This document shows, piece by piece, positions 1 through 64,000 of a DNA stretch of 64,000 nt. Position numbers and translations under genes: made by a program. This DNA is from Chryseobacterium indologenes (lineage in GTDB: Bacteria > Bacteroidota > Bacteroidia > Flavobacteriales > Weeksellaceae), in the NCBI GenBank assembly GCA_016025055.1, contig CP065590.1, positions 2,294,001 to 2,358,000 of the forward strand, written 5' to 3'. The stretch's first letter is position 1. Every line of letters begins with the position of its first letter. The notes under the pieces are model-generated. The model was not told the DNA's origin, did not search any database, and saw only the letters and a list, made by a program, of their open reading frames with translations.

Positions 1-506
1 TTGGATTCTTATCATATAGCTGCGACAATAAAGATGATGTTGTGGTACAACAGAATGCGAATTTCCAGATGAAAGATATCACTGGAACCTTTACTGGAGC
101 TAATAATGCGGACTTTACTATTTCACAAGGACTAGGATTGAAGAGTACAGATGGTCTATTAGTATATAGAAATATCAATTCAAACTCTAATAACAGTGCT
201 ATTTGGCAACAAATTCCAAAGGCTTATTTTCTGTCAACTGGTAGAGAATTGGATTATAACTTTATTTTCAATAAAGATAATGTTGATATAACAACTAAAG
301 CTAATTTTGACCAGAATACAATGACTTCTGCGGAAAGACAAACGTATTTGACTAATCAAACATTTAGAATTATTATTGTTCCTGCGAATACAACTGGTAC
401 GAGCAACAAGTCAGCTAAAGCACCTGTTGATTACAGCGACTACAATGCTGTGGTAAAATATTATAATCTTAATGATTCTAATGTGCCATCAGTAAGAGTA
501 AATTAA
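1..506 (+). CDS. Lipoprotein of unknown function, 5' end outside window
   Basis: The frame is open from the first base and ends with TAA at 504-506. The first visible residues read GFLSYSC, which is the end of a lipobox, so the mature protein should begin at the cysteine encoded at 21-23 and be lipid-anchored; the start codon lies left of the window. A GTG at 42 is in frame but falls after the cysteine and is not the likely start. The mature part, about 160 residues, is polar, rich in Asn and Thr, and has no domain I recognise. A stem-loop terminator follows at 540-575. Role unknown. Confidence 0.7.
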   Translation, partial: GFLSYSCDNKDDVVVQQNANFQMKDITGTFTGANNADFTISQGLGLKSTDGLLVYRNINSNSNNSAIWQQIPKAYFLSTGRELDYNFIFNKDNVDITTKANFDQNTMTSAERQTYLTNQTFRIIIVPANTTGTSNKSAKAPVDYSDYNAVVKYYNLNDSNVPSVRVN

Positions 507-539
507 GAAATATCTTTTCAGTTTTTTATAATTAAAAAA

Positions 540-575
540 AGCTCCGGGAGAATTATTCTTCCGGGGCTTTTGATT
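540..575 (+). terminator. Rho-independent terminator of the lipoprotein gene
   Basis: The arms AGCTCCGGGA and TTCCGGGGCT pair with GU wobbles around a short AT-rich loop and are followed by TTTT. It lies 34 bases after the stop of the upstream lipoprotein gene. Confidence 0.75.
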
Positions 576-667
576 TGATGATCTGTTGTTTACAATTTTA
601 TGACTTCAGGAGGTTATAAAAGATAGTGTGTAAAGGTTTTGATGCAAAGCAAAAATATAGACCAAAT

Positions 668-698
668 AAAAAAGCTTCAGAGAAACTGAAGCTTTTGT
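668..698 (-). terminator. Terminator downstream of ribA
   Basis: A perfect hairpin with arms AAAGCTTCAG and CTGAAGCTTT and an AGAAA loop lies just past the ribA stop on the minus strand and is followed there by a T-rich stretch. It closes the envelope/ribA operon. Confidence 0.8.
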
Positions 699-704
699 TT
701 TTAT

Positions 705-1301
705 TTACTTATCATTGTCATCGAGAAGATGTCCAAAGAAGTCTTTTTTAGTCTGGAGATATCCTTTACTGATTTCATTTGCGGGAATCTGTAACGGAAC
801 TCTTGAATTAAGATGTACATTGCTATCCACTACATATTTTACCTTTTCCGGATTATTAGTCAAAAGATTGATATCTTTTACGTCCAGTACATTAAGGATT
901 TCAATCGCTACGCCAAAGTTTCTGTCGTCAGCAGGGAGTCCCAGCTCCAGATTGGCTTGTACGGTATCCAGTCCTTTTTCCTGTAAAGAATATGCTTTAA
1001 GTTTATTGATGATGCCAATATTCCTGCCTTCCTGACGGAGATAAATGATAATGCCGCCATTTTCATGGATGTATTTCATTGCAGCGTCCAGTTGCTGGCC
1101 ACATTCACATTTTTTTGAATGGAAAACTTCTCCGGTAATACATTCTGAATGAAAACGAACATTCACAGGTTTTGAAAAATCTGTATTTTCAGCGACGATA
1201 GCCATATGTGGCATCCAGTCGTTTTCGTTTTCGGAGAAAGCGATCATTCGGAAAGTACCGTGTTCTGTTGGAACATTGGCTTCCGCCTGAATTTTAATCA
1301 T
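705..1301 (-). CDS. ribA: GTP cyclohydrolase II
   Basis: Opens GTP to 2,5-diamino-6-ribosylamino-pyrimidinone 5'-phosphate, formate and pyrophosphate, the first step of riboflavin synthesis; cytoplasmic. The 198 residues match a stand-alone RibA. The zinc site shows as SECITGEVFHSKKCECG with its three cysteines (about residues 53-66). The catalytic Tyr/Arg segment is YLRQEGRNIGI, and the C-terminal nucleotide-binding part contains TNNPEKV. No DHBP synthase (RibB) domain is fused. It is the last gene of a minus-strand run that starts at 5049, 18 bp after a small lipoprotein gene. Why riboflavin synthesis sits behind envelope genes is not clear from the sequence. Confidence 0.95.
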   Translation of the reverse strand: MIKIQAEANVPTEHGTFRMIAFSENENDWMPHMAIVAENTDFSKPVNVRFHSECITGEVFHSKKCECGQQLDAAMKYIHENGGIIIYLRQEGRNIGIINKLKAYSLQEKGLDTVQANLELGLPADDRNFGVAIEILNVLDVKDINLLTNNPEKVKYVVDSNVHLNSRVPLQIPANEISKGYLQTKKDFFGHLLDDNDK

Positions 1302-1319
1302 TGATTGTTCAATTAGTTT

Positions 1320-1778
1320 TTAACTTCCTGACAAAGCATCTTCAATGACAGAGACATTGGTTTTTAACCTTACCAGATATCTGTTGATAACTTCGTCATC
1401 ATCTTTATCGAGACTTTGTCTTGATTTCTGAATTTTTCTGTATGATTTTTCGAAGCTTTTCAGTGCTCTGCTCTTACCTGAAGAGTTGTTGGCATCAATG
1501 GCATATAAATAGTTCTGAAGGCTGTATTTCATGCTGGTAATCTCATCATTCAATCCGTTGTTCTTAAACTTGGGAAAGGTAGAGATCAGGTTTGAAATCT
1601 CAGAGGCATTTACATTTTCTTTGACATTAATATTAAAGCTCTTTTTTGAGCCTCTGTCAGAATCAGAGCCTTTGGTCTCACTGTAAAAGTTGTTTGACAG
1701 CGGAGAAAGGTTGAGCTTTTCCGTTGCGCAGGAAGATGTTAATATGATTAGTACTCCAAAAAAAACTAGTCTTTTCAT
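1320..1778 (-). CDS. Small lipoprotein, unknown function
   Basis: 152 residues. The N-terminus MKRLVFFGVLIILTSSC is a type II signal peptide with the lipobox cysteine at residue 17, so an inner- or outer-membrane lipoprotein is expected. The mature part is Ser-, Asn- and Lys-rich at first, then helical with many charged residues (KSRALKSFEKSYRKIQKSRQ). I recognise no family. Its start overlaps the stop of the DUF4254 gene by 4 bp, which suggests translational coupling, and ribA follows after 18 bp. Confidence 0.75.
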   Translation of the reverse strand: MKRLVFFGVLIILTSSCATEKLNLSPLSNNFYSETKGSDSDRGSKKSFNINVKENVNASEISNLISTFPKFKNNGLNDEITSMKYSLQNYLYAIDANNSSGKSRALKSFEKSYRKIQKSRQSLDKDDDEVINRYLVRLKTNVSVIEDALSGS

Positions 1779-2389
1779 TTTTGTTGCCCTTTTTGATAAA
1801 GGATTGGATTAAGACTTTCATCGTTATACATTTTCATTTGTTTGTATACCTTCATCTTAATATTACCGTTTTCAATATCAGCAAGCAACTGGTTAATAGA
1901 AGTTGACAGATCTTCCTTCTGAATAAGCAGAACATCCAGTTTGGCCTGGCAATTTTTTCTGTGTTCTTCAGAGGCGGATTCTCTATTAGCTTCTAATGAC
2001 ATATGATAAACTTTTAACGCAAGAATGGAAAGTCTGTCTACTGCCCAAGCGGGAGTTTCCGTATTTATTTTTGCGTCAGGTTTAGGAGTTATATTTTCAA
2101 ACTTATTAAGGAACCAGCTGTCAATATATTCTACCAGATCAGTTCTTTTCTGATTGGAGGCATCTATTGTTCTCTTCAGTTGAAGTGCTTCAGCCGGATC
2201 AATATTTTCATCTCTAATTATATCTTCCAGATGCCATTGAACGGTATCAATCCAGTTCTTTGCATACAAAATCCGTTCCAAACTATCTTTTTCGAAAGGG
2301 TTATTAATTAGAGTGTTGACGTCATCAGACACGTGATAGTCTTCAATACATTGATTGAAGACTTTCCATGCAGTCTCAGTGAAATTCAT
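1775..2389 (-). CDS. DUF4254 domain-containing protein
   Basis: 204 residues, without signal peptide or membrane segment. The sequence (ETAWKVFNQCIEDYH near the start, LARNWIDTVQWHLEDIIRD-like centre, DRLSILALKVYHM) fits the DUF4254 family of helical proteins common in Bacteroidota, which often lies beside glycosyltransferase or envelope genes. No catalytic motif is visible and the function is unknown. It lies 15 bp after tatA and overlaps the next lipoprotein gene by 4 bp, so all three are probably cotranscribed. Confidence 0.8.
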   Translation of the reverse strand: MNFTETAWKVFNQCIEDYHVSDDVNTLINNPFEKDSLERILYAKNWIDTVQWHLEDIIRDENIDPAEALQLKRTIDASNQKRTDLVEYIDSWFLNKFENITPKPDAKINTETPAWAVDRLSILALKVYHMSLEANRESASEEHRKNCQAKLDVLLIQKEDLSTSINQLLADIENGNIKMKVYKQMKMYNDESLNPILYQKGQQK

Positions 2390-2404
2390 TAATGCTAAGG
2401 AATT

Positions 2405-2617
2405 TTAGTTACTGGTAGAATTATTATTTGTAGAAGAAGATTTGTTTTCAGAACCTGGTTTGTCTTCTTCTTTTACCGCATCTTTAAATTCCTTGATTCC
2501 CGAACCGACTCCTCTCATAAGTTCCGGAATTTTCTTTCCTCCGAAAAGTAATACCAAAAGTATGGCTACGATCAGAATGTGTTGCCAAGATAAGGCAAGT
2601 ATAGTTAGTGTATTCAT
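2405..2617 (-). CDS. tatA: Twin-arginine translocase subunit TatA/TatE
   Basis: 70 residues with the TatA layout: one N-terminal membrane helix (about residues 12-27, ILIVAILLVLLFG), a GGKKIPELMRGVG hinge with the conserved FGxxKxPEL-type turn, an amphipathic helix (IKEFKDAVKEED), and a short Ser/Asn-rich acidic tail. TatA forms the pore that exports folded proteins with twin-arginine signals. tatC is not in this window. It lies 31 bp after the EnvC-like gene and 15 bp before the DUF4254 gene. Confidence 0.9.
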   Translation of the reverse strand: MNTLTILALSWQHILIVAILLVLLFGGKKIPELMRGVGSGIKEFKDAVKEEDKPGSENKSSSTNNNSTSN

Positions 2618-2648
2618 CTCTTAAATTTTATGCAAAGTTACACTTTTT

Positions 2649-4210
2649 TTAATATGAAATCCAACCTAATGGATCAACTGGGGTACATCCGCTCCATACC
2701 TGGAAATCAAGGGTGTATGCACCGTCAAAATCTTGAGCAACACTTCCTACCGGCGTACCTGAAGAAACCTGCTGTCCTTTGGAAACACTTACATTTCCTA
2801 AGTTGGAATAAATCGTAAAGTAGCCTCCATGCTTGATAATAACGGTTTTCGTGCCGTCATTGTTTGCCAGTACTGAAGATACGGATCCCGGGAATACACA
2901 TTTTGCACGTGTACCTGAAGGGACTGAAATTTTAATTCCATTGTTTTCTTCAGTAATATTTTTGAAAACGGGGTGTGGTTGTCTTCCGAAGCGGTGGGTA
3001 ATCTGCCCTGCTCTGTCTGCCGGATAACCCAGCCTTCCTCTGTTATCGGCAAAACTATTTCCGGAAGCCGTAGAAACGCCATAGCTTGTCATAGCTTTTG
3101 TTTCTGCCGCTTTTTTCTCATCTTCTTTTCTTTTGGCCAGCGCCAATTCAGCTGCTCTTGCTGCTGCTAATTTATCAGCGGCTTCTTTAGCCTTCACATT
3201 AGCTTCGTCTGACGCTTTTTTAGCTGCGATCTTTCTGGCTTCATCTTTTGCACTCGCTTCGGCTCTTGCAGCTTCTTCATTACGTTTTCTTTCTTCTTCA
3301 GCTCTTCTTGCAGCGAGTTCAGCAGCTCTTTTAGCCTCTGCTTCAGCCAATCTTCTTTCTCTTTCAAGGGCTTCGGCTCTTGCTTTGGCTTCCGCCTCAA
3401 TTCTTGCTTTTTCCCTTTCGGCTGCTATTTTAGCTAAACGTATTTTTTCGGCTTCTGCCTTTCTTCTTGCTTCTTCTTCTGCTTTGGCAATTCGGATTTC
3501 TTCTGCGATGATGGCCCTGATTTGTCCTTCTAATGCCTTAGATTGCGTTTGCTTTTGTTTAAGCTCAGCGGTAAGTTTAGATTCGTTCTTTTTAAAATCA
3601 GCGACTAATTGTTCCTTTTGTGCTCTTTCAGCATTAATGGTCGCCAGATCCTTCTGTTGATTGATCAAAAGATTTTCCTTCTCTTTCATTGAGTTTTGCC
3701 TTTGGGAAATCGTTTTTTTGATCTGGTTGGCGGCATCAGTAATTTCCGCTGCTTTTTTGTCTTGATAATCAGCGTATTGTTTTAAATATTGTACTCTTCG
3801 TATGGCTTCACCCAAATTTTTGGATGAAAGAATGAAAGTTACTTTATTTTGTACCCCTTTATTTTTATAAGCATTAACAAGGACTTCAGCATAATTTTTT
3901 CTGAGAACAGCCAATTCTTTATTTTGGCGGTTGATCTCAAGCTGACGCAGGTAGATGTCATCTTCAATAAACCTCTTTTCTTTTTGAGTATTATTGTAGA
4001 CTTTTTCCCTTAAAACCAGCTTTTGATTGACACTGGTAAGGTAAGCTATAGAAAGTTTAGATTCGCTTCTTGTTTTAGCTAAATCTGTATTTATTTGTGC
4101 AATTTGTTTTTTAAGTTCGGCGTTCTGCTTCTGCAGTTGTTCTTTTTCTGCTGCCCCTGGTGCAGCCCGAATATAAGAACACCTATTAAAAAGCTAAATT
4201 TTTTAATCAT
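2649..4210 (-). CDS. EnvC-like murein hydrolase activator, M23 domain (apparent frameshift)
   Basis: A secreted coiled-coil protein with a C-terminal M23/LytM domain of the EnvC/NlpD type, expected to act in the periplasm on cell-wall hydrolases during division. The ATG at 4210 overlaps the stop of the DUF4292 gene (ATGA) and gives a signal peptide, MIKKFSFLIGVLIFG. The coiled-coil frame (AEKEQLQKQNAELKK onward) is one base away; adding one G to the GGGG run at 4154-4157 (minus strand) joins them into about 520 residues. Long Glu/Lys/Ala-rich coils precede the LytM domain (about the last 110 residues, with NGIKISVP and VIIKHGGYFTIYSNL). The zinc ligands look degenerate, as in EnvC-type activators that lack peptidase activity. 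The shift may be a sequencing indel. Confidence 0.8.
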
Positions 4211-5049
4211 TTAATCTCTATTTTCTTATAACTGGATGGTACAGAATAAGGTGTTTCCATCCTCGAAAAGTCAAATTTCGTGTTTTCCAGTAAAATTTGA
4301 CTAGATTTTGAGCCTTTTATAATTATTTTAACATTTTTAGGGAGGCGTATTCCGTTGTATTCATCCCAGTCGCTATAGGAGATTTCAAGCTCGTCTGTGG
4401 ATAAAACATCTTTTAAATTTATACTTAACAAATCGTAATTGGTGTCGTATTGCAGAGCTATCTTATACTCTCTGTTTTTCTCGTCTGTAGTGATTTTCTG
4501 GTTGGCGTTCGAAACCATTTTATATCCCTGTGCATTTTGAGTCAGTGTAAATTGTGAATCACTGATTTTTACAAAAGTTCTCCCCAGTAAAATTTTTTCC
4601 AACGATTTATAATCGATAAAATTGACATTAAGCAAGTGATTAAGATAATCGAAATCGGAATCTATGTAGGCTTTGTTTACTTTGTCCTGTCCTTTTATGC
4701 CCTCAGGAGTTGCAATACCTCTAGCGACATTAATAAATAATGCTCTCAGGTTCATCCATACTTTTTTATCATTTTCAATATAAATCGTTGCGTCCAGTGG
4801 GGGGATGTAATTTCCCGTTTCCACACGAACTTTACTGTCTATTTTGATCTGGTCAAATTTTGGCGGGATCAATACATGTTCGTAAAAAGCAATTTTGTCT
4901 TTTACCGGTTCGTTGACATCTTTTGGATGTTTGGTATTCCCGGTAGTTTTGATACTATCCCCTGATTCCGTATTATTCTGTACAGCATTACGGGTTTTAC
5001 ACGATGATAAGGCAAGAAGTAATAAAAAGAGTGGTATCCAGTTTCTCAT
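4207..5049 (-). CDS. DUF4292 lipoprotein
   Basis: 280 residues. The signal MRNWIPLFLLLLALSSC gives a lipobox cysteine at residue 17. The rest fits the DUF4292 family of Bacteroidota lipoproteins, which resemble the LolA/LolB fold: about 200 residues of beta-strands with VWMNLRALFINVARGIATPEG and a repeated pattern of buried hydrophobics. A role in handling lipid or lipoprotein at the outer membrane is only an inference from fold. It is the first gene of the minus-strand operon, and its TGA overlaps the ATG of the EnvC-like gene. Confidence 0.8.
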   Translation of the reverse strand: MRNWIPLFLLLLALSSCKTRNAVQNNTESGDSIKTTGNTKHPKDVNEPVKDKIAFYEHVLIPPKFDQIKIDSKVRVETGNYIPPLDATIYIENDKKVWMNLRALFINVARGIATPEGIKGQDKVNKAYIDSDFDYLNHLLNVNFIDYKSLEKILLGRTFVKISDSQFTLTQNAQGYKMVSNANQKITTDEKNREYKIALQYDTNYDLLSINLKDVLSTDELEISYSDWDEYNGIRLPKNVKIIIKGSKSSQILLENTKFDFSRMETPYSVPSSYKKIEIK

Positions 5050-5093
5050 GTATTTATCTTTTCAATTAGGAAAAACGCTGCAATATTAACGCC

Positions 5094-5121
5094 AAACCAC
5101 ACAAAACGTTTTGTGTGGTTT
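5094..5121. repeat. Perfect 28-bp palindrome between two minus-strand genes
   Basis: The two 14-base halves (AAACCACACAAAAC and its exact complement) meet without a loop. It lies between the end of the nucleotidyltransferase gene (5161) and the start of the DUF4292 gene (5049). A terminator for the former is the simplest reading, although no long T-run follows on the minus strand. A protein-binding site in front of the DUF4292 operon is the alternative. Confidence 0.7.
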
Positions 5122-5160
5122 GATTATATCTTGTTTAAGTTAACTAAATTCTGTGTTTAA

Positions 5161-6177
5161 TTATTTCGATAGGAAATCCAATACTGAATAGTCTCCCAAA
5201 GAAATTTCTCTTGCCACTCCCACATACTGTGCGGAGTTACCAATCATAGAATTAGAAAGGTTTCCGTGGTTGATTCTTGTGTTTTCCTGGATCAAAGAGT
5301 TTTCAATATTAGAATTTACAATCGTAGTGTTGTTACCCAATGAAACGCCAGGTCCTACTTTTGAGTTGGAAATTTTCACATTTTCACCAATGAAGCAAGG
5401 AGGAATAATCAATGAATTTTCAATCACTGCAGACGCCGGATATTGAGCCATTTCTTCCTTTTCATATGCAAGGATTTTACTGTTGGTTTCCACGGTAGCA
5501 TTCTTGTTACCACAATCCATCCAGTCATTTACTTTTCCTAAAGTGAATTTTGCTCCTTTTGCTCTCAGGTTTTCCAGGGCCATTGTCAACTGGTATTCTC
5601 CTCCGTTTTTAATATCATTGTCCATGATATAGTTGATTTCATCCATTAGTTTTTCAGCACTATTGAAATAATAGATACCGATAATGGCAAGATCTGAAAC
5701 AAAAGTCTGAGGTTTTTCAACAAAATCAGTAATAAAGCCATAGTTATCCAGTTTTACTACCCCAAAGGCAGACGGATCTTCTACACTTTTTACCCAAATT
5801 ACACCATCTGAATTTTTGTCCAACTGAAAATCTGCACGGAAAAGAGTATCGGCGAATGCGATCACCACATCTCCCTGCATAGATTGCTCTGCACATTTGA
5901 TAGCGTGCGCTGTTCCAAGCGGATCATTCTGATAATACAGGCTTCCTTTTGCTCCTAATTTTTCAGCAATCTGAAGCAAAGATTTTTCAATCTCGGAACC
6001 AAAATCTCCAATGATAAATGCTACTTCTTCAATTTCTTCTCCTGCCACTTTAGCAATATCTTCCACCAATCGTTGTACGATAGGTTTTCCGGCAATAGGG
6101 ATAAGAGGTTTTGGTACTGTCAGGGTGTGTGGACGTAATCTGGAACCACGTCCAGCCATCGGAACAATAATTTTCAT
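5161..6177 (-). CDS. Sugar-1-phosphate nucleotidyltransferase with C-terminal left-handed beta-helix
   Basis: 338 residues. The N-terminus MKIIVPMAGRGSRLRPHT followed by KPLIPIAGKPI is the nucleotide-binding signature of the glucose-1-phosphate thymidylyl/uridylyl-transferase family. AFADTLFRADF supplies a metal-binding Asp, and DWMDCGNKNATVETN closes the active site. The last 90 residues contain hexapeptide-like repeats (FIGENVKISNSKVGPGVSLGNN), a left-handed beta-helix tail. It should make an NDP-sugar for surface polysaccharide; the exact sugar and base cannot be read. A flippase gene lies upstream on the same strand. Confidence 0.85.
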   Translation of the reverse strand: MKIIVPMAGRGSRLRPHTLTVPKPLIPIAGKPIVQRLVEDIAKVAGEEIEEVAFIIGDFGSEIEKSLLQIAEKLGAKGSLYYQNDPLGTAHAIKCAEQSMQGDVVIAFADTLFRADFQLDKNSDGVIWVKSVEDPSAFGVVKLDNYGFITDFVEKPQTFVSDLAIIGIYYFNSAEKLMDEINYIMDNDIKNGGEYQLTMALENLRAKGAKFTLGKVNDWMDCGNKNATVETNSKILAYEKEEMAQYPASAVIENSLIIPPCFIGENVKISNSKVGPGVSLGNNTTIVNSNIENSLIQENTRINHGNLSNSMIGNSAQYVGVAREISLGDYSVLDFLSK

Positions 6178-6325
6178 AAATGGTATAAAGATGTTTTTGT
6201 TTAAGGATTGATTATTTTTTGTTAAATATAGTAATTAAAACGCTTCAGGAACGTAATGCTTATCATGTTTAACGGCTTTGTTTAATGTTTTTAAGCTAAG
6301 TAATTATCAAAAGAGAGACCAAAGT

Positions 6326-7753
6326 TTAGTTCTTCCTGATTCTGGATAAAATCATATTTTTTTCCGAATAGACTAAGATCCCCACGAAGACTAAAAATAA
6401 GGCATTGCTGGTCAGGATATTATAGTTAAAATATTTTACGATAATAAAACTAAATATTCCCAGCAATATAAGGAAGAAAGACATTTTCTTCATGCGGTAA
6501 GGGATGGGGTAGTATTTCTGGCCCAATGCATAGGATATGATCATCATGATGACGTACGCTCCGAAAGTGGCCCATGCAGAACCAATCATACTGTGATAGT
6601 AACTTAAGGCCAGATAATTCAAGGCGATATTAATTCCGGCTCCGATCCATGAAATAACGGTTCCCACACTGGTTCTGTCTGTCACTTTATACCATGTGGA
6701 AAAGTTATAATAAATTCCGAAACACAGGTTTGCCACTACAATAATAGGAATAATGTCTATTGCAATCCAATATGATCTGTTCGGAATGAAAACATCCTTT
6801 AGCCACGAAATATTGGCGATAATTCCTAATGCTACAGCACAGGCGAAGAACGAAAAATATTCAGCTACCTTAGCGTACGTTTTCTTAGCGTCACCTTTAT
6901 CCATCTGTTTAAAGAAAAATGGTTCAATACCCATTCTGTACGCGGTTACAAATAAAGTCATAAGGACAGCTAGTTTATAACAGCCTCCATAAGCTCCGGC
7001 CTGTTCGTCTGAAATATGATTTCTCTGGATAGATTTATCGAAATTTTCATTAACCATAAAAGCCAGCCCTGCCAGCATAAGCGGAAACGAGTAGCGAATC
7101 ATCCGCCCAAAAAGAGAGGTTACAAACTGAAATCTTACTTTTAATATAATAGGAAGTAACAATAAAAACCCTAAAGCACTTCCTGCTAAATTACTAAAGA
7201 AAGGATAGTCTACATTCTGATCCAATCCAAAACTTCTGGATACATTCTCGGGGATCCAAAAGAATAATGCAGCGGTAAAGACTGCCTGGAATATAGACTG
7301 AAAAATTCTGACCGCAGAATATTTGATAGGTTTATTGTGAAAACGAAGCCATGCAAACGGAATGACCAGTAAATTGTCGAAAAAAGCAATTAAAGCAAAC
7401 CATTTTATATATTCAGGATTATCATGGTATCCCAGATAATCAGCAATAGGCTGATTGAAAAGATAGCACAATGCTAAAAACAGAGTAGAAGTTGAAAATA
7501 AAAACCAGAATGACGTGTTGAAAGTTTTTTTCTCATTATCCTCTTCAGCAGAAAATCGAAAATAGGCCGTTTCAAAACCAAATGAAAGTATAATATTCAC
7601 AAAAGAAATCCATGCATAAAGTTGCGTGAAAATCGCAAAACCTTCATTGGGAATTTTATAGATCAAAAGAGGATTAAGGATGAATAGAATAATTCTGGGT
7701 GCTATTGCTCCTGCTCCGTAGATGATTGTTTGCCCTAATAATTTCTTATACAA
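6326..7753 (-). CDS. Oligosaccharide flippase family protein (polysaccharide exporter)
   Basis: 475 residues with about 12-14 hydrophobic helices, starting IYGAGAIAPRIILFILNPLL, which is typical of the RfbX/Wzx and MurJ-like (MOP) superfamily. It should flip a lipid-linked glycan across the inner membrane. The start read here is TTG at 7753; no ATG lies close upstream. A TACATTTG element at 7770-7777 on the minus strand would give a very short leader, which supports this start. The downstream neighbour is a sugar nucleotidyltransferase, consistent with surface-polysaccharide assembly. Confidence 0.85.
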   Translation of the reverse strand: MYKKLLGQTIIYGAGAIAPRIILFILNPLLIYKIPNEGFAIFTQLYAWISFVNIILSFGFETAYFRFSAEEDNEKKTFNTSFWFLFSTSTLFLALCYLFNQPIADYLGYHDNPEYIKWFALIAFFDNLLVIPFAWLRFHNKPIKYSAVRIFQSIFQAVFTAALFFWIPENVSRSFGLDQNVDYPFFSNLAGSALGFLLLLPIILKVRFQFVTSLFGRMIRYSFPLMLAGLAFMVNENFDKSIQRNHISDEQAGAYGGCYKLAVLMTLFVTAYRMGIEPFFFKQMDKGDAKKTYAKVAEYFSFFACAVALGIIANISWLKDVFIPNRSYWIAIDIIPIIVVANLCFGIYYNFSTWYKVTDRTSVGTVISWIGAGINIALNYLALSYYHSMIGSAWATFGAYVIMMIISYALGQKYYPIPYRMKKMSFFLILLGIFSFIIVKYFNYNILTSNALFLVFVGILVYSEKNMILSRIRKN

Positions 7754-7769
7754 TTCGAAAAATTTTATG

Positions 7770-7777
7770 CAAATGTA
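7770..7777 (-). promoter_or_regulatory. Bacteroidota -7 promoter element of the flippase gene
   Basis: On the minus strand the bases read TACATTTG, an exact match to the TAnnTTTG consensus. It ends 16 bases before the TTG start. No clear TTTG box is seen at the -33 position. Confidence 0.45.
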
Positions 7778-7961
7778 AATATTTAGAAATTGATTTGTAT
7801 CCGGTGATATTAAAATTCATTCATAAACCTTAATTTTGTTCATTATAGAAGGTAGAAGCCGGGAGCTGGAAATCAGTGATCTCTCTTTATAGTTCGATTC
7901 TGACAGGCAGCTCGAAGTAATTTTGGATTTTAACCTTTAATTTTAATTCTAAAAAAGTAAA

Positions 7962-9299
7962 ATGAAAACCCTTATCAAAAATGTACATGTTGTCAATGAA
8001 GGCCAGGTCTTTCAAAGCGATGTTTTAATAGAAAATGATGTAATTTCCAAAATTGCTTCCGGCATTTCTGTAGATGCAGATCAGGTTATTGACGGTTCCG
8101 GAAAGTATCTTCTTCCGGGTGTTATAGACGATCAGGTTCATTTCCGTGAGCCGGGCCTTACTCATAAAGGAGATATTGAAAGTGAGTCCAGATCAGCGAT
8201 AGCCGGAGGAGTAACCAGCTTTATCGATCAGCCTAATACGGTGCCGAATGCCGTTACTCAGGAATTACTCGCTGATAAATATGAAATTGCAGCTCAGAAA
8301 GCCTATGCCAACTATGGTTTTATGATGGGAGGAACAAATGATAATCTTGAAGAAGTTTTAAAAACGAACCCGAGAAATGTTCCCGGAGTAAAATTGTTTT
8401 TAGGCTCCTCTACAGGGAATATGTTGGTGGATAATCCAGAAACCCTGGAAAATATTTTCAGCAATACCAAAATGCTGATTGCAGTTCACTGTGAAGATGA
8501 AGCGACCATCAGAGCCAATACCCAAAAATATATTGATGAATATGGGGATGATATTCCGGTAAAATTCCACCATTTAATCAGAAGTGAAGAAGCTTGTTAT
8601 AAATCTTCCTCTAAAGCCATTGAGCTCGCTGAAAAAACTGGGGCAAGACTTCACGTGTTTCACCTTTCAACAGCAAAGGAAACTTCACTTTTCAGAAATG
8701 ATATCCCGTTAAAAGATAAAAAGATCACTGCTGAAGTATGTGTTCACCATCTGACATTTACCAATGATGATTATGAAACAAAAGGAAGCCTGATCAAGTG
8801 GAATCCTGCTGTGAAAACTCAAAAAGACAAGGATGGACTTTGGGAAGCTCTGCTTGATGACAGAATTGATGTGATCGCGACAGATCATGCTCCCCATACC
8901 GCCGAAGAGAAACAAAATGTGTATACAAAATGCCCTTCCGGAGGACCCCTGGTACAACATTCACTCGTAGTAATGCTGGAAAACTATAAAACAGGAAAAA
9001 TTTCTCTTGAAAAGATTGTTGAAAAGATGTGTCATAATCCGGCAATCCTTTTCAGAGTTGAAAAAAGAGGATTTATTAAAGAAGGATATAAAGCAGATCT
9101 TGTTTTGGTCGATTTAAATGAAGACTGGACGGTAGCTAAAGAAAACCTCCTGTATAAATGCGGATGGAGTCCGCTGGAGGGGATGAACTTCCATTCTAAG
9201 GTAACCCAGACGTTTGTCAACGGGCACCTTGTATATGATAACGGAAAAATTGCTGAAGAAAAATTCGGAGAGCGTTTACTTTTTGAAGTTCAGGAATAA
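7962..9299 (+). CDS. pyrC: Dihydroorotase
   Basis: Cyclises N-carbamoyl-aspartate to dihydroorotate in pyrimidine synthesis; cytoplasmic. The 445 residues fit the class I, zinc-dependent amidohydrolase type. DDQVHFREPGLTHKGD (about residue 58) gives the HxxR metal site, GVKLFLGSSTGNML holds the lysine expected to be carboxylated, and later metal histidines lie in AVHCED and HVFHLS. IATDHAPHT carries the catalytic Asp. An A-rich leader precedes the ATG. It stands alone, followed by a terminator shared with the convergent GH92 gene. Confidence 0.93.
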   Translation: MKTLIKNVHVVNEGQVFQSDVLIENDVISKIASGISVDADQVIDGSGKYLLPGVIDDQVHFREPGLTHKGDIESESRSAIAGGVTSFIDQPNTVPNAVTQELLADKYEIAAQKAYANYGFMMGGTNDNLEEVLKTNPRNVPGVKLFLGSSTGNMLVDNPETLENIFSNTKMLIAVHCEDEATIRANTQKYIDEYGDDIPVKFHHLIRSEEACYKSSSKAIELAEKTGARLHVFHLSTAKETSLFRNDIPLKDKKITAEVCVHHLTFTNDDYETKGSLIKWNPAVKTQKDKDGLWEALLDDRIDVIATDHAPHTAEEKQNVYTKCPSGGPLVQHSLVVMLENYKTGKISLEKIVEKMCHNPAILFRVEKRGFIKEGYKADLVLVDLNEDWTVAKENLLYKCGWSPLEGMNFHSKVTQTFVNGHLVYDNGKIAEEKFGERLLFEVQE

Positions 9300-9327
9300 G
9301 AATAGCCGGATATCATAAAAATTCAGG

Positions 9328-9365
9328 AAAAGAGGCTATCTCACTTTTGAGACAGCCTCTTTTTA
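9328..9365. terminator. Bidirectional terminator between pyrC and GH92 gene
   Basis: The arms AAAAGAGGCTATCTCA and TGAGACAGCCTCTTTT form a strong stem. T-runs are present on both strands, so it can serve both convergent genes. Confidence 0.85.
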
Positions 9366-9395
9366 TTTATCTCATGCCCAAAATAAAGGCCCTAT

Positions 9396-11693
9396 TTATT
9401 TTTTCGCCTTGTTTCCCATATAAAATGTCAGTTTTCCACCATTCATTATTTCAGAATGTTTCAGAGTGAAGTTTTTAATTTCACGACCATTTAAAAGAAC
9501 CTTCTGAACATATACATTTTTCGGACCTTGATTGATCGCTTCAATTTCAAATGTTTTTCCGTTTTCCAGATTCAGAATAGCCTGATCAACAGCGGGACTA
9601 CCGATAGCGTAGTCTTCCGAACCGGGAGCAACCGGATAGAAGCCCAGTGAACTCAGAATATACCAGGCACTCATTTGCCCCGTGTCATCATTCCCTCCCA
9701 ACCCGTCAGGAGTTGACTTATACTGCATTTCCAGGATATGACGAATCTGGGATTGTGTTTTCCATGGCTGCCCGGCCCAGTTATAGAGGTAAGCAACATG
9801 ATGTGCAGGCTCATTTCCATGTACATATCCTCCGATAATTCCTTCTCTTGTAATGTCTTCAGTGTCTGCAAAAAACTCATCAGGAAGATGCATGGTGAAT
9901 AATTCGTCCAGTTTTGAGGCAAATTTTTTCTTTCCTCCCATCATTTTGATCAGTTCATCAGGATTCTGGGGAACAAAAAAACTGTAGTTCCAGGAATTTC
10001 CCTCAATGAAGCCTTGTCCGTGGGTACTTAAAACATCAAAATCTTTTTTGAAACTTCCGTCTGCCAGGCGTGGGCGCATGAATCCGATGGATGGGTCAAA
10101 ATTATTCTTCCAATTTTCAGAACGTTTGATAAACTGATTGTAGATTTCTGTCTCTCCAAGATGTTTGGCCAGCTGGGCAATTGCCCAATCATCATAAGCA
10201 TACTCAAGGGTATTGGATACTGAGGTGCCATTTTTCTCTGCAGGAATGTATCCCAGGTCAATATATTGTCCTATTCCTTCATAATTTCGTTTGTTGGCTG
10301 TTTCTACGCAGGCTTTCAAAGCTTCCTGAGGATCACCGGCATAATTTCCTTTAATAATGGCATCTGCCACTACACTTACGCTATGATAACCACTCATACA
10401 CCAGTTATCATTGGCATAATGTGACCATATAGGTAGCATTTTCATCGAAAACTGATGGTAATGAGCCATCATAGATTTTACCATATCACTGTTCCTTTTA
10501 GGCTGGATAATGTTAAAGAAAGGATGAAGAGCTCTGTAAGTGTCCCAAAGCGAGAATGTGGTATAATGAGTAAAATTTTCTGCTTGGTGAACATTTTGAT
10601 CCAATCCTTTATACTCGCCATTGATATCCATATACACGGTGGGATTGATAAAGGTATGATACATCGCGGTATAGAAATTGATTTTTTCGGTTTCAGAACC
10701 TTTAATGATGATCTTGTTAAGTTCTTTATTCCAGTCTTCCTGAGCTTTTTCTTTAATTTGATTAAAAGATAAATTTTCCGTTTCCTTTTCAAGATTTTCC
10801 ATAGCATTGGCCTGGCTTACAGGAGATATAGCCAGTTTGATTTCAATGGCTTCACCTTCACTGGTGTCAAAATCAAAATACATTTTAAGATTCTTTCCGG
10901 CAATTTCAGGGAAATTCTGAGTTTGATCGAATTTTCTCCAGAACCCTTTGTATACCTGCTTTTCATCATAGTTCTTCTGACCGTAGGATGTAAAGGGTTT
11001 TGAAAACTTCATGGCAAAATAAACCGTTCTTGTTCTTGCCCATCCGTTGGTCTGGCGATATCCGGTAATCGTATTGCCATTTTCCACACGGGCATAGGTC
11101 CATACATTTTTCCCGTCATAATTATAAATTCCTGCCATCAGATCAAGAATGATATGCGATTGATCAGATTTGGGAAAAGTATACCGGTGAACACCGACTC
11201 TGGTGGTAGCCGTCAGTTCTGCTAAAATATTGTGATCATCCAGCTTTACCTTATAATATCCGGCTTCAGCTTTTTCGTTTTCGTGGGAAAACTTGCTTCT
11301 GTAGCCTTTTTCAGGATTTGAAGCTGTTCCCGGATCCAACTGAAGTGGGCCGACAGTAGGCATGATCAGGAAATCCCCGAGATCAGAATGTCCGGTACCA
11401 CTAAAGTGCGTAGAGCTGAAACCTACTATGGTTTTATCTTCATAGCGATAGCCTGCACAGTATTTATAGACTTCACCATTGTATTTCCCGTTGAGTTCAT
11501 AAGAAATTGTATCTGTTTCAGGACTTAGCTGCACGGCGCCAAACGGTGTAGTAGCGCCGGGATAGGTATGTCCCATTTTTTCAGTTCCAATCAGCGGATG
11601 TACGTATTGATATAATTTTTCAAATTGTTGAGCTTTGAGGGGAAAGCTTAAGATAATGAATAAAAGAAAAACAGATGTTTCCGTATTTTTCAT
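9396..11693 (-). CDS. GH92 family glycosidase (alpha-mannosidase), secreted
   Basis: 765 residues with a signal peptide (VFLLFIILSFPLKAQ). The start of the mature protein, YVHPLIGTEKMGHTYPGATTP, is the hallmark of glycoside hydrolase family 92, calcium-dependent exo-alpha-mannosidases that trim mannose from glycans. The (alpha/alpha)6 domain contains TFSLWDTYRALHPFF and GGNDDTGQMSAWYILSSLG near the C-terminus. The linkage preference (1,2-, 1,3- or 1,6-) cannot be read. No SusCD pair or other glycan gene is adjacent, so this is not an obvious polysaccharide utilization locus. Confidence 0.93.
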   Translation of the reverse strand: MKNTETSVFLLFIILSFPLKAQQFEKLYQYVHPLIGTEKMGHTYPGATTPFGAVQLSPETDTISYELNGKYNGEVYKYCAGYRYEDKTIVGFSSTHFSGTGHSDLGDFLIMPTVGPLQLDPGTASNPEKGYRSKFSHENEKAEAGYYKVKLDDHNILAELTATTRVGVHRYTFPKSDQSHIILDLMAGIYNYDGKNVWTYARVENGNTITGYRQTNGWARTRTVYFAMKFSKPFTSYGQKNYDEKQVYKGFWRKFDQTQNFPEIAGKNLKMYFDFDTSEGEAIEIKLAISPVSQANAMENLEKETENLSFNQIKEKAQEDWNKELNKIIIKGSETEKINFYTAMYHTFINPTVYMDINGEYKGLDQNVHQAENFTHYTTFSLWDTYRALHPFFNIIQPKRNSDMVKSMMAHYHQFSMKMLPIWSHYANDNWCMSGYHSVSVVADAIIKGNYAGDPQEALKACVETANKRNYEGIGQYIDLGYIPAEKNGTSVSNTLEYAYDDWAIAQLAKHLGETEIYNQFIKRSENWKNNFDPSIGFMRPRLADGSFKKDFDVLSTHGQGFIEGNSWNYSFFVPQNPDELIKMMGGKKKFASKLDELFTMHLPDEFFADTEDITREGIIGGYVHGNEPAHHVAYLYNWAGQPWKTQSQIRHILEMQYKSTPDGLGGNDDTGQMSAWYILSSLGFYPVAPGSEDYAIGSPAVDQAILNLENGKTFEIEAINQGPKNVYVQKVLLNGREIKNFTLKHSEIMNGGKLTFYMGNKAKK

Positions 11694-11819
11694 GAGCAGA
11701 TAAGTTTATTAAGTGATAAAATTAGGTAAAAAACAAAGAATATTATTTATGGCATTATTTATACCGTTATTTTAAGGTAGATCCATTCAATATTTATTAT
11801 TTTTAAGAAAAAATATTTT

Positions 11820-12701
11820 ATGAGTCTATATACACAACCAATGCTTCGCGAAGGGGCATTAAAAGATAAAGTAGCGATTGTAACAGGAGGCGGAAGCGGT
11901 CTTGGAAAAGCAATGACAAAATACTTTCTTGAGTTAGGAGCTAAAGTAGTCATTACGTCCAGGAATCTTGAAAAGCTACAGACTACTGCGAAGGATCTGG
12001 AAGATGAAACCGGTGGTAAAGTTCTTTGTGTAGCGTGTGACGTCAGAAACTGGGATGAAGTAGAAGCTGTGAAAGAAGCTACGCTTAAGGAATTCGGTAA
12101 AATTGATATTCTTCTGAATAATGCAGCCGGTAATTTTATTTCTCCTACAGAAAAACTGACTCATTCTGCTTTTGATTCTATTTTAGATATCGTTTTAAAA
12201 GGAACTAAAAACTGTACACTTTCTATAGGAAAACACTGGATCGACTCCAAAACACCGGGTACCGTTTTAAATATCGTAACCACTTATGCATGGACGGGGT
12301 CTGCCTATGTTGTACCCTCTGCCTGTGCAAAAGCAGGAGTATTGGCAATGACCAGATCATTGGCAGTGGAATGGGCAAAATATGGAATTCGTTTCAACGC
12401 TATCGCTCCGGGGCCATTTCCTACAAAAGGTGCCTGGGACAGACTTCTTCCGGGAGATCTGCAGGAAAAATTCGATATGAAAAAGAAAGTGCCGTTAAGA
12501 AGAGTAGGAGAACATCAGGAGCTGGCCAATCTTGCCGCGTATCTGGTGTCTGATTACTCAGCGTACATGAATGGTGAAGTAGTCACTATTGACGGAGGAG
12601 AATGGCTTCAGGGAGCAGGTGAATTTAATATGCTTGAAGCTATTCCCCGTGAAATGTGGGATGCTTTAGAGGCCATGATTAAAGCAAAAAAATCAAATTA
12701 A
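11820..12701 (+). CDS. SDR family oxidoreductase, 2,4-dienoyl-CoA reductase-like
   Basis: 293 residues. The Rossmann signature is VAIVTGGGSGLGKAM (about residues 19-33), NNAAGNF is the NNAG motif, and GIRFNAIAPGPFPTKGAWDRL matches the decarboxylating/peroxisomal 2,4-dienoyl-CoA reductase branch. In this branch the usual YxxxK tyrosine is replaced; here the segment is VVPSACAKAGVLAMTRSLAVEW. It probably reduces dienoyl-CoA esters with NADPH during unsaturated fatty-acid oxidation. It is monocistronic and followed by a strong terminator. Confidence 0.85.
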   Translation: MSLYTQPMLREGALKDKVAIVTGGGSGLGKAMTKYFLELGAKVVITSRNLEKLQTTAKDLEDETGGKVLCVACDVRNWDEVEAVKEATLKEFGKIDILLNNAAGNFISPTEKLTHSAFDSILDIVLKGTKNCTLSIGKHWIDSKTPGTVLNIVTTYAWTGSAYVVPSACAKAGVLAMTRSLAVEWAKYGIRFNAIAPGPFPTKGAWDRLLPGDLQEKFDMKKKVPLRRVGEHQELANLAAYLVSDYSAYMNGEVVTIDGGEWLQGAGEFNMLEAIPREMWDALEAMIKAKKSN

Positions 12702-12716
12702 TTGAAATTTTCAGAA

Positions 12717-12757
12717 AAAAAACTCCCGGATTTGTAACAATTCCGGGAGTTTTTTTT
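12717..12757 (+). terminator. Terminator of the SDR gene
   Basis: The arms AACTCCCGGA and TCCGGGAGTT flank a short loop and are followed by a run of T. Confidence 0.85.
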
Positions 12758-12780
12758 ACCTATGTATAAACTTTTTTCAA

Positions 12781-14979
12781 ATGAATTGTAAACTTCCAAC
12801 TCTTGTTTCTGCAGTGGCTTTCTTCCTTTTTTCAGGATCTGCCTATGCACAGGAAACGCCAAAGTATGATTATGTAGAAGCCTTTAAGCCGTTTTTCTAT
12901 CCGCAGACAGGTACGGAAACACGCTCAGCCAGTGGACAGCCGGGGCATGCCTATTGGCAGAATTCAGCAGACTATCATTTGAATGTGAGTCTGAATGAGG
13001 ACAAAAAAGAAATTACAGGTACCGCCGAAATTAAATACACCAATAACAGCCCGGATCAGCTGGGTTTCTTATGGCTGCAGCTCGATCAGAATCTTTTTGC
13101 AAAAGACTCCCGCGGAAATGCTGTGGTGCCTCTGTCGGGAAGCAGGAATGGTTCACACGGCGAGACTTTCAATGGCGGATACGTTATTAAATCCGTAAAA
13201 ATTGATGGCAAAGCAGCTAAGTATACCATTTCCGATACAAGAATGCAGATTGATTTACCGGAAGAACTGAAGGCAAAAGGAGGAGTGGCAAAAATTACCA
13301 TTGATTATTCCTTTATTTCTCCGGATTATGGTTCAGACAGAATGGGAGTTCAGGAAACAAAAAATGGTAAAGTCTTTACTATGGCACAATGGTATCCGAG
13401 AATGTGTGTGTATGATGATGTAATGGGATGGAATACACTACCGTATGCAGGCGCTTCGGAGTTCTTTCTGGAATATGGTGATATCACAGCCAATATTACT
13501 GTACCTGCCAATCATTATGTGGTGGCCTCAGGAGAACTTTTAAACGAAAAAGAAGTTTATAGTAAAGATGAGGTCAACAGATGGAATCAGGCGAGAAACA
13601 GTGATAAAACAGTCATGATACGTCCTGAGTCTGAGATTGGAAAAAATAAATCTACAGGAACAAAAACCTGGAAGTTTAAAATTGTACAGGCAAGGGATTT
13701 TGCATGGGCATCATCTGCCGGCTTTATTTTGGATGCTGCAAGAATTAATCTTCCTGATGGAAAAAAATCGCTGGCCATTTCTGCCTATCCGTCTGAAAGT
13801 GCAGGAGAAAAAGCCTGGGGAAGGTCTACCGAATATACCAAAGCCGCTATTGAACATTATTCTAATAAATGGTACGGATATACATACCCGGTAGCAACTA
13901 ATGTAGCAGGAAACGAAGGCGGAATGGAATATCCCGGAATTGTGTTCTGCCATATGGATTCAAAAGGAGAAGATCTGTGGGGTGTTACAGATCATGAATT
14001 CGGGCATAACTGGTTTCCTATGATTGTAGGATCCAATGAAAGATTATTTGCCTGGATGGACGAAGGATTCAATACTTTTATCAACGGACTTTCGACGGAG
14101 GCTTTTAATAAAGGTGAATATTATAAAAAACAGAATATGGCTCAAACAGGAAGCTATCTTTTAACAGATAATCTTGAGCCGATTATGGTAGGTCCCGATA
14201 ATATGAGAGAAAGAAGTATCGGAGCTCTTGCCTATTATAAGCCGGGAGCGGGATTATCGGTTTTAAGAGAAACGATTCTCGGGCCTGAGAAATTTGACAA
14301 AGCATTCAGAACCTATATCAACCGGTGGGCATTCAAACATCCTACACCCTGGGATTTCTTCCACACGATGGAGAATGTTTCAGGAGAAGAACTGAACTGG
14401 TTCTGGAGAGGTTGGTTCTTTAATAAATGGAAAATTGACCAGTCCGTTAAGAATGTGAAATACATCAATGGAGATTTCAAAAACGGAGCTCAGGTTACTG
14501 TTGAAAATCTTGGACAACTTCCTATGCCGACGACGGTTCAGCTAAAATTCAAAGACGGAACAAAACATACGGTAAAAATACCAATCGAAGTTTGGAAGAG
14601 AAATACAGAATGGACATTCAAAGTAGAATCTGATAAGGAAATCGATGAGGTAATACTTGATCCGGATTCTATGGTTCCGGACGTCAACATGAAAAATAAT
14701 AAATGGACATCTGCGGATGCAAAACCTATGGAGAAAATTAACCTGAAAGATTTCATAGGAGCGTACAACAATAAAGAATCTAAACTTAAAATAATATTTA
14801 CTGAGAAAAACGGGTTCCTGTATGGCAGCGCAGGCGGACAACAAAGCTTTCCGCTGGAGTATACGGGAAATAATACATTTGCTTTTGAAGATGCTGGTCT
14901 GACAATCGTTTTCAGTAAGGATAAAAAGACGGCAACCCTCACAGAAGGAGGAAGAGAATTTAAATTCAATAAAGAATAG
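12781..14979 (+). CDS. M1 family metallopeptidase, secreted
   Basis: 732 residues with signal peptide ([18 protein letters not shown]; cleavage after AYA). The zinc site HEFGHNW and the downstream glutamate in [11 protein letters not shown] form the HExxH-18-E motif of gluzincins, and GGMEYPG is the exopeptidase GxMEN-like substrate motif. The extra C-terminal region, about 130 residues, is beta-rich and has no T9SS sorting signal I can recognise. Expected to trim peptides in the periplasm or at the cell surface. A paralog lies at 20645-22510, suggesting duplication in the lineage. Confidence 0.92.
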
Positions 14980-15035
14980 TCTTCGGGTTCTTTTTTCCGT
15001 ACAGGAAATAATTTAACATTATGATGATATGAATA

Positions 15036-15069
15036 AGGCTTCTCTATGGCAGAGAAGTCTTATTTTTGT
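15036..15069 (+). terminator. Terminator of the M1 peptidase gene
   Basis: The arms GGCTTCTCT and AGAGAAGTC around ATGGC are followed by TTATTTTT. Confidence 0.7.
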
Positions 15070-15090
15070 CTCTTATTGATAAAATAAACT

Positions 15091-15918
15091 ATGAATTTCA
15101 GATTTTCAATTGCATTCCTCATGCTTTTTGCATTGGGATTTTCACAGGATCTTACCGTAATGAGTTTTAATATCCGACTGAATGTAGAATCGGATAAGGA
15201 AAATGCTTGGCCACAGAGAAAACAGGATGTTGCCGACTTATTAACCTACTATCATCCGGATTATTTCGGAGTGCAGGAAGCCCTTCCGGAACAAATGAGA
15301 GATATTAAAAACGGACTGAAAAACTATAACTCTATAGGAGTAGGAAGGGATGATGGTAAAGAAAAAGGTGAGTTCTCAGCTATTTTCTACGATATCAACA
15401 GGCTGGATGTCATAAAATCCGGAACTTTCTGGTTATCTGAGACTCCGGAAAAACCTTCGAAAGGCTGGGATGCTGCTTTGAACAGAATATGTACTTACGC
15501 TGTATTTAAAGATAAAAAGACAAAAAAGGAATTTCTGGCAATGAACCTTCATTTCGATCACATCGGAAATCTAGCAAGGGTAAAATCTTCAGAGTTGATT
15601 TTAAAAAAAATAAAAGAACTTAATCCAAAGAATTTACCTGTCACATTAAGCGGGGATTTTAACCTGACCGATGATTCAGAACCGATCAGAATTTTATCCC
15701 AAAACATGAAAGATACTTTTTATCATTCAGAAGCAAAACATTACGGCCCGGCAGGAACATTTACAGGATTCAACGTGAATGAAGTTCCTAAAGAAAGGAT
15801 CGATTACATTTTTACCAATGGCTTCAAAATAAAATCTCACAGACATATCAATGACAGACGAGAAAATTTATTGTATCCGTCGGATCATTTTCCGGTGATT
15901 ACAGGGCTCTCTTTCTAA
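15091..15918 (+). CDS. Endonuclease/exonuclease/phosphatase family protein, secreted
   Basis: 275 residues with signal peptide (MNFRFSIAFLMLFALGFSQ). The EEP fold shows as VMSFNIRLN near the start, YFGVQEALPEQ with the metal-binding Glu, SGDFNLTDDSEP, and the C-terminal RIDYIFTNG and SDHFPVITG with the catalytic Asp-His. Members cleave phosphodiesters in nucleic acids, inositol phosphates or sphingomyelin; the substrate cannot be read. It converges on the response regulator gene with only 4 bp between stops. Confidence 0.9.
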   Translation: MNFRFSIAFLMLFALGFSQDLTVMSFNIRLNVESDKENAWPQRKQDVADLLTYYHPDYFGVQEALPEQMRDIKNGLKNYNSIGVGRDDGKEKGEFSAIFYDINRLDVIKSGTFWLSETPEKPSKGWDAALNRICTYAVFKDKKTKKEFLAMNLHFDHIGNLARVKSSELILKKIKELNPKNLPVTLSGDFNLTDDSEPIRILSQNMKDTFYHSEAKHYGPAGTFTGFNVNEVPKERIDYIFTNGFKIKSHRHINDRRENLLYPSDHFPVITGLSF

Positions 15919-15922
15919 TACA

Positions 15923-16611
15923 TCAATAGTCTGGAAAATCGATATCAAATCCAATTCCTCTCAGGGATTGGATTTTTATTTGGGGATCATGGCTGAAATA
16001 TTTACGGAGTCTGCTGATAAAAACATCAAGACTGCGTCCTGTAAAATAATCATTGGTTTCCCAGATATTATCCAGAATCTCATCTCTTGTGATGGCAGAA
16101 TGGTTGTGCTGCAGAAGATACACCAGAAGCTGCTGTTCTCTGATAGTCAGTCGTATATTTCCGTGAGGATGGGAAAGCAGAAGCTTTTTGGTGTCCAAGG
16201 AATATTGGCCCATCTTGATTATGGTTTCAGGAACGGCAGTTGTTGTTCTTTTGATGATATTTTTAATTCTTAAAACCAGTTCTTCAGGATCGCAGGGTTT
16301 GTTGAAATATAATCGTCTGCCCCAATTTTCAATCCGGTCAGTCGGTCTATTTTCTGATTTTTAGCGGTTAAAAACAAGAGTGGAAATTTATTCTTTTCCT
16401 TTAAAATCATTTTAGCCAGTGAAAAACCGTCAATATTTGGCATCATCACATCCAGAATGCCCATATGGAAAGGAAAATCAGAGGTAAGTCGACTGACAAT
16501 ACCTTCAGGATTCTGAAACCAGCTGACCTCAAAGTCTTCCAGTTCGAGATACTGCTTTAAGATCATTCCGAAATCCGGATCGTCTTCTGCTAAAAGGATT
16601 TTAGTTTTCAT
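15923..16611 (-). CDS. OmpR-family response regulator (apparent frameshift)
   Basis: The receiver domain starts at the ATG at 16611 (MKTKILLAEDDPDFG) and has DVMMPNIDG with the phospho-accepting Asp, LFLTAKNQ, and GADDYIS. The frame then breaks. The winged-helix domain (residues from MGQYSLDTKKLLLSH to GIGFDIDFPDY) lies in another frame. Adding one A to the AAA run at 16298-16300 (minus strand) gives STKPCDPEELVLRIKNII and a 229-residue protein, the normal length. It overlaps the kinase gene by 11 bp, and the pair is divergent from the outer-membrane gene at 18169. Confidence 0.85.
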
Positions 16612-17958
16612 CAGTAGTTGTTTTTTCTTGTGGAAGATCATCAGTGTTGTAAGGAGCTGATATTCTAAATGTGCTTCCTTTAGGTTGGCTGTAAACCTCT
16701 ATAGTACCGTGATATTGGGTTATGATTTTCTTTACCATGTACAAACCTAACCCAAGTCCTTTGCTGTTGTGGATATTGTTGCTTTGTATGCGGTAGAATT
16801 TTTCAAATATATTTTTTAATTCTTTAGCTTCCATACCTTGTCCATCATCTGAAACTTCAATCTGTAAGTTTTGTGAGGCGGTAGTAAGATTGACAGTAAC
16901 GATGGAGGCCCCATATTTTACACTGTTTTCACACAGGTTTTTAATAACGGTTTCCATCAGGTTTTTATCAAAAGGAAGCTCCCCGGTAATGGTATTGTCA
17001 AAGTTAAATTCAACCTTTGGATAAGTAAAAGACAGATCATGAACAAAGAAATTCCAGTCTTTTGGCTGTATAAAAACAGGTTGTTCCGGATTTTCATCCT
17101 GATGAAGCTGAAATACGAGACTCTCAAGACGGGAGATCTGGCGGTCAATAAGAGGCAGCATTTCCGAATTCCAGCCTTTTTTAAGGTTTTAGAAGCAATT
17201 TTTAAAGTGGCAATAGGTGTTTTAAACTCATGAGAAATATTATCAACTACCGTATGGAGTACCTCTACTTGCTTTTGTTGTTTGATGAGGTTTTTGATGG
17301 TTGAAATATATATCAGAAGTACACATGAAAGAAGGAGGATACAACAGAAGAACAGCAGGGCAAGTTCTTTAAAGACAATGGTTTTGATATTGGTGATTTC
17401 AAAATCAATCTGGCTTTTCACATAGAAAGTATCGCGCCTTTCAATTTCTTTATGATCACTGTCTCTTTTTTTTGAGGACGTAGTTTCCCAGCTGCTGGTA
17501 TTTCCGATTTTAGGATTTTTTACTTTTTCTTTTGTTTCAAAAACAATAAAGGGTTTGTCAATCAGTTTCGTACTGTCCGGAAGATGGATAATAGAGGTAT
17601 ATTCAATCCTTGCAGATATTTTATACCCATCTTTTTGAAGGCGGTTGTCAATATAATGGCTTAGTCTTTTCCGGACTGCGTATCTGTTGTCGGTAAAATT
17701 TTTAATAAAATCCTTTTTGCTGATTTCCTTATTGTAATACTGGATGATAACTTTTTGAAGGGCATCATCTTTTGTCTCCTGGGCGCGTTGAGTACTTTCC
17801 TCGGTGTCTGTATAAGCGGGAAGGCCATCGATCACTGACCTGTAAATATCCCGCTCCTTTACCTGATAGGTTTTATACATAAAATAAACCTGTATTCCCA
17901 GTAAAAGAAGAAACAGGGCGGCAAATACAGAAATGAGAAATTTATTCTTGGAAACCAT
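16601..17958 (-). CDS. Sensor histidine kinase (apparent frameshift)
   Basis: Two membrane helices (about residues 8-28 and 205-228) enclose a periplasmic sensor of about 175 residues. The H-box NISHEFKTPIATLKIAS is followed by a break. The kinase domain continues in another frame with NLCENSVKYGA (N box), VSDDGQGM (G1) and GLGLGLYMVKKI (G2). One extra A in the A6 run at 17177-17182 (minus strand) restores KKGWNSEMLPLIDRQISRL and a 452-residue kinase. It overlaps its response regulator by 11 bp. The ligand is unknown; the divergent outer-membrane barrel suggests an envelope signal. Confidence 0.85.
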
Positions 17959-18008
17959 TAAAACAAAGATAAAACTTTACCTATTCTCACAAGATGATTA
18001 TTTTGACG

Positions 18009-18090
18009 TTAACCTTTCATTAACCCGAGGACCGGGATTTCGACTGAGACCGGAAAAAGCCGTTAACCTGCCATTAACCGTCTGTTAACC
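18009..18090. promoter_or_regulatory. TTAACC box array, probable response-regulator binding sites
   Basis: TTAACC occurs at 18009, 18020, 18063, 18074 and 18085. Within each group the start-to-start distance is exactly 11 bp, and the groups are 54 bp apart (about five turns). Direct hexamers with 5-bp gaps are what OmpR-family dimers bind (CpxR uses the same geometry). The array lies between the divergent kinase and outer-membrane genes, so regulation of both by the adjacent regulator is likely. Confidence 0.65.
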
Positions 18091-18168
18091 GAAATTCTCC
18101 TGCCCAATCCGGAATTTTGTACACCAGAACAACACATATGATTGTTCAGAATTATAAAAAAAACAGAT

Positions 18169-20538
18169 ATGTATAAAATTCTTCTTTTGCTATGTCTCCC
18201 TGTAATGCTGTTGGCTCAAAAGCAAAAACTGGCGGGAACGGTAATGAACAACGACAGTGAAAAACTTCAGGCTGTACAGATTGAATTATATGATTCTAAA
18301 AATCAACTGATCGCTGAGATTAAAACGGATGCCGATGGAAACTTCACATGGGAGGGCATTTCTGAAACTGACGTAAAAATTGTTGTAAAGAATAAAGGGT
18401 ATTCTCTGTTTGAAAAAAAACTTGATCAGGAAAAGGCTAAAGCTCTACAAATTATTCTTAGCAAAGAATCAAACCAAATAGGAGAGGTCATTATGACCAA
18501 AAGGAAACCTGTGGTGAAACGGAAAGTAGACCGTCTGGAGTTTAATGTCGAAAATAGTAACATTTCATCTTTGAATGCCTGGGAAATTCTTAAAAATACA
18601 CCCGGAGTAACCACTAATAATAATGTGCTAAGAATAAAGGGAAGTACCGGTATTCTGGTAACCATCAATGACAAAAAAGTTATGCTGTCCGGGGATGAGC
18701 TGAAAAATCTTCTCGAAAATACCCAGGGAGATGAGGTAAAGTCTGTAGAGGTCATTACCAATCCACCGGCAAAATATGAAGCATCGGGTAGTGCTGTACT
18801 CAACATCGTCATGAAAAAAAATAAGATTGAAGGGTATAGAGGAATTCTTACCTCCAAATATATTCAGACACAATATGCCAAAGCGGTTTTCGGACTTTCA
18901 CAATATTACAAAAAAGATAAACTTTCGGTGATGGCAAGCTATTACAGAGGTTTGGGAACCTATTATCGCGAAGGAACAGACCACGTCAATTATCCGGAAA
19001 GCCAGACAAGATGGATAAGTACCATGAACAGAAAGGATAAAAACACTAACCAGAATACCCTGAATTTTAATGTCGAATACGAGCTGGATAGTCTGACCAA
19101 CTTGAGTCTTAACTATTCAGGGTTTTTCTATCCGAAGTCCTACGGAACCTATCTTGTGCCTACACTGATTTATAATAGTCAGAATGTAGCGGAATCCAAT
19201 TATACGACGGTCAATGACCACCGCAACCGTGTTACGAATAATGCTCTGAGCTTTCAGTTGGACAGAAAACTGAATACAAAGAGTAAATTATCCTGGATAA
19301 ACTATTTTGCCGGAAACAATTCGGATAAATTCCAGCGTGTGAATACGTATCTCAACTTTGCCGGACAGCCTCCGAGAGAAGAAAATTTTCAGACACAAAA
19401 TAATTCGGATGTTCAGTTGTATTCTTCACAGTTAGATTATCAATGGAAAAATGACAGGCTGGAATTTGAATCGGGAGCAAAATACAGCTTTGTAAAGACC
19501 AGAAGTACACTTGATTTTTCTGATAATGAAAACGGACTTTTACAGTATAGACCTGAAAAGAGCAGTGTTTTTAATTATAAAGAACATAATTTTGGCCTCT
19601 ATTCTTCACTCTCATATACTCTGGGAAAATGGAGTTTCAAAGGTGGGCTTCGTGCTGAAATGACCAACCTGGAAGGAATCGTTTCCGAGCCTTATGAGCT
19701 GAATGAAAATAAATACTGGAAGTTTTTTCCCACTTTTTATACACAATACACGACAGATGATAAACATGAGTTTGGCTTCTCTTACGGGAAAAGGATTACC
19801 AGACCTTTCTATTCATGGTTGAATCCTGCCAAATCTTATTATAACCTGTTTTCCTACTATCAGGGAGATCCGGAATTAAAAGCCACCATTACCCATAATC
19901 TGAATTTTACTTATTCATGGAAGGAATGGAATGTAGATTTGTATTACCGGAAAGAAATCTATCCGTCAATGGAAATCTCATATCAGGAGCCAAGTACCCA
20001 TCACCTTATTTATTATTTTACCAATATTGAGAATGGCGAGGCTTTTGGGCTGAGCTTATATAAAAGTTTTCAGGTGAAACCCTGGTGGAATATCATGGTG
20101 TCTGAAAATCTTGAGCATAATGAAAACAATTTCAAGGGAACCGACGGGGCGCTTTACAAAAACAAGGTCTGGAATCTGGATTCCAATATTTCTACCAGCT
20201 TTACCCTGGATAAAAGCAGTGACTGGAAAATGGAAGTAGGACACCGCTACAATTCCCCGGGCATTCAGGGAACTTTCAGGATCTCCGGTGTATGGTCAGC
20301 CTATTTTGTGATGAATAGAAAGTTTTTTAATAAAAAACTCGAAGCAAGCTTATTTTTTAACGATATATTCAGAACCACAGGAAAAAAAGTAAGTACAAAA
20401 TATGCCAATCAGGATAATTATTATCTGGATTACGGCGATGCGCAGGGTTTTACATTTTCTCTGAAATACAATTTTGGAAATCAGTCCGTGAAAGATGCTA
20501 AAATGATAAAAAAGACAAGTGAGCAAGATCGTTTGTAG
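18169..20538 (+). CDS. Outer-membrane beta-barrel family protein (TonB-receptor-like)
   Basis: The start is put at 18169 (MYKILLLLCLPVMLLAQ) because it gives a signal peptide and has an A-rich site just before it; a TTG at 18142 is in frame but less likely. About 789 residues. The order is signal, a CarboxypepD_reg/CNA-B-like beta domain (residues about 20-95, KLAGTVMNNDSEKLQAV), a plug-like region (WEILKNTPGVTTNNN, VEVITNPPAKYEASGSAVLNIVMK), then a long barrel rich in Tyr/Asn strands. Such proteins resemble TonB-dependent receptors but lack a clear TonB box here. Divergent from a two-component system with shared TTAACC boxes. Confidence 0.85.
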   Translation: MYKILLLLCLPVMLLAQKQKLAGTVMNNDSEKLQAVQIELYDSKNQLIAEIKTDADGNFTWEGISETDVKIVVKNKGYSLFEKKLDQEKAKALQIILSKESNQIGEVIMTKRKPVVKRKVDRLEFNVENSNISSLNAWEILKNTPGVTTNNNVLRIKGSTGILVTINDKKVMLSGDELKNLLENTQGDEVKSVEVITNPPAKYEASGSAVLNIVMKKNKIEGYRGILTSKYIQTQYAKAVFGLSQYYKKDKLSVMASYYRGLGTYYREGTDHVNYPESQTRWISTMNRKDKNTNQNTLNFNVEYELDSLTNLSLNYSGFFYPKSYGTYLVPTLIYNSQNVAESNYTTVNDHRNRVTNNALSFQLDRKLNTKSKLSWINYFAGNNSDKFQRVNTYLNFAGQPPREENFQTQNNSDVQLYSSQLDYQWKNDRLEFESGAKYSFVKTRSTLDFSDNENGLLQYRPEKSSVFNYKEHNFGLYSSLSYTLGKWSFKGGLRAEMTNLEGIVSEPYELNENKYWKFFPTFYTQYTTDDKHEFGFSYGKRITRPFYSWLNPAKSYYNLFSYYQGDPELKATITHNLNFTYSWKEWNVDLYYRKEIYPSMEISYQEPSTHHLIYYFTNIENGEAFGLSLYKSFQVKPWWNIMVSENLEHNENNFKGTDGALYKNKVWNLDSNISTSFTLDKSSDWKMEVGHRYNSPGIQGTFRISGVWSAYFVMNRKFFNKKLEASLFFNDIFRTTGKKVSTKYANQDNYYLDYGDAQGFTFSLKYNFGNQSVKDAKMIKKTSEQDRL

Positions 20539-20644
20539 TATATTTTTAATCTAAAGCGAAAAATTGAAAAATATTATGTTAAAGAAGTAGTCGCGCTGTG
20601 TTACATTTTCGCTATTTTTGATACTTATCTCTAAAAAGATCGTT

Positions 20645-22510
20645 ATGAAGAGAATTTTTTCCGGAGTGCTGGTGGCGGTTTCATTATTGCAGTTGCCGGC
20701 TCAGGAGCTGTATATGCCCAGAAATATCAAAAAAGCTTACGAAAAAGGAACACGTGATATTTCCGGAGCGCCTGGTAAAAATTACTGGCAGAATAAAGGA
20801 GTGTATAATGTAGAAGTAAAGGTGGATGCCACAACCAAAACGGTTTCCGGAAAGGAGACTATAATGTATACGAATAATAGTCCTGATCATCTTAATGATT
20901 TAGCCATAAGGTTCGTCAATAATCTTCACAAACCGGAATCACCAAGATCAGGATCAGTCTCAAAGGATTTCTTGTCTTCAGGGCTTAAGATTAAATCATT
21001 TATTGTTAACAATGAAAAATATGATATCAATAGTGACGAGTGGGGAACTGTTGAAAAAGTGAAATTGAAATCTGCTTTACAATCAAAATCAAAGTCAGAG
21101 ATCAAAATAGAATGGGAATATCCCCTTTCATTACAGAGTGGGAGAGAAGGGCAGATTGATCCGGAAACGTTTTATGTAGCATATTCTTTCCCAAGAATTT
21201 CGGTGTATGATGACTACAACGGATGGGATATGCTTCCGCATTCAGACAGACAGGAGTTTTATAATGATTTTAATGACTATAGTTTTCAGATCTCTGCTCC
21301 GAAAAATTATGTTGTCTGGGCAACCGGCGATTTCCTGAATCCTGAAGCTGTTCTTCAACCGGAGTATCTGAAAAGATATAAGGCCTCTTTGAAAAGTGAT
21401 CAGGTGATGCATATTGCTTCGGAACAGGAGATGAAATCCGGAAAAGTGACCAAACAGAACAAATGGAATGTATGGAAGTTTAAAGCGAATCATATTACAG
21501 ATTTTTGTTTCGCATTGAGTAATCATTATGTATGGGACGCAGCAAGTGTTCAGCTAAAAACGAAAAGAGCAAGCGTTCAGGCAGGTTACAAAGCCGGGGC
21601 AAAAGATTTTGAACAATATGTTGGCTGGATGCGCTATAATCTTGATTGGTTTTCCAAAAACTGGCCGGGAGTAGAGTATCCGTACAATGTGATGACGGCT
21701 ATTCAGGGATATGCAGATATGGAATACCCGATGATGATTAATGATACCAGTATCCCTGACGACCTTAAAGACGCCAGACTTACTGCAGATCACGAGATTG
21801 CCCATACCTATTTTCCTTTCTACATGGGAATCAATGAAACAAGATATGCCTATATGGATGAAGGCTGGGCCACAACCCTTGAGTATCTTATCGGAATCGA
21901 TGAGAACGGTGAAAAAGCAGCCAAAGATTTTTATAAAAACTTCAGGGTTAAAAAGTGGATTACCGATGCTTCTGCTGAGCAGGACCAGCCCGTAATCACG
22001 ATGAGCACACAGGTGAGCGGTCCCGGATACGGAAATAATTCATATGTAAAAGCCTCCTTATCCTATCTGGCTCTGAAAGATTATCTGGGAGATGAGGTTT
22101 TTAAAAAAGCGTTACACCACTATATGGATAACTGGAATGGAAAACATCCGGTTCCATGGGATTATTTCAATTCGATGAATGCAGGTTCCGGGAAAAATCT
22201 GAACTGGTTTTTCCAAAATTGGTTTTATACCAATAATTATATAGACCTGAAAGTGTCACAGGTATCCCAAATGAACGATTTGCTTACCGTGAATGTTGCC
22301 AATATCGGAGGTTTTGCCATTCCGTTTGATGCGGTATTGTCTTATGAAGACGGTACCACGGAAAAGTTGCATTTTTCACCTTCGGTTTGGGAAAAGGACC
22401 AAAAGCTCACAGATCTTGTGATTCCTATCAAGAAAAAAGTGAAATCAGTACAATTGGACGGCGATATTTTCATGGATTATACTCCTGAGGATAATACCAA
22501 AACATTATAA
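20645..22510 (+). CDS. M1 family metallopeptidase, secreted (second copy)
   Basis: The start at 20645 (MKRIFSGVLVAVSLLQLPAQ) gives a signal peptide; a start at 20618 would add a charged extension before it. 621 residues. The zinc site is HEIAHTYFPFYMG with the downstream Glu in YAYMDEGWATT, and YADMEYP is the substrate-binding motif. It shares the layout of the copy at 12781 (for example KNYWQNKGVYN near the start and a WFFQNWFY motif near the end) but lacks the C-terminal beta extension. It ends in a terminator shared with the convergent PAP2 gene. Confidence 0.9.
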   Translation: MKRIFSGVLVAVSLLQLPAQELYMPRNIKKAYEKGTRDISGAPGKNYWQNKGVYNVEVKVDATTKTVSGKETIMYTNNSPDHLNDLAIRFVNNLHKPESPRSGSVSKDFLSSGLKIKSFIVNNEKYDINSDEWGTVEKVKLKSALQSKSKSEIKIEWEYPLSLQSGREGQIDPETFYVAYSFPRISVYDDYNGWDMLPHSDRQEFYNDFNDYSFQISAPKNYVVWATGDFLNPEAVLQPEYLKRYKASLKSDQVMHIASEQEMKSGKVTKQNKWNVWKFKANHITDFCFALSNHYVWDAASVQLKTKRASVQAGYKAGAKDFEQYVGWMRYNLDWFSKNWPGVEYPYNVMTAIQGYADMEYPMMINDTSIPDDLKDARLTADHEIAHTYFPFYMGINETRYAYMDEGWATTLEYLIGIDENGEKAAKDFYKNFRVKKWITDASAEQDQPVITMSTQVSGPGYGNNSYVKASLSYLALKDYLGDEVFKKALHHYMDNWNGKHPVPWDYFNSMNAGSGKNLNWFFQNWFYTNNYIDLKVSQVSQMNDLLTVNVANIGGFAIPFDAVLSYEDGTTEKLHFSPSVWEKDQKLTDLVIPIKKKVKSVQLDGDIFMDYTPEDNTKTL

Positions 22511-22517
22511 AATATAA

Positions 22518-22546
22518 AGCCTTCAGTTCATCTGAAGGTTTTTTTT
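22518..22546. terminator. Terminator between M1 peptidase and PAP2 genes
   Basis: The arms CCTTCAG and CTGAAGG flank TTCAT and are followed by eight T on the plus strand. On the minus strand the downstream stretch is T/A-rich, so it may also serve the convergent gene. Confidence 0.8.
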
Positions 22547-22548
22547 AT

Positions 22549-23934
22549 TTAAAAATAAGCGGTAAGTCTTAATCCAAGGGTGAAATAATTGATTTTCTCT
22601 TTGGCAGTCATATTATTTAACTGATCGTTCAGGTCATCACTAGACTCAATGGTATCACTGAAATAATACCGTATAGAAGATTTGATCTCATTGTAATCAG
22701 AATATAAAGTGACTCCCAATCCCGGATTGAATTTATAGGTTAAGGAAGCTCCGGTATTCCAGCGGAAAGCAGGCTTGGGTTTGTATCTAGCAATTTCAAG
22801 CTCATGAGTAGGAGTGTCTATATTATCACTCTTTATAAAAACTTTACCACTTGAGGTGGCAGAATAGCCGGCAGTTGCTTTTAAGGTAAGCTGCCATTTA
22901 TCCGAAAATTCATGAGAGTAGTAAGGGCCTGCGCCGGCACCAAGAAAACCTAATGACTGAGTAATGATGCTGTAATCTCCAAAATCTTCTCCGTCATCTA
23001 AAGTAGCTTTTAATGGTTTGATCGGGAAGCTGCTGAAACTGATGTCTCCACCTATACCCCATTTTTTTGAAAAGAAATATGCCCCTTCTAATCCACCTTC
23101 AAAACCGATCTGTTTTTTATCATCCAGATCAGATTCTTTCAGGAAGTTGGTTGTAGCAAGGGCTGATCCCAGTTTAATAGACAGGAAGGAAGGATAGTCA
23201 TTCCCCTGTATCCTTGATAAAAGACTTAGATTGTCTCCTTTGTTCTTATATATTTTATCGATAAAAAAATAGCCTAATTCCGTAGATAAGATTCCGATTC
23301 CGGCACCTGCCAGAACATCAGGAATCCAATGCCTGTTATTCAGGTTACGGCCAAGTCCGGTAAGGGCAGCACTTCCGTATCCTGCGATGCTGTATCCAGG
23401 GTTTACCATACCATATTCTTTGTGTAAAAAGCTTGCATTAGTAAACGCCATTGCGGTATGACCTGATGGAAATGAATTATTTTTAGAACCGTCAGGACGC
23501 TCAACTTTTGCCGTGTATTTGATGGAATTGACTAAAATCCCCATGATAGCTAAACTGGTTACATAAGAAAGCGTTGCTCTTCCCAGGTTATTCCGGCCTT
23601 TTACACCGGCTAATTTTAATCCGTAAACAGCTGCTGCAGGAGCGTATTGAAGATAGTCATCATATTTTGCCTTAAAAGTAGGAAGGTAACGATTGCGGAC
23701 TTCCCGAATATTTTCTTTCTCTCCCCAGGTCGCTGCTGCTGCAGTAAAAAGAATAGCAGGGGCTACAGATTTTTTTACCCATTCTTTCTTGAAAAAAGGA
23801 GTTTTAATCTGCTGGGTACTATCTGCGCTTATGAGAGCAAGGTCTTTCTGAAGATTTCTGGATTGTACGGTATCTTGTGCCTGATAGCAACATAGGTTCA
23901 ATAATAGGCCTGTTGCTATTACTATTTTTTTCAT
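22549..23934 (-). CDS. PAP2 phosphatase fused to a C-terminal outer-membrane barrel-like domain
   Basis: 461 residues with signal peptide (IVIATGLLLNLCCYQAQ). The PAP2 motifs appear in order: KVERPDGS, FPSGHTAMAF, and GLGRNLNNRHWIPDVLAGA (about residues 146-215), which form the histidine phosphatase site. After it come about 200 residues of alternating beta-strands ending LGLRLTAYF, the pattern of an outer-membrane barrel with aromatic C-terminus. It probably dephosphorylates a lipid pyrophosphate or phospholipid, with the barrel placing it at the outer membrane; that placement is an inference. Confidence 0.85.
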   Translation of the reverse strand: MKKIVIATGLLLNLCCYQAQDTVQSRNLQKDLALISADSTQQIKTPFFKKEWVKKSVAPAILFTAAAATWGEKENIREVRNRYLPTFKAKYDDYLQYAPAAAVYGLKLAGVKGRNNLGRATLSYVTSLAIMGILVNSIKYTAKVERPDGSKNNSFPSGHTAMAFTNASFLHKEYGMVNPGYSIAGYGSAALTGLGRNLNNRHWIPDVLAGAGIGILSTELGYFFIDKIYKNKGDNLSLLSRIQGNDYPSFLSIKLGSALATTNFLKESDLDDKKQIGFEGGLEGAYFFSKKWGIGGDISFSSFPIKPLKATLDDGEDFGDYSIITQSLGFLGAGAGPYYSHEFSDKWQLTLKATAGYSATSSGKVFIKSDNIDTPTHELEIARYKPKPAFRWNTGASLTYKFNPGLGVTLYSDYNEIKSSIRYYFSDTIESSDDLNDQLNNMTAKEKINYFTLGLRLTAYF

Positions 23935-23976
23935 CGTTAGGGTCCCTGATTTTTAACGTCGCAAAATTATAAAAAA

Positions 23977-24010
23977 AATCTATCTCAGTACTAGAGATAG
24001 ACTTTTTTTA
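23977..24010. terminator. Terminator of the first M43 protease gene
   Basis: The arms TCTATCTC and GAGATAGA around AGTACTA are flanked by T-runs on both strands. On the minus strand it follows the M43 gene that ends at 24068. Confidence 0.75.
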
Positions 24011-24067
24011 GTGAAATAAGTGATTTTTTTTAATAATATTAACAAATCTGTAGATTGTGATACAGTA

Positions 24068-25066
24068 TTAATAAAGTCTTAGACCGGATCTGGGACCGGA
24101 AGCAGAAACTACGGCCTGCATTCTTTGTTTTTGGTTGGCTGTAAACATGTGCATTACTTTATCGTCTACATAATCCATATAATTCATGAAGATTTGTGAA
24201 CGGCTTACCCCGCCACAGACTCTGTTTAAAGGATAGGTCGGAACACCGAAGTTCGGGCCAGGGGAAGCAGGAGTGTCATTGGAGTAATCTGTCTGACAAC
24301 CTGTATTACTGGATCCCCAAAGATGTGGAAGATTTAAGTAATGCCCAACCTCGTGTGTGGTTGTTCTTCCCAGGTTATAAGGAGCAGCTGTTCCTGAGCC
24401 GGTTCCTATATATGGGGCTCCGATAACGACTCCGTCCAAAGAAGCAGTGATGGTTCCCGGATAATAAGCATATCCAAGAGTTCCGTCAGTCATGTTATTA
24501 ACAATCCATATATTCAGGTAGTTGTCAGGAGAAGTAGCTGCAATTCCCGTAGTAGCAGATTTCATTTTATTCTCATCCGGATTCCAAATAGTGGTGCTGC
24601 TTTGCTTTCTGACAGTTTTTGCCAATCTGAATCTTATCTTGGTATCTCCTGCTTTTACAGGTACAAATTCAGCGGGTGTATTGTTGATGTCTGAATTGGT
24701 AGCTCCAAAATCCCTATTCAAAACATCAATCTGTGATTGTAGACGCGCATCGGATACATTTTCACTGCTCGTGTTGTATACCACGTTGAATACCACCGGA
24801 ATTTCTACGGTGCCGTCTGCTAAAACTTTACCTACCTTAATATCGCTAAGACGTTTTTCGGTGTACTGTTCTATGGCCTCTACCCTGGCTCTTGCACTTG
24901 GATCTTTTAGTAAAATTTCTTCCCTCATAGCATCTGAAGGGCATACTCTTTTACCTGCTACCTGTGTTGTAGGAGCTTCTGCTGCTGTTGGATCATTTAC
25001 AGAATTCGTGTCGTTGTTACAAGAGCTAAGGAATATAATCCCTGCTCCTAAGAGAACTCTTTTCAT
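24068..25066 (-). CDS. M43 family zinc metalloprotease, lipoprotein
   Basis: 332 residues. MKRVLLGAGIIFLSSC is a lipoprotein signal. The catalytic motif HEVGHYLNLPHLWG is HExxHxxGxxH of cytophagalysin/pappalysin (M43) proteases, and MNYMDYVD is the Met-turn. No pro-region or T9SS domain is obvious; the protein ends at the catalytic domain (SGPRSGLRLY). A paralog follows at 25430-26437 on the same strand with about half of residues identical by eye. Both probably degrade extracellular or cell-surface protein. Confidence 0.9.
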   Translation of the reverse strand: MKRVLLGAGIIFLSSCNNDTNSVNDPTAAEAPTTQVAGKRVCPSDAMREEILLKDPSARARVEAIEQYTEKRLSDIKVGKVLADGTVEIPVVFNVVYNTSSENVSDARLQSQIDVLNRDFGATNSDINNTPAEFVPVKAGDTKIRFRLAKTVRKQSSTTIWNPDENKMKSATTGIAATSPDNYLNIWIVNNMTDGTLGYAYYPGTITASLDGVVIGAPYIGTGSGTAAPYNLGRTTTHEVGHYLNLPHLWGSSNTGCQTDYSNDTPASPGPNFGVPTYPLNRVCGGVSRSQIFMNYMDYVDDKVMHMFTANQKQRMQAVVSASGPRSGLRLY

Positions 25067-25429
25067 AAATATTATTTTTTTTGGTTGGGATTGTGAAATT
25101 AATTCAAATTAATGTGATGTGCAAATAATTTTATATTTTATTTAATAATTATCATTTATTTCGCTTCAATACTGATATTATCGTAAGTTATTTAAGTTTA
25201 AAGTGTTTTTTATTCATTTTATAAATTTGTATTTATATCTTTTATTTAAAAGTATATTTTTAGAGTAAAAAATATTATAAAATATAAAATTCAAAGAAAA
25301 TTTTGTATTAATAAATATCTTCTTATGCAGATGAAGTTTATGTTGATCATGATAAATCTACTGTCTGAGCAAATAAAAAATCCTCCCCATAAGACAGGAA
25401 GGATTTACAGAAAATAAAATAAAATATTT
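25067..25429. other. AT-rich spacer with the promoter of the first M43 gene
   Basis: 363 bp, extremely AT-rich, with no open frame I can support. Close to 25066 the minus strand reads TTATTTGCACATCACATTAA, and the same TTATTTGCA block precedes the second M43 gene, so these are probably matching promoters. The other end holds the terminator of the second gene. Confidence 0.5.
25376..25407 (-). terminator. Terminator of the second M43 protease gene
   Basis: On the minus strand AAATCCTTCC and GGGGAGGATTT pair and are followed by TTTATTT, just past the stop at 25430. Confidence 0.75.
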
Positions 25430-26437
25430 TTAGTATACTCTCAGCCCCGCTCTTGATCCGGAAGCTGAAACTACAGATTGCATTCTTGTCTTCTGCCCTG
25501 CAGAAAACATAAACATTGCTGCATCGTTTACATAATCCATATAATTCATAAACATTACAGATCTGTTTTTACCACTGCAACGATTGTATAACGGATAAGT
25601 AGGCGTATCATAATTTTCAGAAGTTTGTGTTGGTGTATCAGCTACAAGATCATCTCCACATTTGGCATCTCCCCAGATATGCCTTAAATTCAGATAATGT
25701 CCTACTTCGTGAGTGGCAGTTCTTCCAAGGTTAAAATTGGCTGCTGCTCCTGTCTTACCAAAATAAGGAGCCGGAATAACAACCCCGTCATTCCATAATC
25801 CTGCAGATTCCGGGAAGGTAGCGTAGCCCAGAATGGTTCGGCCATCACTGCTTACAACTTTTCCGACAATCCATATATTTAAATAATTGGAAGGGCTTGT
25901 GGCATCTATTCCTCCGTTAGCAGATTTTTTCATAGTATCTTTTACCCAGCTCGTTTGAGTGGTTGCTTTACGAACTGTATTCGCTAATCTGAATTTGATT
26001 TTAACGTCTCCCGCCTTTACCGACTGAAATTCTGCCGGTATGTTGGTAACATCAGTATTTGTTCCGCTGTAGTCAGCATTTAATACATCAATCTGCTCAG
26101 CGATTCTGGCATCAGATAGATTTTCTGCGGCATTGCTGTATAATATATTGACTACCACCGGAATTTCGACACTTCCGTCTGTCAGAACTTTTCCAAGTTC
26201 GGCATTTTTTGCAAATCTTTCTGTATTGGCTTCCAATTCTGCATATCGTTGTCTCAGTTCAGGGCTTTTTTGTAAAGCCTCTTGCCTGATTTCTTCTGAA
26301 AGACAACTTCTTTGCAGAGCAGTGGTAGGAGAAGAAGCAGCTGGGTTTGCTGAAGTTTCATTTTGATTGGACATGTTGTCATTGGTACATGCTGACATCA
26401 TGCCTAGAGCGATAGCTCCAAATAGTAATTTTTTCAT
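25430..26437 (-). CDS. M43 family zinc metalloprotease, lipoprotein (tandem paralog)
   Basis: 335 residues. MKKLLFGAIALGMMSAC is a lipoprotein signal. HEVGHYLNLRHIWGD carries the HExxHxxGxxH zinc site, and MNYMDYVN is the Met-turn. C-terminal VVSASGSRAGLRVY is nearly the same as its neighbour at 24068. It has its own terminator and promoter block, so the two copies are separate transcription units arising by tandem duplication. Function as a surface protease is expected. Confidence 0.9.
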   Translation of the reverse strand: MKKLLFGAIALGMMSACTNDNMSNQNETSANPAASSPTTALQRSCLSEEIRQEALQKSPELRQRYAELEANTERFAKNAELGKVLTDGSVEIPVVVNILYSNAAENLSDARIAEQIDVLNADYSGTNTDVTNIPAEFQSVKAGDVKIKFRLANTVRKATTQTSWVKDTMKKSANGGIDATSPSNYLNIWIVGKVVSSDGRTILGYATFPESAGLWNDGVVIPAPYFGKTGAAANFNLGRTATHEVGHYLNLRHIWGDAKCGDDLVADTPTQTSENYDTPTYPLYNRCSGKNRSVMFMNYMDYVNDAAMFMFSAGQKTRMQSVVSASGSRAGLRVY

Positions 26438-26889
26438 ATCCTTTTTTGTTAAGGATGTGAAATTATATCATTTTAAATTAATATGCAAATAAATCGATTA
26501 ATTGTTTAATTATTTACTATGTTAAGCCTGTTTTGTTAAATATTATTTATTGATTAATGGCTTTACTTGTATTTTAGTTAAAAATTAGAATTTGCTTATT
26601 TTTATTTTGTATTATTTTTTATTTTGTAAAATTATTTTTACTTTTTAATGTGTTATAGTGTAATTCGTTAGTCTTCATATCATTATTAAAGGTCCAGATT
26701 TGTCAGTATGAATATTCCTGTACGGATTTTCAGCATAAGGAAATCCACCCGGATAATGGATAGATTTACCTGTTTTTACTTTTGATCTTATCAAAACGTA
26801 CATAATGACAGGTTATCAGAATATCCAAATAATTCATAACATAAAAGATCTCTTTACATTATTAAAAATTGTACTGTAGATATGTTGGG
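26438..26889. other. AT-rich spacer upstream of the second M43 gene
   Basis: 452 bp. The part next to 26437 holds a TTATTTGCA promoter-like block on the minus strand. The middle has no strong feature. A 42-codon open frame (26675-26803, minus) is listed separately with low confidence. Confidence 0.45.
26675..26803 (-). CDS. Possible small protein of 42 residues
   Basis: The frame begins ATG at 26803 (MYVLIRSKVKTGKSIHYPGG) and stops at 26675. It lies after the NarL-type regulator gene on the same strand, in an otherwise empty spacer, and is less AT-rich than its surroundings. The composition (Gly, Pro, Tyr, Asn) is protein-like, but I recognise no family, and no clear start site is seen. It may be a remnant of a longer gene. 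Confidence 0.25.
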   Translation of the reverse strand: MYVLIRSKVKTGKSIHYPGGFPYAENPYRNIHTDKSGPLIMI

Positions 26890-27531
26890 TTAGCCTGCAA
26901 AACCGTTTTTAATGGCGAAAACAGCTAGTCCTACACGGGTTTTTAATTCCAGTTTTTCACACAGCTGATCACGGTAGCTTTCTACAGTTCTGGGACTACA
27001 ACACATTTTGTCTGCAATTTCTTTATAACTAAGCTCGGTAACAGTGTATTTGAGGAATTCTTTTTCCCGTTCAGAAATTCTTATCGTAGTTTCTGTTTGT
27101 TTATCTTTATTAAGGTTGGAAAATATAATTTTTGAAGCCCATTCAGGATAAAAGAATCCATCGGTATTGAGCCTTGTAAGTGCTGTTTCCAGGTCTTTTG
27201 GATGGGTGTTTTTTAACAAATATCCTTTGGCTCCGCTTCTGATCATTTTGATGACACTGTTATCATCTCCCTGCATGCTAAGTGCCATGATTTTGATGTC
27301 AGGATGATTTTTTGTCAGCCATACAGCCGTTTCGAAACCATCCATAATAGGCATGCTGATATCTAAAAGTATAATGTCCGGGATGGGGTTACCATCTCCG
27401 AGTTTCTGGATAAGGTCCTTTCCGTTTTCGCAGACATAGATTACCTCAAATTCGTTAAAATTACCAATAATGCCTTCCAGTGCTTTTGCGATAAGTATAT
27501 GGTCGTCAACAATGACAATTGATTTTTTCAT
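26890..27531 (-). CDS. NarL/FixJ-family response regulator
   Basis: 213 residues. The receiver domain (SIVIVDDHILIAKALEG; LLDISMPIMDGFETA with the phospho-Asp; MALSMQ; GAKGYLLKN) is followed by a LuxR-type helix-turn-helix (ISEREKEFLKYTVTELSYKE, PRTVESYRDQLCEKL). It should bind DNA when phosphorylated by the overlapping kinase gene, with which it shares 4 bp. Targets are not evident; the neighbouring M43 protease genes are candidates by position only. Confidence 0.92.
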   Translation of the reverse strand: MKKSIVIVDDHILIAKALEGIIGNFNEFEVIYVCENGKDLIQKLGDGNPIPDIILLDISMPIMDGFETAVWLTKNHPDIKIMALSMQGDDNSVIKMIRSGAKGYLLKNTHPKDLETALTRLNTDGFFYPEWASKIIFSNLNKDKQTETTIRISEREKEFLKYTVTELSYKEIADKMCCSPRTVESYRDQLCEKLELKTRVGLAVFAIKNGFAG

Positions 27532-28314
27532 GATTGTTTTTTTAAGGTAATATTAATGCGGGTTCCGATATTTTTTTCACTTTCAAGACGGAATTCTGCT
27601 CCTATAATCTCGGCTCTGTTTTTCATGTTTGTTAAACCTATTCCGTTGGATTCGGTTTGGGATTTGTCAAACCCTATTCCGTCATCACGTATTATAAGTT
27701 CCCATAGAATGTCCTCGGACGTATTCAGAGTAATGAAAATATTTTTGCAATAAGCATGTTTTATACTATTCTGAATAAATTCCTGTGTAATTCTAAGAAG
27801 TACGTTTTTATGGACAAAACCCAGGTCGAATTGGTTGGCGTTGTGTTCAAAGCTTACCACACATTTTTTAAATGTATTGGTATTATCAACTTCTTCTTGA
27901 ATCAAAGTTACAATTTCCTTTTGGTTGATATTATCATCCGTCAGTGTTTTTTGAAAGGCTCCTGAGATCCTGTAATGACTGGTTGATAATTTGTGAAACC
28001 TGGTCTATCCTTTCGCTGGCCTCCGGAGCTTTATTCTCATAAAGCATTTGTTGAACATAAAGACTTACGAGAGTAAGTTTCTGACCGATATTGTCATGAA
28101 GTTCGCGGCCAATCTGCTGCATCGTGGCCTGCTGGATTTCGAGTTGAGTCGAAAGAAGTTCTCTTTGATGAAGTTCATTTTTCATCTCAATTTCATTCAG
28201 ATATTCTTTTTTTCGCTGCCTGTAATTCCGGATATAGATAACTACAGCCACTACAAACATGACAAAGAATATATTAAATAGAATAATGACTATTAAGAGC
28301 TCTGCTTTCCCCAT
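27528..28314 (-). CDS. NarL-type sensor histidine kinase (apparent frameshift)
   Basis: One N-terminal membrane helix (LLIVIILFNIFFVMFVVAVV), a coil, then the HisKA_3 dimerisation motif IGRELHDNIGQKLTLVSLYV. The frame breaks after LRSLSK. The ATPase domain continues in another frame (ITQEFIQNSIKHAY, IIRDDGIGFD, GIGLTNMKNRAEIIGA). Removing one A from the A6 run at 27947-27952 (minus strand) gives LSKTLTDDNINQKEIV and a 261-residue kinase. It has no obvious extracytoplasmic sensor and overlaps a membrane-protein gene by 22 bp at its 5' end; that protein may supply sensing. Confidence 0.85.
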
Positions 28315-28937
28315 ATAAATGAAATTGAGAATAAGATATACATTATTATACCTGATATCAGAAAATAATCAAAATAGATATTCCAAATTTCCAGGTGATT
28401 CCGTAAGGGTGAATATAACGCAAAAAAAGGAAGTGTTCCAATGTAGGAAAGAGTAACCCCCATATTAATATAAAACATCCTGTTTCTTCCAAAGTTGAGA
28501 ATGTTTTGTGAAGTAATTTGCTTGTAATACTCCATCACGATCAGAAGCATTAATATCAGACAACCAAATGTGTAGTTAAAAGCAAATATAATTTTACTTC
28601 CCGTAAAATATAATTCATTAGGGATGAATGACAAAAGATATAGCAAGGATAATGTCAGAAAAAGTTTTGGGCGGCCAAAAGATTTTGCTGTGTAAAGCCA
28701 ATAGAAAAAAATAAATTGGACAGGCATTACGAAGTAATTGTAATACTTTGCTTTTGAAAAATATATAAAATTACCCCATCGGCCAAATGCTTCACAAAGA
28801 AAAATGAGAATCAGATAGAACACGAAAAATTTCCAATATTGTTTTTTAACGGTGTTGTAATATAAAAGAGCTACCACTGCGGCAAGCCCTTCAAACCAAA
28901 GCATGCTTTTGCTCACAAATTCTTGGAAATCATTCAT
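28293..28937 (-). CDS. Multi-pass membrane protein of unknown function
   Basis: 214 residues with about six to seven hydrophobic helices (for example WKFFVFYLILIFLCEAFG, TFGCLILMLLIVMEY, YFLISGIIMYILFSISFIWG) and no soluble domain. It overlaps the start of the histidine kinase gene by 22 bp, so translation is coupled. The layout suggests a membrane sensor partner for a kinase lacking its own sensor domain, but the sequence does not prove this. I recognise no family. Confidence 0.75.
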   Translation of the reverse strand: MNDFQEFVSKSMLWFEGLAAVVALLYYNTVKKQYWKFFVFYLILIFLCEAFGRWGNFIYFSKAKYYNYFVMPVQFIFFYWLYTAKSFGRPKLFLTLSLLYLLSFIPNELYFTGSKIIFAFNYTFGCLILMLLIVMEYYKQITSQNILNFGRNRMFYINMGVTLSYIGTLPFFALYSPLRNHLEIWNIYFDYFLISGIIMYILFSISFIWGKQSS

Positions 28938-28957
28938 GTTATCTAAATAATGTTTTA

Positions 28958-29476
28958 TTAAAATAGTTCACCTCTGGAAGTGTATGGCGGAATAATCTGG
29001 CCATTATTTTCTCCTATTATATCATCTTCTATTTTTATACTACGTGCATTGAGTGCCAAAGCTTCTGAATCATGATCTTCTGACCTGAAGTCAAAATGGT
29101 CAGTTTCACCATTTTCATTGGTCTTTTTTAAAGTAGGAATTAAAACAAGTGTATGTCTTTCTGCATATTCCTGAGGTACAGGATGAGATTCCATGATGTC
29201 CCAATTTTTGTGTTCGGGATACGCAGCATAGTAGAATCTGATTCCTAAATCATCTTCAGTGACATCAGGATTTGTCTTTGCTGCTTCAGTTTCTATCATT
29301 GCAATAAATTTCTTTAGTTTAGGAAGATCAAACCATATGGAATGTGCATCTTCTATTCCTAATGTGTCATTGATGGCAGTCATGTGCTTTTGACGATAAT
29401 TGTCTATCAAATTTTGAATCAATTTGTTCGACATTCTGCCAGGTTGCAAAGAATCATTCATAGAATCTGTTTTCAT
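28958..29476 (-). CDS. Hypothetical cytoplasmic protein of 172 residues
   Basis: No signal peptide or membrane segment. The N-terminal half is helical (NKLIQNLIDNYRQKHMTAIN, FDLPKLKKFIAMIETEAAK). The middle has GIRFYYAAYPEH, and the C-terminal half is acidic and Asn-rich (FDFRSEDHDSEALALNARS). It lies 20 bp before the membrane-protein gene on the same strand and is probably the first gene of the two-component operon. I recognise no family and assign no function. Confidence 0.65.
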   Translation of the reverse strand: MKTDSMNDSLQPGRMSNKLIQNLIDNYRQKHMTAINDTLGIEDAHSIWFDLPKLKKFIAMIETEAAKTNPDVTEDDLGIRFYYAAYPEHKNWDIMESHPVPQEYAERHTLVLIPTLKKTNENGETDHFDFRSEDHDSEALALNARSIKIEDDIIGENNGQIIPPYTSRGELF

Positions 29477-29631
29477 AGCTTAGTTGTTTATAATAAGTTA
29501 ATACGCAAATTTCGTAAAAAATTATATCATAAAGTATAATAATAAATAGGGAATTATACTATTAATTTTACCGTGTTTTTACGGATTGCCAATCATAATA
29601 TTACAAAAAGACGAAAGTAAATAATTCTATA

Positions 29632-29664
29632 AAAAATAAAAAACGGAGAAAAATCTCCGTTTAC
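29632..29664 (-). terminator. Terminator of the double-glycine peptide gene
   Basis: On the minus strand AAACGGAGA and TCTCCGTTT pair around TTTT and are followed by TTTATTTTTT, a few bases past the peptide stop. Confidence 0.85.
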
Positions 29665-29666
29665 TT

Positions 29667-29816
29667 TTAGATGCACATGTATTTTCTGGGATCTCTGCAG
29701 ATATCGCCCGTTGAGCAACATAATCCCCGAGGACACATCATATTGATATCACAACTGATAATCTGGGCTGCGCCCCCTTCGATTTTCTTTAAATCGTTTC
29801 TTTTTAACTTTTTCAT
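29667..29816 (-). CDS. Cysteine-rich double-glycine leader peptide (bacteriocin-like)
   Basis: 49 residues, too short for most gene finders. The leader MKKLKRNDLKKIEGG ends in the double glycine cleaved by C39-peptidase ABC transporters, and resembles the leaders of bacteriocin-like peptides abundant in Chryseobacterium. The predicted mature part is 34 residues with six cysteines (positions 22, 28, 33, 34, 40 and 48), including an LCC pair, so disulfide or other cross-links are plausible. It has its own promoter-like boxes and a strong terminator, arguing for an independently expressed gene. No transporter or immunity gene lies in the window. Secretion and activity are inferred. Confidence 0.7.
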   Translation of the reverse strand: MKKLKRNDLKKIEGGAAQIISCDINMMCPRGLCCSTGDICRDPRKYMCI

Positions 29817-29853
29817 GTTGATTTTGTTTTAGTTATTAATTTGTTCGGTATGA

Positions 29854-29887
29854 TAAAGATACTCATATTTCACCATCTATAGACAAA
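29854..29887 (-). promoter_or_regulatory. Promoter of the double-glycine peptide gene
   Basis: On the minus strand TTTG (29884-29887) and TATCTTTA (29854-29861) are separated by 22 bp, near the Bacteroidota TTTG/TAnnTTTG consensus; the leader to the ATG is about 30 bases. Confidence 0.45.
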
Positions 29888-29898
29888 ATAGGTAAAAA

Positions 29899-29928
29899 TA
29901 AGTGCTGTAGGTTTCTCTACAGCACTTA
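29899..29928 (-). terminator. Terminator of clpB
   Basis: The arms AAGTGCTGTAG and CTACAGCACTT form an 11-bp stem followed on the minus strand by ATTTTTA. Confidence 0.85.
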
Positions 29929-29964
29929 CTTACAAAAAATTAATGTATATGAAAAAAAACTATT

Positions 29965-32559
29965 TTATTTTTCGGTAGGTCTGAAAACCAAACCTGTTTC
30001 TACGAAGTAATCCAATGTGATTCTGTCTCCGTCTTTTACATTTCCGGCAAGGATCTCTTTAGAAAGTTTGTTCAGGACTTCCTGCTGGATTACTCTTTTT
30101 AAAGGTCTTGCTCCGAAAGCCGGATCATATCCTTTGTCCATCAGATAATCTACAGCATCCTGGGTGAAGGTCATGATAATATTTCGTTTAGCCAATAGAT
30201 CATTGAATCCTCTCAACTGATACTGAACGATTTTTCCGATTTCTTTTTTTCTTAAAGGCTGGAACAGCACAATCTCATCAATTCTGTTCAGGAATTCCGG
30301 GCGTAAGGTCTGTTTCAATAAATCGAATACTTCTTCTTTGGTTTTATCCACAATCTCATCCTGGTTTTCCTCGGTTAAGTTTTCAAAATTCTCTTGGATC
30401 AGATGTGAACCTAAATTAGAGGTCATGATGATGATTGAATTTTTAAAATTCACGACACGTCCTTTATTATCGGTCAGACGACCGTCATCCAGCACCTGTA
30501 AAAGGGTGTTGAAAACATCAGGATGTGCCTTTTCAATCTCATCAAGAAGCACAACAGAATAAGGTCTTCTTCTTACGGCTTCAGTCAATTGTCCACCTTC
30601 ATCATATCCTACATATCCCGGAGGCGCTCCGACCAATCTGGAAACACTATGACGCTCTTGGTACTCACTCATATCAATTCTGGTCATATTGTTTTCATCA
30701 TCGAATAAAAATTCAGCCAGTGCTTTTGCCAGTTCGGTTTTACCCACACCGGTTGTTCCGAGGAACAGGAATGATCCGATAGGTTTCTTATCATCACTCA
30801 GCCCGGCTCTGTTTCTTCTGATTGCATCTGCTACTGCCTGGATGGCTTCGTCCTGTCCTACGACTCTGTGGTGAAGCTCAGCCTCTAAATTCAATAATTT
30901 ATCTCTTTCAGACTGTAATAGTTTTGTAACCGGAATACCTGTCCATTTTGCGATGACTTCAGAAATGTTTTCTGCTGTAACTTCCTCCTTGATCAGTTCA
31001 TTCTGATGGTTTTGCATTTCAAGCTCCACTTTGGCAAGCTCATCCTCTTTTTCACGCAGTTTCCCATACTGAATTTCTGCAACTTTGGCATAATCTCCTG
31101 CTCTGGAAGCTCTTTCTGCTTCATGTTTTAAGGATTCAATCTCTTTTTTTATCTGAGTTAAATCTTCACTTTTCTGTTTTTCTTTCAGCCATTTTGCATT
31201 GATCTCATTTCTCTGTTCAGAAATTTTAGCGATATCTTCTTTTAAATGGTCGATTTTAGTCTGGTTACCTTCTCTTGAAATAGCGGCCAATTCAATTTCC
31301 AGCTGCATCAACCTTCTGTCTAAAACATCCAGCTCTTCCGGTTTTGAATTGATTTCCATTCTTAATTTTGCGGAAGCCTCATCGATCAGGTCAATGGCTT
31401 TATCCGGTAAAAAGCGGTCTGAAATATATCTTTGAGACATTTCCACTGCTGCAATGATTGCCTCATCTTTGATTCTTACTTTGTGGTGGGCTTCATATTT
31501 ATCTTTGATCCCACGAAGGATCGAAATAGCAGATTCTGTATCGGGCTCTTCCACCATCACTTTCTGGAAACGTCTTTCTAATGCTTTATCTTTTTCGAAA
31601 TACTTTTGGTACTCGTTCAGGGTAGTAGCTCCGATAGCTCTTAATTCGCCTCTGGCTAAAGCAGGTTTCAGAATGTTTGCCGCATCCATGGCACCTTCAC
31701 CGCCTCCGGCTCCTACAAGCGTATGGATCTCATCAATGAAAAGGATAATCTGTCCGTCTGATTTGATCACTTCATTGACAACAGATTTTAAACGCTCTTC
31801 AAATTCACCTTTGTATTTTGCTCCGGCGATCAAAGCTCCCATGTCTAGCGAGAATAATGTTTTATCCATGAGGTTTTCGGGAACGTCGCCACTGATAATT
31901 CTGTGCGCAATTCCTTCAGCAATTGCCGTTTTACCAACACCCGGTTCTCCGATAAGGATAGGGTTGTTTTTAGTTCTTCGGGAAAGGATCTGGAGAACTC
32001 TTCTGATCTCCTCATCACGTCCGATCACAGGGTCCAGTTTTCCTTCAGCTGCTAATTCGTTAAAGTTTTTAGCATATTTATTCAAGGATTGATAAGTCTC
32101 TTCCGAACTGGCAGAAGTAGCTTTGCTTCCTTTTCTTAATTCTTTGATAGCACCTTCCAGCAGGCTTTTTGTAACGCCCATATCCTTGAGCATTTTAGAT
32201 ACTTCTGAGTTTGTTTCCAAAAGAGATAGCCATAAATGCTCAATGGTTACATATTCATCACCCATTTTCTTGGCGATATTGGGAGCATCCAGTAAAACTT
32301 TATTGGCTGATTGTGAAAGATAAATATTTCCCCCTTGTACTTTAGGAAGTTTTTCTAAATTTTCACGGTTTCTTTCTCTCACTAAATTCGCATCTGCTTC
32401 AGATTTTTTTAGTAGAAAAGGTGATATATTTTCATCTACCTGAAAAATTCCTTCAAGGAGATGTTGAGGTTCGATACTTTGATTGCCTAATTCCATAGCG
32501 ACCTGTTGAGCTGCCTGGATGGCTTCTTGTGATTTTACAGTATATTGGTTTAAGTTCAT
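29965..32559 (-). CDS. clpB: ATP-dependent chaperone ClpB
   Basis: Disaggregase that pulls proteins out of aggregates together with DnaK; cytoplasmic hexamer. 864 residues, full length. The order is N-domain (1 to about 145, beginning MNLNQYTVKSQEAIQAAQQ), first AAA domain with GEPGVGKTA, a coiled-coil M-domain (about 405-525, Lys/Glu-rich) that separates ClpB from ClpA/ClpC, second AAA domain with GTTGVGKTELAKALAEF, and a D2-small domain ending in FRPTEK. The upstream region carries a 14-bp direct repeat that might take part in stress control. Confidence 0.97.
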   Translation of the reverse strand: MNLNQYTVKSQEAIQAAQQVAMELGNQSIEPQHLLEGIFQVDENISPFLLKKSEADANLVRERNRENLEKLPKVQGGNIYLSQSANKVLLDAPNIAKKMGDEYVTIEHLWLSLLETNSEVSKMLKDMGVTKSLLEGAIKELRKGSKATSASSEETYQSLNKYAKNFNELAAEGKLDPVIGRDEEIRRVLQILSRRTKNNPILIGEPGVGKTAIAEGIAHRIISGDVPENLMDKTLFSLDMGALIAGAKYKGEFEERLKSVVNEVIKSDGQIILFIDEIHTLVGAGGGEGAMDAANILKPALARGELRAIGATTLNEYQKYFEKDKALERRFQKVMVEEPDTESAISILRGIKDKYEAHHKVRIKDEAIIAAVEMSQRYISDRFLPDKAIDLIDEASAKLRMEINSKPEELDVLDRRLMQLEIELAAISREGNQTKIDHLKEDIAKISEQRNEINAKWLKEKQKSEDLTQIKKEIESLKHEAERASRAGDYAKVAEIQYGKLREKEDELAKVELEMQNHQNELIKEEVTAENISEVIAKWTGIPVTKLLQSERDKLLNLEAELHHRVVGQDEAIQAVADAIRRNRAGLSDDKKPIGSFLFLGTTGVGKTELAKALAEFLFDDENNMTRIDMSEYQERHSVSRLVGAPPGYVGYDEGGQLTEAVRRRPYSVVLLDEIEKAHPDVFNTLLQVLDDGRLTDNKGRVVNFKNSIIIMTSNLGSHLIQENFENLTEENQDEIVDKTKEEVFDLLKQTLRPEFLNRIDEIVLFQPLRKKEIGKIVQYQLRGFNDLLAKRNIIMTFTQDAVDYLMDKGYDPAFGARPLKRVIQQEVLNKLSKEILAGNVKDGDRITLDYFVETGLVFRPTEK

Positions 32560-32932
32560 ATTTTATATATTTTTGGTAATGATTCGTTTGTAAGTTCAGG
32601 TTTAAAATAACATCAAGAAACTAAATTCTGAGGTTCAGTTTCTCAATGCCATCAATTATTTAATCATTTAATCGATGACTGTATCGCAAAAACTGTTCAA
32701 TTATTAAATTTACAAAAAATATGGACAAAATTTCCGAAATTGGTATATTTAACGTAAAATTAACTTGACAAAATTTCCGATTCTTTAATTTTTTCTCTGA
32801 AATCGGTGAACAAATAGTCATACCTGGATGAAATCGTCATCTTAAAAAGCCGAAAAGCCTTTTGAAAACAGCTAACTTTTGAAACTTTCTCTCTTTTACC
32901 CTCAAAAAAACAGCATTTTAAATCAGAATAAC
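32560..32932. other. Divergent clpB/paaR spacer with a 14-bp direct repeat
   Basis: The bases GACAAAATTTCCGA occur at 32724-32737 and again at 32767-32780, 43 bp apart (four helical turns). On the minus strand each repeat supplies a TTTTG that could be a -33 box for clpB. An imperfect inverted repeat with AGAAACT and AGTTTCT arms lies at about 32615-32642. No gene is supported here. Confidence 0.5.
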
Positions 32933-32940
32933 TACTTTTG
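32933..32940 (+). promoter_or_regulatory. Promoter -7 element of the TetR-type regulator gene
   Basis: TACTTTTG matches TAnnTTTG exactly and ends 11 bases before the ATG, so the transcript would be almost leaderless. A -33 TTTG box is not clear. Confidence 0.45.
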
Positions 32941-32951
32941 CATTTTTACAA

Positions 32952-33530
32952 ATGGAACTTAAAGAAAAACAAAGGAAAATATTAGATGTAGCCGTAGAGC
33001 TTTTCAAAGAGAAAGGTTATATGGGAAGCTCTGTAAGAGACCTGGCTACAAAGCTTAATATTAAGGCTGCCTCTTTATATGCACACATCCGTTCAAAGGA
33101 AGAAATTCTGGAATGGATCTGTTTTGGCATTGCACAGGAGTTTTTCGATCAGCTTCAGGAAGTAAAAAGTACCGATATCAGTCCGAAAGATAAACTGAAC
33201 CTTTTTCTGGATAAACACCTTTCTGTTGTTCTTAAAAACCGTGATGTGACCCACATCTATTCCAACGAATGGAAACATCTGGAAGAAAGACTTCCTGAGT
33301 TTGTAGAGTTGAGAAAAAACTACCAGCAGGAAGTAGAAGCGCTTATTTCAGAGATTTACCAGGCAGAGGGCTGGGAACTGAAATCTCCCTCCTTCACTAC
33401 ACGATTTATTCTTCATACTTTAAATAATTCTTATTTCTGGTTTAAGAGAAGCAGCGATTCTACCGACGAGATTACAGAGGAAATCAGAAACAAGATTCTT
33501 TTTGGTCTGTTAGGCAATCGAAATGCATAA
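32952..33530 (+). CDS. paaR: TetR/AcrR family regulator, likely phenylacetate repressor
   Basis: 192 residues. The N-terminal helix-turn-helix reads VAVELFKEKGYMGSSVRDLA then KLNIKAASLYAHIRSKEE, the standard TetR pattern; the C-terminal ligand domain is helical. It lies directly upstream of paaK in the same direction. TetR-type PaaR in Thermus is known to repress paa genes until phenylacetyl-CoA binds. A palindrome of the same geometry as the Thermus operator sits at the paaK start. The gene symbol rests on this context. Confidence 0.8.
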   Translation: MELKEKQRKILDVAVELFKEKGYMGSSVRDLATKLNIKAASLYAHIRSKEEILEWICFGIAQEFFDQLQEVKSTDISPKDKLNLFLDKHLSVVLKNRDVTHIYSNEWKHLEERLPEFVELRKNYQQEVEALISEIYQAEGWELKSPSFTTRFILHTLNNSYFWFKRSSDSTDEITEEIRNKILFGLLGNRNA

Positions 33531-33632
33531 TGTATTCGTTCCGGCAAAAGTATTTCTAATAGTATTAGTCCGGCATATATTCTATTTTTAATTATTTAGA
33601 ATCATTCAAAATATGACGAAAATCATAAAAAT

Positions 33633-33663
33633 TTTGTCAGATAGCAAAATCTTTTTAAATTTA
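33633..33663 (+). promoter_or_regulatory. Promoter of paaK and the paa cluster
   Basis: TTTG (33633-33636), 19 bp, then TAAATTTA (33656-33663) matches the Bacteroidota TTTG/TAnnTTTG layout. Transcription would begin near 33669, inside the palindromic operator. Confidence 0.55.
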
Positions 33664-33666
33664 CAC

Positions 33667-33680
33667 CTAACAAATGTTAG
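33667..33680. promoter_or_regulatory. Probable PaaR operator
   Basis: CTAACAAATGTTAG is a 14-bp palindrome broken only at its two central bases. It covers the predicted start of transcription of paaK. From memory, the Thermus thermophilus PaaR site is CNAACGNNCGTTNG, which has the same length and half-site spacing. Confidence 0.6.
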
Positions 33681-33688
33681 TTAGTTTT

Positions 33689-35005
33689 ATGGATTTTTCA
33701 GTTGAATATCTGGAGCTGGGTCAGTTGAGACAGCTTCAAACCGATCGGTTGATCAATTTGATCAGCTACGTGGGAGAGAAGTCGGAATTTTATAAAAGGA
33801 AATTTGATGAATTGGGTATGTCTCCACGGGATATAAGGTCGATTGAGGATATCACTAAACTTCCGATTACGTACAAACAGGATTTGAGGGACCATTATCC
33901 TTTCGGGTTATTTGCTGTTCCTAAAAGTGAACTCCAAAGGATTCACTGCTCAAGCGGAACAACAGGAAAGCCAACAGTAGTAGGATATACCAAAGAAGAT
34001 GTAGATCTTTTCAGCGAAGTCGTTGCCAGATCTTTGAATGCCGCCGGTGCAAGATCGGGAATGCAATTGCATAATGCATATGGCTATGGAATTTTCACAG
34101 GAGGTCTTGGCCTTCATTACGGTGCAGAAAAATTAGGAATGAGTGTTCTTCCTATTTCCGGAGGAATGACTGCCAGACAGGTTGATCTGATTATAGACTT
34201 TAGGCCTGAAGTCATCTGCTGCTCTCCATCTTATGCACTGACGATAGCAGATGAATTTGCAAAAAGAGGAATATCTGCTGATGAAATCAGTCTTAAGTAT
34301 GCCGTATTGGGCTCAGAACCATGGACAGAAATCATAAGAAACCATATTGAAGAAAGACTGGGACTGCATGCCACAAATATTTACGGTTTGAGTGAAATAA
34401 TAGGCCCCGGAGTTTCTATGGAGGACTTTGAAGAAAAAGGAGGCGCTTACATCTGGGAAGATCATTTTTATCCAGAAATTCTGGACCCTGTCACAAAAGA
34501 AGCGGTTCCTTTCGGAGAAGAAGGAGTATTGGTCATCACAACATTAACCAAGAAAGCAATGCCGCTTTTACGCTACTGGACAAATGATATTACAAGTCTT
34601 TATTATGATGAGAATGCCAAAAGAACAATGGTGAAAATGAGACCTATTGTTGGCAGAGCGGATGATATGCTGATTGTAAGGGGAGTAAATGTGTATCCGA
34701 GTCAGATTGAAGATGCTTTTTCACATATAAAAGGCGTGGTTCCCAATTATTATTTGACTCCGATAGAAAAAGAACATATGTGTGTCGCTTTGGATATTGA
34801 TGTGGAAATTGATGATGAGCTTGTAGATGCTCAAAAAATAAAAGCAAATACCGACGATTATTTTAATTTTGTCGGAAAATTCGGAAAAAACATAGAAAAC
34901 GAAATCAAGAAAAGAGTAGGGATCACTACAAAAGTGAAAGTCCATGCTCAGGATAGTTTGCCAAAGTGCGAAGGTGGAAAAATTAATAGAATACTAAAAA
35001 AATAA
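33689..35005 (+). CDS. paaK: Phenylacetate--CoA ligase
   Basis: Activates phenylacetate to phenylacetyl-CoA with ATP, the entry step of the aerobic CoA-bound route. From the ATG at 33689 it has 438 residues. An in-frame ATG at 33674 lies inside the operator palindrome and is less likely. Motifs: SSGTTGKPTVVGY (P-loop), NIYGLSEIIGPG (adenylate binding) and GRADDMLIVRGVNVYPSQIE (C-terminal hinge), and the last residues have the Lys-containing PKCEGGKINR. Its TAA overlaps the paaE ATG (TAATG). Confidence 0.95.
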   Translation: MDFSVEYLELGQLRQLQTDRLINLISYVGEKSEFYKRKFDELGMSPRDIRSIEDITKLPITYKQDLRDHYPFGLFAVPKSELQRIHCSSGTTGKPTVVGYTKEDVDLFSEVVARSLNAAGARSGMQLHNAYGYGIFTGGLGLHYGAEKLGMSVLPISGGMTARQVDLIIDFRPEVICCSPSYALTIADEFAKRGISADEISLKYAVLGSEPWTEIIRNHIEERLGLHATNIYGLSEIIGPGVSMEDFEEKGGAYIWEDHFYPEILDPVTKEAVPFGEEGVLVITTLTKKAMPLLRYWTNDITSLYYDENAKRTMVKMRPIVGRADDMLIVRGVNVYPSQIEDAFSHIKGVVPNYYLTPIEKEHMCVALDIDVEIDDELVDAQKIKANTDDYFNFVGKFGKNIENEIKKRVGITTKVKVHAQDSLPKCEGGKINRILKK

Positions 35006-36090
35006 TGAATTCATTTTATAAACTTAAAACAGTTAAAGTTCAGAAAGATACTCCGGATGCAGTCAGTGTAGCCGTAGAGATTCCTGAAGAACTGAAAGAT
35101 AAGTTCAGATTCAAACAAGGACAATACCTGAATTTCCGAATGATGATCAACGGAAATGAAGAAAGACGTTCTTACTCAATTTGTAACGCTCCCAGTGAGA
35201 AAAGTAACAGACTGGAAGTGTTGGTGAAATTACTGGAAGGCGGAAAGGTATCAGGATATTTCAATGAGCATCTTCATATGGATGAAATGTTAGAAGTAAT
35301 GCCTCCTATGGGTGGTTTCAATACTTCTTATCATCCTACCAATGTGAAGACGTACATTGGTCTGGCGGCAGGAAGCGGTATTACCCCTGTTTTGTCTAAT
35401 ATTAAAGAAAGCCTTTATCAGGAGCCCGACAGCAATGCTTACCTGTTCTACAGCAACAGAAGTATGAATCATGTTTTGAGAAAAAATGAAATTGATAAAC
35501 TGGTAGAGCAATTCAACGGTAGACTTAAAGTTGTATACCTTGTAAGCCGCGAGAAACATGAAGATCCTGTTTTTGAAGGAAGGATCTCTCCTGAGAAATT
35601 AGATCAGTTGTTTGAAAGGTATACTGATATTGACATCAGAGAAGCCACTTATTTTATTTGCGGGCCTTCAGAAATGATCAAAGGGATTGCGGACTATCTG
35701 AAAAAAGATAAGAAAGTACCTGCTATTCAGGTTTTATTTGAATATTTCACGGCTCCTGACGAAGAGAATACGGAGGAAATGAGTGATGAATTCAAGGCTA
35801 TTGCGAATATTGAAAGTATGGTAACGGTGATTATCGATGATGATGAATATTCGTTCCACCTTAATTCTAAAAAAGAAAGTATCTTAGATAAAGCATTGAA
35901 AGACCAGCTTCCCGTTCCTTTTGCATGCAAAGGAGGTGTTTGCTGTACGTGTAAAGCACAGGTTTTGGAAGGAGAAGTTTTCATGGAGAAAAACTATGCG
36001 CTTACCGAAGAAGAAGTAGCCAGAGGCTTCGTTCTTACCTGCCAATGTCACCCGACAACGAATGTGGTGATGCTTAATTATGATGTTTAA
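35005..36090 (+). CDS. paaE: Phenylacetyl-CoA epoxidase reductase subunit PaaE
   Basis: 361 residues. An N-terminal FAD-binding domain (RRSYSICNAPS), an NAD-binding domain (GLAAGSGITPVLSNIKES; YFICGPSEMIKG), and a C-terminal plant-type ferredoxin with CKGGVCCTCKAQ and TCQC for the 2Fe-2S cluster. It passes electrons from NADPH to the PaaA diiron site of the ring 1,2-epoxidase. It begins on the paaK stop codon, so the two are translationally coupled. Placing paaE before paaABCD differs from the E. coli order but is usual in this group as far as I know. Confidence 0.95.
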   Translation: MNSFYKLKTVKVQKDTPDAVSVAVEIPEELKDKFRFKQGQYLNFRMMINGNEERRSYSICNAPSEKSNRLEVLVKLLEGGKVSGYFNEHLHMDEMLEVMPPMGGFNTSYHPTNVKTYIGLAAGSGITPVLSNIKESLYQEPDSNAYLFYSNRSMNHVLRKNEIDKLVEQFNGRLKVVYLVSREKHEDPVFEGRISPEKLDQLFERYTDIDIREATYFICGPSEMIKGIADYLKKDKKVPAIQVLFEYFTAPDEENTEEMSDEFKAIANIESMVTVIIDDDEYSFHLNSKKESILDKALKDQLPVPFACKGGVCCTCKAQVLEGEVFMEKNYALTEEEVARGFVLTCQCHPTTNVVMLNYDV

Positions 36091-36166
36091 TTTGTAGTAA
36101 CGATTGAATGTAAATTGTAATCATAACTACATTAATACTTTTTACATTTTACAAAAAAACAAAAAA

Positions 36167-37114
36167 ATGGACCTAGAAAAATTTGTACAATACGTACATG
36201 ACGAAAATAAAGTAGAACCAAAAGATGTAATGCCTGATGATTACAGAAAGCTGTTGGTTCGTCAGATCTCACAGCATGCCCATTCTGAAATTGTGGGAAT
36301 GCTGCCCGAGGCCAACTGGATTTCAAGAGCTCCTTCGTTGAGAAGAAAAATGGCGCTTTTGGCAAAAGTTCAGGATGAGGCCGGGCATGGTTTATATCTT
36401 TACTCTGCAACAGAAACTTTAGGAGACGGAAGTATCAGGGCAGACAGGGATGCCACCTACGAAGATATGCTGGAAGGAAAAGCAAAATACTCGAGTATAT
36501 TCAATTATCCGACGTTAAGCTGGGCTGATATCGGAGCTATCGGTTGGTTGGTTGACGGTGCGGCAATTATGAACCAGGTAATGTTAATGGGGAATTCCTA
36601 TGGACCTTATTCAAGAGCTATGGTGAAGATTTGTAAAGAAGAATCTTTCCACCAAAGACAAGGGTATGAAATTCTGATGGCTCTTTGCCGTGGGACCAAA
36701 CAACAGAAAGAAATGGCTCAGGCTTCATTAAACCGTTTCTGGTGGCCGGCACTGATGATGTTCGGACCGAATGATGACAGCTCTCCAAACTCTAAAATCT
36801 CTATGAATTACAGGGTGAAAAGGGAAAGTAACGACAGTCTTCGCCAGAGGTTTATCGACGTTACCGTTGCTCAGGCAGAATTCCTTGGATTAACTATTCC
36901 TGATAAAGACCTGAAATGGAATGAGGAAAGGCAGCATTACGATTTCGGAGAACTTCCCTGGGATGAATTCATGGAAATCTTAAAAGGAAACGGCCCTGCA
37001 AATAAAAAACGTATCGAAACGAAGAGAAAAGCTCAGAGAGAAAACTCCTGGGTAAAAGAAGCAGCAATCGCTTACGCAGAAAAAACAACAAAAAGAAGTA
37101 ATATAATAATGTAA
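36167..37114 (+). CDS. paaA: Phenylacetyl-CoA epoxidase catalytic subunit PaaA
   Basis: Oxygenase subunit of PaaABCE, which epoxidises the ring of phenylacetyl-CoA. The ATG at 36167 follows an A-rich stretch and gives 315 residues beginning [18 protein letters not shown]; an upstream in-frame start at 36104 would add an unlikely leader. The ferritin-like diiron ligands appear in [24 protein letters not shown] and [12 protein letters not shown]. The Lys-rich tail follows. Stop overlaps the left arm of an intergenic hairpin (37111-37210). Confidence 0.95.
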
Positions 37115-37210
37115 CAATATACCGATGTAACAATGTAACAATCAATGGTCATTCCGAACAAAGCGAAGATTCCATTGATAAACTGGTACATTGATACATT
37201 GTTAAATTAA
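37111..37210. repeat. Imperfect hairpin in the paaA-paaB spacer
   Basis: The left arm (from TAACAATATACCGATGTAAC) and the right arm at 37173-37209 are complementary over about 33 bases with a few gaps and end in an exact CCATTGAT-type match. The loop is about 25 bases. It belongs to the TAACAATGTAACA family seen in most paa spacers. Confidence 0.65.
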
Positions 37211-37217
37211 TTTGACT

Positions 37218-37499
37218 ATGGCAAATTTAGATATGTGGGAAGTGTTTATTCAGACTAAACCGGGATTATCTCACAAACATGTTGGAGTTGTACAGGCCCC
37301 AACAGCAGAAATGGCTTTACAAAACGCAAGAGACGTTTATACAAGAAGAAAAGAAGGAACTTCTGTTTGGGTAGTTCCAAGCAAATATATCGTGACTTCT
37401 GAAGGTGTGGATAAAGAAGCTTTCTTTGATCCGGCTGATGACAAATTATATCGTCACCCGACTTTCTACGAGATTCCAAACGATGTGAAAAATATGTAA
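37218..37499 (+). CDS. paaB: Phenylacetyl-CoA epoxidase subunit PaaB
   Basis: Small bridging subunit that links the PaaAC pairs; no catalytic residues. The ATG at 37218 gives 93 residues; an in-frame TTG at 37212 is also open but ATG is preferred. MWEVFIQTKPGLSHKHVGVV at the start and ALQNARDVYTRRKEGTSVWV match PaaB closely, and the length is typical. The gene lies between paaA and paaC as in other organisms. Confidence 0.95.
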   Translation: MANLDMWEVFIQTKPGLSHKHVGVVQAPTAEMALQNARDVYTRRKEGTSVWVVPSKYIVTSEGVDKEAFFDPADDKLYRHPTFYEIPNDVKNM

Positions 37500-37552
37500 T
37501 TAATCAAGATTGTAAGATATGAGAACTCAGATACTAGACTTTTTTGTCGATC

Positions 37553-37580
37553 TGAAATCTGAAATCTGAAGTCTGAAATC
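37553..37580. repeat. Four tandem 7-bp repeats before paaC
   Basis: TGAAATC is repeated at 37553, 37560 and 37574, with one variant unit TGAAGTC at 37567, all in exact 7-bp register. It lies just upstream of the paaC start at 37590. Confidence 0.7.
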
Positions 37581-37589
37581 TACTCAACA

Positions 37590-38339
37590 ATGAACGCACT
37601 ATATAATTATTTACTGAAATTAGCTGATGACAGCTTCATTATGGGCCAGAGACTATCCGAATGGTGTGGACAGGGACCATATCTTGAGGAAGACATTGCA
37701 TTAACCAATATTGCTTTGGATGAGCTGGGCCAGGCTAATAACTTTTACGTCTATGCGTCACGGCTTATAGACAATGGTAAAAGTGAAGATGATATTGCCT
37801 TCTTAAGATACGAGCATGAATATATCAACGCCCACTGGACAGAGCTTCCCAATGAAGATTATGCACAGACCATCCTTAAAACATACGTCTTTTCTGTCTA
37901 TCAGAAATTAATGTATGAAGCATTATCAAGCTCTGCGGATGAAGAACTTTCTGCAATTGCACAGAAATCATTAAAAGAGGTAAGGTATCACTATACCCAT
38001 ACTTCTTCGTGGATGAAAATCTTTGCCCAGGGAACAGAAGAAAGCCGTACACGTTTAGAGAATGCAATTGAAAATATCTGGGAATACACCAAAGGCCTTT
38101 TTGCCAAATCAGAAGGCGAGGATGATCTTGTTGTCCTGAATATCGTTCCCAATGTCGATGACTTGTACAAAGAGTTCGTTGCCATCACAGAAAAAGATTT
38201 CCAAAGCTTTGGATTAGAATATCCAACGAATCCGTTTATGCAGCCGAAATCCAGAACAGGATATCACACAGAATACTTCGGATATATTCTTTGCGAACTT
38301 CAATATATGCAGAGGGCATATCCGGGATGTACTTGGTAA
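37590..38339 (+). CDS. paaC: Phenylacetyl-CoA epoxidase structural subunit PaaC
   Basis: 249 residues, a ferritin-like all-helical protein without a working metal site. DDSFIMGQRLSEWCGQGP and LTNIALDELGQANNFYVYAS match PaaC, which pairs with PaaA in the epoxidase core. Near the end GYILCELQYMQRAYPGCTW is the typical C-terminus. The spacer before it carries tandem 7-bp repeats. Confidence 0.95.
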   Translation: MNALYNYLLKLADDSFIMGQRLSEWCGQGPYLEEDIALTNIALDELGQANNFYVYASRLIDNGKSEDDIAFLRYEHEYINAHWTELPNEDYAQTILKTYVFSVYQKLMYEALSSSADEELSAIAQKSLKEVRYHYTHTSSWMKIFAQGTEESRTRLENAIENIWEYTKGLFAKSEGEDDLVVLNIVPNVDDLYKEFVAITEKDFQSFGLEYPTNPFMQPKSRTGYHTEYFGYILCELQYMQRAYPGCTW

Positions 38340-38432
38340 AAAATAATGAGACAATTTGAATATGAGTTAATTTAAAAATGACATCTGCATTTCATTTTTA
38401 AGTTTTCGAATGATCCAATTCTCAAATGAATA

Positions 38433-38897
38433 ATGAACAACTTATTACACTTATTAAAAACCATTCCCGATCCGGAAATCCCGGTCATTGATATCGTGGA
38501 ATTGGGAATCGTGAGAGATGCACAAATCACTGGTGAGAATACTTGTGAAGTGACCATTACGCCTACTTATTCTGCGTGTCCTGCAATGTTTACCATCGAA
38601 GAGGATATTATCAAAATGATGAAGGAAAATGGTTGGGATGCAAAAGTAGTGACCAAAATGTTTCCGATCTGGACAACAGACTGGTTGACAGATGAAGCGA
38701 GAGAGAAACTTCGTGCTTTCGGAATCACCCCTCCGGAAAAAGGAGCCGATGAACATCATATCGGAAAACCGAAAAAATGTCCACGCTGTGGTTCTATGAA
38801 CTCAAAACAGATCAGCAGATTCGGATCTACCCTGTGCAAAGCCTCATATCAGTGCTTAGACTGCCTGGAACCGTTTGATTATTTTAAATGTCATTAA
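38433..38897 (+). CDS. paaD: PaaD, iron-sulfur assembly factor for PaaE
   Basis: 154 residues. The N-terminal MIP18/DUF59 domain reads LKTIPDPEIPVIDIVELGIV, followed by TPTYSACPAM with the conserved Cys. The C-terminal zinc ribbon shows as CPRCGSMNS and CLDCLEPFDYFKCH. PaaD helps insert the cluster into the epoxidase reductase rather than forming part of the enzyme. It begins with ATGAACAAC after a spacer with no obvious site. Confidence 0.93.
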   Translation: MNNLLHLLKTIPDPEIPVIDIVELGIVRDAQITGENTCEVTITPTYSACPAMFTIEEDIIKMMKENGWDAKVVTKMFPIWTTDWLTDEAREKLRAFGITPPEKGADEHHIGKPKKCPRCGSMNSKQISRFGSTLCKASYQCLDCLEPFDYFKCH

Positions 38898-39055
38898 GAA
38901 ATAACAATACGAAGACTGGTTACAACCTTTTTAGCTATGAAGTTTACGGACTATGCAGAACATAACGATGGCATTGCTACATTGTTAAATTCGTAGACTG
39001 TTACATTGATTTATATTATTAAATTAGTGCATTGTTAAATAAAATTGCAAAACTA
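38898..39055. repeat. Hairpin-family repeat in the paaD-paaG spacer
   Basis: Contains two TTGTTAAAT-type arms and a GACTGTTACATTGA block of the TAACAATGTAACA family, in a more degenerate arrangement than the other paa spacers. No gene is seen. Confidence 0.45.
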
Positions 39056-39060
39056 TTATT

Positions 39061-39861
39061 ATGTACACACAACTCGATATTGAAACACATTTTGACGGGA
39101 AGCTTAAAATCGCTTACCTGAATCAGCCTGAAACGATGAATGCTCTTACAAAACCGGCTTTGTCGGATTTAAAAGACTTTGTGAAAGAATGTAGCGAAGA
39201 CGAAACCGTAAGATGTGTTGCCATCTCCGGAAGAGGAAGGGCTTTCTGTTCCGGTCAAAATCTTGAAGAAGCTTTCGCCGTAGGTAAAGAACACCACGAT
39301 CAGGATATCATCAGAAAAATTGTGGTAGACTATTATAATCCATTAGTAATGGAAGTTACCCGTTGCAAAAAACCTGTTATTGCTTTGGTAAATGGTCCCG
39401 CAGTAGGAGCCGGTGCAATGCTGGCGTTGATTTGTGATTTCGTGTTGGCAAATAATAAAGCTTATTTTTCACAGGCATTTTCAAATATCGGATTGATTCC
39501 GGATACCGGAGGTACATATTTTTTACCGAAACTTTTAGGTAGACAATTAGCCAATTATTTAGCCTTTACAGGTAAGAAACTATCTGCAGAGGAATCTAAA
39601 TCTTACGGACTTGTAGCTGAAGTATTCAGTGAAGAAGAATTCACAACGAAGTCAATGGAAATTCTGGAAAGAATGGCCAATATGCCGACAGCAGCGATTA
39701 AGCTTACCAAAAAAGCTTTCGCAAATTCATACACCAATACTTTAAAAGAGCAGTTGGAGCTTGAAGGCGATTTGCAGCAGGAAGCAGCAGAGACAGAAGA
39801 CTTCATCGAAGGTGTAAATGCCTTTTTACAGAAAAGAAAACCTGATTATAAAGGAAAATAA
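39061..39861 (+). CDS. paaG: Ring-1,2-epoxyphenylacetyl-CoA isomerase PaaG
   Basis: Crotonase-fold enzyme, 266 residues, converting the epoxide to the oxepin-CoA. GRGRAFCSGQNLEEAF is the oxyanion-loop signature, NGPAVGAGAMLALICD follows, and GLIPDTGGTYFLPKLLG contains the catalytic Asp of PaaG (not the Glu of hydratases). The end, GVNAFLQKRKPDYKGK, is typical of PaaG. It is the only crotonase in the cluster; a PaaF hydratase is absent here. Confidence 0.9.
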   Translation: MYTQLDIETHFDGKLKIAYLNQPETMNALTKPALSDLKDFVKECSEDETVRCVAISGRGRAFCSGQNLEEAFAVGKEHHDQDIIRKIVVDYYNPLVMEVTRCKKPVIALVNGPAVGAGAMLALICDFVLANNKAYFSQAFSNIGLIPDTGGTYFLPKLLGRQLANYLAFTGKKLSAEESKSYGLVAEVFSEEEFTTKSMEILERMANMPTAAIKLTKKAFANSYTNTLKEQLELEGDLQQEAAETEDFIEGVNAFLQKRKPDYKGK

Positions 39862-39975
39862 TATTAATATAACAATTTATCAGTGTAACGGTTTACCAAT
39901 AGAGATGTTGTTTCAAGAATCAATTTTTGACAAAATTGTTACATTGGTAAACTGATACACTGTTACATTATTTTT
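39862..39975. repeat. Imperfect hairpin in the paaG-paaH spacer
   Basis: The left part (from TAATATAACAATTTATCAGT) and the reverse complement of the right part (TAATGTAACAGTGTATCAGT) agree at most positions, giving a long imperfect stem with a loop near 39905-39925. Same family as the other paa spacers. Confidence 0.65.
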
Positions 39976-39981
39976 TTAACT

Positions 39982-41112
39982 ATGAATATTGGAATTATTG
40001 GTGCAGGAACCATGGGAATCGGAATTGCCCAGGTAGCTGCAACCGCAGGATGCAAAGTTGTCGTATTTGACGCTAATGCTCCACAAATTGATAAAGCACT
40101 TTCAGGTTTAGAGAAAACCCTTCAGAAACTTGCAGAGAAAGGTGAAATTACTGAAGATAAAGCCTCTGAAATCAGAAATAATATCACAAAAGGAGAGGCC
40201 TTACAGGATTTAAAAGATTCTGATTTAGTCATCGAAGCGATTATCGAGAACAAAGACATCAAGACCAAAGTTTTCACTGAGCTTGAGAACTATGTTTCAG
40301 AAGATTGTGTGATCGGTTCCAATACTTCATCCATTTCCATCACCTCTCTTGGTGCAGAACTAAAGAAACCGGAGCGTTTCATCGGAATTCACTTTTTCAA
40401 TCCGGCTCCGTTGATGCCTTTAGTGGAAGTTATTCCATCTTTATTAACAGAAAAAACTTTAGCAGAAAAAATATACAACCTCATGAAAGAATGGGGAAAA
40501 ACACCGGTTATCGCCAAAGATATTCCCGGATTTATTGTGAACAGAATTGCACGTCCGTATTATGGAGAAGGGCTCAGAATCGTTGAAGAAAATATCGCAA
40601 CACCTGAGCAGGTGGATGAGGCAATGAAAACCTTAGGAAACTTTAAAATGGGACCTTTTGAATTAATGGATCTCATCGGGGTAGATGTGAATTTTGCCGT
40701 AACAACAACGGTTTATAAAGACTATTTCTACGATCCTAAGTACAAACCTTCTTTACTTCAGCAAAGAATGGCAGAAGCCAAGCTTCATGGCAGAAAGACA
40801 GGAAAAGGGTTCTATGATTACAATGAAGGAGCTGAAAAACCGGTTGCCCAAAAAGATGAAGCTTTGTATCAGCAAATCTATTTAAGAATCATTTCCATGT
40901 TGATTAATGAGGCTGTAGAGGCCAAAAGACTCGGTGTGGCCAATGACGGGGATATCGAATTGGCAATGCAGAAAGGGGTAAACTATCCGAAAGGATTATT
41001 AAGCTGGGGAAAAGAATTAGGATATTCAAAAGTTTCAGAGACCCTGCAGAACCTTTACAACGAATATCAGGAAGAAAGGTACAGACAAAGTCCTTTGCTG
41101 AGAAAACTATAA
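39982..41112 (+). CDS. paaH: 3-hydroxyadipyl-CoA dehydrogenase PaaH
   Basis: NAD-dependent oxidation of 3-hydroxyadipyl-CoA to 3-oxoadipyl-CoA. 376 residues. The Rossmann motif is GIIGAGTMGIGIAQVAA. IGIHFFNPAPLMPLVEVIP is the 3HCDH signature with the catalytic His, then Glu in VIPGFIVNR-type segments, and the C-terminal dimerisation domain contains GPFELMDLIGVDVNFAV. It lacks the extra C-terminal repeat of the longer E. coli PaaH. Confidence 0.92.
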   Translation: MNIGIIGAGTMGIGIAQVAATAGCKVVVFDANAPQIDKALSGLEKTLQKLAEKGEITEDKASEIRNNITKGEALQDLKDSDLVIEAIIENKDIKTKVFTELENYVSEDCVIGSNTSSISITSLGAELKKPERFIGIHFFNPAPLMPLVEVIPSLLTEKTLAEKIYNLMKEWGKTPVIAKDIPGFIVNRIARPYYGEGLRIVEENIATPEQVDEAMKTLGNFKMGPFELMDLIGVDVNFAVTTTVYKDYFYDPKYKPSLLQQRMAEAKLHGRKTGKGFYDYNEGAEKPVAQKDEALYQQIYLRIISMLINEAVEAKRLGVANDGDIELAMQKGVNYPKGLLSWGKELGYSKVSETLQNLYNEYQEERYRQSPLLRKL

Positions 41113-41118
41113 TTACAG

Positions 41119-41427
41119 ATGAATATAGAGGAACTCAGAGCGGAGCTGGAAACAAGGCTTTTAATAGAAAAAGAATACTTAATTCAGGAAGCTTCTTCTG
41201 TGAATGATGAGGAAAGACTCGGATTACTTGGGAAGTTTAATGACAAATACAGGGAGCTGATCAATAGGTTGGCAAATGAACATGGAATTGATTTAAAAGC
41301 TTCTTATGAAACTGATAACTCATCTGATGCTGAAGACCTTTCATATCAACAAATCATTCTGGGTAAAACCATGAGTATTTATGACAGGTTATCTGACCAA
41401 CTCTATGAAGAAATAATAAAAGTATAG
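41119..41427 (+). CDS. Helical protein of 102 residues within the paa operon
   Basis: It lies 6 bp after paaH and 2 bp before paaI, so it is clearly an operon member. The sequence is hydrophilic and predicted helical (NIEELRAELETRLLIEKEYL and LGKTMSIYDRLSDQLYEEI), with no signal peptide or motif I know. It may be a coiled-coil accessory protein. Function unknown. Confidence 0.7.
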   Translation: MNIEELRAELETRLLIEKEYLIQEASSVNDEERLGLLGKFNDKYRELINRLANEHGIDLKASYETDNSSDAEDLSYQQIILGKTMSIYDRLSDQLYEEIIKV

Positions 41428-41429
41428 AA

Positions 41430-41843
41430 ATGAATCCGAGACAAGTTGCAGATTATATGTTCAATCAGGATGAATTTTCCCAATGGATGAATATCAGGAT
41501 GATTGAAGTTAAAGAAAATTATTGTTTAATAGAAATGCCTATTAAAAAGGAAATGCTTAATGGACTTAAAACAGTTCACGGAGGCGTAACTTTTGCCTTT
41601 GCGGATTCTGCACTGGCATTCTCCTCAAACAATACCGGAGATGCTGCTGTAGCACTTAACTGTATCATCAATTTTACAAAAGCAGGAAAAGAAGGTGATC
41701 TTTTCAGAGCAGAAAGTACTCTGGTGAATGATACCAGAAAAACAGCGGTCTACGATATTAAAATTACCAATCAAAACAATGAACTGATTGCCAAATTTGT
41801 AGGGACGGTTTATAAAATCGGAAAAAAAGTAACCGAACTATAA
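41430..41843 (+). CDS. paaI: Hydroxyphenylacetyl-CoA thioesterase PaaI
   Basis: 137-residue hot-dog-fold thioesterase. EMLNGLKTVHGGVTFAFADS holds the HGG motif and the nearby Asp of the catalytic loop. PaaI removes CoA from stalled or unproductive intermediates, protecting the cell from CoA trapping. It directly follows the small helical gene with 2 bp between. Confidence 0.92.
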   Translation: MNPRQVADYMFNQDEFSQWMNIRMIEVKENYCLIEMPIKKEMLNGLKTVHGGVTFAFADSALAFSSNNTGDAAVALNCIINFTKAGKEGDLFRAESTLVNDTRKTAVYDIKITNQNNELIAKFVGTVYKIGKKVTEL

Positions 41844-41844
41844 G

Positions 41845-42318
41845 TTCAATGTAATAATATTCCGGTATAACAATGTACCAATAATAAATAGAAAATTAAT
41901 TTCTGACACAAATGATAAATTTCGAAAATAATCCATTAATTGAGAAAACTGTTTAATTTTCTTTAGATATAATTGAATTCTGTGAATTGTTAGAAGAAAA
42001 AAGAAAATTTGTTATTGCAAAACAACTATTACGTTCCGGAACAAGTATAGGTGCAAATGCTTTGAGGCATAAAACCCTCACAGTAAGAATGATTTTGTAA
42101 ATAAAATTAAAATTGTAGCTAAAGAATTGGAAGAAACCAAATATGGGCTATATCTGTGTAAGAACTCTATAACTTATCCTTTTGAAGAAAAATTATAAGT
42201 TCAAATTACAAAGATTGGAAAGATAATATATAAAATATTAAGTACAAGTTTAAATAAAAATCCATCAATCTAGTATTGTTACACTGTTACACTGCTAAAT
42301 TGTTATATTAAAATAATT
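41845..42318. repeat. Hairpin-family element with an S23 gene remnant between its arms
   Basis: The left arm (about 41849-41887) and the reverse complement of the right arm (about 42272-42310) match at 27 of 38 aligned positions by eye. Both arms resemble those of the small hairpins in the other paa spacers (the right arm matches the one at 43590-43615 at 30 of 35 positions). Between them lies the S23 pseudogene. Confidence 0.6.
41912..42273 (+). pseudogene. Four-helix-bundle protein, 23S rRNA IVS (S23) family, degenerate
   Basis: The frame starts MINFENNPLIEKTV, then a TAA, then FSLDIIEFCELLEEKRKFVIAK and LLRSGTSIGANA, the signature of the S23/four-helix-bundle family found in 23S rRNA intervening sequences. 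A one-base shift at GCTTTGAGG, a TAA soon after, and another TAA before VQITKIGKIIYKILSTSLNK finish the damage. In-frame stops at three places mean this is a true remnant and not a sequencing indel alone. It lies between paaI and paaJ, enclosed by inverted arms. Confidence 0.8.
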
Positions 42319-43524
42319 ATGAACAACGTATACATCATAGACTATGTCAGAACTCCCATCTCAAAATTACAGGGAGGTCTATCAGAAGTAAGAGCAGATG
42401 ATTTAGCTGCAATAGTTATCAAAGAGGTAGTCGCTAGAAACCCGGAAGTTCCGGTAGAGGAAATTGAGGATGTCATCTTCGGATGTGCCAACCAAGCGGG
42501 AGAAGATAATAGAAATGTAGCAAGAATGGGGCTCTTATTGGCTGGTCTTCCTTATAAAATAGGTGGCGAAACAGTCAACAGACTTTGTGCTTCAGGGATG
42601 TCCGCCGTAGCAAATGCGTTCCGCTCCATTGCAGCAGGAGAAGGGGAGATTTACATTGCTGGTGGTGTAGAGCATATGACACGTTCCCCTTATGTAATGT
42701 CAAAACCTAGTGCCGCTTTCGGAAGAGACAGTCAGATGTATGATACAACTTTCGGATGGCGTTTTGTGAATCCGAAAATGAAAGAAATGTACGGTGTTGA
42801 CGGAATGGGTGAAACAGCAGAGAACCTTGCCGATATGCACCAGATCAATAGAGAAGATCAGGATAAATTTGCCCTTTGGTCACAGCAAAAAGCAACAAAA
42901 GCCCAGGAAAGCGGAAGACTGGCGGAAGAAATTGTAAAAGTTGAAATTCCTCAAAGAAAAGGTGATCCTGTTGTTTTTGAAAAGGATGAGTTTATTAAAC
43001 CAACATCTTCTATCGAAGGACTGGCAAAACTTCGTCCTGCATTCAGAAAAGAAGGAACGGTAACTGCCGGAAACGCTTCTGGAATGAATGATGGAGCTGC
43101 TGCTTTGATTCTGGCCAGTGAAGAAGCCGTAAAAAAATACGGATTAAAACCAAAAGCGAAGATTCTGGGATCTTCCGTAGCTGGTGTAGAACCCAGAATT
43201 ATGGGAATAGGTCCCGTAGAAGCCACTCAAAAGCTCTTGAAAAGATTAAATCTTTCCTTAGGAGATATGGACATTATTGAATTAAATGAAGCATTTGCTG
43301 CTCAGGCTTTAGCAGTCACCAGAAGTCTGGGATTACAGGATGATGACGCAAGAATAAATCCTAACGGTGGGGCTATTGCTATTGGACACCCGCTGGGAGT
43401 TTCGGGAGCAAGAATCATCGGTTCTGCAGCTATGGAACTTCAGAAACAAAATAAAAAATATGCATTGTGTACCCTTTGTATCGGTGTCGGACAAGGATAT
43501 GCAATGGTGATTGAAAGAGTATAA
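42319..43524 (+). CDS. paaJ: 3-oxoadipyl-CoA/3-oxo-5,6-dehydrosuberyl-CoA thiolase PaaJ
   Basis: Thiolase of 401 residues. The nucleophile cysteine lies in VNRLCASGMSAVANAF, NEAFAAQALAV gives the oxyanion Asn, GGAIAIGHPLGVSGARI the His, and CTLCIGVGQGYAM the second Cys. It splits the beta-keto acyl-CoA formed by PaaH into acetyl-CoA and succinyl-CoA (or the C8 intermediate). The start at 42319 (MNNVYIIDYVRTP) matches the family N-terminus. Confidence 0.93.
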   Translation: MNNVYIIDYVRTPISKLQGGLSEVRADDLAAIVIKEVVARNPEVPVEEIEDVIFGCANQAGEDNRNVARMGLLLAGLPYKIGGETVNRLCASGMSAVANAFRSIAAGEGEIYIAGGVEHMTRSPYVMSKPSAAFGRDSQMYDTTFGWRFVNPKMKEMYGVDGMGETAENLADMHQINREDQDKFALWSQQKATKAQESGRLAEEIVKVEIPQRKGDPVVFEKDEFIKPTSSIEGLAKLRPAFRKEGTVTAGNASGMNDGAAALILASEEAVKKYGLKPKAKILGSSVAGVEPRIMGIGPVEATQKLLKRLNLSLGDMDIIELNEAFAAQALAVTRSLGLQDDDARINPNGGAIAIGHPLGVSGARIIGSAAMELQKQNKKYALCTLCIGVGQGYAMVIERV

Positions 43525-43529
43525 TTCTT

Positions 43530-43620
43530 CCAATAATGTAACAATGTAACAGTTTAACAATATAACAATGTTGAATGTATTGCTAGACTGTTACATTGTT
43601 AAATTGGTATATTAAATTTA
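43530..43620. repeat. Imperfect hairpin in the paaJ-paaY spacer
   Basis: The left side (ATGTAACAATGTAACAGTTT onward) and the reverse complement of the right side agree at 26 of 34 positions by eye, with a loop of about 15 bases. Same family as the other paa hairpins. Confidence 0.65.
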
Positions 43621-43626
43621 AATTTT

Positions 43627-44220
43627 ATGAACATCTACTCATACCACGGAATTCGTCCCATCATCAAGCCTTCTGCTTATATCCATCCGCAGGCGGTGAT
43701 TATCGGGAATGTAGAAATAGGTGAAGAAGTATATATAGGCCCCAATGCGGTAATCCGTGGCGACTGGGGGAAGATCATCATCAAAGATGGCGCGAATGTA
43801 CAGGAAAACTGTACTCTTCACGTTTTCCCCAATATAGAAACGATTTTAGAGGAATCAGCTCATATCGGACATGGTGCGATTATTCATTCCGGTCACATAG
43901 GGAAAAACTGTTTAATCGGAATGAACTCCGTTGTGATGGACAAAGCGTATATCGGTGACGAAAGTATTGTCGGTGCCCTGGCTTTTGTTCCGGCAAACTT
44001 CAGATGTGAACCCCGAAAATTAATCGTGGGAAGCCCGGCGAAAATTATCCGTGATGTTTCCGATGAGATGATCCGTTGGAAAACAGAAGGAACCAAACTC
44101 TATCAGGAATTGGCAAGAGAGGGAAAAGAAGCCATTTTGCCTTGTGAGCCATTCACCGGATATGTTCAGCAGACTCCTACAAAGATTGTGGATTACAGTA
44201 TCTGGGACGATGTAAAGTAA
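43627..44220 (+). CDS. paaY: PaaY, hexapeptide-repeat thioesterase/gamma-carbonic-anhydrase-like protein
   Basis: 197 residues of left-handed beta-helix. Hexapeptide runs such as AVIIGNVEIGEEVYIGPNAV are clear, and three metal-binding histidines lie in TLHVFPN, HIGHGAI and IIHSGHIG, the arrangement of gamma-carbonic anhydrases. In phenylacetate clusters PaaY has been linked to hydrolysis of the 2-hydroxycyclohepta-dienyl-CoA side product. It follows paaJ. Confidence 0.88.
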   Translation: MNIYSYHGIRPIIKPSAYIHPQAVIIGNVEIGEEVYIGPNAVIRGDWGKIIIKDGANVQENCTLHVFPNIETILEESAHIGHGAIIHSGHIGKNCLIGMNSVVMDKAYIGDESIVGALAFVPANFRCEPRKLIVGSPAKIIRDVSDEMIRWKTEGTKLYQELAREGKEAILPCEPFTGYVQQTPTKIVDYSIWDDVK

Positions 44221-44232
44221 ATAGGATTATTA

Positions 44233-44418
44233 ATGAAGGGGTTTAGTGATTTATTGAATGCTTACGCAAAAGCTTATAACCAATATAGTTCATATCTGAA
44301 TGTGAATAAGCCAAGCAAAATTTGCAGGTCAGAGATCATGCGCTATTTTGATACTTTAGATATCTTTGTTGCCTATCATCAATCTCATATGGAATATGAT
44401 TTTTTGGATGTAGACTAA
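44233..44418 (+). CDS. Small protein of 61 residues in the paa operon
   Basis: Frame MKGFSDLLNAYAKAYNQYSS to DFLDVD, 12 bp after paaY. It is rich in aromatic residues (Tyr, Phe) with one Cys and no signal or membrane segment. I recognise no family. Short spacing supports cotranscription with paaY, but expression is unproven. Confidence 0.5.
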   Translation: MKGFSDLLNAYAKAYNQYSSYLNVNKPSKICRSEIMRYFDTLDIFVAYHQSHMEYDFLDVD

Positions 44419-44453
44419 TTAATTATGATCAACAAATTGAAACAGAATTAAAC

Positions 44454-45281
44454 ATGATTAAAAAAGCTTTGATTTTTTGCAGTATTCTATGGGCTGCGAA
44501 TGCTATGATGTCGGGACAAACTGCAACAGTAAAACCGCTTACAATAGGAGAGGTGAGAACATTTAAATCTAAAACCTTACATGAAGATAGAACTTTAAAT
44601 ATCTATCTGCCTCAGGGATTTGACAAAACAAAATCATATCCGGTCATTTATCTTTTAGATGGAAGCATCAATGAGGACTTTATTCATGTTTCAGGATTAG
44701 TACAGTTCTTTAATGAAATGTATTCTATGCCGGAAACGATCGTGGTAGGAATTGCCAATGTAGACAGGAAAAGAGATTTTACATTTCATACCGATTTAAA
44801 AGACTTGCAGAAAGATTTTCCTACAGCGGGTCATTCTGATAAGTTTATTGCTTTTCTGGAAAAAGAATTGAAACCTTATATTGAGAGCCAGTTTAAAACT
44901 ACAGAGAAATATATTTTCGGTCAGTCTTTAGGAGGGCTTGTGACAACAGAGATCCTTTTGAAAAAACCGGAAATGTTTGACAACTACTTTATCATCAGTC
45001 CAAGCTTATGGTGGGATGATGAAAGCCTGCTAAAGCAAGCCGGAACATTATTGTCCAAATCTCACGACACCAAAAAGTTTGTGTATGTTTCTGTAGGAAA
45101 AGGAGAACATCCGGTAATGGTAAAAGATGCTGAAGAATGGTATGATGTCCTGAAGAAATCAAATAAGAAAAACTGGACAGTAGAATATAAAATGATGGAA
45201 GCAGACAATCATGCAACGATTCTTCACAGAAGCTTGTATGAAGGATTGGTGAAAAAGTTTCCCTATCAGGAACCAAAATAA
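44454..45281 (+). CDS. Alpha/beta-hydrolase, Fes/esterase D-like, secreted
   Basis: 275 residues with signal peptide (ALIFCSILWAANAMMSGQ). The nucleophile elbow is FGQSLGGLVTTE with the catalytic Ser, DNHATILHRSLYEGL carries the His, and the putative lid region contains SPSLWWDD. This matches the esterase D / enterochelin-esterase-like family. It may hydrolyse an aromatic ester or siderophore; its place in the paa operon is unusual because the mature protein is exported. Confidence 0.8.
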   Translation: MIKKALIFCSILWAANAMMSGQTATVKPLTIGEVRTFKSKTLHEDRTLNIYLPQGFDKTKSYPVIYLLDGSINEDFIHVSGLVQFFNEMYSMPETIVVGIANVDRKRDFTFHTDLKDLQKDFPTAGHSDKFIAFLEKELKPYIESQFKTTEKYIFGQSLGGLVTTEILLKKPEMFDNYFIISPSLWWDDESLLKQAGTLLSKSHDTKKFVYVSVGKGEHPVMVKDAEEWYDVLKKSNKKNWTVEYKMMEADNHATILHRSLYEGLVKKFPYQEPK

Positions 45282-45282
45282 G

Positions 45283-45395
45283 TAATAAATCTAACTATAT
45301 ACCAGTGTAAAAAATGTAACAATCCATTTTGATCTGAGTAAAACACAGAACCTCAGTATAGATAGACTGTTAGATTGATGCATTGTTAAATTAAT
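45283..45395. repeat. Hairpin-family repeat in the esterase-paaZ spacer
   Basis: Contains TGTAACAATCC on the left and GACTGTTAGATTGATGCATT on the right, partly complementary with a loop of about 40 bases. More degenerate than the paaG-paaH copy. Confidence 0.45.
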
Positions 45396-45400
45396 ATTAT

Positions 45401-47895
45401 ATGGAAAAATTAAAAAACTATATCTACGGGCAATGGGTAGAAGGTAACGGAAACGGAATCCCTTTGTACAACGCTGTTACAGGAGAACAGGTTGCTGTTT
45501 CAGATACAGAAGGGCTCAATTTTGGGCAGGCACTCGACTACGGAAGAACAGTAGGATATAAAAACCTTTCATCAATGACTTTCTACGACCGTGGAGAGAT
45601 GTTGAAAAAAGTGGCGCTTTACCTTTTAGAAAGAAAGAAAAAATATTACGAATTATCATATAAAACAGGAGCAACGCATGTTGATTCATGGGTAGATATC
45701 GAAGGAGGTTTCGGAACTTTCTTTACCTATTCGGGACTGGCAAAAGAATGCTTCCCAATACTCCGTTCTGGGTAGATGGAGATACACAGAAAATTTCTGC
45801 CAACGGAACTTTCCTGGGAGCTCATATTTTAACGCCTAGTGAAGGAGTATCTGTACAGATTAATGCCTATAATTTTCCTGTTTGGGGAATGTTGGAAAAG
45901 TTATCCACATCATTGTTGGCAGGAGTACCGTCAATTGTAAAACCATCTCCATTCGGATCATATCTCACCAATGCAGTATTTCAGGATATGATTGAAAGTG
46001 GAGTATTACCTGATGGAGCGATTCAGTTGGTTTGTGGAGAACCCGGAAATATTCTTGATTATGTTCAGGATGGAGACTCCGTTTTATTTACAGGCTCTGC
46101 CCAAACAGGCAGAAAATTAAAGTCTCTTCCTTCGGTTGCCGGAAATGCTGTTCGCTTCAATATGGAGGCAGATTCTCTGAACTGTTCTATCCTTGGATTG
46201 GAAGCAAAACCGGGAACTCCGGAATTCGATTTATTCATCAAAGAAGTTCGTAACGAAATGACTACAAAGGCAGGCCAGAAATGTACTGCCATCAGAAGGA
46301 TTATTGTTCCTGAACACCTAATTGGTGATGTACAGAATGCTTTATCTAAAGCCTTAGATCAGACAAAAATCGGAAACCCGTTAAGCAGAGAAACAAAAAT
46401 GGGTTCTTTGGTTGGAAAACAACAATACGAAGAGGTTCTGAGAAAAGTAAATATGCTGAAAGCAGAAACAGAGCTTATCTATGACGGAAAACACGAACTG
46501 GTAGATGCCGACTATGAAAAAGGAGCATTTATGAGTCCTAAACTATTCCTGAACGATAGCCCTTTCGAAAAAAATATCTCTCATGATGTAGAAGCTTTCG
46601 GGCCGGTATCTACATTAATGCCTTATAAAGATGCAGAAGAAGCGGCAGCGCTGGCAAAAAGAGGAAAAGGAAGTTTGGTAGGGTCCATCATTTCTCACGA
46701 TGAAAACTTCATTGCTGAGACTTCATGGAAAATGGCTTCACAACACGGAAGAATCTTTGTTCTGAACAGAGACAATGCAAAAGAAAGTACCGGCCACGGT
46801 TCACCACTTCCGACATTAATGCACGGAGGACCGGGTAGAGCCGGCGGAGGTGAAGAAATGGGCGGTCTGAGCGGTCTTCATTTCTTCTTACAGAAAACAG
46901 CAATTCAGGGTTCTCCTGATGTTTTGAAAGCCATCACTAAAATTTATCAGCAGGGAGCAGAAAAGAAATTCTCAGACAAACATCCTTTCCAGAAATACTT
47001 TGAAGAAGTTGAAGTAGGAGATTCATTGGAAACAGCAGGAAGAACTGTAACAGACGCTGATATTGTAAACTTCTCCAACGTATCATGGGACCACTTCTAT
47101 GCACATACAGATGCAACGAGTCTGACAGGTACAATCTTTGATAAAACGGTAGCTCACGGATATTTTATCCTTTCAGCAGCTGCAGGATTATTTGTTTCAG
47201 GTAAAAAGGGACCTGTTATTGCCAATTACGGACTGGAAGAATGCAGTTTCTTCAAGCCTGTATATGCCGGAGATACCATCACCGTCTACTTAACAGCAAA
47301 AGAAAAAATCAACAGAGGCGTAAAAGGAAGAAACATCCCGTCAGGTGTAGTGAAATGGCTTGTTGAAGTAATTAACCAAAGAGATGAGGTCGTTTGTGTA
47401 GCAACAATTTTAACACTGGTAGCAAAACAATCTCCTTTCATTGATCTGAATGTGAAAAATGTTCAGAAAATACTAAGCGGACTGACAGAAAATACACCTT
47501 CCCAATGGGGGAAAATGTCACCACAGCAAATGATTGAACATCTTGATCAGGCATTACTGGTAAGTTTAGGAGAACCTGAAGCAGAAAAATGTTTCACTCC
47601 TGAAGAACATCTTGAAAAATGGCAGGACTCCCTGTATAATCACAGAAAAATGCCAAAAGAATTTACCGCTCCGTTCCTGCCTGAAGATGGCTCACTTCCT
47701 GAACCAGCACATAAAAATCTGGAGGCGGCAAAACAATCATTTTTGGATAATCTGAAACGTTTTGTGATTTATTACAGAGAAAATCCTCAGGCAGAACATA
47801 TGAACTATGTGTTCGGAAAATTAAATAAAGAAATGTGGGAGCTGATGCATAAGAAACATTTTACGCATCACTTCGAGCAGTTTGGTTTGATTTAA
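45401..47895 (+). CDS. paaZ: PaaZ oxepin-CoA hydrolase/aldehyde dehydrogenase with extra DUF1569 domain (apparent frameshift)
   Basis: The ring-opening bifunctional enzyme. The first frame runs to [15 protein letters not shown], then shifts. Adding one A to the A4 run at 45742-45745 gives [16 protein letters not shown] and one protein of about 831 residues. The aldehyde dehydrogenase part (to about residue 520) carries the Cys in GQKCTAIRR. The MaoC hydratase part reads [20 protein letters not shown] then [15 protein letters not shown] with its Asp/His pair. Residues after about 690 ([18 protein letters not shown] onward, 140 residues) match a DUF1569/DinB-like domain absent from E. coli PaaZ (681 residues). 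It is the last gene of the cluster. Confidence 0.9.
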
Positions 47896-47913
47896 TTCAA
47901 AATACAACTTAAA

Positions 47914-47952
47914 TTAAAGTCCCTTCCAGTTTTACTGAAAGGGACTTTTTCG
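47914..47952 (+). terminator. Terminator of the paa cluster
   Basis: The arms AAAGTCCCTT and AAGGGACTTT pair around a loop and are followed by TTTT. It ends the paa transcripts after paaZ and also lies beyond the stop of the convergent CPBP gene. Confidence 0.85.
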
Positions 47953-47960
47953 ATATCATG

Positions 47961-48700
47961 TCAAGGTTTTAAACCTCGGGAAGAATGATGTTTCCCTTTA
48001 GCAAAACGTAGATAATAATACACAAGAACAGGAAGCGCGAAAATCTGAAACAGAAAGACGAATAATGATAAGATGCCTTCAAGGTGATTGCTGTTGGCTT
48101 TTACAAAAATGTTCTGTTGTAGCGGGCCGCCGGAAAAAGGACAATATCCATGAGATTCCATCCCAGATGTAATCCGATCGGAAGATATAAAGACCTGGTC
48201 TGTGCAAAAGAATAGGCAAGCATGAAACCAAAAATAGCGGTCATAAAGAATATAATGGCCATCTGGAGAGGATTTCCAAAAGCACTGAAAGAAAACCAAT
48301 GGTAGATTCCGAAACAAAACGCAGAGAGAAAACAGGCTTTTTTTACTCCCCATTTTTCCATGACCAGATAAAGCAGGGCACCCCGGAAGAGTAATTCTTC
48401 AAACAGCACAGATTTGATCGTCCACCAGATACCCGCCAATACCTGAAACCCTGTGATTGGTTTCCTGATCACCCAGTAATTATTAGCAAAAAGTGTAGAC
48501 ATTAGTTGGTAGATAATATAAATAGCTGCAGCCATCAGAAAGCCAAACCAAAAATGAAGCTGCCTGCTTTTAGTACTATGAAATCCTAAAACAGAAAGAT
48601 CTTTTTTAAGCGTAAAACGAAGGATGAGCCAGGAAAAGAATAGCTCTACTATAATTCCAATCATGAGGTTAATCGTTTTTAATGAATGAATCATCCTCAT
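47961..48700 (-). CDS. CPBP family intramembrane glutamic endopeptidase (apparent frameshift)
   Basis: Membrane protein of about 246 residues after repair. SVLFEELLFRGALLY holds the conserved EExxxR motif, FCFGIYHWFSF the second-motif His, and GLHLGWNLMDI the third. The frame then leaves the family (FPAARYNRTFL); adding one T to the T5 run at 48134-48138 (minus strand) gives VLFSGGPLQQNIFVKANSN and a last membrane helix (FVFLFQIFALPVLVYYY). Without repair the protein would lose its final helix. Members cleave prenylated or membrane proteins; here no partner is seen. Confidence 0.8.
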
Positions 48701-48847
48701 TATTCATCTTTTCATTGTAAGCTAATTTACAAAAAAGATGAATGTGGGGAAAAGTAACGATCATTCACATGAAGTCTTAAACACAAAAACCTTTGCAAAT
48801 TACCTGTTCATACACTATCTTTAAACTTCAATCATACAATAAAAATA

Positions 48848-49621
48848 ATGAACGAAAGCTGGATGCAACAATGGGAAGAAGTGAAGGGTAAATTTGAATC
48901 TCCCGTAGATCTTGAAACGTATTTTACTTCTGAAGAAATTATGGATCAAAAAATGGAAGTGATGGCCATCGGAGATGTTTCTTTACCTTCAGGAAAAGTG
49001 ATTGTCAGAGATCCTCTTGTTTATCTTAATAAAAAGGAACAGCCTTATTTCACCGAAGTACCCAAAGGAAACTTTCCCGTATCCATTGCCGTGGTAAAAC
49101 TGCAAGACTGGGGAGATCGGTATGCTGCGGTGAAAGTAGAATTTACCAAGGAAAAGCCGGTGATGTACAGAGAAGCATTAATCGGGATTGAAAATCTTGA
49201 AGATACCAATGAAGGAGAGTTTTTTGGATTCAATGTGGATGCCGGTTTAGCTTGTATTACCGACCCGGAAGTTGTTCCTTTTGTAGATAGGTTTATCGAA
49301 GAGCTGGATGTAGACAATATTTATGATGATTATTTTGCCGGGCTGTTTGCAGAAAGCTATAAAGAAAATCCGAAAAACCAAAGAGATCTTGGAGACTGGA
49401 TCAACTGGAAGGTTCCCAATACAGAATATCATATTCCTATTTTTGCCAGTGGGGTGGGAGATGGTGTATATCCTGTTTACTTTGCCTATGATCAGGAAGA
49501 AAGAATATGCGGTGTCTATATCCACTTTATCGATATAGAATTAGAATTATCTTACGAAGACGAGGAAGATGAAGATGACGAAGCTTTAGATCTGTCAGAT
49601 GATTATGTTTCTTTAAAATAA
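48848..49621 (+). CDS. DUF4241 domain-containing protein
   Basis: 257 residues, cytoplasmic and acidic at its end (YEDEEDEDDEALDLSDDY). PSGKVIVRDPLVYLN, PYFTEVPKGNFPVSIAVV and FGFNVDAGLACITDPE fit DUF4241, a family common in Bacteroidota and Actinobacteria without known reaction. It is followed after 9 bp by the SMUG2-like gene, so they may form an operon. Confidence 0.8.
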   Translation: MNESWMQQWEEVKGKFESPVDLETYFTSEEIMDQKMEVMAIGDVSLPSGKVIVRDPLVYLNKKEQPYFTEVPKGNFPVSIAVVKLQDWGDRYAAVKVEFTKEKPVMYREALIGIENLEDTNEGEFFGFNVDAGLACITDPEVVPFVDRFIEELDVDNIYDDYFAGLFAESYKENPKNQRDLGDWINWKVPNTEYHIPIFASGVGDGVYPVYFAYDQEERICGVYIHFIDIELELSYEDEEDEDDEALDLSDDYVSLK

Positions 49622-49630
49622 CTGACTTCA

Positions 49631-50317
49631 ATGAATAAAACTTTTGCTGATCAGGTCATTGCATTCAATGAAAACCTCACGTACACAGGAGACCTTCCTG
49701 AAGGTTTTGAAGTCCTGAATCCGTATCTGGATAATCCGGAAACAATGGTGGTCATGCAAAAGTTTTATCATAAGTACTATAATGATTCCAGTAAAAGGAA
49801 GTTTATGATCGGAATCAATCCCAGCCGTCATGGCGCCGGCGTCACAGGAGTTCCGTTTACCGACACCAAAAGACTGGAAAGTGTATGTGGCATACAAATG
49901 AAGTCTGCCCGCACCCACGAAGTTTCTTCAGTGTTTATGTATGATATGATTGCGGACTATGGAGGAGCAGAAGATTTTTACAAAAACATTTATATCAATT
50001 CTCCTTTTCCTTTGGCTATTGTAAGAAAAACAAAAACCGGATGGCTGAATGCAAATTATTATGATGACAAAAAGCTCTTTGAGTCCGTCAAAGGTTTTAT
50101 GATTGATTCACTGAAGAAACACATCAGCCTTAATCTGGATACTTCCGAAGTCTTTATTCTGGGCAAAAAGAATGCGGATTTTATTTCTAAACTGAATCAA
50201 GAGGCAAAATTGTTTGATAAAATGACCGTTCTGGAGCATCCCCGATATATACAGCAATATAAATCAAAAGAAAAGCAATTGTACATTGATAAATATATGC
50301 TGGCACTGAAAAAATAA
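49631..50317 (+). CDS. SMUG2-type uracil-DNA glycosylase
   Basis: 228 residues. GINPSRHGAGVTGVPFTDTK is the glycosylase active-site region of the SMUG2 branch of the uracil-DNA glycosylase superfamily (formerly DUF4918), and VLEHPRYIQQY near the end supplies the DNA-binding loop with its His-Pro. It should remove uracil or damaged pyrimidines from DNA. The gene follows the DUF4241 gene closely, so coupled expression is likely. Confidence 0.8.
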   Translation: MNKTFADQVIAFNENLTYTGDLPEGFEVLNPYLDNPETMVVMQKFYHKYYNDSSKRKFMIGINPSRHGAGVTGVPFTDTKRLESVCGIQMKSARTHEVSSVFMYDMIADYGGAEDFYKNIYINSPFPLAIVRKTKTGWLNANYYDDKKLFESVKGFMIDSLKKHISLNLDTSEVFILGKKNADFISKLNQEAKLFDKMTVLEHPRYIQQYKSKEKQLYIDKYMLALKK

Positions 50318-50318
50318 A

Positions 50319-50347
50319 AATCCCTCAATCATTTCAGATCAAGGGAA
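50319..50347 (-). terminator. Terminator of the T9SS-cargo gene
   Basis: On the minus strand CCCTTGATC and GATTGAGGG pair with two GU wobbles and are followed by ATTTTTATTTTTT. Confidence 0.7.
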
Positions 50348-50396
50348 TTCCCATTCATGTATTAGAATCTTATCGGGACTGTGACTTGTGAAAATT

Positions 50397-51218
50397 TTAT
50401 TTCTTAATAATTTTACTGGATTCTGTTGGTGTTTTTATCAGATAAACTCCTTTCGGTAAGTCTGAAATGTCCAGATCATTTACTCCTTTTTTAATCTGTA
50501 CACTTTGTAGCAGTTTTCCTTCCAGGCTATAAATCTGAGCTTCAGAATTTTTCTCTGTTCTGATCGATAGTGGCCCTGTGGTTGGGTTTGGGTAGATACT
50601 TACCTCTTTTACTACGGCCTTTGTTTCGGAAGTTCCCAGGACTATATTACTGTCTTTTACCCAGGTAAAGGCATCAAAACCGACATATCTGAATCCCCCG
50701 TTAGCTGTTATCTGTAATTCATCAATAACGATATTGGAATAATTCTGACCATTTAAATTCGTCATGTCAATCAGTGTATATCCATTTGTAGCTCCCAGGG
50801 ATGTAGCGAAGCCGGTTGTTTTTGTCTGTGTAAACTTAGTTACACCACTCAGCTTTCCTGTGATAGTCAAACTTCCCACTACATTGAGCTGTAGGGTAAG
50901 ATCTGAAAGATACATCCAGAATCTGTTTACTTTAAATAAGTTAGAAGTTGTTTTGATACTGAATGATGGTGGAGAGGCCGTGTTGTTGGAATTATCAATA
51001 TATCTGTTGTCCACTGCTGTTCCGGACCATCCTGTTCCCGGGAAATTGGACTGAATATCAAACACACTGACATGTGAAATGACATTAAAAATAACTCCGT
51101 TATCCGTAAAACTCGTGCTTCCGTTTGATTCGGTTTCAAAAGTTTCTGTACTGGTCTGCCCGAATGAGAAAATTGAAATGAGCAGACTACAGATCGTTAA
51201 AAAAGTAGTGCTTTTCAT
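50397..51218 (-). CDS. T9SS type A sorting domain-containing secreted protein
   Basis: 273 residues with signal peptide (TTFLTICSLLISIFSFGQ). The last 70 residues (EVSIYPNPTTGPLSIRT, LPKGVYLIKTPTES, ending IIKK) form a type A sorting domain recognised by the type IX secretion system of Bacteroidota. The mature middle (about 180 residues, starting ETFETESNGSTSFTDN) is a beta-rich domain rich in Thr, Ser and Asn that I cannot name; such proteins are often surface adhesins or enzymes. Monocistronic with its own terminator. Confidence 0.88.
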   Translation of the reverse strand: MKSTTFLTICSLLISIFSFGQTSTETFETESNGSTSFTDNGVIFNVISHVSVFDIQSNFPGTGWSGTAVDNRYIDNSNNTASPPSFSIKTTSNLFKVNRFWMYLSDLTLQLNVVGSLTITGKLSGVTKFTQTKTTGFATSLGATNGYTLIDMTNLNGQNYSNIVIDELQITANGGFRYVGFDAFTWVKDSNIVLGTSETKAVVKEVSIYPNPTTGPLSIRTEKNSEAQIYSLEGKLLQSVQIKKGVNDLDISDLPKGVYLIKTPTESSKIIKK

Positions 51219-51370
51219 GATTTTATATTTTAAAGTTTTCAGGAAAAAGCTGTATAGGTTGAATACTAAGCTTTTATAAAGATTATCAAAGATAGTCAGG
51301 TAACGATTTGGTAACAGTGCTTACTGCTTTGCTTTTCAACGTCTTTCCGTTAGCTCAAGGCAAATATACA

Positions 51371-51408
51371 AAAATAGAAGGATAGGAAAATTAAAACCTA
51401 TCCTTTAT
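51371..51408 (-). terminator. Terminator of hsdR
   Basis: The arms AAGGATAGG and CCTATCCTT around an AT-rich 10-base loop lie past the hsdR stop on the minus strand, followed by CTATTTTT. Confidence 0.65.
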
Positions 51409-51459
51409 TTATCGCTCTTAAATATTTTTGATTCTTATGAATCCTACTAGAATAAAACA

Positions 51460-54327
51460 TTAATTTCCTGATATCCCATTAACAAAAGTATCTACGAATC
51501 CAATGATTTTATTTAGAATACGATCTCCGATTTCCTTAGATTTTAATACACTTGGTCTTCCTTCTTTCCGTAAATCTAAAATTTCTTTTCGCAAAGGTTC
51601 ACGTTCTGTAAACAAATAATTTTCTATCAGTCTTTCTGTTTTTTCTTCGGAAAGATTTTCTGTTTTGACTAGTTCCTGAAGTGCTTTTTCTTGCTCTACA
51701 TTCCAGAATTTTTCAAACTCTTCTGGAATGGCATCCGTATCTTCGATATGTGGTAAACTTTCCTGAATAAATTTTTCAATCAATTCTCTTTTACTTCTTA
51801 ATGAGACCTCGGTGTTCAGTAAATTGAATATATCTTTTTCAATACTTTCTTTGTCTTTCGCACTATGTTTCGACTTGAATTTAATCAATAACTGAAGTAT
51901 GTAAGTTACATTGATTGTATCACGCCTAATCAATTCCAATTCAAAATCTATATCATTAAGAATAGACGCTTTTTTAGACGGATCAGTAGGATCGAGTTTT
52001 TCCTTTAAATCCAGATATTTACTGGTATAATCGGCAAAAAGTTGTTCCTCCATCTGTAAATCATCCCAAGTAAATTCTGTGTAATGGCTCATTTTTTTGT
52101 GCAAACGCATCATGGCACGGAAAGCCAAAATAAATTGTAGCTGATCTTCTTCCGAATATAAACCGTCAACAGATACTACTTGTGGAACGATTTCTAATAA
52201 TTTCTGCGTGGCTTCGTTAAACTTTTCTACATACGCTTCGTATGGTTCTACAATAATCTCATCAATTGCTTCTTTGTTGCTGAATAAAGCGATGGCTTCG
52301 TCTGTCTTGTCTTTTAGGTTTCGGAAACATACAATATTTCCCTGTGTTTTATTCTTATCCAGAATACGATTGGTACGGCTAAATGCTTGTATCAATCCAT
52401 GATATTTCAGATTTTTATCAACGTATAAGGTGTTTAAATACTTACTATCAAATCCTGTCAAAAACATATTGGCTACCAACAAAATATCCGTCTCGTTTTG
52501 CTTTGATTTTTTGGCTACCGCATTGTAATAGTTGTAAAATCCTTCGGTATCTTTTACGTTCTGTTTCTCTCCAAATAATTCATTAAAGTCTTGTACATAC
52601 GTTTCTAATAATTCTCTACGATGAGGTTTGTAGCCGTAAACTGCTTGTGGTTCAGCAACCATTCCTAATTGGGAATAAACAGCATCTTCCATTTCCTCTT
52701 CATTCTGAGCAAAGCTAAAAATAGTCGCTATTTTTAAATCGTGCTGTTCCTCTTGTTTTTTACGCTTGAAAATTTCATAGTATTGAATGACCGAATCAAT
52801 ATCCTGTACACACATCATTGCACAAAATTTCCTGTTTTGGGTTTTCTGATCGTGGTATTGAATGATGTAATCTACAATGGCTTCCTTTCGTTCAGGAGCT
52901 TCAAAAACTTCAGTTTCATTGATTTGCTCTACTTTTAAATCAATGATATGTTCTTTCTGTTTGAAAGTCTGAATGTATTCTACAGAAAACTTCAGTACAT
53001 TCTCATCACGTATGGCATCTGTAATTACATATTTATGCAGACATTTTCCAAACAAGCTTGCGGTTGTTTTTTCTCCATCTGCATTCTCTGCCAAAATGGG
53101 AGTGCCTGTAAAGCCAAATAATTGAATATTGGTAAAATAATTGACGATGTTTTTGTGGGTATCACCAAATTGCGAACGATGGCATTCGTCAAAGATAAAA
53201 ACCATCCTTTCGTGCTGAATGGATTTCATTTTTGATAAGTTTCTTCCTGAAATTGCATTATTTAGCTTTTGAATGGTGGTAACGATGATGCGAACATTCG
53301 GGTCGTTTAATTTACGAATGAGGTCATCCGTATTAGTAGCAGAACTTACCGAGCCCTTACTAAATTTATCATACTCTTGGTTGGTTTGATAATCCAGATC
53401 TTTTCTATCTACCACAAAAACCACTTTTTTGATAGCTGGAATTTTGGATAGAATCTGACTGGCTTTGAAACTGGTTAAGGTTTTTCCACTTCCAGTTGTA
53501 TGCCAGATGTAGCCATTTTTTTCGATGTTATAGCCATTCAGAATTTCGTTTTCTTTTACCTTTTTGATAATACTTTCTACCGCATAATACTGATATGGAC
53601 GAAGTACCATCAGACGTTTATCAGTTTCATTCAGAACGATATACTTACAGATCATTTTACTGATATGACAAGGTTCTAAAAAAGAATCGGTAAAGCCGTT
53701 TAAAATATTATTTAATGGATTATTTTGTTCGTCTGTCCAATGAAACGTCTGAAGATATTCCTGCTTATGTGTTCCAAAATTACTGAAATATTTGGTATTT
53801 ACACCGTTACTTATAACGAATAATTGTACAAAATGAAACAAACCCTTTCCAGCACCAAAGCTATGTTTTTGATAACGGTTGATTTGGTTGAATGCTTCTT
53901 TCATTTCCAAACCTCTTCGTTTCAGCTCGATTTGCACTAAAGGCAATCCATTCACCAGTAAGGTAACATCATAACGATTTTCATATTTCCCTTCTTGTGT
54001 AATTTGATTGGTTACCTGATATTCGTTCTGACACCAATGTTCTACATTGAGAAATTCAAAATACAGGTTATCACCATTATCCCGAATAATGTGATGTTTT
54101 TTTTCACGCAATACTTTGGCTTTTTCGAATACAGAACCTTTATTAAGTATATTCAATACTTTTTCAAATTCACTATCGCTAAATTGTATATGATTATGCT
54201 TTTCTAATTGTATTTTCAGGTTTGCCAGTAAAGCTATTTCATCAACAATAAAAGCGTATTTATATCCCAATTTCTGTAATTGGTCAATGAGTTGCTCTTC
54301 TAGAATTTGTTCGGACTGTTTGCTCAA
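51460..54327 (-). CDS. hsdR: Type I restriction enzyme R subunit
   Basis: 955 residues. The nuclease domain (NRYDVTLLVNG with QIELKRRG, the D and ExK of a PD-(D/E)xK site) is followed by a helicase motor with HTTGSGKTLTSF (Walker A), IFDECHRSQFG (DECH box), GFTGTPI and ANMFLTGFDSKYLNTLYVD (motif V), then a helical C-terminus. It translocates and cuts DNA when HsdMS reports unmethylated sites. It lies downstream of the recombinase gene, apart from hsdM and hsdS. Confidence 0.95.
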   Translation of the reverse strand: MSKQSEQILEEQLIDQLQKLGYKYAFIVDEIALLANLKIQLEKHNHIQFSDSEFEKVLNILNKGSVFEKAKVLREKKHHIIRDNGDNLYFEFLNVEHWCQNEYQVTNQITQEGKYENRYDVTLLVNGLPLVQIELKRRGLEMKEAFNQINRYQKHSFGAGKGLFHFVQLFVISNGVNTKYFSNFGTHKQEYLQTFHWTDEQNNPLNNILNGFTDSFLEPCHISKMICKYIVLNETDKRLMVLRPYQYYAVESIIKKVKENEILNGYNIEKNGYIWHTTGSGKTLTSFKASQILSKIPAIKKVVFVVDRKDLDYQTNQEYDKFSKGSVSSATNTDDLIRKLNDPNVRIIVTTIQKLNNAISGRNLSKMKSIQHERMVFIFDECHRSQFGDTHKNIVNYFTNIQLFGFTGTPILAENADGEKTTASLFGKCLHKYVITDAIRDENVLKFSVEYIQTFKQKEHIIDLKVEQINETEVFEAPERKEAIVDYIIQYHDQKTQNRKFCAMMCVQDIDSVIQYYEIFKRKKQEEQHDLKIATIFSFAQNEEEMEDAVYSQLGMVAEPQAVYGYKPHRRELLETYVQDFNELFGEKQNVKDTEGFYNYYNAVAKKSKQNETDILLVANMFLTGFDSKYLNTLYVDKNLKYHGLIQAFSRTNRILDKNKTQGNIVCFRNLKDKTDEAIALFSNKEAIDEIIVEPYEAYVEKFNEATQKLLEIVPQVVSVDGLYSEEDQLQFILAFRAMMRLHKKMSHYTEFTWDDLQMEEQLFADYTSKYLDLKEKLDPTDPSKKASILNDIDFELELIRRDTINVTYILQLLIKFKSKHSAKDKESIEKDIFNLLNTEVSLRSKRELIEKFIQESLPHIEDTDAIPEEFEKFWNVEQEKALQELVKTENLSEEKTERLIENYLFTEREPLRKEILDLRKEGRPSVLKSKEIGDRILNKIIGFVDTFVNGISGN

Positions 54328-54417
54328 AATAATTATGAATTAGGAGTTTATCTTATTTTTTTTACCTATGTACAAATTTAACAAAATATAATGTTCTCCT
54401 AATCCATAATCTAAAAC

Positions 54418-55344
54418 TTATCTAAGAGCCTTAAACATCTGCTCAATAGCTTTCTTCTTTTGTTCCATATTAGGATGTACATAAAGATTTAACGTAGTGC
54501 TGATGTTGGAATGCCCTAATAGTACACTTACCGTTTTATAATCGCAATTACTTTCAATACATCGGGTTGCGAAACTATGTCTTAACCCGTGAAATTTAAG
54601 TTCAGGCATTTTTAATTCTTTCATTAAATTTTTGTAATAGCTTCTGTAGGTTCTGGGTTCAGTTGGTTTAGCATCGTTTGTCAATACAAAAAATAAAGGA
54701 TTCACAATCTTTTTAAATGGTTTCAATATTCTTAATAAATCCTTACTTATCGGAATTTCACGAATAGAATTTTTAGTTTTAGGGGTATCCAGAATCAATT
54801 CCGTTCTACGAGTTCCATCTTCTATCATATAAATACGCTGGATGGTTCTGTTAACACTGATAATTCCGTTATCGGTATCAATATCTTCCCAAGTTAATGC
54901 ACATACTTCCCCAATACGCATTCCTGCACTTAAACATATATATACACCTAAATTCCTAAATGTAAAATGCTCTTGTATATAGTTCATTATTTTTTTCTGA
55001 TCAGTCTTGGTAAGCACTTCAATATTGTGCTTTTCTCGTTCAGTAGGAAACTGAATATCAAAAGGGGTATATTTCAACCATTTGTTTTTAGCTCCAAATT
55101 TCAAAATCATTTTCAGAACAATTAAAATATCCTTAATTGTTTTATGACTTAAGCCTGTTTCCAACTTTTGAAAAACAAAGCTTTGGACATCAGCTTCTTC
55201 AATCGCAATTTTATTACCGAAATTAGGCAGTAGATGATTTTCAATCAATAGCGTATAAGCTGAGAAACTTGACTTTTTTACATACTGTTTTTTGTCTATT
55301 TTCCATAGATCGATAACTTCTGAGAGTTGTTTTTGTTCATTCAT
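54418..55344 (-). CDS. Tyrosine recombinase, likely hsdS invertase
   Basis: 308 residues. N-terminal SAM-like binding domain (YTLLIENHLLPNFGNKIA) then the catalytic domain with AGMRIGEVCALTW (Arg), FHGLRHSFATR (HxxR), LLGHSNISTTLNLYVHP (His and Tyr). It lies between hsdR and a silent hsdS copy, beside inverted repeats shared with the expressed hsdS, as in known hsdS shufflons. An ordinary island integrase is the alternative, since an rteC-like gene is close by; no attachment site next to the gene was found. Confidence 0.85.
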   Translation of the reverse strand: MNEQKQLSEVIDLWKIDKKQYVKKSSFSAYTLLIENHLLPNFGNKIAIEEADVQSFVFQKLETGLSHKTIKDILIVLKMILKFGAKNKWLKYTPFDIQFPTEREKHNIEVLTKTDQKKIMNYIQEHFTFRNLGVYICLSAGMRIGEVCALTWEDIDTDNGIISVNRTIQRIYMIEDGTRRTELILDTPKTKNSIREIPISKDLLRILKPFKKIVNPLFFVLTNDAKPTEPRTYRSYYKNLMKELKMPELKFHGLRHSFATRCIESNCDYKTVSVLLGHSNISTTLNLYVHPNMEQKKKAIEQMFKALR

Positions 55345-55419
55345 TATAATTTAATTTTTTAAAATCTCAAAGGAAAGAAATTAAGGACACTTTATCCCCC
55401 AGATGGATTTGGAACTAAG

Positions 55420-55475
55420 GTTCCTAATTTGAGATTTCCTGAATTTACTGAGGAATGGGAAACTAAGAAGTTGGG
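55420..55475 (+). repeat. 56-bp inverted repeat, silent hsdS copy
   Basis: Identical, in inverted orientation, to 61403-61458 at the 5' end of the expressed hsdS. It codes for PNLRFPEFTEEWETKKLG. The ends are GTTCCTAATTTGAG and AACTAAGAAGTTGGG. Confidence 0.9.
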
Positions 55476-55947
55476 AGATATTGCTACGTTTTCAAAGGGA
55501 AAGGGAATTTCTAAAAGTGATATAGAAGAAAATGGAATTATTGAATGTATAAGATATGGCGAACTCTATACACATTACAGAGAAGTTATCAATGAAATAA
55601 AATCCAAGACTAATGTAAATACATCGACTTTAGTCTTAAGTGAAATGAATGACGTCATAATTCCTGCTTCTGGCGAAACAACAATCGATATTGCAACAGC
55701 TTCCTGTGTCTTGAAATCTGGGATTGCACTAGGAGGTGATTTGAATATCATTAAGACTAAGAATAATGGAATCTTTTTGTCTTATTATCTAAACAGTAAA
55801 AAGAAAATGGAAATAGCTAATTTAGCACAAGGTATTTCCGTAGTACATTTATATTCAAGTCAACTAGCTTCTCTTTCTTTAAGTCTACCAAAGCTTAATG
55901 AGCAAAATAGAATTTCTTCATTTTTGGCTTTACTTGACGAAAGAATC

Positions 55948-55970
55948 CAAACCCAAAACAAAATAATTGA
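55948..55970 (+). repeat. 23-bp inverted repeat, hsdS central linker (silent copy)
   Basis: The bases from CAAACCCAAAAC to TAATTGA recur exactly at 60860-60882 on the other strand, in the central linker of the expressed hsdS, so recombination there would exchange only the second recognition domain. Confidence 0.85.
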
Positions 55971-56590
55971 GGAGCTGAAGTTATTAAAGATTACGATTAG
56001 TAAGAAATTATTCTCACGTCAATTGAGATTTAAAAATGGAAACAATAAAAATTATATAGATTGGAATACTAAAAAGTTGGGAGAGGTTACAACTCTTATA
56101 AATAAGAGAAATAAAAATAACGAAAAGCTTCCTGTTTATTCTATAAATAACAAATTAGGATTCGTTCCGCAAAGTGAGCAATTCGAGGGAGTTGATAGCG
56201 AAGATAGAGGCTACGATATTAAATTATACAAAATAATTGACAAGAACACCTTTGCCTATAATCCAGCAAGAATTAATGTGGGATCTATTGGCTATAGTGA
56301 AAACTTAGAGAATATTATTATCAGTTCATTGTATGTTTGTTTTAAAACAGATAACATCGTAAATGATAACTTTCTATATCAATATCTAAAGACAGATTTT
56401 TTTAATAGAGAAGTTTTAAAAAATGTTGAAGGAGGAGTAAGAGATTATCTTTTCTATGACAATTTTGCGAGAATTAAATTTGATTTACCTTGTATTGAAG
56501 AGCAAAAAAAGATTGCTGATTACCTTTCATCTATAGATTCAAAGATTGATATTGAAAGCCAACTATTGCATAAATTTGAAGAACAAAGAG

Positions 56591-56638
56591 ATACTTGTTA
56601 GCTAATTTATTTATATAAATAAATTAGCTAACAAGTAT
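56591..56638. repeat. Perfect 48-bp palindrome at convergent hsdS ends
   Basis: The halves 56591-56614 and 56615-56638 are exact complements with no loop (core TTTATATAAA). They code for the last residues of two hsdS copies that converge here, YLLANLFI on the minus strand. It can fold as a hairpin in either transcript, and also marks the junction between the two copies. Confidence 0.9.
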
Positions 56639-57198
56639 TGTTTCTGCTTAAGTAATAGCGTATGAATTTCAAATTCAGTTTTTATTTTATCGTCAATACT
56701 TGATAGAAAATCTGCAACATATGTTTGTTGAACATAATTTGGTAATTGCATTTCCATAGGCTCAATTTCTGATATATAATGCCGTTTGTGTTCATTTGAT
56801 GATAGATTTAAAAATGACAAATACTCAAATATAAATTTTAGGTTAACATTTGGTTTCGCTGTCAGTATTTTAATTGCTGAAGATTTTACTTTGAATATAA
56901 AATTAACAAACTTTATATCCATTGTAAAATCATCGAAAATGATACATTGACCTTTGTCATAAATACCAAATTCTTCATCGGTATATCCTAATACAAAAGC
57001 TTTATTTGCAGTTAGAACTGGAATTAGCGAAATATCAGATGAATAATCTGTATTTGTAACCAAATATTTAGTTGGCTGTTCATAGTTTAAAGTATCCTTA
57101 ACTTGAACATATTCATTTTCTTGATTAAGAATTTGTTCGTATAGTTGATTGCGAAGCGTAATCACATAGGAAATAAAATCCCTAATTAAAGGGCTTTG
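56611..57198 (-). pseudogene. hsdS half-gene (central linker and second recognition domain)
   Basis: Opens after a stop at about 57199 and has a GTG at 57165. The frame begins SPLIRDFISYVITLRNQLYE (linker), then TKYLVTNTDYSSDISLIPVL through VQQTYVADFLSSIDDKI, a normal second recognition domain, and ends KQKQYLLANLFI. The first recognition domain is missing. No start or promoter suited to expression is seen; it is a reserve half cassette in the same orientation as the expressed hsdS. Confidence 0.75.
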
Positions 57199-57593
57199 TC
57201 AGAAACTAATTCTAAATCAAGTACCAAATAAGAAAATAAATAATTGTGTTTCTTGCTATTCATCATCATTAACAGAATCTGATGTAATTGATAAAAATGG
57301 AATTTACCCAGTTTATGGAGCTACAGGTGTTATTGCATTTACGGAAAATTCTCAAATTAATGAAGATGCGATTTTAATAATAAAAGATGGTTCTGGAGTT
57401 GGAAAGGTTCAATACGCATCGGATAAGTTTTCGGTTATTGGTACTTTGAACTATCTAACTGTAAAACCAGATGTTAATTTGAAGTATATTTTTTTCTGTT
57501 TAAAATTCTTCAACTTTGAGAAATACAAAGTTGGCTCTGGGATTCCGCATATCTATTTCAAAGATTATGGAGAATCATTAATTTTTTGCCCAT
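57181..57593 (+). pseudogene. hsdS half-gene, part before the IS21 insertion
   Basis: Frame LIKGLCQKLILNQVPNKK, then NNCVSCYSSSLTESDVID, IYPVYGATGVIAFTENSQIN and a continuing recognition domain ending IFCP, where the IS element begins. The rest of the gene resumes at 60162. It shares TAATTAAAGGGCT (57183-57195) in inverted orientation with 60833-60845 in the expressed hsdS, another possible crossover point. No first recognition domain or start codon. Confidence 0.8.
57589..57593 (+). repeat. Left target-site duplication of the IS21-type element
   Basis: CCCAT precedes the left end of the element and recurs at 60157-60161 after its right end. Confidence 0.85.
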
Positions 57594-57694
57594 TGTCTAT
57601 TTCGGAGATGCTGGGGCAGGGATTTCGGAGTCATTGGGCCAATTATTTCGCTAGTCATTGGGGCACTTTCCGATTACAATAATATACAATTTGA

Positions 57695-58432
57695 TTAAGA
57701 TTCCAATTTCTTTTTTCTACGATAGGATTCACCTGTCAATTCTACTCTATGTGAGGAGAATGTTACCCTGTCAAGTATAGCATCAGCAATCGTACTTTCA
57801 CCGATTAGTCCATGCCATTTTTCTACGGGGATCTGAGTAGCTATTATTAATGAGGCGCTATTATAACGATCTTCTATGATATCCAAAAGTGCTGTCCTTG
57901 CGTGCTGATCTATGGAAGTAAGTCCAAAGTCATCGAGTATTAGTAATTCTGCTCTTTCGATCTTTTTGAGTAACTTATGGTATGTGCCATCCAATCTGGC
58001 GATTTTCACCATATCAAAGAACCTGCCTGTATTGAGATAGAGCGTCTTATACAACATCTGACAGGCTTTAACTCCGATACACTGCGCAAGGAAGCTTTTT
58101 CCTGAACCGGCAGAGCCTGTTAATATTATGTTTTCTTTACGGTTTATAAACCCCAGAGAAAGGAGTCTCTCAAACATATTTCTGTCAAGGTTTCTGGAAG
58201 GGTTGTAATCAATGTCAGTGGCAGCAGCTTTTTCCTTGAATGAAGCCCTGTAGATCAGATTATCAATATTCTTATTCTGTCTAGCTTCCCATTCTGCATC
58301 GATAATGGTCGCTAGGAAGTCATCCAGGCTCATTTCACGATAAAGATTATCACTCAGACTACTTCGATAAAGCTCGGCCATGGTGATCATACGCATCTTG
58401 CGCATTTTTTCGATTGTTGTGTTCTCATTCAT
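57695..58432 (-). CDS. istB: IS21-family transposition helper ATPase IstB
   Basis: 245 residues, DnaA/DnaC-like AAA ATPase. ILTGSAGSGKSFLAQCIG is the Walker A motif, LLILDDFGLTSID the Walker B, and ATQIPVEKWHGLIGE the sensor region. It delivers IstA to target DNA and selects the site. It follows istA after 23 bp. Confidence 0.95.
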   Translation of the reverse strand: MNENTTIEKMRKMRMITMAELYRSSLSDNLYREMSLDDFLATIIDAEWEARQNKNIDNLIYRASFKEKAAATDIDYNPSRNLDRNMFERLLSLGFINRKENIILTGSAGSGKSFLAQCIGVKACQMLYKTLYLNTGRFFDMVKIARLDGTYHKLLKKIERAELLILDDFGLTSIDQHARTALLDIIEDRYNSASLIIATQIPVEKWHGLIGESTIADAILDRVTFSSHRVELTGESYRRKKKLES

Positions 58433-58455
58433 ATTATCATTTTTAATGTTGTTTA

Positions 58456-60000
58456 CTATCTGTAAATCGAGGTGTCCCGTAGATTTTCATGCTCAGGGAT
58501 ATGGAAGGTCTGTTGTACTTCCTCTTCTAGAGTGTCAAGTTTATTTTTAAGGATATTGACTATCGTTTGGTAAGATGATTTATGATGGAAAAGACCTCTT
58601 TTACAGGCGTTTTCAACGCGGGAAACGCTATGGGTTTTCACAAGAGCAAGTATTCCCTGTGCCTGTTTATACCCTAGTTCAGGGTAGCTATACTGTGCAA
58701 TTAGTTGGCGGATATATTGTTGTGCAGATGGTCCAACAGCTTCGGCCCGCTGTTCAAAGTACATCGGACTCCAGTGGTTATAAACCTGATGTGAAGAAGG
58801 CATATGATCTGCGATGGTGGCATAGTTACCCGGTCGAAAGCACCGCTGATGCTTTGCTATACGCTGAAAGTTATAAAAGACCTCAACAGTGTCATTGTTA
58901 TATTGAACTTCTACATGATGGCCAATATAACGGTGAGGTACACTATAGTAGTTTCTATCAGCATTGAGATATATATGTGATATCTTCTGCACTTTTGCTC
59001 GTCTAAAGTACCGCAAGTTATAGGTTGATAAAGGTAACGGGGTTAGGTGTTCTTTTTCCATATCAATAAATTGGCTCCTCCTAGTGGAGCCTCCATGTGA
59101 GAACAAATAATCATTATATAACACCAACTGTTCTGCTATGGCTACATTAAGTTCTTTCAAACTAAAGAAGGTCTGTTTGTCCAGTGGGTAAAAGATACGC
59201 TGGTAGACCAATGTTACACTACGTTCTACAAGAGCTTTATCTTGTGGGTGATATGGGCGGGCAGGATCTACTACACAACTATGAAAGAGTGCAAAGTCGG
59301 CAAGTGTTTTATTGATTTCTGGGGCATATTTGGAGCCTTTACTCACGGCTGATTTAAGATTGTCAGATACAATAGCCTGCGGCACGCCACCAGACCACTG
59401 CAAACAGCTATTAAGGCAATCGATAAAATCTTCACGTTTTTGGCTTGCAACGGCTTTTACAAACGTATATTGACTGCAGGGATAGACGGCAACGAAGATT
59501 TCGACAGGGATAACCTCTCCTGTACCTCTATCAACATAGGACATCTTTTTGCCTGTAAAGTCTACGAAAAGTTTTTCACCCGCTTTATGATCCAGTTTCC
59601 CCGAAGCTTTGATCTTGCCTCTCCACTTTCTGTAATGGGTGGTAAATTGGGTATAGCGGTAACCATCAGGATATTCAAGTAGGTAATTTTGCCATAACGT
59701 CTGCAAGGTGGCCCCAGGGCGCTTAAGCTCTTGCTGTATCTTACTGAACTGAGATGACAGGTGTTCATATCGCATCTTTTCGGTTTGGTCATCCTGGGTA
59801 AAAAGATCATGAAGATTTGCATCATCCATAGCTAGAAGTTCAGCATGATCTAATTCTAGTACTTTAAACCGCTTAATATAGCTGTCCACCGTTTTACGGT
59901 TGATGTTCATTATCTGGGCAACCTTACGGTTACTAAGTCCTTTTTTCTTTAGAAGGATAAGTGTTCTGAGTTCCATTTTGTCTTTCCGTTGTCCTGCCAT
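58456..60000 (-). CDS. istA: IS21-family transposase IstA
   Basis: 514 residues. An N-terminal helix-turn-helix (LSNRKVAQIMNINRKTVDSY) and an integrase-core domain with LFVDFTGKKMSYV (first Asp), AIVSDNLKSAVSK (second Asp) and PQDKALVERSVTLVYQRI (Glu) form the DDE site. The C-terminal part (VQKISHIYLNADRNYYSVP) is the usual Mu-transposase-like barrel. Both active-site Asp residues and the Glu are present, so it looks functional. Confidence 0.95.
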   Translation of the reverse strand: MAGQRKDKMELRTLILLKKKGLSNRKVAQIMNINRKTVDSYIKRFKVLELDHAELLAMDDANLHDLFTQDDQTEKMRYEHLSSQFSKIQQELKRPGATLQTLWQNYLLEYPDGYRYTQFTTHYRKWRGKIKASGKLDHKAGEKLFVDFTGKKMSYVDRGTGEVIPVEIFVAVYPCSQYTFVKAVASQKREDFIDCLNSCLQWSGGVPQAIVSDNLKSAVSKGSKYAPEINKTLADFALFHSCVVDPARPYHPQDKALVERSVTLVYQRIFYPLDKQTFFSLKELNVAIAEQLVLYNDYLFSHGGSTRRSQFIDMEKEHLTPLPLSTYNLRYFRRAKVQKISHIYLNADRNYYSVPHRYIGHHVEVQYNNDTVEVFYNFQRIAKHQRCFRPGNYATIADHMPSSHQVYNHWSPMYFEQRAEAVGPSAQQYIRQLIAQYSYPELGYKQAQGILALVKTHSVSRVENACKRGLFHHKSSYQTIVNILKNKLDTLEEEVQQTFHIPEHENLRDTSIYR

Positions 60001-60156
60001 GCTGTGATCATATGATTATACAACAGCAACTTAAGCAGTTTAATGGAAAGTGGCCCAACGACCTCCGAATTTAAGAAGATTATTTGGCCCATTGACCTCC
60101 GAAATAATTGGCAAATCAAACCGAATCAACTGGCCCATTGACCTCCGTTATAGACA

Positions 60157-60161
60157 CCCAT
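60157..60161 (+). repeat. Right target-site duplication of the IS21-type element
   Basis: CCCAT follows the right end and matches 57589-57593. Removing the element and one copy rejoins GCCCATCACTTGATGAAC, i.e. CPSLDEQG, in frame. Confidence 0.85.
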
Positions 60162-60292
60162 CACTTGATGAACAAGGTAATATTGAGAAATTACTATCAT
60201 CACTTGATGAGAAAATAAATATTGAAAAGACGTTATTAAAAAAATATGAAATACAAAAAAGAACCTTTTACAGAACTTGTTTATATAAATAG
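60162..60292 (+). pseudogene. hsdS half-gene, part after the IS21 insertion
   Basis: Continues the domain split at 57593: SLDEQGNIEKLLSSLDEKIN and IEKTLLKKYEIQK. It then reads RTFYRTCLYK and stops. One extra A in the A6 run at 60255-60260 would give QKKNLLQNLFI, the normal HsdS end, so this may be a sequencing indel. The end overlaps the 3' end of the convergent expressed hsdS. Confidence 0.75.
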
Positions 60293-61488
60293 GCTCTGTA
60301 ACAGATATTGTTTTTGACAATGGTATTTATCTAAAATATTTTTTCTGTTTGAATTTTTGTTTCAATAACAGAAAGAAAATTGGCAATGGTAGTTTGCTCA
60401 TCTAAACAAGGAGATTTGATAGGCATAGATTGAAACATTGGCAATCGTAATGACTTTACAGTAGAACCAACTGCTTTTGATTGTAAATATTTATCATCAT
60501 TAAGTAAATGGTAATATAAATATTTTCCATTTATTCCTCTGAAATCAAAAATCGCATATGTTCGTTGATGAAGATCAAATTTTCCTATAAAATATTTAGG
60601 GATAAATTCTTGCCCTTCTCCTGGAACAATTACTGCTTCTTTATCAAACAAAAATCTACTACTTGTTCTAATATCTTGTGACCTGTCAAAAAACGTATAT
60701 TCTCCATTTAAAATAGAATCTTCTCGATTAGAAGAACCAGTTGTAATGGTTGATATTTCGCCTAACTTCTTCACCTCCCATTTCTCTGTGAATTTCTTAA
60801 ACCTAATTTTCTGCGAATATATTTTTTCACTTAGCCCTTTAATTAAGGTTTCTAATTGTTCAATTATTTTGTTTTGGGTTTGAATACGTTCATCCATCAA
60901 ACTCAATAAAATAGTGATTCTTTCTTGCTCATTTACGGAGGGAAATGATAATTCTATTTTTGAAATCCTTCCAGTATTGATACTTAAAACCTTCGACCCT
61001 TGGGATTCTTTTTGAATTTGGGTTCTGACAGAATTGGATTTGAATAAATAACCATTAAAGCCCAAGTGGAAAATACTTGATTTTGGTCTTCCTAATAAGG
61101 TGTGTAAACCTGATAATAATTTTTCGCTATTGACATTTATAATTTCGATACTTTTTCCCACATCATTCAAATCTTCTGAAGCATCAGCAAAAATTACATC
61201 TCCTTCTTTGCAATAATTTTCATCAGAAATCCTGTCAAGATTTATTTCTTCATTTATGAAAGGGACTACTTCCTTAGTAGTGTCAAATAAGGTTTGAAAT
61301 TTAGTGTGAATATCTCCGTAATGGATATTTTTTACCGTACCGACTTCGTAATTTAAATTTTCACGAGAAAAGGAGTTGGTTACTTTAAAGTGCATCACTT
61401 CCCCCAACTTCTTAGTTTCCCATTCCTCAGTAAATTCAGGAAATCTCAAATTAGGAACGTTACCTACTTTTAATTTTTTATTTATCAT
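60281..61488 (-). CDS. hsdS: Type I restriction specificity subunit (expressed copy, apparent frameshift at the end)
   Basis: The expressed specificity gene, 48 bp after hsdM on the same strand, beginning MINKKLKVGNVPNLRFPEFT. Two recognition domains (residues about 20-180, then after the linker LLSLMDERIQTQNKIIEQLE a second beginning KWEVKKLGEISTITTG) set the target sequence of HsdMS. The frame as read stops at TEKIF (60331). Adding one A to the A6 run at 60339-60344 gives TEKNILDKYHCQKQYLLQ and the family end SLFI at 60281. The 56-bp and 23-bp segments here are inverted copies of those in the silent copy at 55363. Confidence 0.88.
60860..60882 (-). repeat. 23-bp inverted repeat, hsdS central linker (expressed copy)
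   Basis: Exact inverted match to 55948-55970 in the silent copy. Confidence 0.85.
61403..61458 (-). repeat. 56-bp inverted repeat, expressed hsdS
   Basis: Exact inverted match to 55420-55475. A crossover here would invert about 6 kb and put the silent copy behind the expressed start codon. Confidence 0.9.
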
Positions 61489-61535
61489 CTCGATGATTCA
61501 ATTTTCGTTAGTAAAAACATTAAGGATGTAAAAAA

Positions 61536-63086
61536 TTAAAAAACAAGTCCCAATTCTTTGAAGTACACATCAATCTCTTTGTCCAGTTGCGCTCGTTTTG
61601 CTTCTAAAGATTTGATTTCCTGCATTACGGATTGAATATCGATTTCTTCTTCGGCTTCAAATGTATCTACGTAGCGAGGAATGTTGAGGTTATAGTCATT
61701 CTCTTCAACTTCTTTTAGGGTAGCTAAGTGACTGTATTTTTCAATAGTCGTTCTGTTACGGTAGGTTTCAACAATCTTATCGATATGTTCTTCCCGTAAC
61801 ATATTTTGGTTCTTAACTTTCTCGAATTCTTTACTGGCATCAATAAATAAGATATTGTCAGGATCTTCCTTACACTTTTTAAATACCAGAATACAAGTTG
61901 GTATACTTGTTCCGTAGAAAATATTGGCAGGTAAGCCTATGACCGCATCCAAATAATTTTTCTGTTCAATCAGGTATTTACGAATATGCAGTTCTGATGC
62001 TCCACGGAACAACACACCATGAGGCAGAACAATAGCCATTGTTCCATTCTCTGCCAAATGATAAATCATGTGTTGCACAAATGCAAAGTCAGCTTTGCTT
62101 GAAGGAGCTAATTTTCCATATTGGCTAAAACGGTCATCATTTAAAAATAATGGATTGGCACTCCATTTCGCTGAAAAAGGAGGATTTGCGACAATTGCTT
62201 CAAATGGCATATCGTTTAAATGCTGTGGATGTTCTAGTGTATCCTCTTGTTTTATATCGAACTGACGATAATGCACTCCATGCAAGATCATATTCATGCG
62301 AGCAAGATTGTACGTTGTACGGTTCATTTCTTGTCCGTAGAAATTATTGACATCTTTTACTTCTCTTGCAACACGTAATAGTAATGATCCTGAACCACAA
62401 GTTGGGTCATATACCGATTTTAAACGATTTTTACCTGTTGTAACAATTTTTGCAAGAATTTTGGATACTTCTTGAGGCGTATAAAACTCTCCCGCTTTTT
62501 TTCCTGCACCGCTGGCAAACTGACCGATCAAATACTCATAAGCATCTCCTAAAACATCCAATTCTGTATCATTCAATTTGAAGTCAATTTCATCGAGATG
62601 CTTTAGAACTTTTACAATAAGTGTATTTCTAGCATCAGCAGTTCTACCCAGATTATTACTATTCAAATCCATATCAGAGAACAAGTCCTCAAAGTCTTCT
62701 TCACTTTGTGTTCCCATTGTACTGAGCTGGATATTGGTCAGGATTTTTTGTAAATCTTCAAGGATGAAATTGTTATCACCTCTTTTGGTAATTTCGCTAA
62801 ATAGTTCAGAAGGCTTTAAAAAATAACCCAATGTTTCCAGAGCTTCTTCTCGAATAGCTCCAATATATTCTAAACCTTTAGGCGTATCTTCTTTGATATC
62901 TCTGAATTGGATTTGATCTTCTTCCAAAATGGAATTCGCATAGATTTCCATTTTTTCAGCCAAATACTTATAAAAAATAAATCCCAAAATATAATCTCGG
63001 AATTCATCTGCATTCATTTTTCCACGTAACGTATTGGCTATATTCCAGAGCTGTTGCTCTAATATTTTCTTCTGTTCTTCTGACAT
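61536..63086 (-). CDS. hsdM: Type I restriction-modification DNA methyltransferase subunit
   Basis: 516 residues. N-terminal HsdM domain (LWNIANTLRGKMNADEFRDY), SAM-binding motif DPTCGSGSLLLRVAR and catalytic ANPPFSAKW (NPPF, N6-adenine methylation). It adds methyl groups at the sequence chosen by HsdS and forms the core of the restriction complex. It is the first gene of the hsdM-hsdS unit, starting MSEEQKKILEQQL. Confidence 0.95.
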   Translation of the reverse strand: MSEEQKKILEQQLWNIANTLRGKMNADEFRDYILGFIFYKYLAEKMEIYANSILEEDQIQFRDIKEDTPKGLEYIGAIREEALETLGYFLKPSELFSEITKRGDNNFILEDLQKILTNIQLSTMGTQSEEDFEDLFSDMDLNSNNLGRTADARNTLIVKVLKHLDEIDFKLNDTELDVLGDAYEYLIGQFASGAGKKAGEFYTPQEVSKILAKIVTTGKNRLKSVYDPTCGSGSLLLRVAREVKDVNNFYGQEMNRTTYNLARMNMILHGVHYRQFDIKQEDTLEHPQHLNDMPFEAIVANPPFSAKWSANPLFLNDDRFSQYGKLAPSSKADFAFVQHMIYHLAENGTMAIVLPHGVLFRGASELHIRKYLIEQKNYLDAVIGLPANIFYGTSIPTCILVFKKCKEDPDNILFIDASKEFEKVKNQNMLREEHIDKIVETYRNRTTIEKYSHLATLKEVEENDYNLNIPRYVDTFEAEEEIDIQSVMQEIKSLEAKRAQLDKEIDVYFKELGLVF

Positions 63087-63349
63087 TGAAATAAGCGTTA
63101 TTTGATTAGGGATTTTTAATCCTTAAGAATCCACTAAAATAGTAAACTTTTAGCTACTAAACATTATGTAGGCTGTAAAAAAGGTGGTTGTTTGAATAGA
63201 TAAATTTGGTCTAGAAAATTTTAAAAATTCGTTTATTACAAGTAATACTAGGAGAAGTCATCTATTTCTTTCTATAATAATTTAAAGAACTTTTTTTTTC
63301 TTTCATTTTATTCATCTGTTTTTGACAAGGCTATCTTAGAAGTATTCGT
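63087..63349. other. AT-rich spacer between hsdM and the rteC-like gene
   Basis: 263 bp with no gene or repeat that I can support. It should contain the hsdM promoter on the minus strand, but I see no clear TTTG/TAnnTTTG pair. Confidence 0.4.
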
Positions 63350-64000
63350 TTACAAATCTTTATCCATATATTCTTCTAAAGAAGATTTCAGTTGGTCTAA
63401 AAATGCGGTTCGGGAACCTGCACGATATTTCATTCGATGGAAAGAATGATGCAAATCTCCTAAAGAAATCTGAAACATTCTTTCTAAAGCCAAACTGATT
63501 TTGCGTATTCCTATTTTACCATCAGAAAGAGAGCTATTTGCGTAAAGAGCATAAATCAGTTCTATCAAGGCATTTTTGGTATCCGTCCAAAGGATGCTAT
63601 CAGATATATCCCTCGCAGAAAAATCTGCCATTTCATCATCATTGATTTTTTGGAGAATGTAGGTATAGAGTAGTTCATTGGCTATTATCCGAGCCACTTT
63701 GTTATCATAATAAGTTGAAAACAGGGGGTCAATTTCAAATACAAAACTATTCAAACCATCGTGGAAATTAATATTACCTAATCTAAAGTAGGTTTCATCA
63801 CGGTCGGTTCTTCCTGAACGGTAATATCTGTAAAAATCTGAATTGTAGATATGCTCCCTGTATTCCTGTTTTAATTCCTTCAACTGTTCCAAAAAATAAC
63901 TCGCATACATTTTCCCTCCATCAACAGGGCAAGCTGTCTGTATGCGAAATATCTTATTGTGGTAAATAAGCTTGGAGAGAATATATGGCTTGATATTGCG
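63350..64000 (-). CDS. rteC: RteC-like protein, 5' end outside window
   Basis: Open on the minus strand from 63350 to the window edge (KPYILSKLIYHNKIFRIQT precedes the ATG at 63910 in frame, so the true start is beyond 64000). The visible part (LTDTKNALIELIYALYANSS-like stretch, ALERMFQISLGDLHHSFHRM, and FLDQLKSSLEEYMDKDL) matches RteC, the protein that activates excision of CTnDOT-type conjugative transposons. It suggests that the adjacent restriction genes belong to or border an integrated mobile element. Confidence 0.8.
   Translation of the reverse strand, partial: RNIKPYILSKLIYHNKIFRIQTACPVDGGKMYASYFLEQLKELKQEYREHIYNSDFYRYYRSGRTDRDETYFRLGNINFHDGLNSFVFEIDPLFSTYYDNKVARIIANELLYTYILQKINDDEMADFSARDISDSILWTDTKNALIELIYALYANSSLSDGKIGIRKISLALERMFQISLGDLHHSFHRMKYRAGSRTAFLDQLKSSLEEYMDKDL

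What the first reader, a model, noticed from the sequence alone, without database searches (positions are those of the whole stretch)
55363..61488. Invertible type I specificity locus with a recombinase and three reserve hsdS copies
The expressed hsdS and a start-less full-length copy share an exact 56-bp inverted repeat (55420-55475 and 61403-61458) at the 5' end and an exact 23-bp inverted repeat in the central linker (55948-55970 and 60860-60882). A third short inverted match, TAATTAAAGGGCT, links a half-gene (57183-57195) with the expressed copy (60833-60845). Two half-genes lie between, and a tyrosine recombinase gene sits next to the silent copy. Inversion at the outer repeats would swap the whole gene; at the inner repeat, only the second recognition domain. 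The known comparison is hsdS shufflons with linked recombinases; the number of states and the layout with an IS in one cassette are what I could not match to a described case.
Basis: partly seen in the sequence, partly recalled or inferred. Interest (0 to 1): 0.85.

Follow-up and report, generated by a model that had tools for sequence, protein, structure and literature searches.

The report
Shuffling DNA-recognition genes, Bacteroides fragilis type
A Chryseobacterium carries, on a mobile element, a DNA-marking and DNA-cutting enzyme whose recognition gene is rebuilt by flipping DNA segments, probably into up to eight versions; this kind was already known in Bacteroides fragilis, but comparing relatives exposes the flipping sites and a rule that would keep pieces from being lost.

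Summary
[quoted passage not shown] Shuffling is shown by comparison: Chryseobacterium oranimense DSM 19055 carries nearly the same DNA (blocks 99.7-100% identical, six of six recognition domains identical as protein), but its four second-domain cassettes are permuted. In 14 of 14 four-cassette loci both cores lie at the same distance from the inner repeat, each with an identical inverted copy elsewhere in the array and none in direct orientation, although the first core's sequence varies between loci. On this model cassettes flip but are not deleted, giving 8 HsdS proteins (6 without the IS-split cassette). It is the same kind as B. fragilis shufflon BB (eight combinations, four repeat sets): a new member of a known kind. 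No reads or methylomes were available; recombinase action and incompatibility of the two cores are inferred.

The parts
51460..54327 (-). hsdR, type I restriction subunit
   Evidence: Pfam HSDR_N, EcoR124_C; NCBIfam hsdR above cut-off
54418..55344 (-). tyrosine recombinase (308 aa), presumed invertase
   Evidence: Pfam Phage_integrase; aligns with an Int protein of solved structure, 6emy (catalytic motifs recalled); hsdS-like matches on both strands beside it in 27 of 27 fetched relatives whose stretch reaches far enough
55420..55475 (+). outer repeat, site A, silent side
   Evidence: exact 56-bp inverted copy at 61403-61458; copies co-vary within loci in 49 loci
55429..56601 (+). silent full-length hsdS (S2): first domain S2T1, second domain S2T2
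   Evidence: Pfam Methylase_S
55948..55970 (+). inner repeat, site B, silent side
   Evidence: exact 23-bp inverted copy at 60860-60882; block boundary between window and G072
55989..55995 (+). alpha core GATTACG in the linker of the silent gene
   Evidence: 7-bp overlap of aligned blocks between window and G072
56591..56638 (.). 48-bp perfect palindrome joining the 3' ends of S2 and H1
56611..57163 (-). half-gene H1, second-domain cassette of the alpha class
   Evidence: 100% identical as protein to the expressed second domain of G072
57157..57163 (-). alpha core GATTACG at the head of H1
57187..60292 (+). half-gene H3, second-domain cassette of the beta class, split by the IS21
   Evidence: its 5' part is 100% identical as protein to a cassette without IS in G072
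57594..60156 (-). IS21-family insertion (istB 57695-58432, istA 58456-60000), flanked by 5-bp direct repeats CCCAT
   Evidence: sequence; Pfam IstB_IS21, rve; absent there in G072; the only istA match in the genome at E<=0.001
60331..61488 (-). expressed hsdS (S1): first domain S1T1, second domain S1T2
   Evidence: ATG start, follows hsdM on the same strand; expression itself not measured
60835..60841 (-). beta core TAAAGGG in the linker of the expressed gene
60860..60882 (-). inner repeat, site B, expressed side
61403..61458 (-). outer repeat, site A, expressed side
61536..63086 (-). hsdM, type I methyltransferase subunit
   Evidence: Pfam N6_Mtase, HsdM_N; NCBIfam hsdM above cut-off
51221..64000 (.). 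left part of the mobile element carrying the locus; it runs on past the window, probably to about G000:C1:2373290
   Evidence: homology to G072, G016 and G045 starts at 51221 with different flanking DNA in each; RteC, MobA/MobB and an integrase-like gene

Best explanation
The locus is an hsdS shufflon on a mobilisable element. The adjacent tyrosine recombinase inverts DNA between four kinds of paired, inverted sites: A (start of each full hsdS), B (its central linker), and two different 7-bp cores at one position 39 bases past the start of B, alpha (GATTACG here) and beta (TAAAGGG here). A-A inversion exchanges the expressed and silent genes; B-B inversion reverses the block of second domains; alpha-alpha and beta-beta inversions exchange the second domain of a full gene with that of the neighbouring half-gene. 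Two first and four second domains give 8 possible HsdS proteins; the IS21 leaves 6 without the split cassette. Like sites always face each other, so cassettes flip but are not deleted. SHOWN: the sites, a permuted state in a near-identical locus, breakpoints at B and alpha, co-variation of the alpha cores. INFERRED: that this recombinase acts on all four sites, that alpha and beta do not recombine with each other, that switching goes on in the window's strain, and that each HsdS gives its own methylation motif.
For: Block boundaries lie in the 23-bp B site and in the 7-bp GATTACG; in a symbolic model the shortest path is one B and one alpha inversion. (2) G016 and G045 have exchanged first domains and block order, as A-A plus one half-array inversion would give. 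(3) L072 and L075 show a third order with S2T2 in the expressed slot. (4) The linker 7-mer at offset 39-45 has an inverted copy inside the array and no direct copy in 14 of 14 four-cassette loci, for alpha and for beta. Alpha is GATTACG in 7 loci, GAATACG in 2, GAGTACG in 4, GACTGCA in 1, the two copies of a locus always identical; a locus's alpha occurs in an array with another alpha in 3 of 126 comparisons; near the central alpha, linker 7-mers from offsets 30-38 match in 0 of 14 loci. (5) Site A copies agree within loci beyond each of 300 permutations (0.710 against at most 0.644, 49 loci). (6) Draft contigs end within 1 kb of the recombinase on the hsdS side in 28 of 80 loci, on the other side in 2 of 80. 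In 6 of 24 contig pairs compared (22 genomes) the recombinase-side and hsdM-side contigs share an identical end of 22-141 nt that starts at or within 2 nt of site A; in 3 of them (95, 123, 141 nt) it runs past a repeat of about 56-60 bp into one first domain.
Against: No reads or methylome: switching in this strain is not observed. Recombinase and sites are linked only by neighbourhood. The 14 loci share ancestry, so 14 of 14 is not 14 independent tests. The beta boundary is not sharp: neighbouring offsets 36-38 also match in 12-13 of 14 loci, beta varies little, and a beta core occurs in arrays with another beta core in 19 of 70 comparisons; L143 has three inverted beta matches. The search around the central core was centred on the core itself, so 14 of 14 at offset 39 is partly by construction. 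In the 2 three-cassette loci checked (L040, L110) one linker core has no inverted partner. Around site B co-variation was weak in a loose set of 60 loci (mean 0.486 against permuted 0.496; z 3.3-3.5 only at two positions); in a stricter set the varying dinucleotide agreed in 20 of 24 loci (permuted mean 7.8, max 17 of 5000), 2 of the 4 exceptions being mis-picked sites (compare). 18 of 24 contig pairs share no end of 22 nt or more. A shared first domain at both contig ends could also mean identical domains in both genes, as in L051. Three of four cassette 3' ends in the window, the expressed one included, are frameshifted relative to G072.
Confidence: 0.85

Rival explanations
1. The rearrangements are made by general homologous recombination between repeats, and the recombinase is only a remnant of a mobile element.
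For: Sites A (56 bp) and B (23 bp) are perfect repeats; in pneumococcus some IR2 and IR3 inversion occurs without the locus recombinase (PMC7096588, passages).
Against: One crossover lies in 7 bp of identity with unlike flanks, too short for RecA by general knowledge; the recombinase adjoins hsdS copies on both strands in 27 of 27 relatives that reach far enough, also where hsdM and hsdR have diverged or moved.
Confidence: 0.06
2. The differences between genomes are old and fixed; the locus no longer switches.
For: IS21 in H3; three frameshifted cassette 3' ends.
Against: Two inversions against one substitution in the aligned blocks shared with G072; recombinase 100% identical to that of G072 and in frame. 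In other isolates draft contigs break at the sites, in 3 of 24 pairs with both outer flanks ending in the same first domain.
Confidence: 0.08
3. Assembly artefact: the window's layout is a mis-joined product of a repeat-rich locus.
For: The assembly has apparent indel errors (frame breaks in a paaZ-like gene and a histidine kinase-like gene; names recalled).
Against: The same four-cassette layout is found in separately sequenced genomes of other genera.
Confidence: 0.03

Closest known systems
Bacteroides fragilis NCTC 9343 hsdS shufflon BB (BF1839-1842) and its 638R relative (PMC3090145, passages; Ben-Assa et al. 2020, NAR 48:11040, seen only as a reference entry, content recalled)
   Same: Eight HsdS combinations, four sets of inverted repeats, a tyrosine integrase next to the last hsdS, in 638R on a horizontally acquired island; its printed 38-base repeat matches the two B sites of the window at 28 and 30 of 38 bases.
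   Different: Other hosts and other recognition domains; IS21 in one cassette here. Whether the B. fragilis loci use two 7-bp cores was not tested: no B. fragilis chromosome was fetched.
Streptococcus pneumoniae cod/SpnIII locus with PsrA (PMC7096588, passages; PMC4948785, search listing only)
   Same: hsdR, hsdM, several hsdS, a tyrosine recombinase, inverted repeats.
   Different: Three repeat pairs and six HsdS forms (PMC7394358, passage); repeats and cassette layout differ.
Duplicated inverting hsdS loci of the REBASE survey (PMC7394358, abstract and passages)
   Same: Facing hsdS genes with inverted repeats, often with a recombinase; the two-cassette relatives found here are of this kind.
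   Different: Its main text names B. fragilis but holds neither 'Chryseobacterium' nor 'Flavobact' (supplements not seen).
Inverton group 145 of gut strains (PMC11892184, passages)
   Same: Invertons overlapping restriction subunit S genes, near tyrosine recombinases and relaxase/MobC genes, thought to spread horizontally.
   Different: Gut strains of two phyla; repeat sequences not compared here.

Membership tests
Type I restriction-modification system | hsdR, hsdM and hsdS in one locus | tested here: met
   Pfam; NCBIfam hsdR and hsdM above cut-offs; hsdS by Pfam Methylase_S only
Invertible hsdS shufflon with linked recombinase | one expressed and further silent hsdS copies joined by inverted repeats | tested here: met
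Invertible hsdS shufflon with linked recombinase | tyrosine recombinase next to the hsdS array | tested here: met
Invertible hsdS shufflon with linked recombinase | alternative arrangements of the same sequences exist | tested here: met
   G072 against window; G016 against G045
Invertible hsdS shufflon with linked recombinase | inversion within one clonal population | not testable with these tools
   no reads; indirect hint from contig ends of other isolates
Invertible hsdS shufflon with linked recombinase | the recombinase is needed for inversion | not testable with these tools
   needs a mutant or an in vitro assay
B. fragilis shufflon BB kind | eight HsdS combinations from four sets of inverted repeats | tested here: met
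   sites A, B, alpha, beta; 8 expressed combinations in the model, not measured
B. fragilis shufflon BB kind | central-linker repeat with CCCAAAACAAAAT | tested here: met
   28 and 30 of 38 bases in the window; at least 28 of 38 in 37 of 81 loci examined
B. fragilis shufflon BB kind | methylated motif changes with the expressed hsdS | not testable with these tools
   needs methylome data
Mobilisable element of Bacteroidota | integrase and relaxase genes and defined ends with differing flanks | tested here: inconclusive
   MobA and MobB above cut-offs, integrase-like gene below every NCBIfam cut-off; shared left end with differing flanks in window, G072, G016, G045; right end only by a 9-bp repeat

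The most novel reading that the evidence does not exclude
One recombinase serves two mutually incompatible 7-bp crossover cores at the same register of hsdS. Because the junction between the half-genes carries one of each, facing its own partner, every possible event is an inversion and none a deletion; a core may drift in sequence provided both copies change together, so the repertoire stays whole while the element moves between families. It would be a natural counterpart of engineered orthogonal lox or att sites.
Probability: 0.55. Interest if true: 0.62.

Novelty: new member of a known kind. Interest (0 to 1): 0.5.

Why it matters
Phase-variable type I systems change a cell's methylation pattern and its defence against phages and foreign DNA. 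Here a natural pair of near-identical copies in two species shows which crossovers happened, and comparison across genera suggests how such a locus can shuffle for a long time without losing parts: two core sequences that each pair only with themselves. That is directly testable on plasmids and, if right, tells how to read the number of possible states of such loci from sequence alone.

Tried and rejected
Chance for the short match: rejected only by comparison; 13 bp alone is within the shuffle range. Co-variation at site B in the loose set of 60 loci gave almost nothing; a stricter set did. The number of T2 orders does not discriminate between one and two cores: a one-core model also gives 8 orders and 8 expressed combinations, but with a direct repeat in 32 of 32 states. 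Preservation of the cassette pairs likewise follows from tail-to-tail linkage and is not counted as evidence for two cores. The frameshifted 3' ends as random long-read errors: three of four indels against G072 inside the window fall in cassette ends, while other A/T runs of 7 or more in the compared stretch keep their length except one 8/9 run; apparent frame breaks in two other genes of the window keep the artefact reading open. Plasmid relatives of the recombinase: the best annotated one (B. finegoldii, 59.7% identity) has no hsdS beside it. Papers: searches gave no paper describing this locus in Chryseobacterium or a two-core scheme in the titles, abstracts and passages seen; the most relevant papers (Ben-Assa 2020, Huang 2020) are not held and Milman 2023 was seen only as a reference entry, so absence from print is not claimed.
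Full report
1. Observation. The three inverted matches are exact where stated. The 56-bp and 23-bp repeats exceed anything in 100 shuffles (mean longest 14.3, maximum 20); the 13-bp match does not by itself. Between hsdR (51460-54327) and hsdM (61536-63086), both on the minus strand, lie a tyrosine recombinase (54418-55344, -), a full hsdS on the plus strand (S2), a half-gene on the minus strand (H1), a half-gene on the plus strand (H3) split by an IS21 with 5-bp direct repeats, and the full hsdS with an ATG on the minus strand (S1). S2 and H1 meet tail to tail in a 48-bp perfect palindrome.

2. The locus in the genus. The recombinase has a match at E<=1e-40 in 35 of 173 genomes of the genus, own included. 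I fetched stretches of 33 of the 34 others. In the 27 that reach far enough, hsdS-like matches lie on both strands next to the recombinase; the other six run off their contig. Most have two facing genes; some have four cassettes as here. In two (L039, L040) hsdM and hsdR are diverged and placed otherwise although the recombinase is 92-93% identical. Of 212 related stretches in named genomes 80 were kept; they include Flavobacterium, Myroides, Epilithonimonas, Sphingobacterium, Pedobacter, Mucilaginibacter, Dysgonomonas and Bacteroides.

3. A permuted twin. G072 has a contig of the same length as C. oranimense DSM 19055 NZ_FQWT01000004.1. All six recognition domains of the window are there at 100% protein identity, in DNA blocks of 99.7-100% identity, with one substitution and three single-base gaps in the five aligned blocks. 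First domains are in the same places. Second domains run (silent, minus half, plus half, expressed) = (S2T2, H1, H3, S1T2) in the window and (S1T2, H3, S2T2, H1) in G072. The blocks meet in the 23-bp site B and in 7 bp, GATTACG (55989-55995 and, inverted, 57157-57163). A B inversion followed by a GATTACG inversion is the shortest path in a symbolic model. The IS21 is absent in G072: the blocks on its two sides abut with the 5-bp duplication.

4. More states. G016 has the G072 order with other domains in the S1T1 and S1T2 slots; G045 has the window's order, with S2T1 in the expressed and not in the silent gene. L072 (Flavobacteriaceae PS02336) and L075 (Myroides sp. 1354) have H3 in the silent and S2T2 in the expressed slot; L092 (Myroides phaeus) has the window's order. 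So S1T2 or its replacement, H1 and S2T2 have each been seen in the expressed slot. All of these orders are among the 8 of the model, with an unidentified cassette put in the S1T2 slot.

5. Two cores, one register. Counting from the first base of AACCC in site B, the linker 7-mer at offset 39-45 is GATTACG (alpha) in one full gene and TAAAGGG (beta) in the other. I examined 16 loci with more than two cassettes. In the 14 with four cassettes both 7-mers have an inverted copy inside the array and no direct copy. The copy lies at 0.48-0.53 of the array length in 12 loci; in the window the IS shifts it, and the L080 array is about 1 kb longer. Alpha is GATTACG in seven loci (window, G072, G016, G045, L072, L075, L092), GAATACG in L077 and L080, GAGTACG in L111, L117, L142 and L143, GACTGCA in L125; beta is TAAAGGG, TAAAGGA (L077, L143) or TAAAGCA (L111). 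Within a locus the copies agree. A locus's alpha occurs in an array with another alpha in 3 of 126 comparisons, beta in 19 of 70. For alpha the left edge is sharp (offsets 30-38: 0 of 14 loci; 39: 14; 40: 8); for beta it is not (36: 12, 37 and 38: 13, 39: 14). In the two three-cassette loci only beta has a partner. By position, H1-like domains sit in the alpha half in 12 of 12 four-cassette loci where one was found and H3-like ones in the beta half in 11 of 11; but an S1T2-like domain, beta here, sits in the alpha half of L077.

6. Why two cores could matter. In the model with two exclusive cores there are 16 arrangements, 8 orders of second domains, 8 expressed combinations, and no state with a directly repeated like site. 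With one common core there are again 8 orders and 8 combinations but 32 of 32 states hold a direct repeat, so deletion is possible. That alpha and beta do not recombine is inferred from the known need of tyrosine recombinases for identity in the crossover region (recalled), not shown.

7. Signs of ongoing inversion elsewhere. Among the 80 loci, contigs end within 1 kb of the recombinase on the hsdS side in 28 and on the hsdR side in 2 (two-sided binomial p 9e-7). I searched 27 of these 28 genomes for hsdM (L134 not held) and compared 24 contig pairs from 22 genomes. Six share an identical contig end of 22, 30, 43, 95, 123 and 141 nt starting at or within 2 nt of site A; three more share 10-16 nt. 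In Epilithonimonas hungarica (95), Emticicia sp. BO119 (123) and a Chryseobacterium MAG (141) the shared end runs past a repeat of about 56-60 bp into one first domain, as if that domain were joined to both outer flanks in the sequenced cells. Identical first domains in both genes could look alike (as in L051). Some hsdM matches were only 42-52% identical and may belong to other systems, and hsdM stretches were cut 1500 bases out, so the misses say little.

8. Mobile element. Homology to G072, G016 and G045 starts at window 51221, with different DNA before it in each. To the right follow RteC, MobA and MobB above their cut-offs and an integrase-like gene. A 9-bp direct repeat TATTTTAAA at 51226 and at L068:18287 may mark the ends, about 28 kb apart. 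Near-identity of the locus in two species of the genus suggests recent transfer.

9. State of the locus in this genome. The expressed, silent and H3 3' ends are each frameshifted near the 3' end by one base relative to G072; H1 is intact. Outside the cassettes the only other indel inside the window is a T run of 9 against 8. The assembly shows frame breaks in two other genes. I cannot tell artefact from real change.

10. What is known. PMC3090145 (passages) reports for B. fragilis NCTC 9343 an hsdS shufflon with eight combinations, four sets of inverted repeats, an adjacent tyrosine integrase, and a 38-base repeat that matches the two B sites of the window at 28 and 30 bases. PMC5903667 (passages) found inversion among type I systems in 13 species; PMC7394358 (abstract, passages) surveyed duplicated hsdS loci; PMC11892184 (passages) reports hsdS-type invertons near relaxase genes. 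The window is therefore a new member of a known kind. The two-core reading is what I could not match, but the closest papers were not held.

Noticed in passing
window 56570-56640 and 60240-60345: Three of four hsdS cassette 3' ends, the expressed one included, are frameshifted by one base relative to the near-identical G072 locus; they make up three of the four indels against G072 inside the window. Real change or assembly error is open.
   Followed up: partly
window 45290-45900 and 16590-18000: Apparent frame breaks in a paaZ-like gene and a histidine kinase-like gene (names recalled) suggest indel errors in this assembly.
   Followed up: partly
window 51221 to L068:18287: The hsd locus lies in a mobilisable element of about 28 kb with RteC, MobA/MobB and an integrase-like gene; homology to relatives starts at 51221 with different flanks.
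   Followed up: partly
L051 5044-5546 and 6831-7333 (recombinase on the minus strand): In G042 the first domains of the two facing hsdS genes are an exact 503-bp inverted duplicate, as if one had been copied onto the other.
   Followed up: no
L039, L040: A 92-93% identical recombinase sits beside hsdS genes of a type I system with diverged hsdM (60%) and hsdR (42-43%) placed on the far side, as if the shuffling module moved between systems.
   Followed up: no
L077: An S1T2-like second domain belongs to the alpha half here but to the beta half in the window, so domains can change core class over long times.
   Followed up: no
L151 9001-9927: A recombinase of the same family (59.7% identity) on a Bacteroides finegoldii plasmid record has no annotated hsdS within 9 kb.
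   Followed up: no
L090, L130: MAG contigs labelled Ignatzschineria and Azovibrio carry this Bacteroidota recombinase (93% and 77%); probably binning errors.
   Followed up: no
window 24068-25066 and 25430-26437: Two neighbouring, similar genes that look like secreted zinc metalloproteases (by eye from the ORF list).
   Followed up: no
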